Source of the DNA: Saccharopolyspora sp. SCSIO 74807
Lineage (GTDB): Bacteria; Actinomycetota; Actinomycetes; Mycobacteriales; Pseudonocardiaceae
Length of the DNA stretch: 64,000 nucleotides
Assembly (NCBI RefSeq): GCF_037023755.1
Contig: NZ_CP146100.1
Span: forward strand, 4,247,501-4,311,500
Direction of reading: 5' to 3'
Shown here: one piece after another, positions 1 through 64,000 of the stretch
Position numbering within the stretch: the stretch's first letter is position 1
Layout: each line of letters opens with the position of its first letter
Translations under genes and position numbers: made by a program
The notes under the pieces: generated by a model
Seen by the model: the letters and a program-made list of their open reading frames with translations, nothing else
Databases searched by the model: none
Told to the model about the DNA's origin: nothing

Positions 1-287
1 TCGAACCGCTGCCAGCCCAGCCGGTCCGCGATCGCGAGCACGTCGGAGACCAGCGCCTCCTGCCGGTACTCGAAGACCTCCTGCGGGCGGACACCGGGGG
101 AATAGCCGCGCTGGTCCGGCGCCACCGCGTGACAACCCGCGCCGCCGAGCACGTTGAGCTGCTCGCGCCATTCGATCGCGGCTTCCGGGAAGCCGTGCAG
201 CAGCAGCACCGGCCGGTCGCCCTCGGCACCGGCGCTGAGCGCGTCGAAGGTGCCCGCCTCGGTAGGGATCTCGATGTAGTCAGCCAC
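1..287 (-). CDS. alpha/beta hydrolase, C-terminus cut by window edge
   Basis: The reading frame starts at a GTG at 287 and runs off the left edge, so only about the first 95 residues are seen. The N-terminus reads MADYIEIPTEAGTFDAL, followed by the oxyanion-strand motif VLLLHGFPEAAIEWREQL and then APDQRGYSPG. This is the classic N-terminal half of the alpha/beta-hydrolase fold (epoxide hydrolase / haloalkane dehalogenase-like family). The catalytic nucleophile elbow lies beyond the edge, so no substrate can be assigned. Confidence 0.8.
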   Translation of the reverse strand, partial: MADYIEIPTEAGTFDALSAGAEGDRPVLLLHGFPEAAIEWREQLNVLGGAGCHAVAPDQRGYSPGVRPQEVFEYRQEALVSDVLAIADRLGWQRF

Positions 288-350
288 CCGCACACTCTAG
301 ATCGCGGCACCGACGGCGGGACAGGAAAGTCCCGTTGCCGCGCAACGGAA

Positions 351-1403
351 TCAGTCCAGCAGCCGGTAGCCCCAGCTACCGGTGTGGGTCTGCCCGGGCC
401 GCAGCACGATCATTCCGTCACCTGTGACGAAAGCGTTCGGTGCGCAAGTCATCGGCTCGACGGTGAGCCCGGCTCGCGCGGGACGGTCCGTCTCCGGCGA
501 ATCGTCGGTGTAGACCTGCAGGTACCCGTGCGTGCGGTCGGCCCACAACTGCACGGCGCTGCCGTCGGGCCGTCCGAATCGGACGGTCGCGGTGCCGTCG
601 GAATCCCGGTCCAGGTCGGTGAAAGCGGTGTCCATTTCGGTCGCACCGATCGGCCGGGCGGTGCGGTAGTCGTACTCCGAGCCCGCCACATCGGCTTTGC
701 CGGTGGGGATCAGCCGGTCGTTGGTGACGTAGTAGGTGTTCGCGGGCAGCTCGAACACCACGTCGTCGACCCGCTCGCCGCCGGCCGCCAGGTACGTGTG
801 GTTCGCGGTGCCGAACGGCGCGTCCGTGCGGCCCGCGTTCCGCGCGCTCAACGTGCTGCGGAAACCGTTGCCCTGCAAGGTGAATTCGATCCGGAAGGCG
901 ATCGTGAACGGGTAGCCGTAGTGCGGGTGCAGCAGGTGCTCCAGCACCACGCGGTCCCGGTGGTGCTCGACCGGAGTCCACTCGGTGAAGCCCATCAGCC
1001 CGTGCAGCGCCGACTCGCGGTCCGGCTCGTTGATCGGAACCTGCAAGTCCTCGCCGCCGAAGGTGTAGCGGCCCTGGTCGATCCGGTTGGCCCACGGCAG
1101 CAACGTCTTGCCCTGCCAGCCTTCGCCGATGTCGTCGGGCGCGTGCGTCAGCAGCATCTCGGTGCCGTCGACCCGCCAGGACAGGACGGTGGCCGCGACT
1201 CCGCCGACCACCAGGCTGTGGCGGCCGGAGCGCAGCTCGTACAGGCGGCCGTTCGCCGTCTGGCCGTCGGATCCCCGGGTCGCCTGCGCGGCCGCGGTGG
1301 TCGAACCGAGGCCGGTGAGCCCGGCCGCCCCGGCGGCCGCGATCGCCGCCCCGCCGATCGCGCGCCTGCTGAACTCCCGGGCTGCACCGTGCCCAACGGA
1401 CAT
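351..1403 (-). CDS. Tat-exported aldose 1-epimerase family protein (mutarotase fold)
   Basis: A 350-residue protein. The N-terminus contains EFSRRAIGG followed by an Ala/Gly-rich hydrophobic stretch ending near TTAAAQA, which fits a twin-arginine signal peptide, so it probably acts outside the membrane. The body carries galactose-mutarotase features: LLPWANRI, a GLMGF segment, the NHTYLA histidine region and a C-terminal LTVEPMTCAPNAF with the acidic residue expected of the general base. Mutarotases interconvert anomers of free aldoses. Start ATG 1403 has GAGGAGG just upstream. It lies 59 nt downstream of the GH2 gene on the same strand, so glycosidase and epimerase probably form one exported sugar-processing operon. 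The real substrate is not evident. Confidence 0.88.
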   Translation of the reverse strand: MSVGHGAAREFSRRAIGGAAIAAAGAAGLTGLGSTTAAAQATRGSDGQTANGRLYELRSGRHSLVVGGVAATVLSWRVDGTEMLLTHAPDDIGEGWQGKTLLPWANRIDQGRYTFGGEDLQVPINEPDRESALHGLMGFTEWTPVEHHRDRVVLEHLLHPHYGYPFTIAFRIEFTLQGNGFRSTLSARNAGRTDAPFGTANHTYLAAGGERVDDVVFELPANTYYVTNDRLIPTGKADVAGSEYDYRTARPIGATEMDTAFTDLDRDSDGTATVRFGRPDGSAVQLWADRTHGYLQVYTDDSPETDRPARAGLTVEPMTCAPNAFVTGDGMIVLRPGQTHTGSWGYRLLD

Positions 1404-1462
1404 CGTCGTCCTCCTCGCTGGCTTTTCGATTTTCCTCGCTGTGCGACCGAATTCGCTCGGGA

Positions 1463-3277
1463 TCACGGGGTTCCCGCGTCGATCACCGCCCGGTTGGCTT
1501 CGCGCACCGCGTCGGCGTCGGGCTTGAGGATCTGGCGGTCGTAGGTGAAGAACCCGTTCACCTCGTTCTCCACGTCGGTGATCTGGGTGTACACCGAAGC
1601 CGAGATCCCCTTCTCGCCGATGATCCGCACCAGGTCGTCGTGCACCTCGCGGTACCTGCGGGTGAGTTCCTCGCGGTTCTCGACGATCTCGTACGACGAC
1701 GGTTCGCCGGGCCACAGGTGCCCTTCGTCGACGAGCCCGAGCCCGCCGTACTCGCCGTCCACCGAGGCGCGTTCGCCGGTGACCTCCGGCGCGCCCGGAC
1801 CGACGTAGGTGTGGTCGTCGTAGATGTGCCCCGCGCCGGTGTCCGGCAGCGAGTCGCAGCAGTTCACCCCGCTGGCCGCGTCCACCAGCCGGGTCGGGTC
1901 CTGCTCCTGGACCTGCTCGGCGATCCGGGCGGTGTCGAACTCGCCCCAGCCCTCGTTGAACGGCACCCACGTCACGATCGACGGCGAGTTGCCGAGCTGG
2001 TCGATCATGTCCCGGATCTCGGCCTCGTAGTTGCGCTTCGCGTCCTCGCCAGGGGTCTGCCCGTTCACCAGCGCGGGCATGTCCTGCCACACCAGCAGTC
2101 CGAGCCGGTCGGCGTGCGCGTACCAGCGCGCCGGTTCGACCTTGATGTGCTTGCGCACCATGTTGAACCCGAGCTGCTTGGTCTGCTCCAGGTCGGACCG
2201 CAGCGCCTCGTCGGTGGGCGCGGTGAAAATGCCGTCCGGCCAGTAGCCCTGGTCCAGCGGCCCGTGCTGGAACAGGATCTTGCCGTTGAGCGCGAGCCGC
2301 GGGCGCCCCTGCTCGTCGTCGACGAGTCCGATCGAGCGCATTCCGGCGTAGCTGCCGACCTCGTCGACCGGCCTGCCTTCGTCGTCGAGCAGCCGCACCT
2401 TCAGGTCGTAGAGGTACGGGTCGTCCGGCGACCACAGGTGCGGGTCCGGCACCGGCAGCCGCACGTCCGCGCCCGCGTCCCCGCTCGCGCGGGCCACTTC
2501 GCCGCCGCCGGGTTCGCTCAGCACGGCCTCGACCCGGCCGCCGCGGGAACCGTCCGCGCGCACGGCGAAACTCCCGTCCGGCAGGTCCGGCGTGATCTTC
2601 AGGCCGGTGATGTGCGAGTCCGGCACCGGTTCCAGCCACACCGTCTGCCAAATGCCGGAGGCTCCGGTGTAGAAGATGCCGCCGGGATCGTTGCGCTGCT
2701 TGCCGACCGGGTAGGGGTTCGCGTCGTTGCGGTCCTCCACCTCGACGGTCACCTCCTGCGGTCCGGAATCGGTGACCGCATCGGTGATGTCGGCGCTGAA
2801 GGCGGTGGAACCGCCCTCGTGCACGGCGACCTCCTTGCCGTTCACGCTGACCGCGGCTTTCTGGTCCACCGCCCCGAAATGCAGCAGCAGCCGCTGCCCG
2901 GCCCAGTCCGGCGGCACCTCGAAGGTGCGCTTGTAGAGCAGGTGGTCGTCGTGGCGCTGGATCCCGGACAGGCCGGACTCCGGCGGGTACGGCACGAGGA
3001 TCTGCTCGGAGGTTTCCGCGGGGGGAGTGGCGGCGCCGGCGAACTCCCACAGGCCGTTGAGGTTGAGCCACTGCTCCCGCGTCATCTGCGGGCGCGGGTA
3101 TTCGGGCAGCGCGTTGTCCGGGCCGACCTGGTCGGTCCACGGCGTGGTCAGCGGCGGTTCCTTCGGTTCCCACTGGGGAGCCGGGGACGCCTGAGCGGGC
3201 ATGCCGGTCACCGTAGCCAGTCCGGCGGCGGCGATCAGCGCCGCGAATCGGAACCGGCGGGTCGCGCGTCGGTGCAC
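1463..3277 (-). CDS. secreted glycoside hydrolase family 2 protein
   Basis: A 604-residue protein with a Sec-type signal peptide (MHRRATRRFRF, hydrophobic core, cleavage probably after MPAQA). It has the GH2 order: sugar-binding jelly-roll domain (around residues 60-200), immunoglobulin-like domain (around 205-300) and TIM barrel (from about 310). The acid/base motif FNEGWGEF places Glu near residue 442, and DGEYGG offers the nucleophile Glu near 509. GH2 enzymes are beta-galactosidases, beta-glucuronidases or beta-mannosidases. The length fits the short, LacZ-domain-5-free type. The exact sugar cannot be told from sequence. First gene of a unit with the downstream exported epimerase. Confidence 0.92.
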   Translation of the reverse strand: MHRRATRRFRFAALIAAAGLATVTGMPAQASPAPQWEPKEPPLTTPWTDQVGPDNALPEYPRPQMTREQWLNLNGLWEFAGAATPPAETSEQILVPYPPESGLSGIQRHDDHLLYKRTFEVPPDWAGQRLLLHFGAVDQKAAVSVNGKEVAVHEGGSTAFSADITDAVTDSGPQEVTVEVEDRNDANPYPVGKQRNDPGGIFYTGASGIWQTVWLEPVPDSHITGLKITPDLPDGSFAVRADGSRGGRVEAVLSEPGGGEVARASGDAGADVRLPVPDPHLWSPDDPYLYDLKVRLLDDEGRPVDEVGSYAGMRSIGLVDDEQGRPRLALNGKILFQHGPLDQGYWPDGIFTAPTDEALRSDLEQTKQLGFNMVRKHIKVEPARWYAHADRLGLLVWQDMPALVNGQTPGEDAKRNYEAEIRDMIDQLGNSPSIVTWVPFNEGWGEFDTARIAEQVQEQDPTRLVDAASGVNCCDSLPDTGAGHIYDDHTYVGPGAPEVTGERASVDGEYGGLGLVDEGHLWPGEPSSYEIVENREELTRRYREVHDDLVRIIGEKGISASVYTQITDVENEVNGFFTYDRQILKPDADAVREANRAVIDAGTP

Positions 3278-3494
3278 GTTGCCTCCTGGGGATCGGTTCT
3301 AGCCGCGAGCCGGGAAATCAGGACGAAACAGAAGCCACAACAAGCAACAACAATGACCAGAAACACACGGGAAGTCAACGGCACCATCCGTGTGCCGCGC
3401 ATCGGAGCAACATCATGGATCTGAACGGGTGTATCCGGTTAAGTTGGATCGGCAGACCACCCGGCACCGGTGCCGCATCGAGGAGGACCCGCAC

Positions 3495-5213
3495 GTGACC
3501 CAGCAAGCCCAGTCCCCGCAGGTCGGAAATCCCGGTGCGCAGTTCTTGGCCGCCCGCGACCTGCTGCTGCGCCACCGCGAGGACTACGACGCCGCGCGGG
3601 CGGAGTTCCGCTGGCCGCAGCCCGCCGAGTTCAACTGGGCGCTGGACTGGTTCGACACCATCGCCGCGCGCGAGGACCGCCTGGCGCTGTGGATCGTCGA
3701 GGCCGACGGGGGCGAGCGCAAGCTCACCTTCGGCGATCTGACCCGGCGCTCCAACCAGGTCGCGAACTGGCTGCGCGGCCTCGGCGTGGCCCGCGGCGAC
3801 AAGCTGATCCTGATGCTGGGCAACCAGGTCGAGCTGTGGGAGACGATCCTGGCCGCGATGAAGCTCGGCGCGGTGATCATCCCGGCGACGACGCTGCTCG
3901 GCGCGGCGGACCTGCGCGACCGGGTCGATCGGGGTGGGGCCAAGCACGTGGTCACCACGGCCGCCGACGCCGCCAAATTCGCGGATGTGCCAGGGGATTA
4001 CACCCGCATCGCGGTCGGTGGCGCGGACGGCTGGCAGTCCTATTCGGACAGCGAAGCCGCGGACGAGTCGTTCACCCCGGACGGACCGACCCGCGCCGCC
4101 GACCCGCTGCTGCTGTACTTCACCTCCGGGACCACCGCGCAGCCGAAGCTCGTCGAGCACACCCACGTTTCCTACCCGGTCGGTCATCTGTCCACTATGT
4201 ACTGGATCGGGCTGGAACCGGGGGACGTGCACCTGAACATCTCCTCGCCGGGCTGGGCCAAGCACGCGTGGAGCAACGTGTTCGCGCCGTGGAACGCCGA
4301 GGCGACGGTGTTCATCTACAACTACTCCCGCTTCGACGCTCCGGCGCTGCTGCGCGAGATCGAGCGCTGCGGAGTGACCAGCTTCTGCGCCCCGCCCACG
4401 GTGTGGCGGATGCTCATCCAAGCGGACCTGAGCGCGTTGCCGACTCCGCCGCGCAAGGTCGTCGGCGCCGGGGAGCCGCTCAACCCGGAGATCATCGAGC
4501 AGGTCCGCCGCTCGTGGGGAGTGTCCATCCGGGACGGTTTCGGGCAGACCGAGACCAGCGTGCAGGTGGCCAACACGCCCGGCCAGGAGCTCAAACCCGG
4601 ATCGATGGGCCGCGCGCTGCCCGGCTTCGAGGTCACGCTGGTGGACCCGGCCGGTGGCCGGGAAGCCGAGGAAGGCGAGATCTGCCTGCGCCTGGACCCG
4701 CGGCCGGTCGGCCTGATGACCGGCTACGCCGACGACGCCGAGCGCAACGCCGAGGTGTTGCGCGGCGGCTACTACCACACCGGCGACGTCGGATCGCGGG
4801 ATTCCGAGGGCTACATCACCTACGTCGGGCGCACCGATGACGTGTTCAAGGCGTCGGACTACCGGATCTCACCGTTCGAGCTGGAAAGCGTGCTGCTGGA
4901 GCACGAGGCCGTCGCCGAGGCCGCGGTGGTTCCCTCGCCGGACCCGATCCGGCTGGCGGTGCCGAAGGCGTACGTCGTGCTGGCCGCCGGATGGGAGCCG
5001 GGGGAGGAGTCGGCGCTGGCGATCCTGCGGTTCGCCCGCGAGCACTTGGCGCCGTACAAGCGGATCCGGCGGCTGGAGTTCACCGACCTGCCCAAGACGA
5101 TCTCCGGCAAGATCCGCCGCGTCGAACTCCGCACCCGCGAGACCGAACAGCTCACCGACGCCGCCCCGCCCGGCGAGTACCGCGAGGAGCACTTCCCGAC
5201 CCTGAAGTCCTGA
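3495..5213 (+). CDS. AMP-forming acyl-CoA synthetase (AcsM-like medium/short-chain)
   Basis: A 572-residue ANL-superfamily ligase. The P-loop-like motif YFTSGTTAQPK lies around residue 208, followed by a DGFGQTETS core, YYHTGDV and YVGRTDDVFKASDYRISPFELE, with the C-terminal catalytic Lys in PKTISGKIRR. PGWAKHAWSNVFAPWNAEATVF is typical of the medium-chain acyl-CoA / acetoacetyl-like synthetase branch. It activates a carboxylic acid to the acyl-CoA with ATP. Start GTG 3495 is chosen for AGGAGG at 3481-3486; an in-frame extension upstream lacks conserved sequence. It stands alone, divergent from the GH2 operon, and ends in palindromic repeat elements. Confidence 0.9.
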   Translation: MTQQAQSPQVGNPGAQFLAARDLLLRHREDYDAARAEFRWPQPAEFNWALDWFDTIAAREDRLALWIVEADGGERKLTFGDLTRRSNQVANWLRGLGVARGDKLILMLGNQVELWETILAAMKLGAVIIPATTLLGAADLRDRVDRGGAKHVVTTAADAAKFADVPGDYTRIAVGGADGWQSYSDSEAADESFTPDGPTRAADPLLLYFTSGTTAQPKLVEHTHVSYPVGHLSTMYWIGLEPGDVHLNISSPGWAKHAWSNVFAPWNAEATVFIYNYSRFDAPALLREIERCGVTSFCAPPTVWRMLIQADLSALPTPPRKVVGAGEPLNPEIIEQVRRSWGVSIRDGFGQTETSVQVANTPGQELKPGSMGRALPGFEVTLVDPAGGREAEEGEICLRLDPRPVGLMTGYADDAERNAEVLRGGYYHTGDVGSRDSEGYITYVGRTDDVFKASDYRISPFELESVLLEHEAVAEAAVVPSPDPIRLAVPKAYVVLAAGWEPGEESALAILRFAREHLAPYKRIRRLEFTDLPKTISGKIRRVELRTRETEQLTDAAPPGEYREEHFPTLKS

Positions 5214-5227
5214 CCCCGCTTCTCCAC

Positions 5228-5278
5228 GAGTGAACGGCCTGTTCGTCCAATCTAGTGGGACGAACGGGCCGTTCACTC
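5228..5278. repeat. palindromic intergenic repeat, copy 1
   Basis: Near-perfect inverted repeat: the left arm GAGTGAACGGCC-GTTCGTCC pairs with GGACGAAC-GGCCGTTCACTC around a short AT-richer loop, with one mismatch in about 21 bp. It sits 14 nt after the acyl-CoA synthetase stop, so it may also end transcription. Copies 2 (5324-5374) and 3 (19141-19180) share the GTGAACGG / CCGTTCAC ends. Confidence 0.75.
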
Positions 5279-5323
5279 GGCTCGACCTGCCGCGGTAGCC
5301 GGTCGCGTACGTGCGTGGACCGT

Positions 5324-5374
5324 GAGCGAACGGACCGTTGGACCAAACTATTGGGACGAGCGGGCCGTTCACTC
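5324..5374. repeat. palindromic intergenic repeat, copy 2 (degenerate)
   Basis: A second copy of the same 51-bp element in the same gap and orientation. The right arm GGGCCGTTCACTC is intact, while the left arm (GAGCGAACGG...) has accumulated several mismatches. It lies just beyond the 3' end of the DUF397 gene, between two convergent transcription units. Confidence 0.65.
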
Positions 5375-5387
5375 GGTGGCTTCGGGG

Positions 5388-5591
5388 TCAGGGTGCGTCG
5401 AAGCGGCCCTGTTTGAGGGCGGCGATCCAGGCGGTGTGGGCGGCGGCGGTGAGGCGCAGGGTTCCGGCGGCCGGGGACTTGCTGTCGCGGACCGCCGAGC
5501 CGCCGCCGGTCAGGGTCGCCACTTCCACGCAGTTGCCGCCGGCGTCGCTGTAGCTCGATTTGCGCCACGGGACGTCGCGCGACTCAACCAT
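5388..5591 (-). CDS. DUF397 domain protein
   Basis: A 67-residue protein. It contains the DUF397 signature: WRKSSYSDAGGNCVEVA at the N-terminus, then VRDSKSP and a C-terminal W-containing helix. DUF397 genes in actinobacteria usually sit next to an XRE/DUF5753 regulator, forming pairs such as those around whiJ/abaA in Streptomyces. Here the start ATG (5591) overlaps the end of the upstream XRE gene (stop at 5584), so the two are translationally coupled. The pair is thought to influence development or secondary metabolism, by analogy only. Confidence 0.9.
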   Translation of the reverse strand: MVESRDVPWRKSSYSDAGGNCVEVATLTGGGSAVRDSKSPAAGTLRLTAAAHTAWIAALKQGRFDAP

Positions 5592-6450
5592 GATCGTTTT
5601 CCTCGCGTAGCTCGTGCAGTACCCGAGCCAGCATCTCGCGGGATTCACCGGGTGCAAGAGCCATCCGGCGCAAGTCACCGAACATCCCGTCCATGGTCGC
5701 GACGTCGCCCGCATCGCTGATCATGTGCCCGCCCAGCGGGCCGTCGAAGTAGCACATCGGCGGGTCGATCTCCGGGTTCGCGAAGTGCAGCAGGGTGAAG
5801 TTCGTCGCGATTCCGCCGTAGCCGTCATGGGTCGCCGTGAGCACTTGGATCGTGATGTTGGCGGATTTGCTCTGGTCCAGCAGATGATCGAGCTGATCGG
5901 CCAGCACTTCGGGACTGCCGACGGCCAGCCGCAAGGTCGCCTCGGCGATGATCGCGTGCAGGTGCAACGGGTTCGGCCCGGTGAGCCGTTGCTGCCGTTG
6001 CATTCGCGCCTGCACCCATCGATCGACGAATTCCGGGGCGACCTTGTGCCGCCCCGCGTCGTGGATGGCGCGGGCGTAGTCCTCGGTTTGCAGCAGCCCG
6101 GGAACCAGCACCGGTTCGAACGTGCGGATCTCGGTGGCGTCCTCCTCGAAGCTGACCAGCGGCCGCAGCCATTCCGGTAGTCCGTAGACCGCCCACTGCC
6201 CGGCGCCGTGCCGGGATTCCGCGCGCAACTGCTCCAGGCCCTTGCGCACTTCGGCCGGTGCGCGCAGTTCCGCCAGCAGCCGCACGAGATCGGTTTCGCT
6301 GATCTTGGTGTTGCCGTGCTCCCAATTGACCATCGTCGTGTGCCTGCGCCCGATGGCGTCGCCGACCTGGGTCTGGGTGAGCCCCGCCGCCTCCCGGAGC
6401 CTGCGCAGTTCCGCGCCGAGCCGGCGCAGCTGCGGCGATGAGCCCGTCAT
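5584..6450 (-). CDS. XRE-family HTH regulator with DUF5753 domain
   Basis: A 288-residue protein. Residues around 8-65 form a Cro/CI helix-turn-helix (LRRLREAAGLTQTQVGDAIGRRHTTMVNWEHGNTKIS). The rest is the DUF5753 region with its hallmark VPGLLQTEDYARA segment and a FDGPLGG stretch near the C-terminus. Start ATG 6450 is chosen because AGAAGGGGACG lies directly upstream; an 18-residue in-frame extension has no such site. It is cotranscribed with the overlapping DUF397 gene and is probably autoregulated through the divergent intergenic region. Confidence 0.92.
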   Translation of the reverse strand: MTGSSPQLRRLGAELRRLREAAGLTQTQVGDAIGRRHTTMVNWEHGNTKISETDLVRLLAELRAPAEVRKGLEQLRAESRHGAGQWAVYGLPEWLRPLVSFEEDATEIRTFEPVLVPGLLQTEDYARAIHDAGRHKVAPEFVDRWVQARMQRQQRLTGPNPLHLHAIIAEATLRLAVGSPEVLADQLDHLLDQSKSANITIQVLTATHDGYGGIATNFTLLHFANPEIDPPMCYFDGPLGGHMISDAGDVATMDGMFGDLRRMALAPGESREMLARVLHELREENDHG

Positions 6451-6501
6451 GCCGTCGTCCCCTTCTGCTGATCCGGCCAGCAGCCTAGCGAAAATTCCTG
6501 A

Positions 6502-6528
6502 CATTCAAGATCGCACGATCGGGGAATG
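6502..6528. promoter_or_regulatory. interrupted palindrome, candidate operator of the XRE regulator
   Basis: CATTC-aa-GATCG-ca-CGATC-ggg-GAATG forms two nested inverted repeats in the 157-bp gap between the XRE gene and the divergent small gene at 6608. Position and symmetry suit a dimeric HTH regulator; no binding data exist. Confidence 0.35.
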
Positions 6529-6607
6529 CCCGGCCTTGGATGTCAACTTCTAATCTCCCGATCAACCGCGTCGAATCGCACGCGGGCACGGGAGAGAGGA
6601 GTCACCC

Positions 6608-6976
6608 ATGGACGGAACGGGCGGAATCGGGCGCGATCCGCTGGACCTGCTGGTGCCGGACCTGACCGGACACCCGCCGATGTGCGGAGAGGAGGAGCTC
6701 GCCCGCCGGATGGCCGTGGAGGTCGCCAAAGCCAGGGCCCGCGCATTCGCAGTCGTCCAGGAGTACGGAACGCGCGCCGCGATGGAGATCGCGGGCTGGG
6801 GGATCGCCGTCGGAGGCCGATACGACGTGATCGGCGTCGGCGGGGGCCAATGGCTCGCCGATGCCCTCGCCCGACTCCGTGCGGCAGGGGTTCACCTGGG
6901 GCGGCCGGGTGCGTGCGCACGTGGTCCCAGCGGACGGAACGCAGCGGTCGATCGGCTGATCAAGACGTCGAGTTGA
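6608..6976 (+). CDS. small protein of unknown function
   Basis: A 122-residue protein that I do not recognise. The start ATG has GAGAGGAG a few bases upstream. The middle (about residues 28-60) is an Ala/Arg-rich helix (LARRMAVEVAKARARAFAVVQEYG), followed by Gly-rich stretches. It has no signal peptide or membrane segment. It is divergent from the XRE/DUF397 pair and could be a target of that regulator, which is inference from position only. Confidence 0.6.
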   Translation: MDGTGGIGRDPLDLLVPDLTGHPPMCGEEELARRMAVEVAKARARAFAVVQEYGTRAAMEIAGWGIAVGGRYDVIGVGGGQWLADALARLRAAGVHLGRPGACARGPSGRNAAVDRLIKTSS

Positions 6977-7008
6977 TCTAGGGTCGGGGGAGACGATCTG
7001 GGGGCGCT

Positions 7009-7878
7009 ATGACCGACGTGGCCGCTGAAGCGCAACAAGCGGGGACATTGGTCACCCTGGCGGTGCTCCTGGCGGCGGTGTTGCACGCGACGTGGAACGC
7101 GCTCGCGCACGGGGTGGCCGACCGGATGATCGGGTTCTCGCTGATCGGCCTCACCTACACCGCGGTCGGCGCAGTTGTGGTGATGTTCACCGGCCCGCCC
7201 GCACCGGAAGCCTGGCCGCTGGTGCTGGCTTCCGCCGCGGTGCACGTCCTTTATCAATTCGGATTGCTGGCCAGTTATCGGCTGGGCGAGTTCAGCCAGG
7301 TCTACCCGCTGGCCCGCGGCACTTCGCCGTGGGTGGTGACACTGCTGTCCGCCGTCCTGCTCGGCCAGCGCATCCCGGCGGTGCAGCTGGCCGGGGTGCT
7401 GGTGGTCTCCGCGGGGTTGCTGAGCCTGGTGTTCGTCGGCGGGATGCCCGGTCGCACCGCTGTGCCGGGTCTGCTCGCCGCGTTCGGCACCGGCCTGCTG
7501 ATCGCCACTTACACGGTCATCGACGGCGTCGGAGTGCACCGGACCGGTGTGCTCGGCTACGCGGCCTGGATGTTCCTGCTGCAGGGGCCCGCGTTGCCGC
7601 TGGCCGGCTGGACCTCGCGGCGCCGGAGTTTTCTGCCCGGATTGCGCCGGCATTGGCGCGGCGGAATTGCGGGCGGGCTCGTTTCGATGGCCGCCTACGG
7701 GATCGTTTTGTGGGCGCAAACACGGGCAACCCTTGGACCGGTTGCGGCGCTGCGCGAGACCAGCATCGTGTTCGGCGCATTGCTCGGGGCGATCTTCCTG
7801 GGCGAGCGGATGGGCCGCGGCCGGGCGGTGCTCGCCGGGGTCGTGGTGGCCGGGATCGTCCTGATCGACCTGGCCTGA
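7009..7878 (+). CDS. EamA-family (DMT superfamily) transporter
   Basis: A 289-residue integral membrane protein with about ten hydrophobic segments arranged as two EamA repeats (roughly 14-140 and 150-289). EFSQVYPLARGTSPW in the first repeat and GPVAALRETSIVFGALLGAIFLGE in the second are typical of the family. EamA proteins export amino acids or related metabolites, or take up small solutes; the substrate here cannot be named. GGGGG precedes the start. Given the betaine block next door a role in osmolyte handling is conceivable but not shown. Confidence 0.88.
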   Translation: MTDVAAEAQQAGTLVTLAVLLAAVLHATWNALAHGVADRMIGFSLIGLTYTAVGAVVVMFTGPPAPEAWPLVLASAAVHVLYQFGLLASYRLGEFSQVYPLARGTSPWVVTLLSAVLLGQRIPAVQLAGVLVVSAGLLSLVFVGGMPGRTAVPGLLAAFGTGLLIATYTVIDGVGVHRTGVLGYAAWMFLLQGPALPLAGWTSRRRSFLPGLRRHWRGGIAGGLVSMAAYGIVLWAQTRATLGPVAALRETSIVFGALLGAIFLGERMGRGRAVLAGVVVAGIVLIDLA

Positions 7879-8211
7879 CCAGCGAGGAAGCGGCAACTGA
7901 AAAGATCTTGTGCCAAAGTCTGGCGCTGCTGCGGTGTGGATCGTAACATCCGTGGCCCCCCGATCGATCTCACCGGCGGAAAAGGGAAATCGATCCCCAC
8001 CGCGAGCCCAGCGTGAGCAATTTTGTAGGCATCCGCGGTTGCGCTATTCGTTGTTGTCATGGTAAGTGCTGCGTACGCGATGGTACACACTCCGGCGCGA
8101 CCGTGCACTTATCTGATCGTGACATGCCTCCGCAATCTCCGGAATAAGCGCAGGTGAAAGCGCATTTTTTTACCCAGGGTGATCGGTTGAATCACGCTAA
8201 TATCCCACCCA

Positions 8212-8227
8212 TGTGATCAGTGTCACA
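8212..8227. promoter_or_regulatory. CRP/GlxR-type operator, perfect half-sites
   Basis: TGTGATCAGTGTCACA matches the TGTGA-N6-TCACA consensus recognised by CRP-family regulators (Crp in mycobacteria, GlxR in corynebacteria) with both half-sites exact. It lies 12 bp upstream of the best -35 candidate (8239). No CRP gene is in the window. Confidence 0.55.
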
Positions 8228-8238
8228 GCTTTGCACGG

Positions 8239-8266
8239 TTGCTTCAGCAACTCATTCGCCTAGTTT
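8239..8266 (+). promoter_or_regulatory. possible housekeeping-type promoter for the betaine block
   Basis: TTGCTT (8239-8244), a 16-bp spacer and TAGTTT (8261-8266) resemble actinobacterial TTGnnn / TAnnnT boxes. The fit is modest; it gains weight only from its place just after the CRP-like site. Confidence 0.3.
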
Positions 8267-8499
8267 GGTTACTCGACGCACGGATCTCGCGTCGAAGCCG
8301 GTCGGCAAAGGCGCTGACTGAGTGCGAGGACTGGCGCAGGTGTTGCGGCCTGAACTTTTTCGGCCGCCCGCGCCGGTGCGCAGGCGTCGCCATTTCGATT
8401 GGCGACCCGGCACGACCGCGAGATGATCTCGGGGCGGATTCGCGCGGACCCGAGTGCGGTGCAGAGGCGCATGACCAACGCGAGTGGTGGGAGTGAAGT

Positions 8500-10206
8500 A
8501 TGGCCAAGAGCGTGGATGACCTGGCGCACGGCGACGGCAACGGTGCGGTCGACAACACGGCCGAGCTGGTCGCCCGCGAGGAGCAGGTCTTCGGCGACAA
8601 CCCGTTGGAAGTGCGCGAATCCGACCACTACACGCACGAGTACGTCGGCGGATTCGTCGACAAGTGGGACGACCTGATCGACTGGAAGAAGCGCTACGAG
8701 AGCGAAGGCCAGTTCTTCGTCGAACAGCTCAAAGCCCGCGGTGTGGAATCGGTGCTGGACGTGGCGACCGGCACCGGGTTCCATTCCGTGCGGCTGCTGG
8801 AAGAGGGCTTCGAGACGGTCAGCGCGGACGGCAGCCCGCAGATGCTCGCCCAGGCGTTCCGCAACGGCCTGGCCTACGGCGGGCACATCCTGCGCGTGGT
8901 GCACGCCGACTGGCGGTGGCTGAACCGGGACGTGCACGGCGCGTACGACGCGATCATCTGCTTGGGCAACTCGTTCACGCACCTGTTCTCCGAGCGGGAC
9001 CGGCGCAAGACGCTGGCGGAGTTCTACGCGATGCTCAAGCACGACGGCGTGCTGATCATCGACCAGCGCAACTACGACTCCATTCTGGACGACGGGTTCT
9101 CCAGCAAGCACACCTATTACTACGCGGGCGAGGACGTTTCCGCGGAACCCGATCACGTGGACGAGGGCCTGGCCCGGTTCAAGTACACGTTCCCGGACAA
9201 GAGTGAATTCTTCCTCAACATGTACCCGTTGCGGAAGAATTACGTGCGGCGGCTGCTGCGCGAGGTCGGATTCCAGCGGATCGACACCTACGGCGATTTC
9301 CAGGAAACGCACGCCGACCAGGACCCGGACTTCTTCATCCACGTCGCGGAGAAGAACTACCGGGCCGAGGACGAACTGTCCGACATGTACTCGGCGGCGG
9401 TGCACACCGCCCGCGACTACTACAACTCCGAGGACGCGGACAACTTCTACTTCAACGTCTGGGGCGGCAACGACATCCACGTCGGCCTCTACCAGACCAA
9501 GGACGAGGACATCGATGCCGCGTCCCGGCGCACCGTCGAGCGGATGGTGAGCAAGGTAGAGATCACACCGCAGACCCGCGTGCTCGACATCGGCGCCGGT
9601 TACGGTGGTGCTGCGCGGCACTTGGCCCGGACCTACGGCTGCAAGGTGGCCTGCCTGAACCTCAGCGAGGTGGAGAACCGGCGCAACGTCGAGTTCAACC
9701 GCGCCGAGGGGCTCGACCACCTCATCGAGGTCAAGGACGGCTCGTTCGAGGACATCCCGTTCCAGGACAACGCGTTCGACGTGGTGTGGTCGCAGGACGC
9801 GATCCTGCACAGCGGTGACCGCGAGCGGGTTCTCGAAGAGGCCACCCGGGTGCTGAGCAAGGGCGGCTCGTTCGTGTTCACCGACCCGATGGCCGCCGAT
9901 GACGCCCGCAAGCAGGACCTCGGGCCGATCTTGGAGCGGCTCAACCTGGACACGATGGGCACGCCCGGCTTCTACCGCCGCGAGCTGGCCCGGCTGGGCC
10001 TGCAGAACTTCGAATTCGAGGACCTCAGCGAGTACCTGCCGGTGCACTACGGCCGGGTGCTGGAGGTGCTGGAGAGCCGCGAGTCCGAGCTGGCCGACCG
10101 GATCAGCGAGGAGTACCGCACGAAGATGAAGCGCGGGCTGCGCGCCTGGGTCGACTCCGGTAACGCCGGGAGCCTGGCGTGGGGCATCATCCACGCCCGT
10201 GCATGA
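8500..10206 (+). CDS. fused glycine/sarcosine and sarcosine/dimethylglycine N-methyltransferase (betaine synthase)
   Basis: A 568-residue protein with two class I SAM-methyltransferase domains. The N-terminal domain (about 35-290) resembles glycine/sarcosine N-methyltransferase, with motif I VLDVATGTG at 85-93. The C-terminal domain (about 293-568) resembles sarcosine/dimethylglycine methyltransferase, with motif I VLDIGAGYG at 361-369 and the VVWSQDAILHSGDR stretch. Together they methylate glycine three times to glycine betaine, a compatible solute, using three SAM. Separate enzymes serve this route in Halorhodospira; a fused form is known from Actinopolyspora halophila. GGTGGGAG precedes the ATG. 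It heads a block of SAM-cycle genes. Confidence 0.93.
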   Translation: MAKSVDDLAHGDGNGAVDNTAELVAREEQVFGDNPLEVRESDHYTHEYVGGFVDKWDDLIDWKKRYESEGQFFVEQLKARGVESVLDVATGTGFHSVRLLEEGFETVSADGSPQMLAQAFRNGLAYGGHILRVVHADWRWLNRDVHGAYDAIICLGNSFTHLFSERDRRKTLAEFYAMLKHDGVLIIDQRNYDSILDDGFSSKHTYYYAGEDVSAEPDHVDEGLARFKYTFPDKSEFFLNMYPLRKNYVRRLLREVGFQRIDTYGDFQETHADQDPDFFIHVAEKNYRAEDELSDMYSAAVHTARDYYNSEDADNFYFNVWGGNDIHVGLYQTKDEDIDAASRRTVERMVSKVEITPQTRVLDIGAGYGGAARHLARTYGCKVACLNLSEVENRRNVEFNRAEGLDHLIEVKDGSFEDIPFQDNAFDVVWSQDAILHSGDRERVLEEATRVLSKGGSFVFTDPMAADDARKQDLGPILERLNLDTMGTPGFYRRELARLGLQNFEFEDLSEYLPVHYGRVLEVLESRESELADRISEEYRTKMKRGLRAWVDSGNAGSLAWGIIHARA

Positions 10207-10241
10207 TCATTAAAACAGCATAAGACCCCTGTTGGGGACGG

Positions 10242-10284
10242 TTGCTCCGGTGCCATGGAGTGGAACTCCATGACATCGGAGCGG
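10242..10284 (+). other. long hairpin between betaine synthase and metK
   Basis: GCTCCGGTGCCATGGAG pairs with CTCCATGACATCGGAGC around a 5-nt loop (TGGAA): 17 bp with one mismatch and one G-U, extendable by two G-U pairs. A small CCCC/GGGG hairpin precedes it at 10226-10237. No U-tract follows. It is a candidate terminator, attenuator or RNA-processing site. Confidence 0.7.
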
Positions 10285-10337
10285 CCGGTACGCAAGGATC
10301 GAAGCCGCCAAAGTAGCGACAGAGGTGAGGTTGAGCC

Positions 10338-11540
<1,203 letters not shown>

Positions 11541-11561
11541 TCGCGCACGTCCGCACGGGCT

Positions 11562-11591
11562 GCCGCGGGGCGCCGTCGCGCGCCCCGCGGC
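11562..11591 (+). terminator. perfect 12-bp hairpin after metK
   Basis: GCCGCGGGGCGC (11562-11573) pairs exactly with GCGCCCCGCGGC (11580-11591) around a 6-nt loop, 21 nt after the metK stop. No U-tract, as is common for actinobacterial terminators; a processing or stability role is equally possible. Confidence 0.65.
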
Positions 11592-11673
11592 CCGGTGCGG
11601 GCCAGGTCCCCTGAACACTTAGAGGTCGGTGGCCGACGACGTCGCCGGCCCACCGCCGTGAAGGAGTATTGCA

Positions 11674-12648
11674 GTGCGGATTGCGGTGACCGGTTCGATC
11701 GCCACCGACCACCTGATGTCCTTCCCCGGCAGGATCGCCGATCAGCTGATCGCCGATCAGCTCGAGCAGGTGTCCCTGTCGTTCCTGGTCGACGAGCTGG
11801 AGGTGCGCCGCGGCGGGATCGCGGCCAACATCACCTTCGGGCTCGGCAAGCTGGGCGTGACCCCCTACCTGGTCGGCGCCGTGGGTGAGGACTTCGAGGA
11901 ATACCGGTCGTGGCTGGAGCGGCACGGGGTGGACACCGCCTCGGTGCACGTCTCGGCGACCAAGCACACCTCCCGGTTCCTGTGCACGACCGACCAGGAC
12001 TTCAACCAGATCGCCTCGTTCTACCCGGGCGCCATGTCCGAGGCGCGGGAGATCGAGTTGAAGTCCGTGGCCGACCGCATCGGCGGGCTGGACCTCGTGG
12101 TGATCTCCGCGAACGACCCGGACGCGATGATCAGGCACACCCAGGAGTCGCGGGAGCGCGGCTACAAGTTCCTCGCCGACCCCGGCCAGCAGCTGGCCCG
12201 GATGGACGGCGAGGCGGTGCGCAAGCTCGTCGAGGGTGCGGAGTACCTGTTCACCAACGAGTACGAGCACGGCCTGCTGCTGCAGAGCACCGGCTGGAGC
12301 CACGAAGAGGTGCTGGGCAAGGTCGGCAGCTGGGTGACCTCGCTGGGCGCGAAGGGCCTGAAGGTCGAATCCGCTTCGGCCCCGACCCTGGAGGTCGTGC
12401 CGCCGAAGGAGAAGCAGAAGGGCGACCCGACCGGTGTCGGCGACGCGCTGCGCGCCGGGTTCCTGGCCGGCCTGTCCGGCGGTCTGGGCCTGGAGCGGTC
12501 CCTGCAGCTCGGCTGCACCCTGGCGACGGTGTCGCTGGAGACCGACGGGCCGCAGGAGTACGACGTCGAGCGCGAGTCGTTCCTCGCGCGCATCGCCGAG
12601 GCGTACGGCGAGTCCGCCGCGACCGAGATCGGCTCGAAGCTGCGCTGA
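11674..12648 (+). CDS. adoK: adenosine kinase, PfkB family (mycobacterial AdoK type)
   Basis: A 324-residue ribokinase-family protein that reads closely along its length with Mycobacterium tuberculosis AdoK, also 324 residues. Shared parts include VTGSIATDHLM at the start, ASFYPGAMSEAR and LFTNEYE. The PfkB C-terminal signature DPTGVGDALRAGF starts at 251, placing the catalytic Asp at 257 as in AdoK. It phosphorylates adenosine to AMP. Next to ahcY this makes sense: removing adenosine pulls the reversible SAH hydrolase reaction forward. GTG start 8 nt after AAGGAG. Often misnamed a generic carbohydrate kinase. Confidence 0.9.
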   Translation: MRIAVTGSIATDHLMSFPGRIADQLIADQLEQVSLSFLVDELEVRRGGIAANITFGLGKLGVTPYLVGAVGEDFEEYRSWLERHGVDTASVHVSATKHTSRFLCTTDQDFNQIASFYPGAMSEAREIELKSVADRIGGLDLVVISANDPDAMIRHTQESRERGYKFLADPGQQLARMDGEAVRKLVEGAEYLFTNEYEHGLLLQSTGWSHEEVLGKVGSWVTSLGAKGLKVESASAPTLEVVPPKEKQKGDPTGVGDALRAGFLAGLSGGLGLERSLQLGCTLATVSLETDGPQEYDVERESFLARIAEAYGESAATEIGSKLR

Positions 12649-12659
12649 ACCCCCGTCCT

Positions 12660-12694
12660 CCGGCGGCACCGGCAGACGCCGCCGGTGCCGCCGG
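12660..12694 (+). terminator. perfect 14-bp hairpin after adoK
   Basis: CCGGCGGCACCGGC (12660-12673) pairs exactly with GCCGGTGCCGCCGG (12681-12694) around a 7-nt loop, 12 nt after the adoK stop. No U-tract. Confidence 0.65.
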
Positions 12695-12751
12695 GCGCGG
12701 AGGACACTGGGTTCGGGCGTGGTCGAAGAAAGCGTGGGAAGAGGCAGCGAC

Positions 12752-15700
12752 ATGAATGGGGTCAACACGAACGGCGAATCCGCTTCGGGCCGGGACCCGA
12801 GCGGGTTTCTCAGCGCGCTCGCCGAGCGCGTGCTCGTCGCGGACGGCGGAATGGGCACCGCGTTGCAGGCCCACGACCTGACGCTGGACGACTTCGCGAA
12901 CCTCGAAGGCTGCAACGAGATCCTCAACGAGACCCGCCCGGACGTGGTTTCCAGCGTCTACCGCGGTTTCCTCGAGGCTGGTTCGGACGCGATCGAATCG
13001 AACACGTTCGGCACGAACCTCGCCAACCTCGGCGAGTACGGCATCACGGAGCGGATCCGGGACCTGGCCGAGAAGGGCGCCCGGCTGGCCCGCGAGGCCG
13101 CCGACGAGTTCTCGACGCCGGACAAGCCGCGGTTCGTGCTCGGTTCGATGGGGCCGGGCACCAAGCTGCCCACCCTCGGCCACGCGCCGTACGCGGACCT
13201 GCGCGACGCCTACGAGGAGAGCGTGCTGGGCCTGCTCGAGGGCGGGATCGACGTGGTCCTGGTCGAGACCTCCCAGGACCTGCTGCAGACGAAGGCCTCG
13301 ATCGTCGGCGCCAAGCGCGCCATGGCCAAGACCGGCCAGTACCGGCCGATCATCGCGCAGGTCACCGTGGAGCAGACCGGCACGATGCTGGTGGGCTCGG
13401 AGATCGGCGCGGCGCTGACCGCGCTGGAGCCGCTGGGCATCGACATGATCGGGATGAACTGCGCGACCGGGCCGGCGGAGATGAGCGAGCACCTGCGGGT
13501 GCTGGCCCAGCACGCCCAGGTGCCGATCTCGGTGATGCCGAACGCGGGCCTGCCCGAGCTCGGCCCGAACGGCGCGGTGTATCCGCTGCAGGCCGACGAG
13601 CTGGCCGAGGCGCTGGTCGGGTTCGTCAACAACTTCGGCACCCGGCTGGTCGGCGGCTGCTGCGGCACCACCGGTGAGCACGTGCGCGCGGTCTCCGAGG
13701 CGGTCGCCGGGCTCAACCCGGCGCCGCGCACGCCGGAGGTCATCCCGTCGGTGTCGTCGGTGTACCAGGCGGTGCCGTTCCAGCAGGACGCCACCAACCT
13801 CAACGTCGGCGAGCGCACCAACACCAACGGTTCCAAGAAGTTCCGCGAGGCCATGCTCGACGGCCGCTACGAGGACTGCGTCGAGATCGCCAAGTCCCAG
13901 ACCCGCGAGGGCGCGCACCTGCTCGACCTGTGCGTGGACTACGTGGGCCGCGACGGCGTCGAGGACATGCGGGAACTGGCCAGCAGGCTGGCCACCGCCT
14001 CCACGCTGCCGGTGATGGTGGACTCCACCGAGGCCGACGTCATCCAGGCGGGCTTGGAGCACTTCGGCGGCCGGTGCGCGGTGAACTCGGTGAACTACGA
14101 GGACGGCGACGGCCCGGACTCGCGGTTCCAGAAGGTCATGGACATGGTCCACGAGCACGGCGCCACCATCGTCGGGCTGTGCATCGACGAGGAGGGCCAG
14201 GCCCGGACCCGGGACTGGAAGGTGCGCGTCGCCGAGCGGCTGATCGCGGACATCACCGGCAAGTGGGGCCTGGACGAGTCCTCGATCATCATCGACTGCC
14301 TGGTCTTCCCGATCACCACGGGCCAGGAGGAGGTCCGCGAGGACGGCATCGAGACCATCGAGGCGATCCGCGAGCTCAAGCGGCGGCACCCGGACGTGCA
14401 GACGACGCTGGGCCTGTCGAACGTCTCGTTCGGGCTGAACCCGGCCGCGCGCCAGGTGCTGAACTCGGTGTTCCTAAACGAGTGCCGCGAAGCCGGGCTG
14501 GACTCGGCGATCCTGAACGCCTCCAAGATCCTGCCGATGAGCAAGATCGAGGACGAGCAGCGGCAGGTCGCGCTGGACCTGGTCTACAACCGCCGCACCG
14601 AGGACTACGACCCGCTGCAGAAGCTGATGTCGCTGTTCGAGGGCAAGACGGCGGCCTCCAGCGGTGCCTCGCGGGCCGAGGAGCTGGCGAAGCTGCCGCT
14701 GTTCGAGCGGCTGGAGAAGCGCATCGTGGACGGCGAGCGCAACGGGCTCGAAGCGGATCTGGACGAGGCCATGCAGGAGAAGGCCCCGCTGCAGATCGTC
14801 AACGAGAACCTGCTGGCCGGCATGAAGGTCGTCGGTGACCTGTTCGGTTCCGGGCAGATGCAGCTGCCGTTCGTGCTGCAGTCCGCGGAGGTCATGAAGA
14901 CCGCCGTGGCGCACCTCGAACCGCACATGGACAAGGACGACACCGGCGGCAAGGGCAAGCTGCTGCTGGCCACCGTCAAGGGCGATGTGCACGACATCGG
15001 CAAGAACCTGGTGGACATCATCGTGTCCAACAACGGCTACGACGTGGTCAACATCGGCATCAAGCAGCCGGTCAACGCCATCCTGGAAGCCGCCGACGAG
15101 CACAAGGTCGACGTGATCGGCCTGTCCGGGCTGCTGGTCAAGTCGACGGTGATCATGAAGGAGAACCTGGAGGAGATGAACTCCAGGGGCATCTCCGAGA
15201 AGTACCCGGTGATGCTCGGCGGCGCGGCGCTGACCCGCTCCTTCGTGGAGAACGACCTCGACGAGGTCTTCCAGGGCGACGTGCGCTACGCGAAGGACGC
15301 CTTCGAGGGCCTGAACCTGATGGACCGGCTGATGGCCATCAAGCGCGGCGACAGCCCCGAGGAGGACGAGAAGGAACAGGCCAAGAAGGCCGAGCGCAAG
15401 GAGCGCCGCGAGCGTTCGCTGCGGATCGCCGAGAAGCGCAAGGCCGAGGAAGGCGAGATCCCGGACCTCTACGACGAGTCCACCCGTTCCGACGTGGACG
15501 CCGATTCCCCGGTGCCGACCCCGCCGTTCTGGGGCTCCCGGGTGATCAAGGGCGTGCCCACGGCCGACTACTTGGCGCTGCTGGACGAGCGGGCCACGTT
15601 CTTCGGCCAGTGGGGCCTGCGCGGCTCCAAGAAGGGCGAGGGCAAGACCTACGAGGAACTGGTCGAGTCCGAGGGCCGCCCGCGGCTGCGCGCGTGGGTG

Positions 15701-16345
15701 GACGAGCTGTCCACCGCGGGCATCCTGCAGCACGCGGCCGTGGTCTACGGCTACTTCCCGGTGGTCTCCGAGGGCAACTCGCTGATCGTGCTGGACAAGG
15801 AGGAGCCGGACTCGCCGGAGCGCACCCGGTTCACCTTCCCGCGCCAGCAGCGGGACCGGCGGCTGTGCCTGGCGGACTTCTACCGCTCGCGGGAGAAGGC
15901 CGAGCAGACCGGGCAGGTCGACGTGCTGCCGATGCAGCTGGTCACGATGGGCCAGCCGATCGCGGACTACGCCAACCAGCTGTTCGCGAAGGACGCCTAC
16001 CGGGATTACCTGGAGATCCACGGCATGGGCGTGCAGCTGACCGAGGCGTTGGCGGAGTACTTCCACCGCCGGGTGCGCCAGGAGCTGCTGTTCTCCAGCG
16101 GCCGGGCGGTCTCCGAGGAGGACCCGGACGAGGTCACCGAGTTCTTCAAGCTCGGCTACCGCGGTGCCCGCTTCTCGTTCGGCTACGGCGCCTGCCCGGA
16201 GATCGAGGACCGGGCCAAGATCGTGGAGCTGCTGGAGAGCGAGCGGATCGGCGTGGAGCTTTCCGAGGAGTTCCAGCTGCACCCGGAGCAGTCCACCGAC
16301 GCGATCATCGCCCACCACCCCGAGGCGAAGTACTTCAACACGTGA
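12752..16345 (+). CDS. metH: cobalamin-dependent methionine synthase
   Basis: A 1197-residue four-module MetH. The Hcy-binding barrel (1 to about 325) has the zinc ligands Cys237 (in MNCATGP) and Cys303-Cys304 (in GGCCGTT). The pterin-binding barrel spans about 345-620. The B12 module (about 640-870) has the axial-ligand motif DVHDIGKN, His747. A charged Lys/Glu/Arg-rich linker (about 868-905) leads to a C-terminal SAM-dependent reactivation domain (GARFSFGYGACPEIEDR). It moves the methyl of 5-methyl-THF to homocysteine. ATG 12752 with GGAAGAGG upstream is preferred over an in-frame extension inside adoK. It regenerates methionine for metK in the same block. Confidence 0.97.
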   Translation: MNGVNTNGESASGRDPSGFLSALAERVLVADGGMGTALQAHDLTLDDFANLEGCNEILNETRPDVVSSVYRGFLEAGSDAIESNTFGTNLANLGEYGITERIRDLAEKGARLAREAADEFSTPDKPRFVLGSMGPGTKLPTLGHAPYADLRDAYEESVLGLLEGGIDVVLVETSQDLLQTKASIVGAKRAMAKTGQYRPIIAQVTVEQTGTMLVGSEIGAALTALEPLGIDMIGMNCATGPAEMSEHLRVLAQHAQVPISVMPNAGLPELGPNGAVYPLQADELAEALVGFVNNFGTRLVGGCCGTTGEHVRAVSEAVAGLNPAPRTPEVIPSVSSVYQAVPFQQDATNLNVGERTNTNGSKKFREAMLDGRYEDCVEIAKSQTREGAHLLDLCVDYVGRDGVEDMRELASRLATASTLPVMVDSTEADVIQAGLEHFGGRCAVNSVNYEDGDGPDSRFQKVMDMVHEHGATIVGLCIDEEGQARTRDWKVRVAERLIADITGKWGLDESSIIIDCLVFPITTGQEEVREDGIETIEAIRELKRRHPDVQTTLGLSNVSFGLNPAARQVLNSVFLNECREAGLDSAILNASKILPMSKIEDEQRQVALDLVYNRRTEDYDPLQKLMSLFEGKTAASSGASRAEELAKLPLFERLEKRIVDGERNGLEADLDEAMQEKAPLQIVNENLLAGMKVVGDLFGSGQMQLPFVLQSAEVMKTAVAHLEPHMDKDDTGGKGKLLLATVKGDVHDIGKNLVDIIVSNNGYDVVNIGIKQPVNAILEAADEHKVDVIGLSGLLVKSTVIMKENLEEMNSRGISEKYPVMLGGAALTRSFVENDLDEVFQGDVRYAKDAFEGLNLMDRLMAIKRGDSPEEDEKEQAKKAERKERRERSLRIAEKRKAEEGEIPDLYDESTRSDVDADSPVPTPPFWGSRVIKGVPTADYLALLDERATFFGQWGLRGSKKGEGKTYEELVESEGRPRLRAWVDELSTAGILQHAAVVYGYFPVVSEGNSLIVLDKEEPDSPERTRFTFPRQQRDRRLCLADFYRSREKAEQTGQVDVLPMQLVTMGQPIADYANQLFAKDAYRDYLEIHGMGVQLTEALAEYFHRRVRQELLFSSGRAVSEEDPDEVTEFFKLGYRGARFSFGYGACPEIEDRAKIVELLESERIGVELSEEFQLHPEQSTDAIIAHHPEAKYFNT

Positions 16346-16352
16346 TCCCGGC

Positions 16353-16387
16353 CGGGCGGGCCGCGCTGGCTGATCGCGGCCCGCCCG
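16353..16387 (+). terminator. perfect 13-bp hairpin after metH
   Basis: CGGGCGGGCCGCG (16353-16365) pairs exactly with CGCGGCCCGCCCG (16375-16387), loop of 9 nt, 7 nt after the metH stop. No U-tract. Confidence 0.65.
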
Positions 16388-16402
16388 CCGGAGGACTCTC
16401 GA

Positions 16403-16453
16403 CCCGAGCAGGGAAATCGCCTGTGACAGGGATGAAGCCCGAGCAGGGAAATC
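16403..16453 (+). repeat. 16-bp direct repeat in the ahcY leader
   Basis: CCCGAGCAGGGAAATC occurs at 16403-16418 and again at 16438-16453, a 35-bp period; a shorter GGAAATC follows at 16460-16466, ending at the ahcY ATG. The repeat may be a regulator site or a slipped duplication of the ribosome-binding region. Confidence 0.6.
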
Positions 16454-16466
16454 AAGAAAGGAAATC

Positions 16467-17924
16467 ATGAGCGCGAAGCTGCAAACGGCCAATGGCCTCG
16501 ATTTCGCCGTCGCTGATCTGGGACTGGCCGAGTCGGGTCGGCACCAGATCCGGCTGGCGGAGCATGAGATGCCGGGTTTGATGGCGACTCGCCGGGAGTA
16601 TGCGGACTCGAAGCCGCTGAAGGGCGCGCGGATCGCAGGTTCGTTGCACATGACGGTGCAGACGGCGGTGCTCATCGAGACGCTGGTTGAGCTGGGCGCG
16701 GATGTGCGGTGGGTGTCGTGCAACATTTTCTCGACCCAGGACGAGGCCGCGGCGGCGGTCGTGGTCGGTGGCGGTACTGCGGACAAGCCTGCTGGTGTGC
16801 CGGTGTTCGCGTGGAAGGGTGAGACGCTCGAGGATTACTGGTGGTGCACCAACCAGCTCTGGGAGTTCGGCGGCGGCAAGCTCGCGAACATGATCCTGGA
16901 CGATGGTGGTGACGCGACGCTGCTGGTGCACAAGGGTGTCGAGTTCGAGGCCGCGGGTGCGGTGCCGCAGCCGACTGAGGACGACCCGGACGAGTTCAAG
17001 GTCGTGCTGTCGACGCTGCGTAAGAGCCTGGAGCAGGATGCCCAGCGGTTCACGACGCTGGCGAAGGAGATCAAGGGCGTTACCGAGGAGACCACGACCG
17101 GTGTGCACAAGCTGGTCGAGTTGGTCAAGTCGGAGGAGCTGTTGTTCCCGGCGATCAATGTGAACGACTCGGTGACGAAGTCGAAGTTCGACAACAAGTA
17201 CGGCTGCCGGCACTCGCTGGTCGATGGCATCAACCGCGCCACCGACGTGCTCATTGGTGGCAAGGTCGCGGTGATCGCCGGGTTCGGCGATGTCGGTAAG
17301 GGCTCGGCGGAGTCGCTGCGGGGCCAGGGTGCTCGGGTGATCGTCACCGAGATCGACCCGATCTGCGCGTTGCAGGCGGCGATGGAGGGCTACGAGGTCA
17401 AGACCTTGGACGAGGTCGTTGAGTTCGCGGACATCTTCATCACCACCACCGGGAACTTCGACATCATCACCGCTGAGCACATGAGCCGGATGAAGCATCA
17501 GGCGATCGTGGGCAATATCGGGCATTTCGACAACGAGATCGACATGGCGGGGTTGGAGAAGACTCCGGGTGTGCGGAAGGTCGAGATCAAGCCGCAGGTG
17601 CACGAGTTCACGTTCACCGATGGGCACTCGATCCTGGTGTTGTCCGAGGGCCGGTTGTTGAACCTGGGTAACGCGACCGGGCACCCGAGTTTCGTGATGT
17701 CGAACTCGTTCACGAACCAGACGCTGGCGCAGATCGAGTTGTGGACCAAGCCGGGTGAGTACGGCAAGGACGTGTACGTGCTGCCGAAGCTGCTGGACGA
17801 GAAGGTCGCCCGGCTGCACCTGGACGCGCTCGGGGTCAACCTCACCCGCATGACCAAGGCCCAGGCCGAGTACATCGGCGTCGACGTCAACGGGCCCTAC
17901 AAGCCCGAACACTACCGCTACTGA
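16467..17924 (+). CDS. ahcY: S-adenosylhomocysteine hydrolase
   Basis: A 485-residue adenosylhomocysteinase of the long actinobacterial type. It opens with [25 protein letters not shown], has the [15 protein letters not shown] and [13 protein letters not shown] substrate segments, the NAD-binding GFGDVGKG at about 272-279 and the C-terminal PYKPEHYRY. It splits SAH, the inhibitory product of methyl transfer, into adenosine and homocysteine. AAAGGA lies just before the ATG. Codon choice from about 16480 to 17760 is unlike its neighbours, with many TTG, GGT, GTG and GCT/ACT codons, and returns to C-rich third positions in the last 50 codons. This may reflect expression selection or recombination. 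Confidence 0.97.
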
Positions 17925-17957
17925 TTCGTTCGGCTACGGCCTGAGCGACCGGTGGTC

Positions 17958-17998
17958 GCCGCCACCGCCCGGGGTTTGCAGCCTCGGGCGGTGGCGGC
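17958..17998 (+). terminator. perfect 14-bp hairpin after ahcY
   Basis: GCCGCCACCGCCCG (17958-17971) pairs exactly with CGGGCGGTGGCGGC (17985-17998), loop of 13 nt, 33 nt after the ahcY stop. A C/A-rich stretch follows instead of a U-tract. Confidence 0.65.
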
Positions 17999-18161
17999 CC
18001 CCGAAAAACCCAGCAACTCCCGTCGAGGCCGCGGCGCCGAACACTTCGCGCCCCCTCGAATTCCGATTTTTCCGGCAGTACGGTTGCTGCTCGCGCGGCT
18101 GCTCCAGCGACGCGGCCGGGTGTGCGCGGTGACCGGCTAGGAAGGAAAACCTGAGGCCGAC

Positions 18162-19049
18162 ATGCACACGATCGCACTCGAAATGGCACCGCCCGACCTG
18201 GACGGCGGACAGGAGAGGGCCGTGGAGGAAGGCCGCAAGGTGGCCGAGAACAGCCGCGCCGCCGGGCTCGCCGACCGCATCGGGCACCTCATGATCCCGG
18301 GCATCATCGCCGAGGACGACGACCGTCCGATCGAGATGAAGCCGAAGATGGACGTCATCGACTTCTGGAACGCGGTGCGTCCGGAGATCGGCGACGTCAA
18401 GGGCCTGTGCACGCAGGTCACCGCGTTCATGGACAAGCCGCAGCTGACCGAGCGGCTCAAGCACCTGCGCAGCGCCGGGATGGAAGGCATCACGTTCGTC
18501 GGCGTGCCGCGCACCATGGCCGACGGCGAAGGCGGCGGGATCCCGCCGACCGACGCCTTAACCCAGTTCCAGGACATCGTGCCCAACCGCGGCTCGATCC
18601 TCATCCCGACCCGCGAGGGCGAGCACGGCCGGTTCAACTTCAAGTGCGACCGCGGCGCGACGTACGGCATGACGCAGCTGCTGTACTCCGACGCGATCGT
18701 CGGATTCCTGCGGGAATTCGCGGAGAAGACGCCGCACCGCCCGGAGATCCTGCTCTCGTTCGGTTTCGTGCCGAGCGTCGAAGGCAAGCGCGGACTGATC
18801 GACTGGCTCATCCAGGACCCCGGCAACCCGGCCGTCGAGGCCGAGCAGAAGTGGGTCGCCGCGATCAGCGAGCTCGGCTTCGAGCAGCGCAAGCAGAAGC
18901 ATCTCGACGTGTACAAGAGCGTCATCGACGGGGTGGCCGACCTCGGCTTCCCGCTGAGCCTGCACCTGGAGGCCCCGTACGGCTACTCCAAGCCGGCCTT
19001 CGACGTGTTCGCGGAGATGCTCGACTACTGGTCCCCGACACCGTCCTGA
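18162..19049 (+). CDS. methylenetetrahydrofolate reductase, flavin-independent mycobacterial type
   Basis: A 295-residue protein resembling the mycobacterial Rv2172c family. These are monomeric NADH-dependent MTHFRs reported to lack flavin and to be only distantly related to classical MetF. Family segments are HLMIPGIIAEDDDRPIEMKPKMDVIDFW, EGITFVGVPRTMADGEG, RFNFKCDRGATYGMTQLLYSDAIV and ILLSFGFVP. It reduces 5,10-methylene-THF to 5-methyl-THF, the methyl donor used by MetH 2 kb upstream. This closes the methyl supply of the block. The ahcY-to-start gap is 237 nt with a strong hairpin, so it may have its own promoter. Assignment rests on my memory of the family. Confidence 0.85.
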   Translation: MHTIALEMAPPDLDGGQERAVEEGRKVAENSRAAGLADRIGHLMIPGIIAEDDDRPIEMKPKMDVIDFWNAVRPEIGDVKGLCTQVTAFMDKPQLTERLKHLRSAGMEGITFVGVPRTMADGEGGGIPPTDALTQFQDIVPNRGSILIPTREGEHGRFNFKCDRGATYGMTQLLYSDAIVGFLREFAEKTPHRPEILLSFGFVPSVEGKRGLIDWLIQDPGNPAVEAEQKWVAAISELGFEQRKQKHLDVYKSVIDGVADLGFPLSLHLEAPYGYSKPAFDVFAEMLDYWSPTPS

Positions 19050-19140
19050 TCGCCTGTTGCTGAGCCCGTGGGTGGTCGCCTTCCGGCGCTCTCCCGCTGC
19101 GGGATCTCTCCTCCCTTCGATACCCGAGCGGTTCGCCGGA

Positions 19141-19180
19141 AGTGAACGGATCGTCCGCCCGGCGGGCGGTCCGTTCACTC
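19141..19180. repeat. palindromic intergenic repeat, copy 3
   Basis: AGTGAACGGA pairs with TCCGTTCACT (10 bp), then after a small internal loop CCGCCC pairs with GGGCGG. The ends match copies 1 and 2 near 5.3 kb while the centre differs. It lies between the convergent MTHFR and homocysteine methyltransferase genes and could terminate both. Confidence 0.65.
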
Positions 19181-19194
19181 CGCGCCCCTGCAGC

Positions 19195-20082
19195 TCAAGC
19201 GCGCGGCCGTGCCAGGACGTTCGCGACGGCGTTGATGTCGGCGGGCGCGACGCGGCAGCAACCGCCGACGATGCGGGCTCCCGCAGCGACCCAGTCGCGC
19301 ACCAGCGCCGCGTCGAACCGGGACGGCCCCGTCCAGTCCTGCCGTCCGGCGTTCCAGCCTTCGCCGCTGTTCGGATAGACCACGACGGGTTTTCCGGTCA
19401 TCTCGCGAGCGATCGGCACCGCCCGCGTGGCATCGGCGGGCGTGCAGCAGTTGATGCCGACCGCGAGCACGTCGTCCCGACCGGCGGCTACGGCGAACGC
19501 CTCCTCCAGCGGCTGTCCGGCGCGAGTGCGCTCGCCATCGATGTTGTACGAGAGCCAAGCGGGCACGTCGACGTCGCCGAGCACTTCCAGCAGCGCGGCC
19601 GCCTCGTCCACGTCCGGAACCGTCTCCAGCGCGAGCAGGTCGGGCCCGGCTTCGGCGAGGACTTCCAGCCGTGGCCGGTGGAACCCGACGAGTTCGCGGT
19701 GGCTCAGGCCGTAGCGGCCGCGGAACTCCGAACCGTCCGCCAGCACCGCCCCGTACGGGCCCACCGATGCCGCGACCAAGCGCCGCTTGCCCGCATCTCG
19801 CTGCGCGGCCCGCTTGGCCAGCTCGACGCTGCGACGCATCAGCCCGGCCGCGTGCTCGCGATCGAAGCCGTGCGCGGCGAAACCCGCGAAGCCCGCCTGG
19901 TAGCTCGCCGTGGTCACGATGTCCGCACCGGCCGCGAAGAACGCCTCGTGCGCGGCGACTATCTCTTCCGGTGCCGACGCCAGGAACTGCGCCGACCACA
20001 AGTCGCCGGAGAGATCACCCCCGCGCGCCTCCAGTTGCGTGCCCAGCCCGCCGTCGAGCACCAGCGGCTCGTCGAGTTCCAT
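19195..20082 (-). CDS. mmuM: homocysteine S-methyltransferase (SAM/S-methylmethionine type)
   Basis: A 295-residue stand-alone Hcy-binding barrel. It opens with PLVLDGGLGTQLEARG, carries GINCCTPAD (first zinc Cys) and VGGCCRVAP (paired zinc Cys). It methylates homocysteine from SAM or S-methylmethionine without cobalamin. ATG 20082 is chosen because TGGGGAC lies upstream; in-frame starts at 20106 and 20145 have no ribosome site. It lies convergent to the methyl-cycle block and gives a B12-independent way to turn homocysteine into methionine, or to dispose of excess SAM. Confidence 0.9.
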   Translation of the reverse strand: MELDEPLVLDGGLGTQLEARGGDLSGDLWSAQFLASAPEEIVAAHEAFFAAGADIVTTASYQAGFAGFAAHGFDREHAAGLMRRSVELAKRAAQRDAGKRRLVAASVGPYGAVLADGSEFRGRYGLSHRELVGFHRPRLEVLAEAGPDLLALETVPDVDEAAALLEVLGDVDVPAWLSYNIDGERTRAGQPLEEAFAVAAGRDDVLAVGINCCTPADATRAVPIAREMTGKPVVVYPNSGEGWNAGRQDWTGPSRFDAALVRDWVAAGARIVGGCCRVAPADINAVANVLARPRA

Positions 20083-20161
20083 GTCCCCACGGTAAAAGCC
20101 CGCCATGGCGGGATGTCGCCAGTACCGCCACCGGGTACGCCGCACGCGTGATCATGCCCGC

Positions 20162-21190
20162 ATGGCCGGAGTCGCAACTTCCACCGCCCGGGCCGCGCTC
20201 ACCTTCGCGGCGGCGCTCGCGGTGACCCTCGTTCCCGCCGGGTCCGCGCACGCGGCGACCGCCTACTGCGAAAGCCTCACCGACGCGTCGAACCAGGAGT
20301 GGATGAGCGGGCTGCCCGACGACACCGGCCTCGCGGCGCTGTCCGTTCCCGGCACGCACGACACCTTGTCGTTGCACGGCGGCGACATCACGCAGACCCA
20401 GGAGGACCACGGCGACAGCGCCGAAACCCTCACCGCGCAGCTCGACGCCGGCATCCGCGCCATCGACATCCGGGTGCGCAAGGTGGACAACGAGTTCACC
20501 GTCCACCACGGAACCTTCTACCAGCACGCCAACTTCGCCGACGTGCTGGCGAAGGCCGGTGACTTCCTCGCCGCCCACCCCGGCGAGACCGTGCTGCTGC
20601 GGCTGAAAGCCGAGTGCACCGGCGAAGTCGGCTCGTGCACCGACGAGTCCAGCGACCTGAGCACCGCGGAGATCCTGGACCGCTACCAGCAGAACGATCC
20701 CAACGGGCACTACCTGTACAACCCGGCTTCCGATGGCCCAGCTTCCGGTGCCACCGCTTCCGATGGGACGCCCACGCTGGGTGCCGCCCGCGGCAAGATC
20801 GTGCTCACCGCACTGCAGGAAGCCCAAGGCGGCTTGGTCGACGGATACGGGCTGGAGCAGTTCAACGACGACAACTGGGGCGACTACGTCCAGGACGAGT
20901 ACGAAGTGCCCACCGTCGGCGACATCGAGCAGAAGTGGAACCACGTGCGGGAGCACTGGGACAAGACGAACTCCGCCGATCCCGCGGAGATGTTCCTGAA
21001 CTTCACCAGCGGCTCCAGCCTCGGCGCCGACCCGAAAGACGTCGCCTGCGGCGCGAGCGGGGCCCGCGGCGTCAACGACCACGCCCTGGAACACCTCGGT
21101 GGCAACGACGTGCCGCGCACCGGCGTGGTGCTGATGGACTTCCCCGGCTCGGACCTGATCAACGAGGTCATCTCCCGCAACGGCGCCTGA
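20162..21190 (+). CDS. secreted phosphatidylinositol-specific phospholipase C-domain protein
   Basis: A 342-residue protein with a Sec signal peptide (MAGVATSTARAALTFAAALAV..., cleavage probably after AGSAHA). The PI-PLC X-domain follows, with first catalytic His66 in VPGTHDTLS and second His at 115/116 in TVHHGTFY, plus IDIRVRK. Bacterial PI-PLCs cleave phosphatidylinositol or GPI anchors into a cyclic inositol phosphate and diacylglycerol; many actinobacterial members have untested substrates. Divergent from mmuM across 79 bp. A PASDGPASGATASDG segment near residue 190 is a low-complexity insertion. Start 20162 sets a clean signal peptide. Confidence 0.9.
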   Translation: MAGVATSTARAALTFAAALAVTLVPAGSAHAATAYCESLTDASNQEWMSGLPDDTGLAALSVPGTHDTLSLHGGDITQTQEDHGDSAETLTAQLDAGIRAIDIRVRKVDNEFTVHHGTFYQHANFADVLAKAGDFLAAHPGETVLLRLKAECTGEVGSCTDESSDLSTAEILDRYQQNDPNGHYLYNPASDGPASGATASDGTPTLGAARGKIVLTALQEAQGGLVDGYGLEQFNDDNWGDYVQDEYEVPTVGDIEQKWNHVREHWDKTNSADPAEMFLNFTSGSSLGADPKDVACGASGARGVNDHALEHLGGNDVPRTGVVLMDFPGSDLINEVISRNGA

Positions 21191-21254
21191 TTGGCGCCGG
21201 TGGGCTCCGGGTAGGGCGGAATCGAGAAGGTTCGCCCGACCGGGAGGAGTCGCG

Positions 21255-21692
21255 ATGCCGGCGAAGACCGAGAACGGACCACAGCTGATGCCCGAAACCG
21301 AGCGGTTGGCCACCGGCAAGAACTTCGCCGCCGTGTCCACGGTGCTGCCCAGCGGCCGGATCCAGAGCCAGACGATCTGGGTGGACGTGGACGACGACCA
21401 GCTGGTGCTCAACACCGAGACGCACCGCGCGAAGTACCTCAACGTGCAGCGGGACCCCCGGATCACCGTGCTGATCAGGGACGAGCAGGACCCGTACCGC
21501 TACGCGGAGGTGCGTGGCCGGGTCTCGGCCACGACCACCGGCGACCGCGCCCGGCGGCAGGTGGACGAACTCGCGCACAAATACATCGGCAAGGACTACC
21601 CGCCGGAAGCGATCAAGAGCGACCGCGTGACCATCTGGATCGTCCCGGAGCGCCAGACCTTCATCGATCAGAGCAAGGGCGTCGCGGACTGA
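21255..21692 (+). CDS. PPOX-class (F420- or flavin-dependent) oxidoreductase
   Basis: A 145-residue split-barrel protein. LATGKNFAAVSTVLPSGRIQSQTIWVDVDDDQLVLNTET and AKYLNVQRDPRITVLI match the pyridoxamine-phosphate-oxidase-like family, whose small actinobacterial members mostly bind F420. The reaction and substrate are unknown. GGGAGGAG precedes the ATG. It stands alone between the phospholipase and a DUF397 gene. Confidence 0.85.
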   Translation: MPAKTENGPQLMPETERLATGKNFAAVSTVLPSGRIQSQTIWVDVDDDQLVLNTETHRAKYLNVQRDPRITVLIRDEQDPYRYAEVRGRVSATTTGDRARRQVDELAHKYIGKDYPPEAIKSDRVTIWIVPERQTFIDQSKGVAD

Positions 21693-21846
21693 CCCGGCCT
21701 CCGGTGCTCGGCCGCGGCCCCGCGGTCCACCGACTGGGATGTCGAGTCGTGATGTGTCGGAGGAAGCCGGTTGCGACAAGTGCTGAATTGAGTCCACCGG
21801 CCGATCACCGAAGATGAAAGGAGTCCTGATATCTGAGGAGGGGGTC

Positions 21847-22059
21847 ATGATGTCCGAGGAGTGGCACCGCAGTACTCGAAGCGGGTCGACGGGCAACTGC
21901 GTCGAGGTCGCGTGCACGGGGACGGCCACGCTGATCCGGGACTCCAAAGAACCCCACGGGGCGCTGCTGCGGGTGTCGAAGGAGCGGTGGCGAGGCTTCC
22001 TGGCTTCGATCGGTTCGGGGCGCTGCGACCGTCGGAAGCTGCCCGCAACGGCGGAATGA
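21847..22059 (+). CDS. orphan DUF397 protein
   Basis: A 70-residue protein with WHRSTRSGSTGNCVEVACTG, IRDSKEP and a C-terminal WRGFLASI, the DUF397 signature. GAGGAGGGGG lies just before the ATGATG start; an in-frame ATG at 21814 has no better site. Unlike the copy at 5.4 kb there is no adjacent XRE/DUF5753 partner, so it either works with a distant regulator or is a remnant of a pair. Confidence 0.8.
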   Translation: MMSEEWHRSTRSGSTGNCVEVACTGTATLIRDSKEPHGALLRVSKERWRGFLASIGSGRCDRRKLPATAE

Positions 22060-22237
22060 CGCAGTCCTTCGCAGCATGTGATAACCGCCGAGCACCGCGT
22101 TTCAACCGCGCAAGCCGCTGTGACCAGCGCGGACGTCGCTGCCGAAAGCACCACCGAGGGTCGGTCCCGCCGGGTGGAGGTGGGCTCGTCCGCACCCGAA
22201 CGGTTAGCGTGGGTGCGAACGGGTGAACGGAGGGTCG

Positions 22238-23632
22238 ATGGACACGGCGAGCACACTCGCGGCGCTGCGGGCCGAGCTACCGCAAGAACAGCTGGTCACC
22301 GATCCGGACTCCGTCGCCCGCTACGCCCACGACGAAGCCGAATGGGCGCCGCACGGGACCCCGGCCGCCGTCGTGCGCCCCACCGGCACCGAAGACGTCG
22401 TCGCCGTGGTCAAAGTGTGCGCGCAACTCGGTGTGCCGGTGGTGCCGCGGGGAGCCGGCACCGGCCTCTCCGGCGGGGCCAACGCGCTGGACGGCTGCGT
22501 GCTGATCTCGTTCGAGCGGATGACTTCGGTCTTGGAGATCAACCCGCGCGAACAGCTCGCCGTGGTCCAGCCCGGTGCGGTCAACGACGACTTCCGCGCC
22601 GCCTGCCGCGAGCACGGCGCCTGGTATCCACCGGACCCGGCGAGCTCGCCCTGGTCCACGATCGGCGGCAACGTCGCCACCAACGCGGGCGGCGTCTGCT
22701 GCGTCAAATACGGCGTGACCAGGGATTACGTCCTCGGGTTGGAAGCCGTTGTCGGCGACGGCGAGGTGGTTCGGCTCGGCAGGCGCACCGCCAAAGGCGT
22801 CGCGGGTTACGACCTGTGCGGGCTGTTCGTCGGTTCCGAGGGCACGCTCGGGATCATCACCGAGATCACCGTGAAGCTGCTGCCCGGGGTGCGCGCGCCG
22901 GAGCGCACCGTGGTCGGCTACTTCGATTCGCTCGTGGCGGCAGGTGATGCGGTGGCCGCGGTGGCCGCCTCGGGGGTGACGCCTTCCGCGCTCGAACTAC
23001 TCGACCGGCACTGCCTGCGTGCCGTGGACGAGTGGAAGAACATGGGCCTCAGCGACGAGGCCGAAGTGCTGCTGCTGGGCCGCTCGGACACGCCGGGCGA
23101 AGCCGGGGACCGCGAAGTCGAGGCCATCGTCGAATGCTTCGAGAAGGGCGGGGCCACGTTCAGCGCCGCCTCCACCGATCAGCACGAAGCGGATGCGCTG
23201 TTCGCCGCCCGCCGGTTGGCCTATCCGGCGCTGGAACGGTTGGGTCCGCTGCTGACCGAGGATGTGTGCGTGCCTCGCGCGCTGGTCCCGGACATGCTCG
23301 CCAAGGTCGAAGCCGCCGCGCAGCGGCACGACACCAAGATCGCGAACATCGCGCACGCCGGGGACGGCAACCTGCACCCGCTGATCATCACTCCCGCCGG
23401 GGACGAGGCGGCGCGGGAGCGTGCGCAGCGCGCTTTCGACGACATCGTGGCCGATGCGATCGCGCTGGGCGGCACCGTCACCGGTGAGCACGGCGTGGGC
23501 CTGCTGAAACGACGCGGCTTGCACGACGAACTCGGGCCGACGGTGGTCGGGATGCACCACGCGGTGAAGAATGCGCTCGACCCGGCGGACATCTTCAACC
23601 CCGGCAAGGTCTTCGGCGATCCCGACGGCTGA
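22238..23632 (+). CDS. FAD-binding 2-hydroxyacid oxidase/dehydrogenase, GlcD type
   Basis: A 464-residue FAD_binding_4 / FAD-oxidase_C protein. It shows VVPRGAGTGLSGGANA, STIGGNVATNAGGVCCVKYGVT, GSEGTLGIITEIT and the C-terminal GDGNLHP and TGEHGVGLLKR. Relatives oxidise glycolate, D-lactate or D-2-hydroxyglutarate; no FeS (GlcF-like) partner is adjacent. ATG 22238 is used because GGAGG lies upstream; a GTG at 22223 would overlap that site. A paralogue with the same motifs sits at 39477-40895. Confidence 0.9.
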   Translation: MDTASTLAALRAELPQEQLVTDPDSVARYAHDEAEWAPHGTPAAVVRPTGTEDVVAVVKVCAQLGVPVVPRGAGTGLSGGANALDGCVLISFERMTSVLEINPREQLAVVQPGAVNDDFRAACREHGAWYPPDPASSPWSTIGGNVATNAGGVCCVKYGVTRDYVLGLEAVVGDGEVVRLGRRTAKGVAGYDLCGLFVGSEGTLGIITEITVKLLPGVRAPERTVVGYFDSLVAAGDAVAAVAASGVTPSALELLDRHCLRAVDEWKNMGLSDEAEVLLLGRSDTPGEAGDREVEAIVECFEKGGATFSAASTDQHEADALFAARRLAYPALERLGPLLTEDVCVPRALVPDMLAKVEAAAQRHDTKIANIAHAGDGNLHPLIITPAGDEAARERAQRAFDDIVADAIALGGTVTGEHGVGLLKRRGLHDELGPTVVGMHHAVKNALDPADIFNPGKVFGDPDG

Positions 23633-23759
23633 GGCGATCCGAACCGTGCCGGGTGCCGGTCCCGCTTCGTGCTTGCAGCAGTGGGATAGCGCGGAGCGCC
23701 GCAGGTACGCCTACGGACGATCACGTGGACGGGCCGACCAGTCGGCGCGGGATCGTCGT

Positions 23760-23858
23760 ATGTGCGGCCTCCAGGACCTTGGCGACTACGTCGTGATCGA
23801 AGAATCAGCAGGTCAGCGGCTCATGAACGACATGAACCCGGGGCGGTTCCGCGCCTAG
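23760..23858 (+). CDS. possible 32-residue peptide gene or gene remnant
   Basis: ATG 23760 opens MCGLQDLGDYVVIEE and ends in NPGRFRA at a TAG only 9 nt before a good intrinsic terminator. The ribosome site is weak. The frame also stays open upstream into the end of the oxidase gene, so it could be the tail of a decayed gene. Not recognised. Confidence 0.25.
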   Translation: MCGLQDLGDYVVIEESAGQRLMNDMNPGRFRA

Positions 23859-23867
23859 CATGGCGGT

Positions 23868-23903
23868 GCCGGCGGCGCAGGGGAGTGCGCCGTCGGCCCT
23901 TTT
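23868..23903 (+). terminator. intrinsic terminator with U-tract
   Basis: GCCGGCGGCGCA pairs with TGCGCCGTCGGC (one G-U) around a 6-nt loop and is followed by CCTTTT. This classical form is rare in this window. It ends plus-strand transcription coming from the GlcD-type gene. Confidence 0.75.
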
Positions 23904-23958
23904 GCCCGCACGGCCTCCGCCGCAGTCCGACGGGCCGGAACTGTCAGGGCCGCGGCGA

Positions 23959-26193
23959 TTATCCATCACGGGTCGGGCGGGTGCCGTCTCCCGTGGCGGC
24001 GCCGGACCTTCCCGCCAGCAGCTTCCGCGCGGTGTCCTCGATGTCCTGCTCGTCCAACAGCACGTGGTACGCGGCGTCGCCGAGCGGGATGAAACTGTCC
24101 TCGCTGGTGACCCGCGCGATCCTGCCGGCGAAACCCGCGTCGGCGAGAGCGGTCACGACCGGTTCGGACACCCCGCCGCTGCGCCGCGTCTCGTCGGCCA
24201 CCAGCACCGACCCGGTCGCACGCGCCGCCGCCAGCAAGTCTTCGGTGGGTAGCGGGCTCAGCCACCGCAGGTCCAGCACGCGCACCCCGGCCCCTTCGTG
24301 CTGCAACCGCCGCGCGACCCGCAGGCAACGCGGTAGCCCGTTGCCGAAGGTGACCAGCGTCAGGTCGGTCCCGTTCCCGTAGGTGCGAGCCCGCCCGATC
24401 GGAACGTGTCCGCCGACCGGATCGGGGTAGCGCGCCAGCCATCCTTCGTCCCCGGTCTCATGCAGGTCCCGCTCGTGGTACAGCGCGATCGGTTCCAGGA
24501 ACACGCATACCCGTCCATCCTCGTGGGCGGCTGCTACGCAGGTGCGCAGCATGGCGGCGGCATCATCCGGGCTGGCCGGGGAAGCGACCACCAGGCCGGG
24601 GACGTCGCGCAGCGCGGCGACGGAATTGTCGTTGTGGAAGTGCCCGCCGAAACCTTTCTGGAAGGCGTACCCGGCGATGCGCACCACCATCGGGTTCCGG
24701 AAGCGGCCGTCCGAGAAGAACCCCAGCGTCGCGGCCTCACCCCGCAGCTGATCGGCGGCGTTGTGCAGGTACGCCAGGTATTGGATCTCTGGAATGGGCA
24801 GCAGGCCGGCCGTTCCGGCCCCGAGCGCGGTCCCCAGCACGCTCTGCTCGTCGAGCACCGTGTCGAACACCCGCAGGCCGCCGAACCTGCGGCGCAGACC
24901 GCGGGTCACCCCGTACACGCCCCCCTTGCCCGCGACGTCCTCACCGAACACCAGCACGCCCGGATCGCCCGCCAACGCCTCCGCCAACCCGTGATTGATC
25001 GACTCCGCAAGGGTCAGCCCCCGGTCCGGAACCGTCGTCCGCTCGATCGGTACACGGCGGACGCGGTCCCGGACGGCTTCCGGGTGCTCGGAGGCGATCG
25101 TTGCCATGACGTCCCCGCTGTCGGCGAGCTTCGGCCGGGACAGCGCCTGTTCGGCGATGCGAGCCACCTCAGCCCGCTTCTGCTCGTAACGCTCCAGCAC
25201 CTGCTCGGCGGAGAGAATTTCGTGGCGCACCAAGGTTTTCGCGGTGGCGAGCAGTGGATCCCGCGCGTGCTCGGCCACGATCTCGGCACGGGAGCGGTAG
25301 GCGGACTCCACATCGGACCCCGCATGTCCCATCAGCCGCACCGTGCGCAGGTGCAGCAACGCGGGCCGGCGATGTTCGCGCACCCAATCCGCCGTCTCGG
25401 CGGCGACCCGCAGGCACTGCTCCGGATCGTCACCGTCCACTGTGGAGTACCGTAGTCCCGGTCTGCCGGAGTGCGCGGACTCCACCCAGTCGTGCGGAGT
25501 GCGGACGCTGATGCCGAGCCCGTTGTCCTCGCACACCAGCAGCAAGGGCATCGGTAGCCCTTGGTGGGCGCAGTGCAGCGCCGAGTTGATCGCCCCGAGG
25601 GCGGTGGAGTGGTTCATCGAGGCATCGCCGAAGCTGCACAGCACCACCGAATCCGCGGGCCACTCGGCGCGGACGCCGAGTTGTTCGGCGCGCGCCAGCG
25701 AGAACGCCAGCCCCATCGCGCGCGGCAGGTGCGAGGCGATCGTCGAGGTCTGCGGGATGATCCCGAGATCGCCGTGACCGAAGACCTTGTGCCGTCCCGC
25801 GGAAATCGGCTCTTCGGCGGAAGCGACCACGCCGAGCAGTACGTCCCGCAGCGGGTCCTGTCCCGGCACTTGGCTCGCCCGCCGCAGGTAGAACGCGCCG
25901 GACCGGTAGTGCAGCAGCGCGGGGTCCGTCGGGCGCAACGACGCGGCGACCGCCGCGTTCGACTCGTGCCCGGCCGAGCCGATGCTGTAGTAGCCGAGCT
26001 TGCGGTGCCCCAGTTCCCGAGCTGCGAAGTCCAGGTGCCTGCTGCCGCATTGCGCGTCGAACAGCTCCAGCAGTTCCTGGCGCGCCGCGGCCGGATACCG
26101 GGCCGCTGTCGAGGAATCGGCGGTGCCGCATCCGGCCACAGTGGACCGGAAGTGGTCGTCGATCGGCTCGGACCTGGCGGGTTGCTGGGTCAT
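23959..26193 (-). CDS. fused alpha-beta 2-oxoacid dehydrogenase E1 (TPP-dependent)
   Basis: A 744-residue protein. The N-terminal half (about 40-400) is an E1-alpha TPP domain with GDASMN at 189-194 and CEDN at 221-224. The C-terminal half (about 410-735) is transketolase-like E1-beta (LVFGEDVAGKGGVYGVTRGL, VTFGNGLPRC, ETRRSGGVSEPVV). Such enzymes decarboxylate branched-chain or other 2-oxo acids and pass the acyl group to a lipoyl E2. No E2 or E3 is in the window, so it must borrow them or act as a plain decarboxylase. Its ATG overlaps the TGA of the LysR gene, so it is translated by coupling. Last gene of the five-gene operon. Confidence 0.9.
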   Translation of the reverse strand: MTQQPARSEPIDDHFRSTVAGCGTADSSTAARYPAAARQELLELFDAQCGSRHLDFAARELGHRKLGYYSIGSAGHESNAAVAASLRPTDPALLHYRSGAFYLRRASQVPGQDPLRDVLLGVVASAEEPISAGRHKVFGHGDLGIIPQTSTIASHLPRAMGLAFSLARAEQLGVRAEWPADSVVLCSFGDASMNHSTALGAINSALHCAHQGLPMPLLLVCEDNGLGISVRTPHDWVESAHSGRPGLRYSTVDGDDPEQCLRVAAETADWVREHRRPALLHLRTVRLMGHAGSDVESAYRSRAEIVAEHARDPLLATAKTLVRHEILSAEQVLERYEQKRAEVARIAEQALSRPKLADSGDVMATIASEHPEAVRDRVRRVPIERTTVPDRGLTLAESINHGLAEALAGDPGVLVFGEDVAGKGGVYGVTRGLRRRFGGLRVFDTVLDEQSVLGTALGAGTAGLLPIPEIQYLAYLHNAADQLRGEAATLGFFSDGRFRNPMVVRIAGYAFQKGFGGHFHNDNSVAALRDVPGLVVASPASPDDAAAMLRTCVAAAHEDGRVCVFLEPIALYHERDLHETGDEGWLARYPDPVGGHVPIGRARTYGNGTDLTLVTFGNGLPRCLRVARRLQHEGAGVRVLDLRWLSPLPTEDLLAAARATGSVLVADETRRSGGVSEPVVTALADAGFAGRIARVTSEDSFIPLGDAAYHVLLDEQDIEDTARKLLAGRSGAATGDGTRPTRDG

Positions 26194-27281
26194 GATTGCT
26201 CCGCTTCGATGCGCCCGGACGCCGGCTCGTTCTCGTCCGAGGTCATTCCTCGATCGGTGTGCACCGCGTCGTGCTCGGTGCCGTTCTCGCGGGCCGGCGG
26301 TGCGGGTGCTGCCGGACCCGGACCGGAACCGGATGTCCGTTCCCTGCTGCCCCGGGGCGGGTGCTCGAAGTCCGATTTCCACAGCACCGCGAGTTCCGAC
26401 CCGGCTCGCGTCAAGCAGTCCAGTGCGATCGGCAGCAGCGGGTTCGTGTTCTGCTTGCGATACAGCGTCCGCACCCGCCGATACGGTTGCCGACCGGCGA
26501 TCCGGGCGAGCCGAACTCCGCCACCGCTGGGCGCGAGCCCCGGCAGCACGGCGACCCCGAGCCCGCGCGCCACCAGATCGCGGATCACCGAGTAGTCGTT
26601 GCTGCGGAAGGTGATCCGGGGGACGAACCCGCTGGCCGCGGCCAGCCGCACCAGCGACCGCGCACCCGCGGTGTCCTTGCGGGTGCAGATCCAGGACTCC
26701 TCGGCCAGTTCCTCCAGAGCGACCTCCGGGGAATCGGCCAGCCGGTGGGATGCGGGCAGCGCCAGCCGCAGCGGCTCGGCGAGCACGTCGTCGGCGCGCA
26801 GGTCCGACGGCCATTTCCGGGGATCCAGGTCGTACTCGAAGACGACCGCGGCATCCAGCACTCCGTCCAGCACTCCGTCCAAGACTTCGTCCGGCTCGCC
26901 CTCGTCGAGCTGCAGCTCGGCGCTCGGGCGCCGCGCGATCACCGCGGCCAGCACGGACGGCAGGATTCGCGCGTTGGCGGTGGCGAACCCGGCCAGCCGC
27001 AGACTGCCCTCGTCGCCGCTGACCATGGCGTGGACTTCACGTTCCAAGGCGTCCAACGCGCCCAGCGCGTCACGGCTGCGTTCGGCCAAGCGCGTCGCCA
27101 GCGTGGTGCTGCGGGTGCTGCGCGCGGAGCGCTCGAAAAGCGGTGCTCCGACGGCACGTTCCAGCAGCGCCATCTGCTGGGACACCGCCGATGCGGTGTA
27201 GCCGAGTGTCCGGCCCGCTTCGGCGAACGATCCGGTGCGCACGCACTCCTGCAAGGTTCGCAGGTGGATGGGGTTGAGCAT
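26190..27281 (-). CDS. LysR-family regulator inside the catabolic operon
   Basis: A 363-residue LTTR. The winged HTH (1-60: LNPIHLRTLQECVRTGSFAEAGRTLGYTASAVSQQMALLERAVG) is followed by an effector-binding domain up to about 300, then an extra Pro/Gly/Glu-rich tail of about 60 residues without family similarity. A VLDGVLDGVLD stretch in the effector domain comes from an in-frame 12-bp tandem repeat. The gene starts 6 nt after the dehydrogenase gene and overlaps the E1 gene at ATGA. It is thus the fourth gene of the operon instead of being divergent, as most LysR genes are. It probably senses the pathway substrate. Confidence 0.92.
   Translation of the reverse strand: MLNPIHLRTLQECVRTGSFAEAGRTLGYTASAVSQQMALLERAVGAPLFERSARSTRSTTLATRLAERSRDALGALDALEREVHAMVSGDEGSLRLAGFATANARILPSVLAAVIARRPSAELQLDEGEPDEVLDGVLDGVLDAAVVFEYDLDPRKWPSDLRADDVLAEPLRLALPASHRLADSPEVALEELAEESWICTRKDTAGARSLVRLAAASGFVPRITFRSNDYSVIRDLVARGLGVAVLPGLAPSGGGVRLARIAGRQPYRRVRTLYRKQNTNPLLPIALDCLTRAGSELAVLWKSDFEHPPRGSRERTSGSGPGPAAPAPPARENGTEHDAVHTDRGMTSDENEPASGRIEAEQS
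26854..26889. repeat. 12-bp in-frame tandem repeat in the LysR gene
   Basis: TCCAGCACTCCG occurs twice exactly (26854-26865, 26866-26877), followed by a degenerate third unit. It encodes a repeated DGVL unit on the minus strand. Expansion or contraction would keep the frame. Confidence 0.7.
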
Positions 27282-27287
27282 CGCCGA

Positions 27288-28475
27288 TCACCCGCAGGCG
27301 CCGACCGGTTCGGCGTCGACCCGCGGCAGTCGTCCGCGCAGCTCCATCGCCGTGCGCACCCGGTGCTGAGCCAGTTCCAGCGCCGCGTGGTGCGGCTCGA
27401 TCCGCCGCTGCGCAGCGGTGCGCAGCACGAGAGCGGTGTTCGCCCGGCACCGCTCGGCGACCTCGTGCAGTATTCGCGCCGGTTCCGGCCGGAACGCCGA
27501 GCGGCGCGCGTCCATGGCGAACCCGGCGGCGATCGCACCGCCCGCGTTCGCGATGAAATCCGGCACCACCTGGACACCCCGCGCGGCCAGCAACGCGCGG
27601 GCGCCGGTCGTGGTCGGCAGGTTCGCGCCCTCGACGATCAACTCGGCGCGCACTCCGGCTGCGACCTGTTCACCGATCACGTCCTGCTGCGCAGCGGGCA
27701 GCAGCACGTCGCAGTCCACCAGCAGCTCGTCCCCGCGGCCGAGCCGCTGCGCAGAGGGAGCGGAGTGCACGCACGCATCGCCCTGTTCGGCGCGCGCGGC
27801 GAGCCACCACGGCACGTCCAGGCCGTCCGGATCGTGCACGGCGCCCTGCGCCGTGGACAGCGCGACGATCCGCGCCCCGAGCTCGTGCAACCGGCGGGCT
27901 GCTGCGGCGCCGACAGCGCCGAACCCCTGCACCGCGACGCGGACCCCGTCGAGCGAACGGCCCCGCAGTTCCAGCGCGCTTGCGATCGAGGCCGCCACCC
28001 CGTGGCCGGTGACGCCGAGCTCGTCGTACGGGACGCCGCCCAGTTCCTCCGGCACCCCGACGGCCGCGCCGCGGTCGCCGAGCTCGTCCTGGATGATCGC
28101 CGCGTCGTGCTCGGTCATGCCCATGTCCAGACCGGCGACGTAACTGGCCGGAACCTGGTCGGCCAGCCTGCGCGCGAACGCCCGCACCACCCTTTCCTTG
28201 TCCGGTGCGGCGGGATCGGCCGCGATGCCCGCCTTGGCACCGCCGTGGAAGAGGTCGGCGGCGGCCCACTTCCACGTCATCACCCTGGCCAGCTTGGCGA
28301 TCTCGCCGACCGTGACACCGGGACTCATCCGGATGCCGCCCTTGCCGGTGCCGCGCGCGGTGTTGTCCACCACCAGCACGCCGCGCATCCCGGTGCGGGC
28401 ATCGGAAACGCAGACGATCTTCTCCGGACCCCACTGGTCCATGGACTGCAACAGGTCGTTCACAACTGCCTCCAT
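27288..28475 (-). CDS. Glu/Leu/Phe/Val-type amino-acid dehydrogenase
   Basis: A 395-residue ELFV dehydrogenase. The dimerisation domain (1-130) has GKGGIRMSPGVTVGEIAKLARVMTWKWAAADLFHGGAKAGI with the catalytic Lys81. The Rossmann domain begins near 165 (VAVQGFGAVGAAAARRL), with VDCDVLLPAA and EGANLPTT. It deaminates an L-amino acid to the 2-oxo acid with NAD(P). The gene lies in an operon with a FAD amine oxidase and a 2-oxoacid dehydrogenase E1, which suggests the 2-oxo acid is the E1 substrate. Differs strongly from the second ELFV enzyme at 36.4 kb. Specificity among Glu, Leu, Val or other side chains is not predictable here. Confidence 0.9.
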   Translation of the reverse strand: MEAVVNDLLQSMDQWGPEKIVCVSDARTGMRGVLVVDNTARGTGKGGIRMSPGVTVGEIAKLARVMTWKWAAADLFHGGAKAGIAADPAAPDKERVVRAFARRLADQVPASYVAGLDMGMTEHDAAIIQDELGDRGAAVGVPEELGGVPYDELGVTGHGVAASIASALELRGRSLDGVRVAVQGFGAVGAAAARRLHELGARIVALSTAQGAVHDPDGLDVPWWLAARAEQGDACVHSAPSAQRLGRGDELLVDCDVLLPAAQQDVIGEQVAAGVRAELIVEGANLPTTTGARALLAARGVQVVPDFIANAGGAIAAGFAMDARRSAFRPEPARILHEVAERCRANTALVLRTAAQRRIEPHHAALELAQHRVRTAMELRGRLPRVDAEPVGACG

Positions 28476-28511
28476 CGCCGCCGACCGGTCGCCCGGTGTC
28501 CGGCTCGGTGT

Positions 28512-29654
28512 TCAGACGAGGTTCCGTTCGGGGCGGTGCCCGGCGCGTTCGAAGCGCGCCACGTCGAGAGCACCGACGTCGACCGGCGGTGTGCGGCCGA
28601 GGACGAGGTCCCGCAGCACTTCGCCGATCGCCGGGCTCTGCAGGAAGCCATGCCCGGAGAAACCGGTGGCGTACCACAGGCCCCGCACCTGGCCGGCCTG
28701 CCCGACGAGGGCGTTGTGGTCGGGCGTGATCTCGTACAGGCCGGCCCACCGGTGCGCCGCGCCCGCGGTCGAGAACCGGGGCGCGCGGTGCGCGACGGTC
28801 TCGGCCAGCAGCTCCAGCCAGCTGTCGTCCGGATGCGGATCCGGGCTGTCGGCGGGATCGGGCATCCCCATCAGCAGCCCGGGCCCCTCCTCGTGGAAGT
28901 AGAAACCGGTGCCGAAGTCGATGGTGAACGGCAACCGGCCCGGCAGGTCCCGGATCGGCTCGGTGACCACGATCTGCCGCCGCAGCGGCCGCACCGGCAG
29001 TTCGACCCCCGCCATCGCGGCCACCGCCGAAGACCACGCTCCGGCCGCGCAGAGCGCGGCGGAGGTCGCGATGACACCGGAGTCCGTGCGCACCCCGGTG
29101 ACCGCATCGCCTGCGGTGTCGATGCCGGTCACCGCGCAGTGCGGGAGCACGGTCCCGCCGTGCCTGCGGATACCGGCGGCGTAGCCGTGCACCACGGCCT
29201 CCGGCGTGCAATGGCCGTCGGTGGGGGAGTAGGCGGCGGCGAGCACGTCCTGCACGGACACCACGGGCGTGAGCTCGGCCGCCTCGGCAGCGGTGAGCAT
29301 CCGGCTGGGCACCCCTAGCTCGTTCTGCAACCGCACGCCGTCCTCGAACGCCGTGACGTCCGCAGGTGCGGAAAGCAGGAACAGGTAGCCGTGCTGGCGC
29401 AGGTCGATCTCCGCTCCGGGACGCTCACCGAACTGCTCGAAGGCCCGCAGGCTCCGCGCGCCGAGCGCGATGTTGACCGGGTCGGAGAACTGCGCCCGCA
29501 CTCCGCCCGCCGCCTTGCAGGTGCTGCCACCGCCGAGCTCGCCGCGATCCAGCAGGACGACGTCCACACCGGCTTCGGCCAGGTGGAAGGCCGCCGATGC
29601 GCCGATCGCCCCGCCACCGATCACCACGACGTCGGCCGTGGCGGGCGGGTTCAC
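28512..29654 (-). CDS. FAD-dependent amine/amino-acid oxidoreductase (DAO family)
   Basis: A 380-residue DAO-fold flavoprotein. The GxGxxG motif VVVIGGGAIGASAAFHLAEAG lies at 9-30, the flavin-contacting GGGSTCKAAGG near 41-51 and the C-terminal GLYEITPDHNALVG and GFSGHGFLQSPAIGE. These are hallmarks of the sarcosine oxidase-beta / proline dehydrogenase-beta / glycine oxidase group. Members oxidise secondary or alpha amines to imines with FAD. GTG start overlaps the stop of the aldehyde dehydrogenase gene (GTGA). Demethylation of sarcosine is possible in a betaine-making organism, but the neighbours fit amino-acid degradation better. Confidence 0.9.
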   Translation of the reverse strand: MNPPATADVVVIGGGAIGASAAFHLAEAGVDVVLLDRGELGGGSTCKAAGGVRAQFSDPVNIALGARSLRAFEQFGERPGAEIDLRQHGYLFLLSAPADVTAFEDGVRLQNELGVPSRMLTAAEAAELTPVVSVQDVLAAAYSPTDGHCTPEAVVHGYAAGIRRHGGTVLPHCAVTGIDTAGDAVTGVRTDSGVIATSAALCAAGAWSSAVAAMAGVELPVRPLRRQIVVTEPIRDLPGRLPFTIDFGTGFYFHEEGPGLLMGMPDPADSPDPHPDDSWLELLAETVAHRAPRFSTAGAAHRWAGLYEITPDHNALVGQAGQVRGLWYATGFSGHGFLQSPAIGEVLRDLVLGRTPPVDVGALDVARFERAGHRPERNLV

Positions 29655-31237
29655 GGCGTCCCGCCCAGCTCGGGCGGCAGCCGGTAGCCGCGGTCCGGCT
29701 CGATGGTGTCCACGTCCATCTGGGCCTTCTGCAGCTTCCCGGAGAAGTCCCAGTTGAGCGATTGCCAGCGGGTGAACTGGTCCAGCACCCAGATGCCGGA
29801 TTGGCGACTGCCGTTGCCGGACCGGCCGTTGCCGCCGAACGGCAGGTGCGCTTCCGCGCCGGAGGTCGAGTTGTTCACGCTGACCATGCCCGCGCGAGTG
29901 CCCTGCCGGAAGCGGAAGGCCGTGGCGGGATCGCTGGTGTAGACGGCGGCGGAGAGCCCGTAACCGGGTGCGTCGCCGAGTTCGATCGCCTCGTCGAGGT
30001 CGCTGAAGGTGCTCACCCCGACGATCGGCCCGAAGGTCTCGTGGGTGAAGACGTGGTCGTCCGGGCGCAACCCGTCCAGCAGCACCGGGTGGTAGTACAG
30101 CCCGGACTCCGGATCACCGCGAAAGCCCGTGCGGGGCGCGGACGATCCGATCCGGCCGACCGCGTCCGAACCGAGCACCTCGTGGTGATCGGCGATCGTC
30201 TCCAGCGCGGATTCGAAGCCCGCGGCGAAGCGCTCGTCCAGCATCGGGCCGTAGAGCACGTCCCCGCCGGGATCCCCGATCGCCGCCGCGCGCAGCGCTT
30301 GGTCCAGCCGCCCGACGAACTCCTCGTGCACGTCCCGGTGCACGATCAGATTGCCCAGCGAGGTGCAGCGCTGCCCGGCGGTTCCCCAGCCGGAGAACAG
30401 CGCGCCCTCCACCGCGAGGTCCAGATCCGCGTCCGCGGCGACGACCATCGGGTTCTTGCCGCCGAGTTCCAGGCACGGGCTCTGCCGGTGGCGCCCGCAC
30501 AGTTCGCCGACCCGGGAACCGACCGCGGTGGACCCGGTGAACCCCACCTTGTCCACCAGGCCGTCTTCCAACGCCGATTCCAGTCCGCCGAAGGTCGACT
30601 CGCCATCGGCGTAGACGAGGTTGAGCACGCCCTGCGGCACACCGGCGCGCCACGCCAGCTCGGCCACCGCGCGCGCCGCCGCAGCGGCGTATTCGGCCGG
30701 TTTCCACACCACCGCGTTGCCGCAGAGCAACGCCGGGACCAGGTACCAGGACGGCACCGCGACCGGGAAGTTGCCCGCGGTGATCACCGCGACCACGCCG
30801 ACCGGCACCCGGAAGGTGAACAGCTGCTTGTCCGGCATCTCCGATGGCACCGTCTGCCCGTAGAGCCTGCGCCCCTCACCGAGGAAGAAGTCGCAGGTGT
30901 CCACGATCTCCTGGACCTCGCCGAGCGCTTCGGCGTAGGGCTTGCCGATCTCCCTGGTGACCAGCCTGGCGAGCGAGTCCTTGTTGGCCTCCACGAGCCT
31001 GCCCAGCTCCGCGACCGCTCTGCCGCGCACCGGCGCCGGTACGCGCGCCCACTCCCGCTGCGCGGTGCGCGCGGCCCGCGCAGCCGAGTGCAGCGCGGAC
31101 GTACCGCCGAGGTGGACCTCTGCCACCACGTCGTCCAGATGCGCGGGATTGCGCGAGCGGTACACCTCGCCCTGCGGGTCCGGTGCCGCGTCGCGGGTGC
31201 CGGTGCCGATCACCGAACTCAAGGTCGTCGACTCCAC
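29651..31237 (-). CDS. NAD(P)-dependent aldehyde dehydrogenase
   Basis: A 528-residue ALDH. The nucleotide-binding region is VITAGNFPVAVPSWYLVPALLCGNAVVWKPAE and GFTGSTAVGSRV. The general base Glu lies in LELGGKNP and the catalytic Cys near residue 291 in GQRCTS. The end NWDFSGKLQKAQMDVDTIEP resembles oxo-acid semialdehyde dehydrogenases. First gene of the operon; GTG start with AGGTGG upstream. It would oxidise an aldehyde or semialdehyde product of the amine oxidase. The substrate (aminoadipate, succinate or 2-oxoglutarate semialdehyde) is not resolved. Confidence 0.9.
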   Translation of the reverse strand: MESTTLSSVIGTGTRDAAPDPQGEVYRSRNPAHLDDVVAEVHLGGTSALHSAARAARTAQREWARVPAPVRGRAVAELGRLVEANKDSLARLVTREIGKPYAEALGEVQEIVDTCDFFLGEGRRLYGQTVPSEMPDKQLFTFRVPVGVVAVITAGNFPVAVPSWYLVPALLCGNAVVWKPAEYAAAAARAVAELAWRAGVPQGVLNLVYADGESTFGGLESALEDGLVDKVGFTGSTAVGSRVGELCGRHRQSPCLELGGKNPMVVAADADLDLAVEGALFSGWGTAGQRCTSLGNLIVHRDVHEEFVGRLDQALRAAAIGDPGGDVLYGPMLDERFAAGFESALETIADHHEVLGSDAVGRIGSSAPRTGFRGDPESGLYYHPVLLDGLRPDDHVFTHETFGPIVGVSTFSDLDEAIELGDAPGYGLSAAVYTSDPATAFRFRQGTRAGMVSVNNSTSGAEAHLPFGGNGRSGNGSRQSGIWVLDQFTRWQSLNWDFSGKLQKAQMDVDTIEPDRGYRLPPELGGTP

Positions 31238-31550
31238 GGGTCCACCTCTTCCTCGGGGTTGCGTGTTCCTCGGGGTTGCGTGCTGCGGTCGCGGGCCGCT
31301 CGGTTCCGCGATCGGCCGCCGGATTCGGCTGATCGATCCGGGGAATCGGCCTGGCTGTTCGATCTGGACGATCGCACTGCGCGATCAAGCGCGATACCCA
31401 CCGTAACCGTTCAGGCGTTCGACCATCGAGCACCAGAAGAGTGATTTCCCAACTTTCTGAGCGACAGCGCTGCTTGGTCCGGCTCCCGGCCGCTGTCGCG
31501 ACCCGCTCCGGCTGTGGCAGTTTCCGGATGTGCGCGGCGAGGAGGACCGG
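31238..31550. other. 313-bp divergent control region
   Basis: It lies between the five-gene minus-strand operon and the cyclodeaminase gene, so it should hold both promoters and the LysR site. Visible are the 17-bp tandem duplication (31249-31282) and a GCGCGAT repeat near 31378-31394. I see no convincing -35/-10 pair or T-N11-A box. Confidence 0.5.
31249..31282. repeat. 17-bp perfect tandem duplication
   Basis: TTCCTCGGGGTTGCGTG is repeated exactly at 31249-31265 and 31266-31282, 12 nt upstream of the aldehyde dehydrogenase start. It doubles a CGAGGAA purine stretch on the coding strand next to the ribosome-binding site. Confidence 0.8.
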
Positions 31551-32495
31551 ATGACGAACCCGCCCGAGACGTGGACCGACGAAGACGTCCGGGCCGCTCT
31601 GGACCCGGACACCGCGATCGCGTCGCAGCGCACCGCGTTCCGGGCGCTCAGCGACGGGCGAGCGCGGATGGCGGAGAAGGTCGCGCTCGGCGTCGGCGCG
31701 AACACCGCGCTCGGCTACCTCAGCACGCTGTCACCGGACCACGGCGCGGTCAGCAAGCTCGTAGCCGTGCATCCCGGCAACGGCTCGCTCGGGCTTCCCG
31801 CGATCAGCGCCACCGTGCTGGTCTTGGACGCAGCGACCGGTCGGCTGCGGGCGACGCTCGCGGGTACCGCGCTCACCGAACTGCGCACCGCCGCGGGCAG
31901 CGCCGTCGCGGTCGACGCGCTCGCACCGCGCGGTGCCGACGAGTTGGCGGTGCTGGGCTCGGGGGTGCAGGCGCGGGCGCACGTCCGCGCGTTCGCTCGA
32001 GTCCGCGAGCTGCGCGCGGTGCGGCTCTACAGCCGCAACCGGGGTCGCCGGGAAGCCGCCGCGCGGGAGCTCGATGCCGAACTGGACGTCGACGTGCGCC
32101 CCGCGGACTCGCCGGAGGATGCCGTGCGCGGCGCCGCGCTGGTCGCGACCTGCACCCTCAGCACCGATCCGGTGCTCGGCCCGGTCGACCCCGGCACCAC
32201 CGTGATCTCGGTAGGCGGTTTCGAACCGCACCGCAGGGAAGTCGCGCCCGCGCTGGTGCGCCAGGCGGCACCGGTCGTCGTGGACGACGTCGAAACCGCA
32301 GCCGGGCACGCCGGCCCGATCATCGCGGCGCTGGAGCAAGGCGCGGTGTCGGTCGAGGAGCTGCATTCGCTCGGCGACGTGCTCACCGGCCGCCGCGCCG
32401 GGCGCACCGACGAAGAACAGGTCATCTTCTACAACAGCGTGGGAGTCGCGGTGCAGGACGCGGCCGCCGCGCACGCCGTGCTGGGGACCTTGTAG
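31551..32495 (+). CDS. ornithine cyclodeaminase / mu-crystallin family protein
   Basis: A 314-residue protein. The family core is visible: GLPAISATVLVLDAATGRLRATLAGTALTELRTAAGSAVA, the Rossmann motif LAVLGSGVQARAHVRAF (about 134-150), LYSRNRGRREAAA and TTVISVGGFEPHRREV. Members are ornithine cyclodeaminase, alanine dehydrogenase and imine reductases such as piperideine/pyrroline-2-carboxylate reductase. ATG 31551 has GAGGAGG upstream; an in-frame ATG 21 nt earlier lacks a site. It is divergent from the operon containing the amine oxidase, so handling the cyclic or linear imine formed there is an attractive inference. Confidence 0.88.
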   Translation: MTNPPETWTDEDVRAALDPDTAIASQRTAFRALSDGRARMAEKVALGVGANTALGYLSTLSPDHGAVSKLVAVHPGNGSLGLPAISATVLVLDAATGRLRATLAGTALTELRTAAGSAVAVDALAPRGADELAVLGSGVQARAHVRAFARVRELRAVRLYSRNRGRREAAARELDAELDVDVRPADSPEDAVRGAALVATCTLSTDPVLGPVDPGTTVISVGGFEPHRREVAPALVRQAAPVVVDDVETAAGHAGPIIAALEQGAVSVEELHSLGDVLTGRRAGRTDEEQVIFYNSVGVAVQDAAAAHAVLGTL

Positions 32496-32511
32496 CGGAA
32501 AGGGGCCGAAG

Positions 32512-33309
32512 GTGACTTTCGCGGAACGGCTGGGTGCGTCGCTGCAGCAGGCGTGGGAGACCTTTCCCGGGCAAGTCAACTTCGCCGCGTGGGACCTGCA
32601 AGAGCGGGAACCGGTGCTGCTCGGCGCGAACCGCGAGGTGCACCCGGCCAGCACGATCAAGGTGCTGATCATGATCACCGCGCTCCGCGAGGCGCACGCC
32701 GGCCGCGTCGCGCTGGACACCTCGGTCGCGTTGCCCGCCGAGCGGACCGGAGGCTTCGGAGTGCTGCGCGAACTGCCCAGCGTGCACCGCGTAGCGCTGG
32801 CGGACCTGATCACGCTGATGATCGTGGTCAGCGACAACGCAGCGACCAACGCCGTCATCGACACCATCGGTTTCGACGCGATCGCCGAATGCACCGCTGA
32901 ACTCGGCTGCGAGCGCACTCGCGTCGAACGCCGCTTGATGGACGTGCACGCCCCTGGCCGCAACACGACCTGCGCGCTGGATCAAGCGCGCGTTCTGGAC
33001 CGGCTGGCGACCGAGCGCGCGTTGCCGCCGGAGCTCACCCGGCACGCGTTGGGAGTGCTGGCCCGCCAGCAGGTCCGGGACCGGCTACCGGCGTTGCTGC
33101 CCGCCTCCGCGCGGTGCTGGAACAAGACCGGCGAGATCAGGGGCGCGCGGCACGACGTGGCGTTGATCGGCGACGATCGTCCGCGCGCGGTGGTCGCGGT
33201 GCTCGTCGACGAGCTCACCGACGAGTTCTCCTCCCGCGGCAGCGGGCGAAGCGCGGTCTACGACCACTTCGCCGACCTCGGCGTCCGGGTGTATCGAGCG
33301 CTCGGCTGA
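32512..33309 (+). CDS. class A beta-lactamase-like serine hydrolase without signal peptide
   Basis: A 265-residue protein with all three serine-enzyme motifs of the fold: STIK (Ser47, Lys50), SDN (107-109) and KTG (205-207). The class A omega-loop Glu166 motif (ExxLN) is not recognisable; the region reads RRLMDVHAPGRNTTCALD. There is no signal peptide or lipobox: the N-terminus MTFAERLGASLQQAWETFP is amphipathic, so it is probably cytoplasmic. That argues against antibiotic resistance and for an amidase or esterase role. GTG start 16 nt after the cyclodeaminase stop, hence cotranscribed with it. Confidence 0.88.
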   Translation: MTFAERLGASLQQAWETFPGQVNFAAWDLQEREPVLLGANREVHPASTIKVLIMITALREAHAGRVALDTSVALPAERTGGFGVLRELPSVHRVALADLITLMIVVSDNAATNAVIDTIGFDAIAECTAELGCERTRVERRLMDVHAPGRNTTCALDQARVLDRLATERALPPELTRHALGVLARQQVRDRLPALLPASARCWNKTGEIRGARHDVALIGDDRPRAVVAVLVDELTDEFSSRGSGRSAVYDHFADLGVRVYRALG

Positions 33310-33361
33310 TCTTGTGGGACAGCGCGGATCTCGATGACGCCGACGGGAGATGCCGGCGCGC

Positions 33362-34939
33362 TCAGCCGAGCCGGTCGTGCACGACGACACCGTCCACGGC
33401 GGTGAGGTCTACGCGCGCGCGTCCGATCTCATCCGGCGGTACGCGGAGCAGATCGCGGTCGAGCACGACCAAGTCGCCGGCCTTGCCGATCTCCAGCGAC
33501 CCGGTCTCGTGCGCGAATCCGTTCGCGCGCGCGGCCCCGCGCGTGTGCGCCGCCAGCGCGTCGGTGAGCCCGATGGCCTGCTCCGGCTGGAAAGGTTCGG
33601 CCGCCGCTGCCGGAACGGTCCGGTTGACCGCCGCGTGCACCGCCGCGAGCGGGTCGATCTCGGACACCGGCCAGTCGCTGCCCGCCGCCAGCGGCGCACC
33701 GGAGTCGAGCAGCGACCGGAACGGGTATTGACGCCCGGAACGCGCCGCCCCGAGCCGCGGAATGGTCAGCTCGGTCATCGCCGCGTCGTTGATCGCCCAG
33801 GCGGCCTGGAGGTTCGCGGTGACGTCCAGCTCCCGGAACCGGCCGATGTCCTCATCGCGCACCACCTGCACGTGAGCGATCTGGTGGCGCAGGCCCATGG
33901 GACCGTGCGCGGCACGTGCAGCTGCCACGGCGTCCAGTGCGTCACGGACGGCCCTGTCGCCGACAGCGTGGAAATGCGTGGAGAACCCTGCAGCGTCCAA
34001 ATGCGCCAGTGCGCTTCGCAGGTCCTCTGCGGACAGATAAGACAGCCCGCAGCCGTGCGCGCCCACATACGGCTGGACCATCGACGCGGTGAGGTTCTCG
34101 CAGACTCCGTCACCCATGATCTTGACGTGCTCCGCGCGAAAACGGTCACCCCGACCAAGACGGCGGCGCTCGACGAGATCCGGAACCTGCTCGATGCCGC
34201 GGCGGCGATCCCACCACAGTGCTCCCTGGACCCGTGCAGTGAGCATCCCGCGCCGGTCGAGATCGCGATAGGTGCCCAAGGTGTCCGCGTAGCCGAGGTA
34301 TTCCCCGACGATCGCGTCCTGCCACCCGACGACCCCGTGCGCGTGCATCAGCCGCTGAGCGTCCAGCAGCGCCGCCGTGTACTCCGGCGGGTCGGGTTCC
34401 GGCAGGACGCGCGCGACGAGGTCCGCGGCCCCCTCGTGCAACGTCCCGGAGGGACGGTCGTCGGCGTCGCGTTCGATCCAGCCGTCAACCGGATCGGGAG
34501 TGCCCCGGTCCACTCCGGCGAGCCGGAGCGCTTCGGTGTTCACCCAGACGCTGTGGTGGTCACGGTTCACCAGATACGCAGGACGCCCTCCCGTCACAGC
34601 GTCGAGGGCTGTCGCGGTCGGCGCACCTCCCGGGAAGAGCGCGGGATCCCAACCACCGCCGAGTACCCATCCACGCCCGTCGTGCTCACCGACGATCCGC
34701 AGGCATCCCGCGGCGCTGGACGCGGCGGTGAGGTCGCACCGCGCCCGCAGCAGCCCGCCGAAGACCGGGTGCGCGTGCGCATCCTGGAAACCGGGCAGCA
34801 ACAACCGCCCGCGCAGGTCCACGAGTTCCGTACGGGAACCGGTCATCGCGCGCACGTCCGCCTGCCCGAGGGCGACGATGCGGCCCGCTCGGACCGCCAG
34901 CGCGTCCGCGCTCGAACCCGCGGCGTCCATGGTGAGCAC
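33362..34939 (-). CDS. YtcJ-like amidohydrolase family 3 protein
   Basis: At least 525 residues of a metal-dependent TIM-barrel amidohydrolase. The metal motif HAHP sits in LLLPGFQDAHAHPVFGG, with STHFHAVGDRAVRDALDA, RHQIAHVQVV and the C-terminal metal Asp in LAAGSDWPVSE. YtcJ/NfdA relatives hydrolyse N-acyl or N-formyl groups. The GTG at 34939 is the first standard start, but the conserved family opening SADLAFVGGR lies just upstream of it. A CTG at 34975 preceded by GAGGAG may be the true start. The gene is convergent with the beta-lactamase-fold gene and follows the gene at 34972 on the same strand. Confidence 0.88.
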   Translation of the reverse strand: MLTMDAAGSSADALAVRAGRIVALGQADVRAMTGSRTELVDLRGRLLLPGFQDAHAHPVFGGLLRARCDLTAASSAAGCLRIVGEHDGRGWVLGGGWDPALFPGGAPTATALDAVTGGRPAYLVNRDHHSVWVNTEALRLAGVDRGTPDPVDGWIERDADDRPSGTLHEGAADLVARVLPEPDPPEYTAALLDAQRLMHAHGVVGWQDAIVGEYLGYADTLGTYRDLDRRGMLTARVQGALWWDRRRGIEQVPDLVERRRLGRGDRFRAEHVKIMGDGVCENLTASMVQPYVGAHGCGLSYLSAEDLRSALAHLDAAGFSTHFHAVGDRAVRDALDAVAAARAAHGPMGLRHQIAHVQVVRDEDIGRFRELDVTANLQAAWAINDAAMTELTIPRLGAARSGRQYPFRSLLDSGAPLAAGSDWPVSEIDPLAAVHAAVNRTVPAAAAEPFQPEQAIGLTDALAAHTRGAARANGFAHETGSLEIGKAGDLVVLDRDLLRVPPDEIGRARVDLTAVDGVVVHDRLG

Positions 34940-34971
34940 CCGGCCGCCGACGAACGCCAGGTCCGCGGAAC

Positions 34972-35859
34972 TCAGCGATGCTCCTCGCCGGTGATCACCG
35001 TGACCGCGAGTTCGCGCACGTGCTCGTCCACCTCCGGCACCCGGAAACCGGTCTTGCGGATGTGCTCGACCAGCTCATCCTCCGGCGGCACCCCGTGCTT
35101 GCGCAGGTAGTACGCGACCGCGCCGGGCCAGATCCAGGCCCCGTCGGTGTGGAAGGTCAGCGGCACCGAGGCGGGCTGTTCCGGGTCGAGCTGATCGGTG
35201 TCGTAGCTGCGGGCGGCGAGCACTAGCGGCGCCTGGTCCAGGTAGTCGGCCAGCCCGTCGAGTTCCGCGGCGTTCACCTCTGCCCGGTTGGTCTGCGGGC
35301 GCCCGGACTGATCGACCGCGTCGAAGACCTCCGCGGTGCGCAACGCGGGCGCGCGGGTAGCGCTGCCGCTGGCATCCGGCACCCCGGCGCGCTGGGCGAG
35401 CCAACCGGGGATGTTCTCGCCGGTGCGGGGGTAGTGGTGCAGTTCCTCGGCGAAGGCGTCCTTGGGCGGCGGGGTCTGCCAGGTGGGTTCGTAGTCGCCG
35501 TTGAAGTCGACGCTGTAGCTGCTCGGGCGCCGCAGCCGGTAGATGGCACTGAGCCAAGTGCCCCGTTCCGACTCGTGCATTCCGTGGCGCAGCCGGGAGA
35601 ACAGCGCACGGACCTCGTCCGGCGTGGTCAGCGGAATGAGCGTCCCGTTCGGAGCCACCAGTTGCGCCGCGATCTCCGCGTGCCCGCCGACCGCGCGGTA
35701 CTCGACGCTGACCTCGTTCCAGGCCGGCGGGACCGAGCGCAGCAGCGCCCGCCCGAGCTGCTGGATGAGGTTCTGCTGAGCGGTCTGGTCGAGAGTCCCC
35801 GGCGGTTCCTGCGGGTCGGTTCTGGGGCGGCCCTGCTCGGGCGGTCCCGGTTGGCTCAT
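34972..35859 (-). CDS. conserved actinobacterial protein of unknown function
   Basis: A 295-residue protein without signal peptide or membrane segments. Part one (about 24-140: LIQQLGRALLRSVPPAWNEVSVEYRAVGGHAEIAAQLV, YRLRRPSSYSVDFNGDYEPTW) resembles segments I associate with the N-terminal parts of actinobacterial TNT-type toxin proteins. Part two (about 170-290) has AARSYDTDQLDPEQPASVPLTFHTDGAWIWPGAVAYYLRKHGVPPE. No catalytic toxin domain follows. I cannot assign a function; a link to toxin biology is only a similarity impression. The last codons overlap a possible CTG start of the amidohydrolase downstream. Confidence 0.75.
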   Translation of the reverse strand: MSQPGPPEQGRPRTDPQEPPGTLDQTAQQNLIQQLGRALLRSVPPAWNEVSVEYRAVGGHAEIAAQLVAPNGTLIPLTTPDEVRALFSRLRHGMHESERGTWLSAIYRLRRPSSYSVDFNGDYEPTWQTPPPKDAFAEELHHYPRTGENIPGWLAQRAGVPDASGSATRAPALRTAEVFDAVDQSGRPQTNRAEVNAAELDGLADYLDQAPLVLAARSYDTDQLDPEQPASVPLTFHTDGAWIWPGAVAYYLRKHGVPPEDELVEHIRKTGFRVPEVDEHVRELAVTVITGEEHR

Positions 35860-36112
35860 AGCTGCATCCTCCCAGCCACACGCGGGGTTTCCGTGCCCGG
35901 CTCCCCGCGGCCGTGCTCCGCCGTTCCTGCACCCGGGCGTGGCGAAAGCCCGCCCGGGTGCAGAGCTTAAGACCCCGGTCGAGGGATGGGCACCACCCAG
36001 CTGCCCACCTCGTAACCACCGCCGAATGCGCTGGTCAGCGGCTCGTTGTGGATCACGTCCAGGTTTCGCCGGTAACTTCCGACGAAGAGCCTGATGTCGA
36101 ATGCGAGGATTG

Positions 36113-36142
36113 TTGACAATAAATCCAGGCGGGGTTTAGCTT
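36113..36142 (+). promoter_or_regulatory. sigma-A-type promoter of the dehydrogenase leader
   Basis: TTGACA at 36113-36118, an 18-bp spacer and TAGCTT at 36137-36142 match the TTGACA / TAnnnT consensus, in a locally A/T-rich stretch. Transcription would start near 36149, about 26 nt before the leader ATG. Confidence 0.6.
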
Positions 36143-36174
36143 CGATTCATCGCCAGCGAGACCCGGAGGTGACC

Positions 36175-36249
36175 ATGCGGGCTGATGAGTACGGCCTTCC
36201 CCGTCCCCTCCGCTGGCTGTCCTCTTCATCGCTGTGGCTGCGACATTGA
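36175..36249 (+). CDS. candidate 24-residue leader peptide with four Ser codons
   Basis: ATG 36175 is preceded by GGAGG at ideal spacing (CCCGGAGGTGACC). The frame encodes 24 residues beginning MRADEYGLPRPLRW and continuing with Leu, then four consecutive serines read by TCC-TCT-TCA-TCG, before a TGA. TCT and TCA are scarce in this genome. A strong ribosome site on so short a frame, a promoter 26 nt upstream and two hairpins downstream look like a ribosome-mediated attenuation leader. Confidence 0.45.
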   Translation: MRADEYGLPRPLRWLSSSSLWLRH

Positions 36250-36253
36250 GGTG

Positions 36254-36275
36254 GACCACCGCGAAGCCGGTGGTC
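36254..36275 (+). other. hairpin just after the leader peptide stop
   Basis: GACCACCG (36254-36261) pairs exactly with CGGTGGTC (36268-36275) around a 6-nt loop, 4 nt after the leader stop codon. It would be masked by a ribosome at or near the stop. Confidence 0.5.
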
Positions 36276-36389
36276 ATCACCCGCAGCGCGTGCGGCCGGT
36301 CGCAACGGACCTGACAACGCGGACATCCGATCCGCCGAAGGTTCGTGCACAGGTGTGACCGGAACACGCCCCTTCTGCAAGTAACTCTG

Positions 36390-36413
36390 ATGGGCGCCTA
36401 CCCGTGCGCCCAT
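36390..36413 (+). other. hairpin upstream of the dehydrogenase ribosome site
   Basis: ATGGGCGC (36390-36397) pairs exactly with GCGCCCAT (36406-36413), 8-nt loop. It ends 17 nt before the GAAGGAGG ribosome site of the next gene. Confidence 0.5.
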
Positions 36414-36446
36414 TTCATGCACTGCTCTTGGAAGGAGGTTCGGCCG

Positions 36447-37640
36447 GTGGCACTCGTCGACTGCGACCCGCTGATGAGGGTGACCTGGACAGATCCGGTG
36501 ACGGGCAACCGCGGTTACCTGGTCGTGCACAGTCTTGTGTCCGGCCTGGCCACCGGCGGGACCCGGATGCGCGCCGGCTGCACGATGTCCGAAGTGGAGG
36601 ACCTGGCCCGCGGCATGGCCCGCAAGACGGCCGTGTTCAACCTGCCGGTCGGTGGCGCCAAGGGCGGGATCGACTGCGACCCGAAGGATCCCGAGGCGCG
36701 CGGCGTGCTGCGCCGCTTCGTCGAGGCCATGCGCCCGTGGATCGACGCGCACTGGGTGACCGCGGAGGACCTGGGCGTGCCGCAGCACCTGATCGACGAG
36801 GTCTTCGAGGAGTCCGGCCTGCAGCAGTCCTACCACGCGGCCATCCGGCGGGCGCCGGACGTCGAGCACACGCTGCGCCGGGTCCGGGCCGGGTTGAACT
36901 CCCCGGTGCCGGGCGGACTCCTGCTGGGCGATGTCGTCGGCGGCTACGGCGTGGCGCAGAGCTGCCTGGGCGTGGTGCAGGCCCGCGGCTGGGACCACGA
37001 GCGCACGACCGTGGCGGTGCAGGGCGTGGGCACCATGGGCGGCGGCGCGGCGTGGTACCTGCACGAGGCGGGGCTGAAGGTGGTCGCGGTGGCCGACGCG
37101 GTCGGCTCGCTGTACCACCCGGACGGGCTGGACGTCCCGGCGCTGCTGGAGGCCCGCGACCGGTTCGGCGAGATCGATCGCGATCAGGTGCCCGCGGACG
37201 TGCAGCGGCTGTCCAGGGACGCGGTGCTGTCCGCGGAGGTCGACGTGCTGATCCCGGCGGCGGTGTCCTACGCGATCACTCCGGAGCGGGTGCCGCAGGT
37301 GCGCGCCAAGGTGATCATCGAGGCGGCGAACACGCCGATCACGCCCGCGGCCGAGGAGCTGCTGGCGACCCGGGGCGTGCCGGTGATCCCGGACTTCGTG
37401 GCGAACTCCGGCGCCGTCGCCTGGGCCTGGTGGCTGCTGCTGGGGCGGGTGGACGCCGACCCGGTGCTGTCGTTCAGCGTGCTGCGCGAGGAGATGCTGG
37501 CCAAGATCCCGCCGCTGCTGGCGGCCTGGGACGCCGACGGCACGACGCCGCGGGACGCGGCGCTGGGCATGGCGGACCGGCAGACCGAGCAGAACCGGGT
37601 GGCCGAGGCGGAAGGCCGGCTGCTGGTGAGCATCCCGTAG
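36447..37640 (+). CDS. Glu/Leu/Phe/Val-type amino-acid dehydrogenase (second copy)
   Basis: A 397-residue ELFV dehydrogenase. The N-terminal domain has GGTRMRAGCTMSEVEDLARGMARKTAVFNLPVGGAKGGID with catalytic Lys72. The NAD domain has VAVQGVGTMGGGAAWYL and IIEAANTPITPAAEELL. It interconverts an amino acid and its 2-oxo acid, linking carbon and nitrogen flow. GTG 36447 is chosen for GAAGGAGG at 36431-36438; the in-frame stretch upstream is the untranslated leader. Expression is probably controlled by the leader structures. Followed by a strong intrinsic terminator, so it is monocistronic. Glutamate, leucine or phenylalanine specificity is not resolved. Confidence 0.9.
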   Translation: MALVDCDPLMRVTWTDPVTGNRGYLVVHSLVSGLATGGTRMRAGCTMSEVEDLARGMARKTAVFNLPVGGAKGGIDCDPKDPEARGVLRRFVEAMRPWIDAHWVTAEDLGVPQHLIDEVFEESGLQQSYHAAIRRAPDVEHTLRRVRAGLNSPVPGGLLLGDVVGGYGVAQSCLGVVQARGWDHERTTVAVQGVGTMGGGAAWYLHEAGLKVVAVADAVGSLYHPDGLDVPALLEARDRFGEIDRDQVPADVQRLSRDAVLSAEVDVLIPAAVSYAITPERVPQVRAKVIIEAANTPITPAAEELLATRGVPVIPDFVANSGAVAWAWWLLLGRVDADPVLSFSVLREEMLAKIPPLLAAWDADGTTPRDAALGMADRQTEQNRVAEAEGRLLVSIP

Positions 37641-37648
37641 CGGCGGTG

Positions 37649-37688
37649 CTCGGCGCGCGCCATAGCCGGTGGCGCGCGCCGAGGTTTT
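37649..37688 (+). terminator. intrinsic terminator after the dehydrogenase gene
   Basis: CTCGGCGCGCGCCA (37649-37662) pairs exactly with TGGCGCGCGCCGAG (37670-37683), 7-nt loop, followed by GTTTT. It starts 8 nt after the stop codon. Confidence 0.85.
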
Positions 37689-37758
37689 GCGGAAATCGTC
37701 GGAATGCCTTTCGGTGTTACATCTATCTGTGGCGGCCACGACTTCGGGTGACAAGTGT

Positions 37759-37787
37759 GTGACAACCCGTGGATCGGGTGCTAGCGT
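37759..37787 (+). promoter_or_regulatory. promoter of the cold-shock gene
   Basis: GTGACA (37759-37764), a 17-bp spacer and TAGCGT (37782-37787) fit the actinobacterial TTGACA-like / TAnnnT pattern. This gives a 5' UTR of about 160 nt. Confidence 0.5.
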
Positions 37788-37956
37788 TGCCGCCGGTTGC
37801 AGTTTTGGTTCCCAGAAGTACTTGAAAGTGCCTGCGAAACAAGCGTGCCGCAGGCGCTTTGTTGTGCCGTAGGCCGTTCGGCCCAGGTGATCATCTCGGC
37901 GACTTCGGGGTTGGCGAAGTGTCGGCCCCTGGCCATCTGAAGTAGGAGTAAAGAGA

Positions 37957-38160
37957 ATGGCTACCGGTACCGTGAAGTGGTTCAACGCCGAGAAGGGCTT
38001 CGGCTTCATCACTCCTGACGGGGGCGGTTCTGACGTGTTCGCCCACTACACCGCGATTGACGCCTCGGGTTTCCGCACGCTCGACGAGAACCAGCGGGTG
38101 GAGTTCGAGATCGCTCAGGGGCCGAAGGGTCCGCAGGCTTCGGGAATCCGCAGCATCTGA
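37957..38160 (+). CDS. cold-shock protein (CspA family)
   Basis: A 67-residue single cold-shock domain. [16 protein letters not shown] contains RNP1 (KGFGFI) and DVFAHYTAI contains RNP2. It binds single-stranded RNA and DNA as an RNA chaperone. AGTAGGAG precedes the ATG. Preceded by a long leader and followed by a perfect 17-bp hairpin, so it is a monocistronic, probably abundant transcript. Confidence 0.97.
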
Positions 38161-38173
38161 GTTCCGCGAGCTA

Positions 38174-38209
38174 CGAGGGGCCCGCGCCTGCCCAGGCGCG
38201 GGCCCCTCG
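38174..38209 (+). terminator. perfect 17-bp hairpin after the cold-shock gene
   Basis: CGAGGGGCCCGCGCCTG (38174-38190) and CAGGCGCGGGCCCCTCG (38193-38209) are exact reverse complements, starting 13 nt after the stop. No U-tract. Confidence 0.8.
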
Positions 38210-38301
38210 CATGTTCCCGCCCGGCGCGGAGTGATGATCATCTCTGGGTTCCCGGGGTAGGCTGCCCCCTCCCGCTGATGTCGATCGCTGCGAGGTTCTC
38301 A

Positions 38302-39231
38302 GTGCCCCTGCGGGTGTTCATCGCCGGTGCCACCGGCGTGGTCGGAAGAACGTTGCTGTCCAGCCTGCAGCAGCGCGGCCACCACGTGACGGCGCTGCTG
38401 CGCGCCGCGAACGCGGAGGCGGCGCCCGGCGCGGACGATGTCGCGGTCGCCGATGTGCTCGAGCTGCCGCAGCTGCGCCGCGTGCTGCGCGACAGTGCGC
38501 CGGACGTCGTCGTGGCGCAGGTTTCGGGTTTCCGCGCCGAGGACTACGACGATGCCCTGGACCGCACGGCGCAGCTGTGGGGGCTGGGCACGCGCAACCT
38601 CGTGAGGGCCGCGCGGGACGCCGGGGTGAACCGGGTCGTCGCGCAGAGCACGGTCGAGGCGTACTACCCGAACGGCCACGACGTGCTGGACGAGGACTCC
38701 CCGCTGTGGACCGACGCGCCCGGGCGGTGGGGCGAGCTGGTGCGCGCGGTCGCCGACCTGGAAGACGCGGTGCTCGAGCACGACGGCGTGGTGCTGCGCT
38801 ACGGCTCGCTGTACGGGCCCGACACCTGGTACGCCCCGGGCGGGCGGATCCACGAGCAGGTGCGCGGCAGCGCGTTGCCGTTGGTCGACGACGGGGTCGG
38901 GCTCACCTCGTTCACGCACGTCGACGACGCCGCCAGCGCTGTGGCCGAAGTGTTGAGCGCCGGCGAATCCGGCATCTACAACGTGGTGGACAACGAACCT
39001 GCCGAATACGCGGAATGGCTGCCTGCCTACGCCCGGATGGTCGGTGGCCCGGCGCCGGTGTCGTTGACGCTGGAGCAGGCGCGGGCGCAGCTGGACTGGT
39101 TGACGGTGCACCGGCTGACCGAGCAGCGTGGCGCCACGAATTTCCGGCTGCGGGAAACGCTGGGATGGCGCCCGATGTGGCCGAGTTGGCGGGAAGGTTT
39201 CGCAACGTTGTTCGGTCTCTGGCCGGGCTGA
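38302..39231 (+). CDS. NAD(P)-dependent epimerase/dehydratase family protein
   Basis: A 309-residue extended SDR. The Rossmann motif VFIAGATGVVGRTLLSSL is at the very start, followed by LRYGSLYGPDTWY and TSFTHVDDAASAV, as in nucleotide-sugar epimerases and atypical NmrA-like members. The catalytic YxxxK is not in canonical form; STVEAYYPNG replaces it, so it may bind NAD(P) without epimerase chemistry. GTG 38302 is chosen for GCGAGG upstream and because it places the Rossmann strand properly; an ATG at 38278 is the alternative. Confidence 0.82.
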   Translation: MPLRVFIAGATGVVGRTLLSSLQQRGHHVTALLRAANAEAAPGADDVAVADVLELPQLRRVLRDSAPDVVVAQVSGFRAEDYDDALDRTAQLWGLGTRNLVRAARDAGVNRVVAQSTVEAYYPNGHDVLDEDSPLWTDAPGRWGELVRAVADLEDAVLEHDGVVLRYGSLYGPDTWYAPGGRIHEQVRGSALPLVDDGVGLTSFTHVDDAASAVAEVLSAGESGIYNVVDNEPAEYAEWLPAYARMVGGPAPVSLTLEQARAQLDWLTVHRLTEQRGATNFRLRETLGWRPMWPSWREGFATLFGLWPG

Positions 39232-39476
39232 GGCGCGCGTTGTCCGCCGAATCCTTTCGCGGTCGGCGAACAGGGGCGGGCTTATCGTTTTTAAGTTCGG
39301 CGTCGCATTTGCGGGAAAACCCGCAGCGCTGCCCGGAAGAGAAATTTCGCCGACGGCATTCGTGCGGAACCGACCGGCCGGATGGCCCAGCGTCCGCCGC
39401 GGCTCGACCCTCCTGGCGGTGGGCCGGACGCTCGAGCACGGCTAGCGTGGATCCGGCACCGACGCCGAGGGGCTCC

Positions 39477-40895
39477 ATGACGACGACCGCCGCGCACCCG
39501 CTGACCGGACTTCTCGCCGCGGGCAGCGTCATCGACGATCCCGACGTGCTGCGAGCGCACAGCAGGGACCGCGCCACCTTCTGCCCGGCAGGCGAACCCG
39601 CTGTGCTGGTGCGTGCACGCAGCACCGAGGACGTATCGACCACGCTCGGCTGGGCTCATCAGCACGGGGTGCCGGTCGTGCCGCAGGGCGCCCGAAGCGG
39701 CCTTTCCGGAGCGGCGAACGCGTCGGCGGGATGCGTGCTGCTGTCGCTGGAGAAGATGAACCGGGTGCTGCGGATCGACCCCGAGGAGCAGGTTGCCCTC
39801 GTGCAGCCGGGCGTGGTCAACGGCGAGCTGGGGGAGGCCGCCGCCGAGCGCGGGCTGTTCTACCCACCGGACCCGGGGTCGCGGTCCATCTCCACGATCG
39901 GCGGCAACATCGCCACCAACGCGGGTGGCATGTGCTGCGTGAAATACGGCGTGACCGGGGACTTCGTGCGCGGGTTGCAGGTCGTGCTGGCCGACGGGCG
40001 GGTGCTGCGGACCGGGCGCGCAACGGCCAAGGGCGTGGCCGGCTACGACCTCACCAGCCTGCTCGTCGGCTCCGAAGGCACGCTCGGCGTGGTCACCGAG
40101 GCGACGCTCGCGCTGCGGCCCGCGCAGGAGCGGCCGCTGACCGCCGTGGCGTTCTTCGGCGCCGTCGCCGACGCCTGCCGCGCGGTCGCGAGCTACCTCG
40201 GCGCCGGGTTCCGGCCGTCGGCGCTGGAGTTCATGGACGCGCCCACGATGCGTGCCGTCGCGGGCATCGCCGACCTGGGCTTCCCGGAGCAGGCCGCCGG
40301 AATGCTCATCGCGCAGTCCGACCGCGGACCGCTGGCGGGCGCGGACCTGGACGGGTTCGCGCGGGCGGCCGGGGAGTGCGCGGCAACGGACGTGGTCGTC
40401 GCCGACGATCCGGCCGAAGGCGACCTGCTGATGCGGGCGCGGCGACTGGTCGGCGACGCGCACGAGAAGCTGGGATCACTGCTCATCGACGACGTGTGCG
40501 TGCCGCGCGGGCGGCTGGTGGACCTGGTCGAAGGGCTCGCCGGACTGTCCGCCGAACATCGGGTGCAGATCCTGTGCGCGGGGCACGCCGGGGACGGGAA
40601 CATGCATCCGGTGGTCGTGTTCGATGCCGACGACGCGGCCGAGACCGCGCGCGCCGAGCGAGCCTTCGACGCGATCATGGACCTGGGCCTGCGGCTCGGC
40701 GGGACGATCACCGGCGAGCACGGCGTGGGCGCGCTGAAGCGGCGCTGGCTCGGCCGGGAGCTGGACCCGGCGGCGCTGTGGGCGCAGCGGGCCATCAAGC
40801 GGACGCTGGATCCGAGGGGAGTGCTCAACCCCGGCCGGGTGCTACCCGATGCGGACGACCCGGCCGGGGATCTGCCTGGTCAGTCCCGCTCGTAG
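39477..40895 (+). CDS. FAD-binding 2-hydroxyacid oxidase/dehydrogenase, GlcD type (second copy)
   Basis: A 472-residue paralogue of the protein at 22238-23632. It has the same motifs: VVPQGARSGLSGAANA, STIGGNIATNAGGMCCVKYGVTGDFVRGL, GSEGTLGVVTEATLAL, HAGDGNMHPVVVFDADD and ITGEHGVGALKRRWL. It oxidises glycolate, D-lactate or a related 2-hydroxy acid using FAD. ATG 39477 gives the family's normal N-terminus. The upstream gap of 245 bp shows no clear promoter. The end overlaps the convergent small gene at 40880 by 16 bp. Confidence 0.9.
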   Translation: MTTTAAHPLTGLLAAGSVIDDPDVLRAHSRDRATFCPAGEPAVLVRARSTEDVSTTLGWAHQHGVPVVPQGARSGLSGAANASAGCVLLSLEKMNRVLRIDPEEQVALVQPGVVNGELGEAAAERGLFYPPDPGSRSISTIGGNIATNAGGMCCVKYGVTGDFVRGLQVVLADGRVLRTGRATAKGVAGYDLTSLLVGSEGTLGVVTEATLALRPAQERPLTAVAFFGAVADACRAVASYLGAGFRPSALEFMDAPTMRAVAGIADLGFPEQAAGMLIAQSDRGPLAGADLDGFARAAGECAATDVVVADDPAEGDLLMRARRLVGDAHEKLGSLLIDDVCVPRGRLVDLVEGLAGLSAEHRVQILCAGHAGDGNMHPVVVFDADDAAETARAERAFDAIMDLGLRLGGTITGEHGVGALKRRWLGRELDPAALWAQRAIKRTLDPRGVLNPGRVLPDADDPAGDLPGQSRS

Positions 40896-41050
40896 TCGTC
40901 GTCGGTGGGTTCGGTGCGCTTCTGGTCGGCGAGGTCGGCCGGATCCGCTTCCCAGGTGGCTTCGGTGCCGGTCGGGCCGTCCTCCTCCGGGATCGCCTCG
41001 TCCTGCTGGGCCTGCTCGACCGCGTCGGCTTCCGGGGTCTCCGGGTTCAT
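40880..41050 (-). CDS. small acidic protein of unknown function
   Basis: A 56-residue, strongly acidic protein (MNPETPEADAVEQAQQDE..., EADPADLADQKRTEPTDDDYERD). The C-terminal EADPADxADQ pattern recurs, as far as I recall, in many actinobacterial hypothetical proteins. The ATG at 41050 has GGAAGGAG upstream. The frame stays open further upstream through the tandem repeat at 41101-41163, but that extension has no ribosome site. Convergent overlap of 16 bp with the oxidase gene. Confidence 0.75.
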   Translation of the reverse strand: MNPETPEADAVEQAQQDEAIPEEDGPTGTEATWEADPADLADQKRTEPTDDDYERD

Positions 41051-41100
41051 CGCGCGCTCCTTCCTCGACTCGGGGCTTGCGGCCACCGTATCGGGTAGCC

Positions 41101-41163
41101 CCGCGGCGGAGCCGCCCAGCGCTTCCGCGGCGGAGCTGCCCAGCGCTTCCGCGGCGGAGCCGC
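41101..41163. repeat. 24-bp tandem repeat, about 2.6 copies
   Basis: CCGCGGCGGAGCCGCCCAGC-GCTT repeats at 41101, 41125 (one C to T change) and 41149 (partial). It lies between the small acidic gene and the enoyl-CoA hydratase gene; translated on the minus strand it would read as SAAEALG units. Confidence 0.8.
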
Positions 41164-41207
41164 CGAAGGGGCCGCGCGGAGCCATTGAGCGTCGCGGTGA
41201 CTGCGGC

Positions 41208-41981
41208 TCAGCCGCTCAGCGGCGGGAAGTCCGGGGGCCTGCCCTCGCGGAAGCTGCGCACCCCTTCCCGCACGTCGGGACGGTCGAACGCGGCGATCAT
41301 CCGGCTGTGCGCATCCGCTGTCGCCGTCTCCAGCCCGCTGTCCAGGCCGGCGTAGATCTGCTGCTTGATCTCGGCGAGCGAGGCAGGGGAGCACTCGGTG
41401 GCCAGCGTGCGCGCGTACTCCAACGCCGCGGGCAGCACCTCGGCGGCGGGCATGACGCGGTCGGCCAAGCCGATCCGGTGCGCCTCGTCGCCGAGGAAGG
41501 TGCGCGCCGAGAGCATCAGGTCCAGCGCCGTTCCGGCCCCCACGAGCTTCGGCAGGATCCACGAGATGCCGTGCTCGGCGACCAGCCCGCGGCGGCTGAA
41601 CGCGGTGGTGAACTTCGCTTCCGCCGCGGCGAACCGCACGTCGGCGAACAGCGCGGCGATCAACCCGATGCCCGCGACCGGACCGTTGATCGCAGCGATC
41701 ACCGGTTTGCGCATCCGGATCGGCTGCGACACCGGCGGCACGTCGTCGTCCACCTCCGGCGCGCCGGACAGCGCGGACAGGTCGGTGCCCGCGCAGAAGC
41801 CGCGGCCGGAGCCGGTGACCACCACCGCACGCACGGCCGGGTCGTGCTCGGCCTTGTCCAGCAGTTCGAAGTACCGCCGCTGCATGGACGGGGTCCAGGC
41901 GTTGAGGCTTTCCGGGCGGTTGAACGTCAGCAGCAGCACCGCGTCGTGGTGCTCGACCAGTACTTCGTCGTCCTCCGGCAC
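41208..41981 (-). CDS. enoyl-CoA hydratase/isomerase family protein
   Basis: A 257-residue crotonase. It shows FNRPESLNAWTPSM, the oxyanion-hole segment GSGRGFCAGTDLSAL, NGPVAGIGLIAALFADVRFAAAEAKFTTAFSRRGLVAEHGISW with the usual Glu, and a C-terminal helix. It hydrates trans-2-enoyl-CoA or isomerises a related acyl-CoA. GTG start carries a near-perfect ribosome site, GGAGGTGATCAC. A monocistronic gene, next to but in the same direction as the XRE-TetR regulator gene, which could control it. Confidence 0.9.
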   Translation of the reverse strand: MPEDDEVLVEHHDAVLLLTFNRPESLNAWTPSMQRRYFELLDKAEHDPAVRAVVVTGSGRGFCAGTDLSALSGAPEVDDDVPPVSQPIRMRKPVIAAINGPVAGIGLIAALFADVRFAAAEAKFTTAFSRRGLVAEHGISWILPKLVGAGTALDLMLSARTFLGDEAHRIGLADRVMPAAEVLPAALEYARTLATECSPASLAEIKQQIYAGLDSGLETATADAHSRMIAAFDRPDVREGVRSFREGRPPDFPPLSG

Positions 41982-42067
41982 GTGATCACCTCCGTGGGCG
42001 GTCGCTCCCGCAAACTATTGCAGCGACCACAACGGCTCAACCGCGCAAACAGGCGATCCGCGGACCA

Positions 42068-42952
42068 CTACGGGTGATCACGACCGGCTGCCACGTCCCG
42101 CTCGATGAACTCGCGCAACACCCCGCGCATCCGGTCGACCGAACGCCCTGGGCGCCCGGTCAGCACCCCGATGCCGAGCCCGTCGATGAGCGCGGTCAGC
42201 CGCACCGCCAGGTCCTCGGCATCGCCCGGGGCGAACACGCCCTGCTGCTGGCCTTCGCGGATGGTGCGGGCGATCGTGTCGTGCCAGCGGGTGTAGGAGT
42301 CGCCGTGCAGCCCGCGCAGCTCGGGGCGCAGCGCGCTCTCGTTCCACACCTGCAGCCAGATCGACCACTCGCGGCGCAACGGGGCGGATGCGGGCAATTG
42401 CAGCTCGACCAGCCGCAGCAACCGTTCGCGGGCGTCGTCGATCCGGTGCAGTTCGGCGACCTGGCGGTCGAACGCCTGCCGCACCGAATGCCGCAGCGCC
42501 TCGGTGAGCAGGTCGTCGCGGCCGGGGAAGTGGTAGTGGATGGTCGCCGCGCTGACCCCGCACGCCTCGGCGATGTCGGCGACGCGCACCGAGTGGTAGC
42601 CGCGCTCGGCGATCAGCTCCCACGCGGCGTCCAGGATCTGCCGGTAGCGGTCGCCGCCGGGGTGCTCCGGTGGACGTGCGGTGCGGCGCGGGGCAGCGGC
42701 GACGGTCTCGGCGTCGTCCCGGCCGTTGATCAGCCAGTTCACCGTGACCTGGCCGACTTCGGCGATGCGCGTCAGCTCGACCGGGGTGAACCGGCGGATG
42801 CCGGTCAGCGACTTGGAGAGCTTGGTGGCGTCCAGCCCGATGCGGTCGGCGAACGCGCGGTGGCTTTCCGGGTAGCCGGCGAGGACCTCGCGCACCCGCC
42901 CGCGCAACGCCTCCAGCTCCGCCAGCTCCTGCACGGGCTCGGACGCTACCAA
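42068..42952 (-). CDS. dual-HTH regulator: XRE-like domain fused to TetR
   Basis: A 294-residue protein. Residues about 20-78 look like an XRE/Cro HTH (VLAGYPESHRAFADRIGLDATKLSKSLTGIRRFTPVELTRIAEVGQVTVNWLI). Residues about 100-148 are a TetR HTH (DRYRQILDAAWELIAERGYHSVRVADIAEACGVSAATIHYHFPGRDDLL). The rest is a BetI-like TetR ligand domain. TTG 42952 is the first start in frame but has no clear ribosome site, so the true start may differ by a few codons. Divergent from an MFS exporter 98 bp away, the usual arrangement for a TetR repressor and its pump. Confidence 0.85.
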   Translation of the reverse strand: MVASEPVQELAELEALRGRVREVLAGYPESHRAFADRIGLDATKLSKSLTGIRRFTPVELTRIAEVGQVTVNWLINGRDDAETVAAAPRRTARPPEHPGGDRYRQILDAAWELIAERGYHSVRVADIAEACGVSAATIHYHFPGRDDLLTEALRHSVRQAFDRQVAELHRIDDARERLLRLVELQLPASAPLRREWSIWLQVWNESALRPELRGLHGDSYTRWHDTIARTIREGQQQGVFAPGDAEDLAVRLTALIDGLGIGVLTGRPGRSVDRMRGVLREFIERDVAAGRDHP

Positions 42953-42999
42953 GCGCGTCGCGGCGGGTTCCGGTGTGCTGGAGCACGGCCGCGTCGACC

Positions 43000-43011
43000 C
43001 AGGGCGCCCTG
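43000..43011. promoter_or_regulatory. 12-bp perfect palindrome, candidate TetR-type operator
   Basis: CAGGGCGCCCTG is self-complementary and sits in the middle of the 98-bp gap between the XRE-TetR regulator and the MFS gene. A second palindrome, GTGCTGGAGCAC, lies at 42975-42986. Short GC palindromes arise by chance, so confidence is low. Confidence 0.3.
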
Positions 43012-43050
43012 AACGCGAACATCTTTCAGCACGACCGGCAGGATGTGGGG

Positions 43051-44472
43051 GTGACGACTACGAGCACCATCAGCACCGAGCAGCCGGCGCACCGCTGGCC
43101 GGCATTGGTGATCTGCCTGCTGGCCGGATTCATGACGCTGCTCGACGTCAGCATCGTCAACGTCGCGCTGCCGTCGATGCAGCAGGGACTGCAGGCGCCG
43201 CCGATCGCGCTGGCCTGGGTGGTGTCCGGTTACGCGCTGACCTTCGGGCTGGTGCTGGTGCCGTCCGGGCGGCTCGGCGACGACCGCGGCCGCAGCCGCA
43301 TGTTCGTGCTCGCGTTGCTGCTGTTCACCGCCGCTAGCGCTATCGCCGGGTTCGCCACAGGGCCGCTGTGGCTGGTGATCGCGCGGCTGGTGCAGGGCGC
43401 CGCGGGCGGGATGCTGAACCCGCAGATCCTCGGGCTGATCCAGGCACTGTTCCACGGTCCCGAGCGGGGCAAGGCGTTCGGGTTGTTCGGCGCCGTGGTG
43501 GGGCTGTCCACCGCGATCGGCCCGCTTCTGGGCGGGCTGATCATCGAGGTCGCGGGCGCCGAGGACGGCTGGCGCTGGGTGTTCTTCGTGAACGTGCCGA
43601 TCGGGCTGGCGGCGCTGGTGTTCGCGCGGAAGTACCTGCCGCGGGACTTGCCGAGCGGACCGGCGCAAAGCCTCGACCTGATCGGCGTGCTGCTGCTGGC
43701 GGCCACCCTGCTGTCGGTGCTGCTGCCGCTGGTCGAGCGGGAGAGCAGCAGCGGGACTCCGTGGTGGCTCATGCTGGCCGCGCCGGTGCTGCTGGTGCTG
43801 TTCGTGCTTTGGGAGCGTCGTTACCGGGACCGGGGCCGCCAGCCGTTGGTCGACATCCGGCTGTTCGGCATCGGCAGCTACAGCTTCGGCAGCGCCCTCG
43901 GGATGGTGTACTTCGCCGGGTTCACCAGCATCTTCTTCGTGCTGGCGCTGTACCTGCAGCACGGGCTGGGGTACTCGCCGCTGCTGGCGGGGTTGTCGAT
44001 GACCCCATTCGCCATCGGGTCGGCCGTGTCGTCGGCGGCCAGCGGCCGTCTCGTGCACCGCTTCGGCCGGTCGCTGGTCGTGCTGGGCCTGGTCGCGGCA
44101 CTGGCCGGGCTGGTTCTGACCGACGTGCTGCTCGGCGCCGGATTCGGCCGGATGGCGGGCGCGGTGGCCGCGCCCGCCCTGCTGCTGGCCGGGATCGGCA
44201 GCGGTGCCGTGATCTCGCCGAACCAGACCGTCACGCTCTCCGAGGTCGACAGCGCCAGCGGCGGCACCGCGGCCGGTGTGCAGCAGACCGGACAGCGGCT
44301 GGGCACCGCGATCGGCACCGCAACCGCCTCCGGGCTGTTCTTCTCTTCGGTCACCGAAGGCGGTTGGGACGCCGCGATCTCCACCGGGTTGCTGGTGGCG
44401 GTCGGCTTCGTCGCGCTGGCGCTGCTGATCGCGGTCGCCGAGCAGCTCGTGGTCACACGTCGCCGCCGGTGA
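43051..44472 (+). CDS. MFS transporter, DHA2 (14-TMS drug:H+ antiporter) type
   Basis: A 473-residue membrane protein with about 14 hydrophobic segments. FMTLLDVSIVNVALPSMQQGL (motif D1), GRLGDDRGRSRMF (motif A) and FGLFGAVVGLSTAIGPLLGGL (motif C of exporters) identify the DHA2 family. It likely exports a toxic compound using the proton gradient. GTG 43051 is used; AGGA lies upstream and the first membrane segment then begins near residue 20. Its 3' end overlaps the convergent APC permease gene by 20 bp. Confidence 0.92.
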   Translation: MTTTSTISTEQPAHRWPALVICLLAGFMTLLDVSIVNVALPSMQQGLQAPPIALAWVVSGYALTFGLVLVPSGRLGDDRGRSRMFVLALLLFTAASAIAGFATGPLWLVIARLVQGAAGGMLNPQILGLIQALFHGPERGKAFGLFGAVVGLSTAIGPLLGGLIIEVAGAEDGWRWVFFVNVPIGLAALVFARKYLPRDLPSGPAQSLDLIGVLLLAATLLSVLLPLVERESSSGTPWWLMLAAPVLLVLFVLWERRYRDRGRQPLVDIRLFGIGSYSFGSALGMVYFAGFTSIFFVLALYLQHGLGYSPLLAGLSMTPFAIGSAVSSAASGRLVHRFGRSLVVLGLVAALAGLVLTDVLLGAGFGRMAGAVAAPALLLAGIGSGAVISPNQTVTLSEVDSASGGTAAGVQQTGQRLGTAIGTATASGLFFSSVTEGGWDAAISTGLLVAVGFVALALLIAVAEQLVVTRRRR

Positions 44473-45913
44473 CCGGCTCCCCCTTGCCCAGCCGCGACTT
44501 GCGGTAGCCGTAGAGCAGGTACAGCACCAGTCCCACCGCGAGCCAGGCCGCGAACCGCAGCCAGGTCAGCACGTCCAGGTTCGACATCAGGTACAGGCAG
44601 GCGACGGCGGTCAGCACCGGCAGCACCGGGGAGAGCGGAACGCGGAACGGGCGCTGCAGGTCCGGTTTGCGCGAGCGCAGCACCGGAACCGCGATCGCGA
44701 CGATGATGAACCCGGACAGCGCGCCGATGCTGACCATGTCGGAGAGCTCGGAGATCGGCACGAACCCGCCCAGCAGCATGATCACGATCGCGCCGCCGAT
44801 GGTCATCCGGTGCGGCGTGCCCCACTTCGGGTGCACCTGGGACAGCTTCGGCGGCAGCAGGCCGTCCCGGCTCATCGCGAAGCCGATCCGCCCGATGGTC
44901 ACCAGCTGCACCATCATCACCGAGGTCAGCCCGGTCACGGCGCCGAGCGAGATCAGCGCGGCCACCCAGTGCGAACCGACCAGGTGGAACGCGGCGGCCA
45001 GCGGCGCGCCTTCGTCGATCTGCGAATACGGCACCATCGCGGTGAGCACCAGCGCCACCGCGACGTACAGCCCCGTGCAGATCAGCAGGCTGCCGAGCAG
45101 CCCGGTCGGCAGGTCGCGCCGCGGGCGCTTGGTCTCCTCGCCGAGGTTGGCCAGCGCCTCGAACCCGGTGTAGGCGAAGAACACGATCGCCGCGGCGGTG
45201 AGCACCCCGCCGAAGCCGTACTTCGACTGCTCCATGCCCAGCAGCGCGGACACCAGCGGTTGCTCCAGCACGCTGCCGCCCGATGTGCTCAGCTCCGCGG
45301 GCGGTACGAACGGTGTCAGGTTGGCGCCGGTGAAGAAGAACAGCCCGGCCACGATGACCAGCACGCACACCGCGACCTTGATCACGACCAGTGCGTTGGT
45401 CACCCAGGAGGACTCCCGGATGCCGGAGACCGCCACCACGGTGAGCACCGCGATGATCAGGATGGCGCCGAGGTTGACGGTGGCGTCCTCGCCGAACCAT
45501 TCCTGCGGCAGCCCGAGCAGGCTGGCGATGTAGCCCGACCAGCTCCGCGATACCACCGCCGAGCCCAGCGCGAACTCCAGCAGCAGGTCCCAGCCGATGA
45601 TCCAGGCGAAGATCTCGCCCAGCGTGGAGTAGGCGTAGGTGTAGGCGCTGCCCGCTGTCGGCACCGCCGAAGCCAGCTCCGCGTAACAGAGCGCCGCCAG
45701 CGCGGCGACCACGCCGCCGATCACGAAGGACAGCACCACGGCCGGTCCGGCGTGGTCCTTCGCCTCGATCCCGGCGAGGGTGAACACGCCGGTGCCGATG
45801 ATGATGCCGATGCCGAAACCGACCAGGTCCCGGCCGGTCAGCCGTCGCACGAGGCCGCTGCGCTGGGTGCGCGTCAGCACGTCGTCGACGGGAAGTGTTC
45901 GGAGAAGACTCAC
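44453..45913 (-). CDS. APC-superfamily amino-acid permease (cationic amino-acid transporter type)
   Basis: A 486-residue protein with about 12-13 membrane segments. The opening LTGRDLVGFGIGIIIGTGVFTLAGIEAKDHAGPAVVLSFVIGG, CYAELASAVPTAGSAYTYAYSTLGEIFAWIIGWDLLLEF and FFAYTGFEALANLGEETKRPRRDLP match the CAT / YfnA group. It imports an amino acid. It could feed the amino-acid degradation genes at 24-33 kb but is not linked to them. GTG start; the ribosome site is weak. Confidence 0.92.
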   Translation of the reverse strand: MSLLRTLPVDDVLTRTQRSGLVRRLTGRDLVGFGIGIIIGTGVFTLAGIEAKDHAGPAVVLSFVIGGVVAALAALCYAELASAVPTAGSAYTYAYSTLGEIFAWIIGWDLLLEFALGSAVVSRSWSGYIASLLGLPQEWFGEDATVNLGAILIIAVLTVVAVSGIRESSWVTNALVVIKVAVCVLVIVAGLFFFTGANLTPFVPPAELSTSGGSVLEQPLVSALLGMEQSKYGFGGVLTAAAIVFFAYTGFEALANLGEETKRPRRDLPTGLLGSLLICTGLYVAVALVLTAMVPYSQIDEGAPLAAAFHLVGSHWVAALISLGAVTGLTSVMMVQLVTIGRIGFAMSRDGLLPPKLSQVHPKWGTPHRMTIGGAIVIMLLGGFVPISELSDMVSIGALSGFIIVAIAVPVLRSRKPDLQRPFRVPLSPVLPVLTAVACLYLMSNLDVLTWLRFAAWLAVGLVLYLLYGYRKSRLGKGEPVTGGDV

Positions 45914-46215
45914 GGGCTAGCACCGTAGGAGATCGCCAACGCGATGGCGAATTTCCAGGCTCGGCGTAACTGTTTCGGTATCGGACCGCGAGAAACGGAA
46001 CATCGACGCGCCGGCCAATTGCACCGGATCCCCCGGTCGGACATCGTCGCTGCGCACGGGCTTGCTCCAGGTGGCGGTGCAGGGGCCGCGGGAAAAGTGC
46101 GAGACGACGGCGCGGTGCGCCGAATCACGGAATCGCCGACGATCACGCGATTCTGCGCGCCCAGTATTCGGGAAGGGGTTGACGGGGGCGGGGCCGCCGC
46201 AGCGGCCCCGCCGTC
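45914..46215. other. 302-bp gap between the permease start and the catalase end
   Basis: It holds the permease promoter region, with an ATCGCCA-acgcga-TGGCGAA inverted repeat at about 45929-45948, and the catalase terminator (46187-46212). Nothing else is recognised. Confidence 0.5.
46187..46212 (-). terminator. perfect 11-bp hairpin after the catalase gene
   Basis: GGCGGGGCCGC (46187-46197) pairs exactly with GCGGCCCCGCC (46202-46212), 4-nt loop, starting 3 nt after the catalase stop on the minus strand. No clear U-tract. Confidence 0.75.
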
Positions 46216-48333
46216 TCACGCCGGAACGGAGTCGGTGTCCCGATCCCACACCCGGTGGCCGGCGAGCGCGTTGGCGAACTCCGCCAGGAACTCCTCCGGC
46301 AGCGTGCCTCCGGTCGCGGCGGCGGTGACGACGCCCCGGTCGGCGACCACGCCGTCCCCGCTCGCACCGGCATGCCGGACGTCGTTGATCCCCGCTCGTT
46401 GCAGCACGGACACCCCGTCATCACTGGCGGCGACCGGTTTTGCGTGCTTGTACGCCTCGGTGACGAAGTGCACCGCGTAGCCGTCCGCCGACAGCGCCCG
46501 CGCGCTTTCCGCACCGCCCGGCACGATCACCGCGTCGTAGACCACCGAGGCCATCGTGTTGATCGCACGGTCCACGCGGACGTCGTCGCCGTCCGAGCCG
46601 CGCGCCGTGCCGTCCCGCAACCCGAGCACCTCGGCGACCGCGCCGCGTTCGGACAGCCCCCGGCGGATCTGGTCGACCTCGGTCGGGTCGACCCCGTCGC
46701 CGACGAGCACGGCCACCTTGCGGGTGGCGATTGTGCCGGTCACCGAGTTCGACTGGCTCAGCGCCGGGGAGCTGCGACCGTGGTTGGTGGTGACCGCGGA
46801 CTCCGGCGGCGTGACGCCGATGCCCTCGGCGACCTGCACGGCCAGCTCGTGGTCGACGTGGTTGAGCTGCTCGACCGTGGCCTCCCGCACGTGGTGGTGG
46901 TCGACCTTGCCCAGCTCGAACCGGAACGCGGCGATGATGTGCGCCTTCTCCCAGGACGCCATGCTGTTCCAGAACAACGTGGCCTGGCTGTAGTAGTCCT
47001 TGAAGCTCTCGCTGCGCTTGCGGATCTTCTGGCCTTCCACCTTCTCCTGGTAGTGGCTGAAGGTCTCCGGCCCCGCGCCCGCAACCACCGGGCAGCCGCC
47101 GCTGAGGCTGTTCTTGGTGTAGCTGGTGCGGCCTCGGTGAATCCGCTGCTGCTGGAACCCGTCCCGCTGGTTGTTGGTGACCTCGGTGATCGGCCGGTTC
47201 ACCGGGATGTGCGCGAAGTTCGGCCCGCCCAGCCGGATCAGCTGGGTGTCCAGGTAGGAGAAGTTGCGGGCCTGCAGTAGCGGGTCGTTGGTGAAGTCGA
47301 TGCCCGGGACCACGTTGGCGGTGTGGAAGGCGACCTGCTCGGTTTCGGCGAAGAAGTTGTCCGGATTGCGGTTGAGCACCAGCTTGCCCACCGGGCGCAC
47401 CGGGACCTCCTCCTCTGGGATGATCTTGGTGGCGTCCAGCAGATCGAAGTCGAAGTCGTGCTCCTTGGTCTCGTCGACCAGCTGCACGCCCAGCTCCCAC
47501 TCCGGGTACTGGCCGGTTTCTATGGCTTCCCACAGGTCCCGGCGGTTGTAGTCCGGGTCCTTGCCGCCCACCTTCTGGCACTCGTCCCAGACCAGGGAGT
47601 GGGTGCCGAGCATCGGCTTCCAGTGGAACTTCACGAAGGTGCCCCTGCCCTGGGCGTCGACCAGGCGGAACGTGTGCACGCCGAAGCCCTGCATCATCCG
47701 GTAGCTGCGCGGGATCGCCCGGTCCGACATCAGCCACATCATCATGTGCAGCGTTTCCGGTTGCAGCGAAACGAAGTCCCACAGCGTGTCGTGCGCGGAC
47801 TGCGCCTGCGGGATCTCGTTGTCCGGCTCCGGTTTCACCGCGTGCACGAAGTCGGGGAACTTGATCCCGTCGTGGATGAAGAACACCGGCATGTTGTTGC
47901 CGACCAGGTCGTAGTTGCCCTGGCTGGTGTAGAACTTGGTCGCGAAACCGCGCACGTCCCGGACGGTGTCCGCGGAACCCCGCGAACCCGCGACGGTGGA
48001 GAACCGGATGAACACCGGCGTCTGCTCCTGCGGGTCGGTCAAGAACTTCGCCACCGTGTAGTCCGCCAGCCAGCCGTCGTAGGGCTGGAAGTAGCCGTAG
48101 GCGCCCGCGCCGCGCGCGTGCACCACCCGCTCCGGGATGCGTTCGTGGTCGAAGTGGGTGATCTTCTCGCGCGCGTGGAAGTCCTCCAGAAGGGTCGGCC
48201 CACGCTCGCCGACGGTCAGCGAGTCGTCGGTGTGATCGACTTGCACGCCTTGCTGGGTGGTCAAGTAGCTGTCGTCGAGGCTCTTGCGGACCTCGTCGAG
48301 CTGTTCCTGCTTGTCGCCGTGGTGGGAAGCCAT
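46216..48333 (-). CDS. katE: large-subunit monofunctional catalase (HPII/KatE type)
   Basis: A 705-residue clade II catalase. Distal His72 lies in [13 protein letters not shown], Asn146 in [20 protein letters not shown], and a proximal-side [18 protein letters not shown]. The C-terminal 170 residues form the DJ-1/class I amidotransferase-like domain ([18 protein letters not shown]) that stabilises large catalases. It removes hydrogen peroxide with heme in the cytoplasm. GGAGGT precedes the ATG. Large catalases are often stress or stationary-phase induced; nothing in the sequence here shows the regulator. Confidence 0.96.
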
Positions 48334-48398
48334 TACCTACCTCCGGGTGGCCAGAACCTGCCCTCAGCGGGTGCCCTCGCCCGGAGGTCGTTATGCGC

Positions 48399-48887
48399 TC
48401 AGCCGAAGAACGGCAGCTGGTGCACCACTTCCGGGGCGCCTGCGACGATCAGGAAGTGGATCGCGCGGCCGGTGAGGCTCACCGCGAGGAAACCGAGCAG
48501 CGGCAGACCGGCGGCGCCGGACAGGAAGCACAGCACGGTGAACGGCGGAAAGCTCAGCACCGCGCTGACGAACAGGACGCCCAGTCCCCACCACGGGTGT
48601 TGCTCGGTGCGGGAGTGGAACTTCTCCAGCAGAGCGGCCCAGCGGCCGCCCTCGCGGGCCTCGGTCATCCTGCCGAGGCGCCTGCCGAGCGAGAAGCCGC
48701 CGCGACCGGCCAAGAAGAACAGCGTCTTGCCCAGCATCTGCCCGACCGCCGCGGCCAGGCCCAGCGCCCACCAGTTCAAGCCTTCGACGGTGCTGAGCAC
48801 ACCGACCAGGTAGAGCTCGATGTTGGCCAGCGGGAAAACGCTGCCCAGCAGGGCGGTGCCCGCCGTGGCCAGCAGCCAGCCGATCAT
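48399..48887 (-). CDS. small VTT (SNARE-associated/YqaA-like) membrane protein
   Basis: A 162-residue protein with about four hydrophobic segments: GTALLGSVFPLANIELYLVGVL, WWALGLAAAVGQMLGKTLFFLAGRGG, WWGLGVLFVSAVLSFPPFTVLCFLSGAAGL and a final helix. The G-x-x-P-PFT re-entrant pattern is typical of the DedA/VTT fold. Family members move or flip lipids or protect membrane integrity; the exact role is unknown. It lies upstream of katE on the same strand with a 65-bp gap, so cotranscription is possible. Confidence 0.75.
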   Translation of the reverse strand: MIGWLLATAGTALLGSVFPLANIELYLVGVLSTVEGLNWWALGLAAAVGQMLGKTLFFLAGRGGFSLGRRLGRMTEAREGGRWAALLEKFHSRTEQHPWWGLGVLFVSAVLSFPPFTVLCFLSGAAGLPLLGFLAVSLTGRAIHFLIVAGAPEVVHQLPFFG

Positions 48888-49038
48888 CGGGGGCCTGCGG
48901 GCCGGGGGCGGGCGGGGATCAAGGATTGCTCCACTGCGGTCGGGACGGCGAGACGAAGCCTAACCGCACCGTTCCCGGTGCCATCGCGGCAGGCCAGGCT
49001 CGGCGGAGGGTGTCCGCGATGGGGGATTCGCCGCGGTT

Positions 49039-49743
49039 TCAGTCCGCGTCCGGATCCCAGCTGAGCAACCGGACGCGGCTGACGGTGCGCAGGTGGCGGC
49101 GCATCGCGGTGACCGCGGTGCGGGCGTTGCCCGCGCGGATCGCTTCGGCGATGCGCTCGTGCTGGCGCAGCGACTGCGGCGGGCGGTTGGGCTGGCGCAG
49201 CGACTCCTGGCGGCTCTCGGCGATCTCGTCGGCGATCGTGCGCATGAAGTCCGCGAGCATCGTGCTGTGCGCGGCCGCGGTGATCGCGGCGTGGAACCGG
49301 CGGTCCCCGTCGCCGCCGAGGTCGCCGGCTTCCACCTGGCCGCGCATGTCGGCCAGCGCCGCGTCGATCTCGGTCAGGTCCTGCTCGGTGCGGCGTTCGG
49401 CGGCGAGTTCGGCAAGCTTCGTCTCCAGCGCCTCCCGGGCGTCGAGCACGTCCGGCAACCTGCGGCGCCGCGCCACCAGCTCTTCCACCGGCTCGCTGTC
49501 CAGCACGCGCTCGCGCAGGTAGGTGCCGCCGCCGTGGCGCACCTCGACGAGGCCCTGGACTTCCAGGACGACGATCGCCTGGCGCACCGAGGCGCGGCTC
49601 ACCCCTAGCCGGTCGGCCAGCTCCCGTTCCGGCGGGAGGCGGTCGCCGACGTCCAGCCCGGAAGCGGCGACGTGCTCGCGCAACCGCACCACGACCTGCT
49701 CGTAGAGCTTCGGCCGGGTCAGCGGGCGCAGCGCGTCGGACAC
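49039..49743 (-). CDS. GntR-family (FadR/FCD) regulator of the malonate genes
   Basis: A 234-residue protein. The GntR winged HTH (about 10-75: LYEQVVVRLREHVAASGLDVGDRLPPERELADRLGVSRASVRQAIVVLEVQGLVEVRHGGGTYL) is followed by an all-helical FCD domain with the metal-site pattern RRFHAAI and HERIAEAI. It is divergent from matC with a 180-bp gap. This matches MatR, the GntR regulator of the rhizobial mat genes, and it probably senses malonate. GTG start with GGAGG upstream. Half-sites GACCA (about 49819) and TGGTC (about 49858) in the gap are possible contacts. Confidence 0.9.
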   Translation of the reverse strand: MSDALRPLTRPKLYEQVVVRLREHVAASGLDVGDRLPPERELADRLGVSRASVRQAIVVLEVQGLVEVRHGGGTYLRERVLDSEPVEELVARRRRLPDVLDAREALETKLAELAAERRTEQDLTEIDAALADMRGQVEAGDLGGDGDRRFHAAITAAAHSTMLADFMRTIADEIAESRQESLRQPNRPPQSLRQHERIAEAIRAGNARTAVTAMRRHLRTVSRVRLLSWDPDAD

Positions 49744-49923
49744 CTTCGGCCTCCAGCGGACGGATCGACAGCGCCCAGATTAGCACCGGAGATCTCGGTC
49801 AGAGGTTCGTCCAGTCGACCAATTCAGCCTTGACGGTGTTCGGGCCGAGGCGCAAAGTGGTCCATCCAGTGAACCAATGTCCCCGCGGCCTCGCGGTCGC
49901 GGGGATGACGAGGGGAGACAACG

Positions 49924-51174
49924 GTGTCGCCCGAGTTGATCTCGATCTTCGCGCTGGTGGCCTGCTTCGCGTTGGCCACGACGATGTCGGTGAACATGGG
50001 GGTTCTGGCGTTCGCCGCCGCGTTCGCCGTCGGCAAGCTCGCCGGCGGGCTCTCCGACGACGACATCTTCGCCGGCTTCCCCGGCGACATCTTCGTGGTG
50101 CTCGTCGGCGTGACCTACCTGTTCGCGATCGCCCGGGCCAACGGCACCACGGACTGGCTGGTGCACTGGGCGGTGCGGCTGGTCGGCGGACGGCTCGCGG
50201 TCATTCCCTGGGTGATGTTCGGTGTCGGTGCGGTGCTCACCGCGATCGGCGCGGTCAGCCCGGCCGCGTGCGCCATCGTCGCGCCCATCGCGCTGAACCT
50301 CGCGGCCCGGCACGGCATCAACCCGCTGCTGATGGGCGCGATGGTCGTGCACGGAGCGCAGGCAGGCGGGTTCTCGCCGATCAGCGTGTACGGCGTGATC
50401 GTCAACGGCGTGGTCGCCGACAACAAGCTGCCCGGTAGTCCGCTGGTGCTGTTCCTCGGCAGCTTCGCGGCGAACCTGCTGATCGCGGCCGTGGTCTTCG
50501 TGGTGCTCGGCGGCATGCGGCTGGCGCGCAGCCGGCCGGTCGCACCCGATCAGGAGGAATCGGCCGAGGTCATGCGGCTCACCAGAGACCGGGTGCTGAC
50601 GTTGCTCGGGCTGGTCTCGCTCGTGGTGTGCACGCTGGTGTTCGAGCTGGACGCCGGCCTGGTGGCGATGACCGTGGCCGTGGTGCTGACCGTGATGTCG
50701 CCGAAGGCGGCCGCGAACGCTCCCGCGGAGGTCACCTGGCCCACGGTGCTGCTGATCTGCGGTGTGCTGACCTACGTCGGCGTGCTCAAGGAAATGGGCA
50801 CGATCGACTACGTGGGCCACGCCGTGGCCGGGGTCGGATTGCCGCTGCTGGCCGCGGTGCTGCTGTGCTACATCGGCGGCATCGTCTCGGCGTTCGCCAG
50901 TTCGGTCGGACTGATGGGTGCCTTGATCCCGCTGGCCGTGCCGTTCCTGGAGACCGGGGCGATCGGAGCGGTCGGCATGGTCACCGCGCTGGCCGTCAGC
51001 GCCACGCTCGTCGACGTCAGCCCCTTCTCCACGAACGGGGCGATCGTGCTGGCCAACGCGAAGGGCGTCGATCGGGAAGTGTTCTTCCGGCGCCTGCTGG
51101 TTTACGGCGCAGCGGTCGCCGCCGCGGGCCCGGCAGTGGCCTGGCTCATTTTCGTCGTCCCCGGTCTGGGGTGA
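49924..51174 (+). CDS. matC: malonate/dicarboxylate carrier, MatC-like
   Basis: A 416-residue membrane protein with 11-12 hydrophobic segments in two halves. The opening ELISIFALVACFALATTMSVNMGVLAFAAAFAVG and GFPGDIFVVLVGVTYLFAIARANGTTDWL match the dicarboxylate-carrier MatC N-terminal family. It likely imports malonate. It is followed 27 nt later by the malonyl-CoA synthetase and divergent from a GntR gene, the order known for malonate uptake loci. GTG start with GAGGGGAG upstream. Confidence 0.88.
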   Translation: MSPELISIFALVACFALATTMSVNMGVLAFAAAFAVGKLAGGLSDDDIFAGFPGDIFVVLVGVTYLFAIARANGTTDWLVHWAVRLVGGRLAVIPWVMFGVGAVLTAIGAVSPAACAIVAPIALNLAARHGINPLLMGAMVVHGAQAGGFSPISVYGVIVNGVVADNKLPGSPLVLFLGSFAANLLIAAVVFVVLGGMRLARSRPVAPDQEESAEVMRLTRDRVLTLLGLVSLVVCTLVFELDAGLVAMTVAVVLTVMSPKAAANAPAEVTWPTVLLICGVLTYVGVLKEMGTIDYVGHAVAGVGLPLLAAVLLCYIGGIVSAFASSVGLMGALIPLAVPFLETGAIGAVGMVTALAVSATLVDVSPFSTNGAIVLANAKGVDREVFFRRLLVYGAAVAAAGPAVAWLIFVVPGLG

Positions 51175-51201
51175 AATTGCAACGGAGCTCGGAGGTACGC
51201 C

Positions 51202-52653
51202 ATGGATCGCGCAACGGAGTTGTTCCCGAAGCTGCGGCGCCCGGACGACGAGGAGGCGTTGCGGTTCGGTGACCGCGCGCTGACCTACCGGGAGCTGGCC
51301 GCGGCCGCGAGCGGCATCGCCGAGCGGGTGGGGCCCGTCGAACGGGTCGCGGTGTGGGCGACCGCCGAACTGGAGACCTGCGTGGCCGTGGCAGGCGCGC
51401 TGGCCGCCGGGGCAGCGGTGGTGCCGATCAACCCGAAGGTGGGCGAGCGGGAACTCGAGCACATCGTCGGCGACAGCGAGCCGGGATTGCTGCTGGCGGC
51501 GCCCGGGTTCCAGCCGCCCGACGCGCTGCGGCAGATCCCGGTGCACGAGGTCGACCTGGCACCGGGCAGCGGAGCGCTCCCGCCCGAACCGGACGAGGAA
51601 TCGCCCGCGCTCGTCGTCTACACGTCCGGCACCACCGGACCGCCGAAGGGCGTGGTGCTTCCGCGCCGCGCCATCCGGGCGAACCTGGACGCGCTGGCCG
51701 ACGCGTGGGAGTGGACCGCCGAAGACGTGCTGGTGCACGCGCTGCCGCTGTTCCACGTGCACGGCTTGATCCTCGGCACGCTGGGACCGCTGCGGCTCGG
51801 CGGCACCGTGCACCACCTCGGCAAGTTCTCCCCGCAGGCGGCGGCCGATGAACTGGCCGGGTCGGCGACCATGTTGTTCGGGGTGCCGACCATGTACCAC
51901 CGGCTCGCCGACGACGCCGAGCGCGATCCGGACCTGGCGAAGGCGGTCGGCCGGGCGCGACTGCTGGTGTCCGGATCGGCCGCGCTGCCCGCCGTGGAAC
52001 ACGAGCGGATCTCGCGATCGACCGGGCAGCGCGTGGTGGAGCGCTACGGCATGAGCGAAACGATCATGAATTCCGGGGTCCGGGCATCCGGTGACCGCAG
52101 ACCCGGTTACGTCGGGCTGCCCTTCGACGGGGTGGAGATCAAACTCGTCGACGACGCGGGCCGGGACATCGAAGTCAGCGACGACGAGACGGTCGGGGAG
52201 ATCCTGGTTCGCGGGAGCAACCTGTTCACCGGCTACCTCAACCGGCCGGACGCCACCGCGGAGGCGTTCGCGGACGGCTGGTTCCGCACCGGTGACGTCG
52301 CCACCCGGGCGGCCGACGGCTACCTGCGCATTGTCGGGCGCAAGGCCACCGACATCATCAAAAGCGGCGGTTACAAGATCGGCGCCGGCGAGATCGAGAA
52401 CGCGCTGCTGGAGCACTCGCTGGTCGCCGAGGTCGCGGTCGCCGCCGCACCGGATCCGGACCTGGGCGAGCGCATCGTCGCCTGGGTCGTGCCCGCAGGC
52501 GAGTTGACCGACCGCGACGGCACGGCCGCCGAGCTCACCGAACACGTCGCCCGACTGCTCACCCCGCACAAGCGGCCCCGCGAGGTGCGGTTCGTGGAGT
52601 CGTTGCCACGCAACGAGATGGGCAAGATCATGAAGAAGGCCCTGCATGGTTGA
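51202..52653 (+). CDS. matB: malonyl-CoA synthetase
   Basis: A 483-residue ANL ligase that closely follows Streptomyces MatB: VVYTSGTTGPPKG (from 139), LPLFHVHGLILGTLGPLRLGG, ATMLFGVPTMYHR, LLVSGSAALP, ERYGMSETIMN, GRKATDIIKSGGYKIGAGEIENALLEH and the C-terminal catalytic Lys in NEMGKIMKKAL. The malonate-binding Arg of MatB enzymes is expected just before the GMSET loop region. It makes malonyl-CoA from malonate, CoA and ATP. GGAGGT precedes the ATG. The stop overlaps the next gene by 8 nt, so the two products are made together. Confidence 0.94.
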   Translation: MDRATELFPKLRRPDDEEALRFGDRALTYRELAAAASGIAERVGPVERVAVWATAELETCVAVAGALAAGAAVVPINPKVGERELEHIVGDSEPGLLLAAPGFQPPDALRQIPVHEVDLAPGSGALPPEPDEESPALVVYTSGTTGPPKGVVLPRRAIRANLDALADAWEWTAEDVLVHALPLFHVHGLILGTLGPLRLGGTVHHLGKFSPQAAADELAGSATMLFGVPTMYHRLADDAERDPDLAKAVGRARLLVSGSAALPAVEHERISRSTGQRVVERYGMSETIMNSGVRASGDRRPGYVGLPFDGVEIKLVDDAGRDIEVSDDETVGEILVRGSNLFTGYLNRPDATAEAFADGWFRTGDVATRAADGYLRIVGRKATDIIKSGGYKIGAGEIENALLEHSLVAEVAVAAAPDPDLGERIVAWVVPAGELTDRDGTAAELTEHVARLLTPHKRPREVRFVESLPRNEMGKIMKKALHG

Positions 52654-54100
52654 CCAGCGCGGGAACGGCGTGCGCGTCCTGATCGAGTCGCTGTGCGCGG
52701 ACTTCGAGGAGTTCGAGGTCCCGCACACCGGCACGGCTGCGGGCGGACCGGAGCCCGCGGCAGCCGCGTTCGATCATGTTGCGGATGCGGACCCGGACGA
52801 GCGGATGGCGCCGGATGTGAGCAACCCGGACGCGGTTTCCACCGCGGACGGCCCGCTGCGCTGGCCCGGCTACGACGAACAGCGGTGCCGCGCGGCCGAA
52901 CGCACCGGCGCCGACGAATCCGTGCTGTGCGGACAGGGACGCATCGGCGCCGGGCACGCCGTGTTGATCGCATTCGAGTTCGGTTTCCTGGGCGGTTCGG
53001 TCGGGGAGACCGCTGGAGCCCGCGTGGTGCACGCCTTCGAGCGGGCGCGCGAGCTGCGGCTGCCGGTGATCTCCCTGGTCGCATCCGGCGGCAGCCGGAT
53101 GCAGGAGGGCATCCGCGCGCTCGCACAGCTGCAGGCGATCGCCCGCGCCTGCCTGCTGACCCGGCAGGCGCGGATCCCGCACATCACCGTGCTGCGCAAC
53201 CCGACGACGGGCGGCATGTGGGCGTCCCTGGCCGCAGGAGCCGACATCGTGCTCGCCTCCCCGGAAGCCGATGTTGCCTTCGGCGGCAGCCGGGTGCGCA
53301 CCCCTGACGAGAAGAGTGCTTCGTTCACCGCCGCGGGCAAGGTCACCGACGGTCAGGTCGACCGGCTCGTCGACGACACCGAGCTACCGCAGGTGCTGGC
53401 CCGGCTGGTGGAGCTGCTGCACCCGCAACGCCTGGTCCGCCCGCCGGCCCCCGCCGACCTGCCGGAACCGATCACCCGGCGACCCGAGCCCGGCACCGGA
53501 TGGGATGCCGTTCGCCGCGCCCGCGCCGCCGACCGGCCGCATGCGCAGGACTACCTCGACCGGTATTTCACCTCCCGGTTCTCGTTGAGCGGAGACCGTG
53601 CCGGCGGCACGGACTCCGGGATGTTGTGCGGAATCGGCGAACACGACGGGCGTCCGGTCGCTTACGCCGCGCAGGACGGCACCGCCAACAACCCGGCGGG
53701 TTTCCGGACCGCCGCGCGCTTGGTGCGCCTCGCCGACCAGCTCGGCCTGCCGGTGCTGACGCTGGTGGACACCCCCGGTGCCGCCAACGACGCCGAGGCC
53801 GAGCGCACCGGCGTCGGCCCGGCCATCGCGGAGCTGTTCACCGCCGTGGCCGAGGCCAGGGTGCCGATCACCACGCTGGTCATCGGTGAGGGCGGTTCCG
53901 GGGGAGCGCTCGCGCTGGCCGCGCCGGAATCCACCTGGATCACCGCGGACGCCTACTTCGCCGTGATCGCCCCGGAATCGAGCGCGGCGATCCTGAAGCG
54001 GCCGCCGGAGGAGGCACCGGAGTTGGCCGACCGGCTCAAGCTGCGTCCGCAGGACCTGCTCGAACTCGGCTTCGTGCGGGGTGTGGTCCCACCCGCGTGA
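52646..54100 (+). CDS. fused acyl-CoA carboxyltransferase (AccD-AccA-like), malonate operon
   Basis: A 484-residue protein with two crotonase-fold halves. The beta-like half (about 60-270) has GSVGETAGARVVHAFERARELRLPVISLVASGGSRMQEG and VLRNPTTGGMWASLAAGAD. The alpha-like half (about 290-484) has NPAGFRTAARLVRLADQLGLPVLTLVDTPGAAN and IGEGGSGGALALA. The N-terminal 60 residues are low in conserved sequence and lack the CxxC zinc ribbon of bacterial AccD. Overlap with matB (ATGGTTGA) indicates coupling. Where rhizobial loci have malonyl-CoA decarboxylase MatA, this protein occupies the slot; it may act as decarboxylase, like MdcDE, or as a transcarboxylase. Confidence 0.85.
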   Translation: MVDQRGNGVRVLIESLCADFEEFEVPHTGTAAGGPEPAAAAFDHVADADPDERMAPDVSNPDAVSTADGPLRWPGYDEQRCRAAERTGADESVLCGQGRIGAGHAVLIAFEFGFLGGSVGETAGARVVHAFERARELRLPVISLVASGGSRMQEGIRALAQLQAIARACLLTRQARIPHITVLRNPTTGGMWASLAAGADIVLASPEADVAFGGSRVRTPDEKSASFTAAGKVTDGQVDRLVDDTELPQVLARLVELLHPQRLVRPPAPADLPEPITRRPEPGTGWDAVRRARAADRPHAQDYLDRYFTSRFSLSGDRAGGTDSGMLCGIGEHDGRPVAYAAQDGTANNPAGFRTAARLVRLADQLGLPVLTLVDTPGAANDAEAERTGVGPAIAELFTAVAEARVPITTLVIGEGGSGGALALAAPESTWITADAYFAVIAPESSAAILKRPPEEAPELADRLKLRPQDLLELGFVRGVVPPA

Positions 54101-54106
54101 AACCGC

Positions 54107-54133
54107 GCCGTGCGCTACCGGGTGGCGCGCGGC
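54107..54133 (+). terminator. 9-bp hairpin after the carboxyltransferase gene
   Basis: GCCGTGCGC (54107-54115) pairs with GCGCGCGGC (54125-54133) with one G-U, 6 nt after the stop. No U-tract. Confidence 0.5.
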
Positions 54134-54226
54134 CCGCGATGCCCGTCGGTACCCGGGAATTCCTGCCGGGAGCGCCCACCACAGGCGGCGGCCGGGAAAC
54201 CGGCACATCGCCGGATTTCCCGATTC

Positions 54227-54258
54227 CCCCGCGAAGCCACATTGCCCCGCGAAGCCAC
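54227..54258. repeat. 14-bp direct repeat, 18-bp period
   Basis: CCCCGCGAAGCCAC occurs at 54227-54240 and 54245-54258. Confidence 0.7.
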
Positions 54259-54418
54259 GTCGCTTCCGCGATAGGCCGAAGCATGGAACCGCGCTGCACC
54301 GCGGGAACGGTCGATTTCCGAGATCGGCACGGTCGGTTCGGAACGATCGCGCCCTGCGCCGCTAACCGACAGCCGCTCGCGCTTCGGTAATCGTCCGACT
54401 GCAGGTGGCCCGAGCCCG

Positions 54419-54472
54419 GGTCCCGGGGCTGGGCGGGCTCCCGGCGTTGGGCGGGGTCTCGGTGCTGGGTGG
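54419..54472. repeat. three degenerate 18-bp tandem units
   Basis: GGTCCCGGGGCTGGGCGG, GCTCCCGGCGTTGGGCGG and GGTCTCGGTGCTGGGTGG follow one another without gaps; the changes are scattered, so this is an old array. Confidence 0.7.
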
Positions 54473-54745
54473 GGTTCGGCTGTTCTGCTGCTTGCTCATC
54501 CATGAGCCCGAGTATCCGGCCTCGAACAGTCGTTCGCCATAGCTTGATCGGGTGGATCAACGCACCGGATCTCCCCGCGCGCTGTGCGTCGCCGGGCGGA
54601 CTTCTCCCGAATCGGCCCCGGCTCGCCGAAAGCCGCGACCGCAGTGAGTCATGCCTCTTCCGCTGGCGACGCACCGACGATTCGACGGGAAAATTGCGCG
54701 GCGATCGCAAATGTGATGGTCATCCCCTACCGGTTTGGTCAGCGG

Positions 54746-54764
54746 TCAGGTTAGCCTAACCATA
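54746..54764. promoter_or_regulatory. DmdR/IdeR-type iron box
   Basis: TCAGGTTAGCCTAACCATA matches the 19-bp actinobacterial iron-box consensus TTAGGTTAGGCTAACCTAA at 15 positions, including the core GGTTAG-CTAACC. It lies 56 bp upstream of the entA-like start. Fe-loaded DmdR/IdeR would repress the 2,3-dihydroxybenzoate genes when iron is plentiful. Confidence 0.85.
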
Positions 54765-54820
54765 CAGGCTCGCGGCATCGCCGCAGCGCACCGCGCGCCG
54801 TTGTGGGAGGAAAGGACGCA

Positions 54821-55603
54821 ATGGACCGAACTGGCATCAGCGGCCGAACGGCCGTGGTGACCGGAGCCGCCCGCGGGATCGGTGCCACGGTCGCCCACGC
54901 GCTGGGCGAGCTGGGGGCCACCGTGGCCGCTGTGGACGTCGACGCGGAAGGGCTCGACGAGCTCGCCGCGGCCGCGCAAGCCAAGCAGCGCCGGATGCTG
55001 GCCTGCCCGGCCGACGTCGCCGATGCCTACGCGGCACGGGCCGCGGTGCGCCGCGCGGAGGACGAAGCAGGTCCGGTCGACATCCTGGTCAACGTCGCCG
55101 GAGTGCTGCACCCCGGCAAGGTCGCTGAGCTTTCCGACGCCGACTGGCACCGGACCTTCGCGGTGAACACCAACGGCGTGTTCCACATGTGCCGCGCGGC
55201 CGCAGAGCTGATGATCCCGCGCAGCCGCGGCGCCATCGTCACGGTCGGTTCCAACGCGGCGGGCGTCCCGCGTCAGGGAATGGCCGCCTACGGCGCGTCC
55301 AAAGCAGCGGCCACGCTGTTCACCAAATCCCTCGGCCTGGAGCTGGCCGAGCACGGCATTCGTTGCAACGTGGTCTCGCCGGGCTCCACCGACACCCCGA
55401 TGCAGCACGCCCTGTGGGACCAGCAGGGTGCCGCCGCGGTGATCGCCGGCTCGCCGGAAACGTTCAAAACCGGCATCCCGCTGGGCAAGCTGGCCACCGC
55501 GGAGGACATCGCGGAGGCGGTGGTGTTCCTGGTCTCCGAGCAGGCCGGGCACATCACCATGCACGACCTCTACGTGGACGGTGGCGCCACGCTGCGCGCC
55601 TGA
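54821..55603 (+). CDS. entA: 2,3-dihydro-2,3-dihydroxybenzoate dehydrogenase (EntA/DhbA)
   Basis: A 260-residue classical SDR. It shows [21 protein letters not shown], the catalytic Tyr and Lys in [13 protein letters not shown] and [15 protein letters not shown], the last typical of the EntA/DhbA branch. It oxidises 2,3-dihydro-2,3-DHB to 2,3-dihydroxybenzoate with NAD. ATG 54821 has GGGAGGAAAGG upstream. First gene after the iron box and followed by EntC, EntE and isochorismatase genes, which fixes its role. Confidence 0.93.
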
Positions 55604-55650
55604 GACCGCGCGCCCGGCCCACTCCGCAACGCCTCGCACGGAAGGCTCAC

Positions 55651-56907
55651 ATGACCACTGACAGCGACACCGGCACCGGCATGTTCCGGGACACCGCGGA
55701 CGCGGCCGAACTCCTCGCGGAGTACGCGGCGGGCTCGTCGTTCTTCTTCGCCTCTCCGCGCGGTTCGATGCTGGCCCGCGGGGTGGACGCCACGGTGCCC
55801 AAGACGACGTGCGCCTCCGGGCGCTCCGGGCTTCCCCGGCGGGTGGCGGATTTCCTGCGCCATGCCGAGGAATTCGGCCGCCGCGATCCGCTCGTGGTGG
55901 GTGCGGTGCCGTTCGACGGGGATCTGCCCGCGCACCTGGTGCTGCCCAGCGAGGTCGTCCGCGCGCAACCGCTGGGCGAGTCGGCGGTGGTGGCCCCGGC
56001 GGCGGAATCGGCCGGCGGCGACTACGAACTGCGCCAGGTGCCTGCGCCGGGCGAGTACGAGCGGGCGGTGGAGCGGGTGCTCAAACGGCTGCGCAGCGCC
56101 GAGTTGAGCAAGGTGGTGCTGGCCCGCTCGCTGGAACTGTCCACTGCGGACCGAATCGATCCGGCGCGGATGCTGCGCAATCTGGCCGCCGCCGATCCCG
56201 GCGGCTACACCTACGCGGTCGACCTGCCGCGGCGCGGCGCCGACGGTTCGCGGGACAACTTCGGCCCGCAGCCCGAACTCGCGCGCACGCTGCTGGGCGC
56301 GAGCCCGGAGCTGCTGGTGTCGCGGCACGGCACCCAGGTGCGGGCGAACCCGATGGCCGGCTCCCGCCCGCGCAGCGACGACCCGGCCGAGGACCGCCGC
56401 CGCGCCGCGGAGCTGCTGGAGTCGGACAAGGACCTGCGCGAGCACGCCGCCGTCGTGGAGGCGGTCGCGGACGCGTTGCGCCCGTACTGCACCGAACTCG
56501 TCGTCCCGGAGCGTCCGTCGGTGCGCAGCACGGCCGCGATGTGGCACCTGGCGACCGAGGTGACCGGTGAGCTCGCCGACCCCGCCACCTCGTCGCTGCA
56601 GCTGGCGGTGGCGATGCACCCGACGCCCGCGGTGTGCGGTACTCCGCCGGAACCCGCGCGGCAGGCCATCGCCGAGGCCGAGCCGTTCGAGCGCGGCTTC
56701 TACACCGGGATGGTCGGCTGGTGCGACGCGGCCGGTGACGGCGAGTGGGTCGTGACGATCCGCTGCGCGGAGATCGAAGATGCGGCGCTGCGGCTGTACG
56801 CGGGCGCGGGAATCGTCGAGGGCTCCGATCCGGCCGAGGAGCTCGCCGAAACCTCCGCCAAATTCCGCACCGCGTTGTCGGCCATGGGGTGGTCCGGCGC
56901 GCTGTAG
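55651..56907 (+). CDS. entC: isochorismate synthase (EntC/DhbC)
   Basis: A 418-residue chorismate-utilising enzyme. [61 protein letters not shown] and [26 protein letters not shown] form the ADCS/isochorismate-synthase core from about residue 140 on. It converts chorismate to isochorismate, the first step to 2,3-DHB. ATG 55651 with GGAAGG upstream gives the normal length. The short gap to entA indicates one transcript. Confidence 0.93.
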
Positions 56908-56947
56908 TCGCACCCGTTCTTGGCCAATGATCGAAGAGGAATGCACG

Positions 56948-58576
56948 ATGCTGCCCGGATGTCCCACTTGGCCCGAAGATTTCGCCCGCCGCTACCGGCG
57001 AGCCGGTTACTGGCGCGGGGAGACCTTCGGCGCGCTGCTGCGCGCCCGCGCGGCCGAGCGCGGTGATCGGGTCGCGATCGTCGATGAGCGGCGCCGGATC
57101 ACCTACGCCGAGCTCGACGAGCGCGCGGACCGGCTGGCCGCCGGGTTGCGTGAGCTGGGGATTGCCCGGCAGGACCGCGTCGTGGTGCAGCTGCCGAACA
57201 TCGCGGAGTTCTTCGAGGTGTGCTTCGCGCTGTTCCGGCTGGGCGCGGTGCCGGTGTTCGCGCTGCCGTCGCACCGGCTGACCGAGGTGTCCTACTTCTG
57301 CGAGTTCAGCGCCGCCGCTGCCTACATCACCTGCGACGTGGAGGCCGGGTTCGACCACCGCACGCTGGCCGCCGAGGTGGCGGGGAAGGTGCCGGGGCTG
57401 GGGCGGGTGCTCATCGCGGGCGATCCGGGCGACTCCGGCTTCACCGCGCTGTCCGATGTGGACGCAGAGCTGTCCGAACTGGACGGACCGGATCCCGGCG
57501 ACATCGCCTTCCTGCAGTTGTCCGGCGGTAGCACCGGTGTTCCGAAGCTGATCCCGCGCACCCACGACGACTACCTGTACTCGTTCCGCGCCAGCAACGA
57601 CATCTGCGGTGTCACCGCGGACACGGTGTACCTGGCGGCGCTGCCGATCGCGCACAACTTCCCGATGAGTTCCCCGGGAACGTTCGGCGTGCTGCACGCG
57701 GGAGGCCGGGTGGTGCTCGCGCGGCGCTCCAGCCCGGACGAGGTCTTCCCGCTCGTCGAAACCGAACGGGCCACGCTGGTGGCGGCCGTGCCGCCGCTGG
57801 CGCTGGTGTGGCTGGACGCGGCCGAGCACACCGAGCACGACCTCTCCAGCCTGCGAGTGCTGCAGATCGGCGGCGCGAAGTGCAGCGAGGAGGTCGCGCG
57901 CCGGGTGCGGCCGGTGCTGGGGGCGACGCTGCAGCAGGTCTTCGGCATGGCCGAGGGCTTGGTGAACTACACGCGGCTGGACGATCCGGAAGAGGTCATC
58001 GTCGGCACGCAGGGCCGTCCGATCTCCCCGGACGACGAGGTCCTGGTGGTCGATGACGACGACAACCCCGTCGCAGCAGGGGAAACCGGGCACCTGCTCA
58101 CCCGCGGTCCGTACACCATCCGCGGCTACTACGACGCCGAGGAGCACAACGCGAAGGCGTTCACGCCGGAAGGCTTCTACCGCACCGGCGACGTCGTCCG
58201 ATTCACCCCGGAAGGCAACATCGTGGTCGAGGGCCGCGCCAAGGACCAGATCAACCGCGGTGGCGAGAAGGTCGCCGCCGAAGAGGTGGAGAACCACCTG
58301 CTGGCGCACCCGTCGGTGCACGACGCCGCGGTGGTGTCCATGCCGGACCCGTACCTCGGCGAGCGCACCTGCGCCTTCGTGGTGCCGCGCGGGGAAGCGC
58401 CGAAACCGCGAGAGCTGATCAAGTTCGTCCGGCAGCGCGGGCTGGCCGGCTACAAGGTGCCCGACCGCGTCGAGTTCGTCGACCGGTTCCCGCAGACCGG
58501 CGTCGGCAAGGTCAGCAAGCGCGACCTGCGCGCGGCGATCGAGCGGGACCTCGTCCCCGGACTCCAGCGGCGCTGA
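56948..58576 (+). CDS. entE: 2,3-dihydroxybenzoate-AMP ligase (EntE/DhbE)
   Basis: A 542-residue stand-alone adenylation enzyme. It opens [21 protein letters not shown], the usual DhbE start, then [60 protein letters not shown] and the C-terminal [12 protein letters not shown] with the catalytic Lys. The NF...S pattern fits aryl-acid rather than amino-acid activation. It adenylates 2,3-DHB and loads it on the aryl carrier protein encoded at 59270. ATG 56948 is used. Confidence 0.94.
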
Positions 58577-58610
58577 ACGGATTTCGCAGCGAGGACAGGA
58601 GGAATCACCG

Positions 58611-59269
<659 letters not shown>

Positions 59270-59273
<4 letters not shown>

Positions 59274-59518
59274 GCGCGAAGCTGACCCTGGACGACGTGC
59301 GGGCCGACGTGGCGGAACTGCTCTACGAGGACCCTTCCGAGCTCGCCGACGACGAGAACCTGCTGGACTGGGGCCTGGATTCGGTGCGGATCATGAGCCT
59401 GGTGGAGCGGTGGCGCAGGCTCGGCGTGCAGATCACCTTCGCGGACCTGGCAGAACGTCCGAGCCTGGCGGACTGGTGGAGCGTGCTGGAGCCGAAGGTC
59501 GCCGAAGCGCAGGACTGA
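59270..59518 (+). CDS. free-standing aryl carrier protein
   Basis: An 82-residue carrier domain. The phosphopantetheine site is NLLDWGLDSVRIMSL with Ser38, the WGLDS form typical of aryl carrier proteins, followed by FADLAERPSLADWW. It would receive 2,3-DHB from the EntE-like ligase and hand it to a condensation domain. Starts inside the stop of the isochorismatase gene, so the two are the split form of EntB. No NRPS module follows in the window. Confidence 0.92.
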
Positions 59519-59548
59519 GTTCGCGGCGGGCGGTTTCGCCATCGGCCC

Positions 59549-59573
59549 GATTCGGCGCTGAGCGGCGCGAATC
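59549..59573 (+). terminator. imperfect hairpin after the carrier-protein gene
   Basis: GATTCGGCGC pairs with GCGCGAATC with one bulged base, 30 nt after the stop. It would end the siderophore transcript before the convergent regulator gene. Confidence 0.45.
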
Positions 59574-59635
59574 AGCGGGGAGCACCGCGGACCGCGGGTC
59601 GGTCGAGCTCCGCCCGGCGCAACGCCTTCGGCGAT

Positions 59636-61108
59636 TCACTCGACCAGCAGCCGGTTCAACCGCGCGGCCACCGTGGCACGCCGCCAGTCGTGCACCGGCA
59701 GCGCTTCGAGCAGCACCTCGTGCACCTCGATGTCGTGCTTGCCGACTTCCGCGTCGGCCAGCCGCCACAGCGCCTCGGCGTCCCGCGCGGCCAGCACCGC
59801 ACCGCGCACGCCGGTGATCAGGTCTTCGCGCTCCTCGTGGATCAGCGGCGCTTCCGAAGCGGGCAGCAGCGGACCGTGCAGCTCGAGCGCGGCCGAGACC
59901 TCTCCTGCGCGCAATGCCTTGCGCAGGCGCAGGAAATCCGCGTCGACCTCGGCGGCGAGCCGGTACGGCTTGGTGCCCACCACGTCGTGCCCGAGCTGCG
60001 CGCGCAGCCGGTGGATCTCCGCGCGCACGGTCACCGGGTTGCCCTGCTCGCCGTGCAGCGCCAGTGCGAGCTGTTCGGCGTTGACGCCGTCCGGGCGCAG
60101 CGCCAGCACGGCCAGCAGCTCCGCGCGGCGGGGGCTCAGCGCGACTTCGCGGCCGCGCAGCCGCGCGGTCGGACGGGGAGTGAGGAAGTCGAGCCGCAAC
60201 GTCGGCGCGCGCGTCTTGGACGCGGGTGACGGTGCGCGCAGCAGGTAGCCGTCGTCCAGCGGCTCGATCCGCGCCTCGCGGCCGGACAGCAGCAGCGCCC
60301 CGTCCGGCCGGTCCAGCTCGACCCGTTCCGGCAGCGCCAGATCACCGGGCTCGGCGGCGATCACGCGGCCGGAGGAACTCAGCAGCGCGGCCGGTTCGCC
60401 CTGCAACGCGTGCAACGCGTGCAGGTTCCGCTCCCGCAGCTGCTCGTCGCGGCGCGTCATCCGCTCCCGCAGCTCGCTTTCCACCAGCGTCGCGGCGGCC
60501 GATACCAGCGCGGGCAACGCCGGGTGCATCGTGTGCAACGGGCCGCTGAGGTCGATGGCACCGAGCAGCCGCCCGGTCTCCGGGTCGTGCACCGGCGACG
60601 CCGCGCAGGTCCACGAGTGGTAGCGGCGCACCAGGTGTTCGGCGGAGTGGATCTGCACCGGCAACCCGGTCGCGAGCGTGGTGCCCATCGCGTTGGTGCC
60701 GATCGACGACTCCGCCCACCGGGTGCCCTCCGCCAGCCACACCCGGTCGGCGTCGCGGCAGACGTCGCGGTGGCCCTCCCGCCACAGGATGTTCCCGTCC
60801 GCGTCGGTGACGATCATGATGTGCGTGGTGCCGTCCGCGGCGTCCAGCAACGTCCGGCGCAGCAGCGGCACGCACTCCGCCAGCGGATGCGCCGCCCGCA
60901 CGTCGCAGAGCTGATCGGAGCCGAAAGTGACCGGGGGTTCCCAGCGCTCCGGGTCCACGCTGGCCGCCAGCGACCGCTGCCACGACTCGGACACCACCGC
61001 GCGGGGCGCTCGCGGTGCGGGCTGCCCGGAGAGCACGGCGGTGTGCACCCGCCGCAGCAGGTGGGCCCGCTCCAGCGGGTCGGCCGGGGTGTCGTCGGTG
61101 TGGTTCAT
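59636..61108 (-). CDS. GAF-domain regulator of the aldehyde dehydrogenase gene
   Basis: A 490-residue protein. The N-terminal part (about 15-270) resembles the AcoR-type sensor region: [69 protein letters not shown] is the usual GAF stretch. No sigma-54 AAA+ domain follows. The C-terminal part (about 330-400: [57 protein letters not shown]) looks like a winged-helix DNA-binding domain. ATG 61108 with AGGAG upstream. Divergent from the ExaC-type gene, which it probably controls. Confidence 0.88.
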
Positions 61109-61257
61109 GGCTCCTGTACGCCGCGGGATCTTCACCGGTGGTCCGGTGCGCCGCACCTGCTCGTGGAACCGTCCTCGCGGTCTCGCGCGGGCGGTGCTCG
61201 CGGGCTGCTCCGGTGGTGCGCCGTACCACGCCCGTTCGGCTCATCCTGAACGGTGAC

Positions 61258-61270
61258 GCTCGTTACGAGC
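61258..61270. promoter_or_regulatory. palindrome in the regulator/aldehyde dehydrogenase gap
   Basis: GCTCGT-T-ACGAGC is a perfect 6+1+6 inverted repeat in the 266-bp divergent gap, 105 bp before the aldehyde dehydrogenase start. It is a candidate site for the GAF-domain regulator. Confidence 0.35.
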
Positions 61271-61374
61271 AACCATCCTCACCCCAATGCTGCTCGCCGC
61301 GGCAACGCATCTGCAACGTCGCGCTCCGTAGGTTCCCCGCCCGAGACCGCACAACGTCGTACGGGAGGCACCAG

Positions 61375-62897
<1,523 letters not shown>

Positions 62898-62898
<1 letters not shown>

Positions 62899-63290
62899 TG
62901 GACGAGCCCGGCCGAGTGGCCGTGACGCCGGAGGCGGCGGAGCTGATCCGCCGCCTCCGCGGCGAGCACGGCCCGGTGATGTTCCACCAGAGCGGCGGCT
63001 GCTGCGACGGCAGCGCACCGATGTGCTACCCGCAGGGCGAGTTCCGCACCGGGGTGTCCGACGTGCATCTCGGCGATCTGGCCGTGGACGACGAGGACGG
63101 CGCGCCGAATCCGGTCCCGGTGTGGATGTCCGGCCCGCAATACGAGTACTGGCAGCACACCCACCTGACCATCGACGTCGTGCAGGGGCGGGGCAGTGGT
63201 TTCTCCCTGGAGGCGCCCGAAGGCGTGCGCTTCCTGATCCGCTCGCGGCTGTTCACCGACGAGGAATGGGCCGCGCTGGGTTCGCGCTGA
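62898..63290 (+). CDS. DUF779 protein
   Basis: A 130-residue protein of the DUF779 family, with MFHQSGGCCDGSAPMCYPQGEF near residues 35-56 and a C-terminal GVRFLIRSRLFTDEEW. The Cys-Cys...Cys pattern suggests metal or cluster binding. In many bacteria this family follows ExaC-type aldehyde dehydrogenases, and here translation is coupled by a one-base overlap, so an accessory role for that enzyme is likely. Function is not established. Confidence 0.9.
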
Positions 63291-63332
63291 ACCACCCGTT
63301 TGCTCGGGTGCGGCCCGCCCGGCCGCACCCGC

Positions 63333-64000
63333 TCACGGCCACGGGACCTGCGGGGAGCGGGTGAACCCGATGCCCGCCGCCTCCCAGCGCGGTGCTTGCG
63401 CGGCCAGCCGCGCCCGGAACGACTCCCAGTCGTGCGTCGCGGCCGGGGACCAGCCGAGTTCGGCGATCGCGGGCAGCCGGGGGAACGCCATCACCTCCAG
63501 TTGCGCGGAGTTCTCCAGCGTCTCGGTCCAGATCGGCGCTTCCACGCCGAGCACGGACTCCTCGCCGACGCCCTGCAGGTGCGCGGCCGGGTCCCAGCCG
63601 TAGGCGTCGGCGACCTCGACGTAGCCGGCCCAGCTCAGGCCGAGTTCGGTCGACTCGTCGTACTTCATGTCCAGGTAGGACCTGTTCGCGGGCGACATGA
63701 GGATCTTGCTGCCGCGCGCGGCGGCGGCCGCGACCTCGGCCGCCTCCGGGTCGGCAGGATCGGTTCCCCAGTACTGCACCACCGCCGGATTCTGCGGTGT
63801 CGCCTTGGCGTACTCGTGCCAGCCGACGACGGTCTTGCCGTGCGCGCGCACGATCGGCAGCGCGCGGCGCATGAACGCCCGGTACTGCTCATCGGTCGTC
63901 GCATCCGCCTCGTCACCGCCGATGTGCAGGTAGGGGCCGGGCGTGAGCGCGGCGATCTCGCCGATCACCTCGTCCAGGAACCGGTACGAGATGTCCTTGT
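63333..64000 (-). CDS. GH20 beta-N-acetylhexosaminidase, N-terminus beyond window edge
   Basis: About 222 C-terminal residues are present; the frame continues off the right edge (KDISYRFLDEVIGEIA). The catalytic pair is in YLHIGGDEADATT, the Asp-Glu of GH20 enzymes, followed by VVQYWGTD, a Trp-rich barrel end and IAELGWSP. GH20 enzymes release terminal N-acetylglucosamine from chitin fragments or glycans using substrate-assisted catalysis. Convergent to the DUF779 gene with a 42-bp gap. Confidence 0.9.
   Translation of the reverse strand, partial: KDISYRFLDEVIGEIAALTPGPYLHIGGDEADATTDEQYRAFMRRALPIVRAHGKTVVGWHEYAKATPQNPAVVQYWGTDPADPEAAEVAAAAARGSKILMSPANRSYLDMKYDESTELGLSWAGYVEVADAYGWDPAAHLQGVGEESVLGVEAPIWTETLENSAQLEVMAFPRLPAIAELGWSPAATHDWESFRARLAAQAPRWEAAGIGFTRSPQVPWP

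Follow-up and report, generated by a model that had tools for sequence, protein, structure and literature searches.

A betaine-synthesis gene block that seems to carry the general methyl metabolism of a Saccharopolyspora species

Does a run of genes that joins betaine synthesis to the regeneration of S-adenosylmethionine (SAM) stand on top of an ordinary methyl metabolism, or has it become that metabolism? The question is raised by six genes in the window (the whole 64,000-nucleotide stretch of Saccharopolyspora sp. SCSIO 74807 that was analysed; the genome is called G000 below). A sequence-only reading had named six consecutive plus-strand genes and their functions, and these assignments were borne out by matches to NCBIfam, Pfam and solved structures. 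All six were found in place:

8500..10206, plus strand: GSMT-SDMT fusion (glycine/sarcosine and sarcosine/dimethylglycine N-methyltransferase), 568 aa; NF051855, NF041675, 5h02, 5gwx, 2o57
10338..11540, plus strand: metK, S-adenosylmethionine synthetase; NCBIfam, Pfam; sole copy found in G000
11674..12648, plus strand: adoK-type adenosine kinase; Pfam PfkB, solved chains; sole copy found
about 12755..16345, plus strand: metH, B12-dependent methionine synthase; NCBIfam, Pfam; predicted start codon
16467..17924, plus strand: ahcY, S-adenosylhomocysteine (SAH) hydrolase; NCBIfam, Pfam
18162..19049, plus strand: MTHFR_2 (Mfr type, flavin-free methylenetetrahydrofolate reductase); Pfam PF19345; sole MTHFR of either type found

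The GSMT half of the fusion (residues 29-288) scored 480.7 bits against NF051855 of NCBIfam, above the cut-off of 350, and matched the solved structures 5h02 (E = 2.6e-121) and 5gwx. The SDMT half (residues 298-567) scored 388.8 bits against NF041675, below the curated cut-off of 550, despite covering positions 6-276 of 278 of that model, and matched the solved structure 2o57 (E = 1.5e-69); judged by these matches the C-terminal half is SDMT-like and likely works as SDMT. For the adenosine kinase all NCBIfam kinase matches were below cut-off and the Pfam family was PfkB, while alignment of residues 1-321 with the solved adenosine kinase chains 4o1g and 2pkf (E about 1e-109) placed it in the AdoK type. 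The metH reading frame opens at 12434, with a probable start at 12755. Since it unites GSMT and SDMT with neighbouring genes for SAM synthetase and SAH hydrolase, the block is a betaine-SAM recycling cluster of the kind found in Halorhodospira and Methanohalophilus. A homocysteine methyltransferase at 19195-20145 (minus strand) was considered as a further member and rejected, no separate match to it being kept among 80 named loci.

We consider it probable that betaine synthesis and the activated methyl cycle are coupled in the block, and that in this species a betaine module, once recruited, has turned into the methyl cycle of the cell. The flux would run as follows. The fusion enzyme would add three methyl groups to glycine, at the cost of three SAM and with release of three SAH; AhcY would cleave SAH to homocysteine and adenosine; the kinase would trap adenosine as AMP, pulling AhcY forward and relieving inhibition by SAH; the MTHFR would make methyl-THF using NADH and without flavin; and MetH would remethylate homocysteine, after which MetK would close the cycle. 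The stoichiometric logic of the sequence-only reading, three SAM to three SAH per betaine with recycling, is supported.

The MTHFR named in that reading is present, and its type is the flavin-free mycobacterial one and not MetF. The protein matched the Pfam family PF19345, 'mycobacterial MTHFR', with 454.5 bits against a gathering score of 27 bits (1.6e-136), had no NCBIfam match, and matched 8bgr and 8qpj over residues 2-293. In the alignment with 8bgr its E7 stands at residue 9, the catalytic Glu, which assigns it by sequence to the Mfr (MTHFR_2) type; Glu9 is described as the catalytic residue in mycobacterial Mfr (PMC11094777). By analogy with the mycobacterial enzymes (PMC11094777, PMC8765232) the block enzyme would be NADH-dependent and flavin-free.

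The gene order extends beyond this genome, Actinopolyspora and other relatives sharing the core; the refuting case named in the sequence-only reading, an order confined to this genome, did not arise. Of the 80 loci kept from the named-genome scan, 54 extend 7.8 kb or more past the fusion gene and could be tested; the five-gene core order, headed by the fusion gene, was present in 25 of these, a recurrence that is therefore not due to chance. The same order, again headed by the fusion gene, was present in 24 of the 40 genomes with GSMT in a sample of 80 from the family; these family counts are phylogenetically non-independent. In the family genomes a gene was counted into a block if it started no more than 4,500 nt from the start of another member on the same contig, and the table omits MetF rows whose E exceeds 1e-30. 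Genes in the locus scans were found by a simple rule based on open reading frames and GC3, and some were missed, for example the kinases of L114 and L115. The fusion gene had no block neighbour in 11/40 carriers, which a contig end explains for some of the 11 and not for all. Runs of metK-adoK, metK-adoK-ahcY or metK-adoK-metH-ahcY were also seen in genomes with no GSMT match (G240, G138, G220), and one such run adjoins a large polyketide synthase.

The MTHFR slot of the 24 full blocks is filled by MTHFR_2 in 10, by MetF in 8, by both in 2 and by neither in 4. Over the 80 family genomes MTHFR_2 was found in 25/40 GSMT carriers vs 0/40 non-carriers. A 2024 paper gives mycobacteria as the only group in which flavin-free MTHFR had been identified (PMC11094777); here it is tied to betaine makers, all 25 family genomes with MTHFR_2 among the 80 drawn also having the betaine enzyme. 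This bears on the idea that the module chiefly feeds SAM to secondary metabolism or general methylation, betaine being incidental. The GSMT-less runs, with the polyketide synthase beside one of them, fit that idea, as does work in S. erythraea that ties metK to erythromycin methylation (PMC9206729). We nevertheless regard it as quite improbable, given the GSMT found in every MTHFR_2 genome, the first place of the fusion gene in the runs counted above and the conservation of the region upstream of that gene.

If the block were an accessory operon, induced by salt or drought on top of ordinary methyl metabolism as the sequence-only reading had it, other copies of its genes would serve the rest of the cell. 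Its first gene is the committed betaine enzyme, several carriers in the named-genome scan have halophile names, and a second metK was found in 22/24 full-block genomes, all of which agree with such an operon. Against it, no second metK, adenosine kinase or MetH and no other MTHFR of either type was found in G000 outside the block; classic MetF (PF02219) gave 0 matches at E up to 1e-10, and the block MTHFR matches PF19345 only. In 9/9 other genomes tested metK directly adjoins coaBC; in G000 no metK stands beside coaBC, the next gene comes straight after, and the best tblastn match to the gap had E = 0.063. A draft genome of the same species (G235) likewise has one metK. Given that metK, adenosine kinase, B12-dependent MetH and MTHFR were found in the block alone, the block must also serve general methyl metabolism, and it seems from these gene counts to carry that metabolism rather than to be a spare stress kit. 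We therefore hold the accessory operon to be doubtful, and the description of the block as self-contained, taken as an addition to other copies, is not supported; nor is the supply of methylene-THF encoded in the block. G000 has a second ahcY and a MetE-type gene outside the block, and with the latter the idea that the block MetH is the sole methionine synthase is ruled out.

The second ahcY (L100:9503-10965, minus strand) shares a long tract with the block copy:

16536..17902, plus strand: identical tract of 1,367 nt, block ahcY vs second ahcY (nucleotide match)

The two copies are 99.4% identical over a 1,463-nt match, and all 9 differences fall outside the tract, 8 of them within the first 73 nt of the match (binomial, 3e-10). 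An identical tract with diverged ends is the pattern expected as after gene conversion. For metK, the block copy and the housekeeping copy of one genome group with each other in 7/13 genomes (ultrafast bootstrap 99-100), each of these pairs having 90-nt windows of 100% identity, and fail to group together in the other 6/13. That such pairs are young duplications instead is suggested by their high overall identity (ahcY above; metK 98.7% in G254) and, for a young ahcY copy at a new place, by the second ahcY of G000 sharing no neighbours with the housekeeping ahcY locus of G209. The differences are, however, clustered and not evenly spread, and in 8/13 metK pairs the second copy adjoins coaBC, a place common to several genera, so that those 8 pairs must be old; young duplication is thus an unlikely explanation. 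The second ahcY was also considered as the ancestral housekeeping gene and rejected, since no L100 gene matched the G209 housekeeping stretch and the tree groups it with block copies (identities to the nearest other block copy cover the 12 block rows of G genomes, while L020 and further named loci entered the tree only). The genes around it that have Pfam matches are of the AMP-binding, flavin oxidoreductase, MFS, glyoxalase, PNPOx and hydrolase kinds. A functional signature that would tell the metK paralogues apart was likewise rejected: the middle segment is variable, yet only 6 columns are class-specific, and one of these 6 is a gap in the first column.

Three features may bear on control of the block:

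8239..8266, plus strand: promoter-like TTGCTT-N16-TAGTTT within the conserved upstream region (spotted by eye, 21-row alignment)
8273..8499, plus strand: conserved 5' leader (alignment), with putative hairpins in its first 108 nt
10288..10300, plus strand: GTACGCAAGGATC, conserved segment before metK; contains GGATC, putative GlnR a-site of S. erythraea, with a presumed function here

A consensus promoter/terminator scan gave about the same result as shuffled sequence and did not report the TTGCTT-N16-TAGTTT site. For the leader 20 of the 21 rows were aligned, L036 being dropped as nearly identical to L035. In four hairpins proposed at 8273-8380, 99.0% of cells were paired vs 26-46% in slid controls; folding energy was unremarkable (z between -1.3 and -1.9 for the three leaders that were folded) and gives the structure no support. 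The leader occurs once per genome in 8/11 genomes, always before the fusion gene, and was not found in G249, G216 and G069. A spread of the leader beyond its clade was rejected, since the leader model R1, run over 60 sources, found the window (E = 1.7e-14) and otherwise three matches at E 0.78-0.97; a known riboswitch or other Rfam RNA was rejected, the one match in 6500-20500 (E = 0.46) being below its gathering score. The alignment suggests a leader conserved in one clade and possibly structured, a candidate regulatory RNA.

In S. erythraea PhoP and GlnR bind the region before the metK gene SACE_3900 (PMC9206729). The conserved segment that L020 and L128 have between their fusion gene and metK recurs in a primer printed there for this region, and SACE_3900 is therefore taken as the block copy. 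In the window the GlnR b-site GAAAC is absent from the fusion-metK gap (10207-10337). The S. erythraea PhoP motif was rejected as a signal, with 15 matches of at most 2 mismatches in the window vs 20.8 expected and none in that gap; the nearest match, at 10361-10371, falls inside metK. Because the intergenic gaps are 106-237 nt (from gene coordinates) and the region before S. erythraea metK is bound by these regulators, the block may comprise several transcription units. The expression data found concern this S. erythraea metK under PhoP and GlnR, in phosphate and nitrogen limitation only (PMC9206729), and this regulation speaks against a salt- or drought-induced operon. In its favour, the authors of work on Methanohalophilus suggest that its genes for SAM synthetase and SAH hydrolase are induced osmotically (PMC3176816). 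Control by salt, like selection by salt or drought, is a possibility for the block.

Returning to the betaine module as the methyl cycle of the cell, the direction of evolution would be as follows. In many related genera some block genes are second copies next to housekeeping ones, and gene conversion would partly keep the two alike, metK above all; in the window species the housekeeping metK is gone, and with adenosine kinase, MetH and MTHFR found in the block only, the betaine module would be the methyl cycle. The locus would then be a case in which copies belonging to a specialised pathway have seemingly ousted genes of central metabolism, and sister genera show intermediate stages. A bolder version, which we think rather unlikely, is that a stress-solute operon captured the methyl cycle, its copies first growing alike to their housekeeping counterparts through gene conversion and later taking their place, and that a new structured leader RNA governs all of it by sensing a methyl-cycle or osmotic signal; if so, DNA, RNA and lipid methylation in this species would be tied to betaine demand. 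The block may also be used as a natural SAM-regeneration set for engineering.

The closest known systems include the metK loci of S. erythraea, for which the figure legend names acs, met1 (glycine sarcosine N-methyltransferase), metK, adoK, metH, sahH and dfp (PMC9206729); with these genes named there, 'unusual' was too strong a word for the block within the family. S. erythraea differs in having two metK genes as opposed to the one found here, in the context of erythromycin methylation rather than a betaine block, and in the lack of an MTHFR in that legend. The Halorhodospira GMT-DMT-MAT-SAHase-MTHFR cluster likewise joins betaine methyltransferases, SAM synthetase, SAH hydrolase and MTHFR, whereas methionine synthase sits elsewhere and adenosine kinase goes unmentioned in the text (PMC7824335). 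In the Methanohalophilus sams-sahh-gsmt-sdmt cluster SAM synthetase and SAH hydrolase adjoin both methyltransferases in another gene order (PMC3176816); in loci of this type (L098, L099) a PfkB-type match then follows, 33% to the block kinase, and no matches to the block metH or MTHFR were found. The Mfr of mycobacteria (Rv2172c type) belongs to the same Pfam family as the block MTHFR with the catalytic Glu aligned, and is not presented as a member of a betaine block in the portions available of PMC11094777 and PMC8765232. Clusters of this kind are already known, and the novelty here is that in this species the block is not an additional gene set.

The six-gene run proposed in the sequence-only reading is present, with its gene families identified by profile and structure-chain matches:

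Positions 8500-19049, plus strand: GSMT-SDMT fusion, metK, adenosine kinase (adoK), metH, ahcY and MTHFR (profile matches).

Among PDB chains, two annotated as glycine sarcosine N-methyltransferase (5h02, 5gwx) are matched by the N-terminal half of the fusion, and one annotated as putative sarcosine dimethylglycine methyltransferase (2o57) by the C-terminal half. The SDMT half scored 388.8 bits, below the NCBIfam cut-off of 550, and its substrate range is therefore presumptive. The idea that the block would couple betaine synthesis to the methyl cycle stands. Solved adenosine kinases align with the block kinase along its full length, and the block MTHFR is of the mycobacterial PF19345 type (MTHFR_2), not MetF, by Pfam profile and structure-chain match. 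NADH-dependent, flavin-free chemistry is known for mycobacterial PF19345 members (excerpts of PMC11094777 and PMC8765232).

A homocysteine S-methyltransferase gene (19195-20145, minus strand) is convergent to the block. Upstream lies an AMP-binding acyl/acetyl-CoA synthetase-like ORF (3390-5213), separated from the fusion gene by regulator and transporter genes; in 11 of 80 named loci (best 80 of at least 543) a match to this ORF is located no more than about 2 kb 5' of the fusion gene, and acs is named in a Saccharopolyspora erythraea map legend (PMC9206729, in part). The genome also has a stand-alone second GSMT, matching the first half of the fusion at 78% (contig positions 4021235-4022083; L004:16218-17252, minus strand), with no adjoining SDMT. 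Of the 40 family genomes with a GSMT match (carriers), 11 have a copy of this kind, three with an in-frame TGA inside the matched stretch.

The gene order, suggested for a search in relatives, was found widely. From a scan of named genomes the best 80 of at least 543 confirmed relatives were kept, and 54 of these had at least 7.8 kb 3' of the fusion gene and were testable. The core (the fusion gene followed by metK-adoK-metH-ahcY, in order and on one strand) was found in 25/54, from the genera Saccharopolyspora, Halosaccharopolyspora, Actinopolyspora, Prauserella, Saccharomonospora, Qaidamihabitans, Tamaricihabitans, Amycolatopsis, Haloechinothrix, Phytoactinopolyspora and Jiangella, and tblastn with the other five genes gave no same-strand downstream match in 24/54; among the same best 80, these genes were unmatched at Streptomyces, Nocardiopsis, Actinomadura and Nocardia loci. 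GSMT matches were obtained in 40 of 80 genomes drawn from Pseudonocardiaceae. The full five-gene core was present in 24 of these carriers and a partial core in five (four with a contig end at that place), and 11 had no block neighbour near the fusion gene (contig-end position in at least three). A wider draw of 200 Mycobacteriales genomes gave 10 with a GSMT match, all Pseudonocardiaceae.

Several variant arrangements were observed. On a Saccharopolyspora dendranthemae contig (L030:2-11234) the fusion gene and metK are present twice, inverted, reflecting either duplication or an assembly artefact. The MetH encoded at the metH place of the G202 block (G202:C1:4761270-4764860) is divergent, at 34% to its counterpart in the window. 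Genome G220, in which a GSMT match is absent, has metK-adoK-metH-ahcY (L114:8862-16207) adjacent to genes encoding a BTAD-type regulator and a sigma factor, and in G240 (L118:1649-10848, contig end) metK and adenosine kinase lie directly 3' of a large polyketide synthase gene. A different methyl module in G201 (L116:4356-14105, no GSMT gene within it) holds MTHFR with its C-terminal partner, an unassigned protein (about 510 aa), a core MetE-like synthase, metK, adenosine kinase, ahcY and formate-THF ligase; L117 partly resembles it, and L120 and L121 were compared with it solely by the sizes of their ORFs and by matches to metK or the kinase.

The gene after ahcY in the 24 full blocks was MTHFR_2 in 10, MetF in eight, both in two and neither in four, one of which (G250) has a contig edge there. 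Two enzyme types thus occupy one place; they share a fold without significant sequence identity (PMC11094777, in part). MTHFR_2 was found in 25/40 carriers versus 0/40 non-carriers, or 16/23 versus 0/23 by genus, any attached probability being weakened by shared descent. In several carriers it is located apart from the block, and in 11, the window genome included, it is present without MetF (counted at E below 1e-30).

The sequence-only reading, which saw a self-contained stress accessory, proved too narrow for this species, in which our searches found no SAM synthetase, adenosine kinase or MTHFR other than those of the block. In the single-contig genome (6.69 Mb, with the window at 4247501-4311500) the searches used across the family genomes returned a single gene each for metK, adenosine kinase, MetH and MTHFR_2 and none for MetF, and the same-species draft likewise has a single metK. 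In 9/9 other genomes searched for coaBC, a metK lies directly beside it; here coaBC is followed by the gene located after metK in the sister genome G262, and next to coaBC no metK remnant of convincing quality was found, consistent with loss of a housekeeping metK. The claim is limited by a MetE-type gene (Meth_synt_2, E 1.7e-149, frame of 883 codons) and a second ahcY (5769506-5770960). In five other full-block genomes (G262, G254, G203, G210 and G249), solely metK was found outside the block, given the families searched and thresholds used; a sixth, G214, has MTHFR_2 elsewhere and no second metK was seen.

The two ahcY copies of the window genome are 99.385% identical over a 1,463-nt match that ends at the coding limits. 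Of the nine differences, eight are confined to the first 73 nt and the ninth is close to the end, leaving 1,367 identical nt between. Among the 11 other block copies compared, all from G-numbered genomes, that of G262 is closest, at 86.4%. In the ahcY tree the two are sisters (100/99), with the named locus L020 outside the pair. Among 11 genomes with two copies, the second was block-type in the window genome and G250 (92.9%); in the other nine the copies were 73-82% alike, with eight second copies in a housekeeping clade and the ninth, from G202, in neither group. The block ahcY itself was of housekeeping type in L068, L073, Jiangella and Phytoactinopolyspora. Alternatively to gene conversion between old copies, the second ahcY may be a recent copy in a new location, afterwards converted or not. 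A pattern suggestive of gene conversion is also seen in metK: among 13 genomes with both copies, these group together in the tree in seven (G254, G203, G104, G213, G249, G261, G211) and not in six, and the grouping pairs contain 100% identical 90-nt windows where the nearest block copy of another genome is at 77-97%. Eight of 80 named loci (best 80 of at least 543) stop inside metK right after the fusion gene, as would be expected with near-identical copies.

Alignments of Saccharopolyspora, Halopolyspora, Halosaccharopolyspora and Actinopolyspora show strong conservation 5' of the fusion gene, in a region that contains a candidate structured leader:

Positions 8239-8266: promoter-like pair, upstream of the hairpins (alignment).
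Positions 8273-8380: four proposed hairpins, after the promoter-like pair (alignment).

Tested on the same sequences from which the structure was derived (20 rows), 99.0% of cells paired versus 26-46% with slid partners, and 10 cells were changed on both sides versus 3.1 in shuffles; 20 of the 25 pairs were invariant or varied on one side only. The folding energy was not exceptional and no Rfam family matched. A leader model, its training sequences partly included, found exactly one site in 8 of 11 genomes, always just before the fusion gene, and none in the other three, all outside the clade.

The block metK may have its own control, separate from this leader. For S. erythraea, the accessible part of PMC9206729 states two metK genes and reports that the region before SACE_3900 is bound by PhoP and GlnR, that overexpression of either under phosphate or nitrogen limitation raises SACE_3900 transcription, and that glnR deletion lowers it. 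SACE_3900 is taken as the block metK because the printed primer for its region contains a segment found in the fusion-metK gap of loci L020 and L128. The possibility of separate control follows from this evidence and from a putative GlnR site kept before the window metK:

Positions 10288-10300, fusion-metK gap: conserved segment GTACGCAAGGATC, containing the putative GlnR a-site GGATC.

Neither a GlnR b-site nor a PhoP motif is present in this gap. Betaine inhibits a Methanohalophilus GSMT only near 1 M (PMC5146677, in part), which would allow steady flux; no report of a salt response of the block was found in the literature.

Within the open-licence literature, as far as its text was accessible, no report was found of the alternating MTHFR slot, the housekeeping metK loss, the gene-conversion pattern or the leader. 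Two Methanohalophilus loci (L098:7138-14254, L099:7222-14235) have metK-ahcY-GSMT/SDMT and then a PfkB-type match, 33% to the window adenosine kinase, and also a second AhcY-like match (36%). Smaller similar clusters have been published for other phyla (PMC7824335, PMC3176816, in part), and for S. erythraea the same genes were already named together: acs, met1 (glycine sarcosine N-methyltransferase), metK, adoK, metH, sahH and dfp, in a map legend (PMC9206729).
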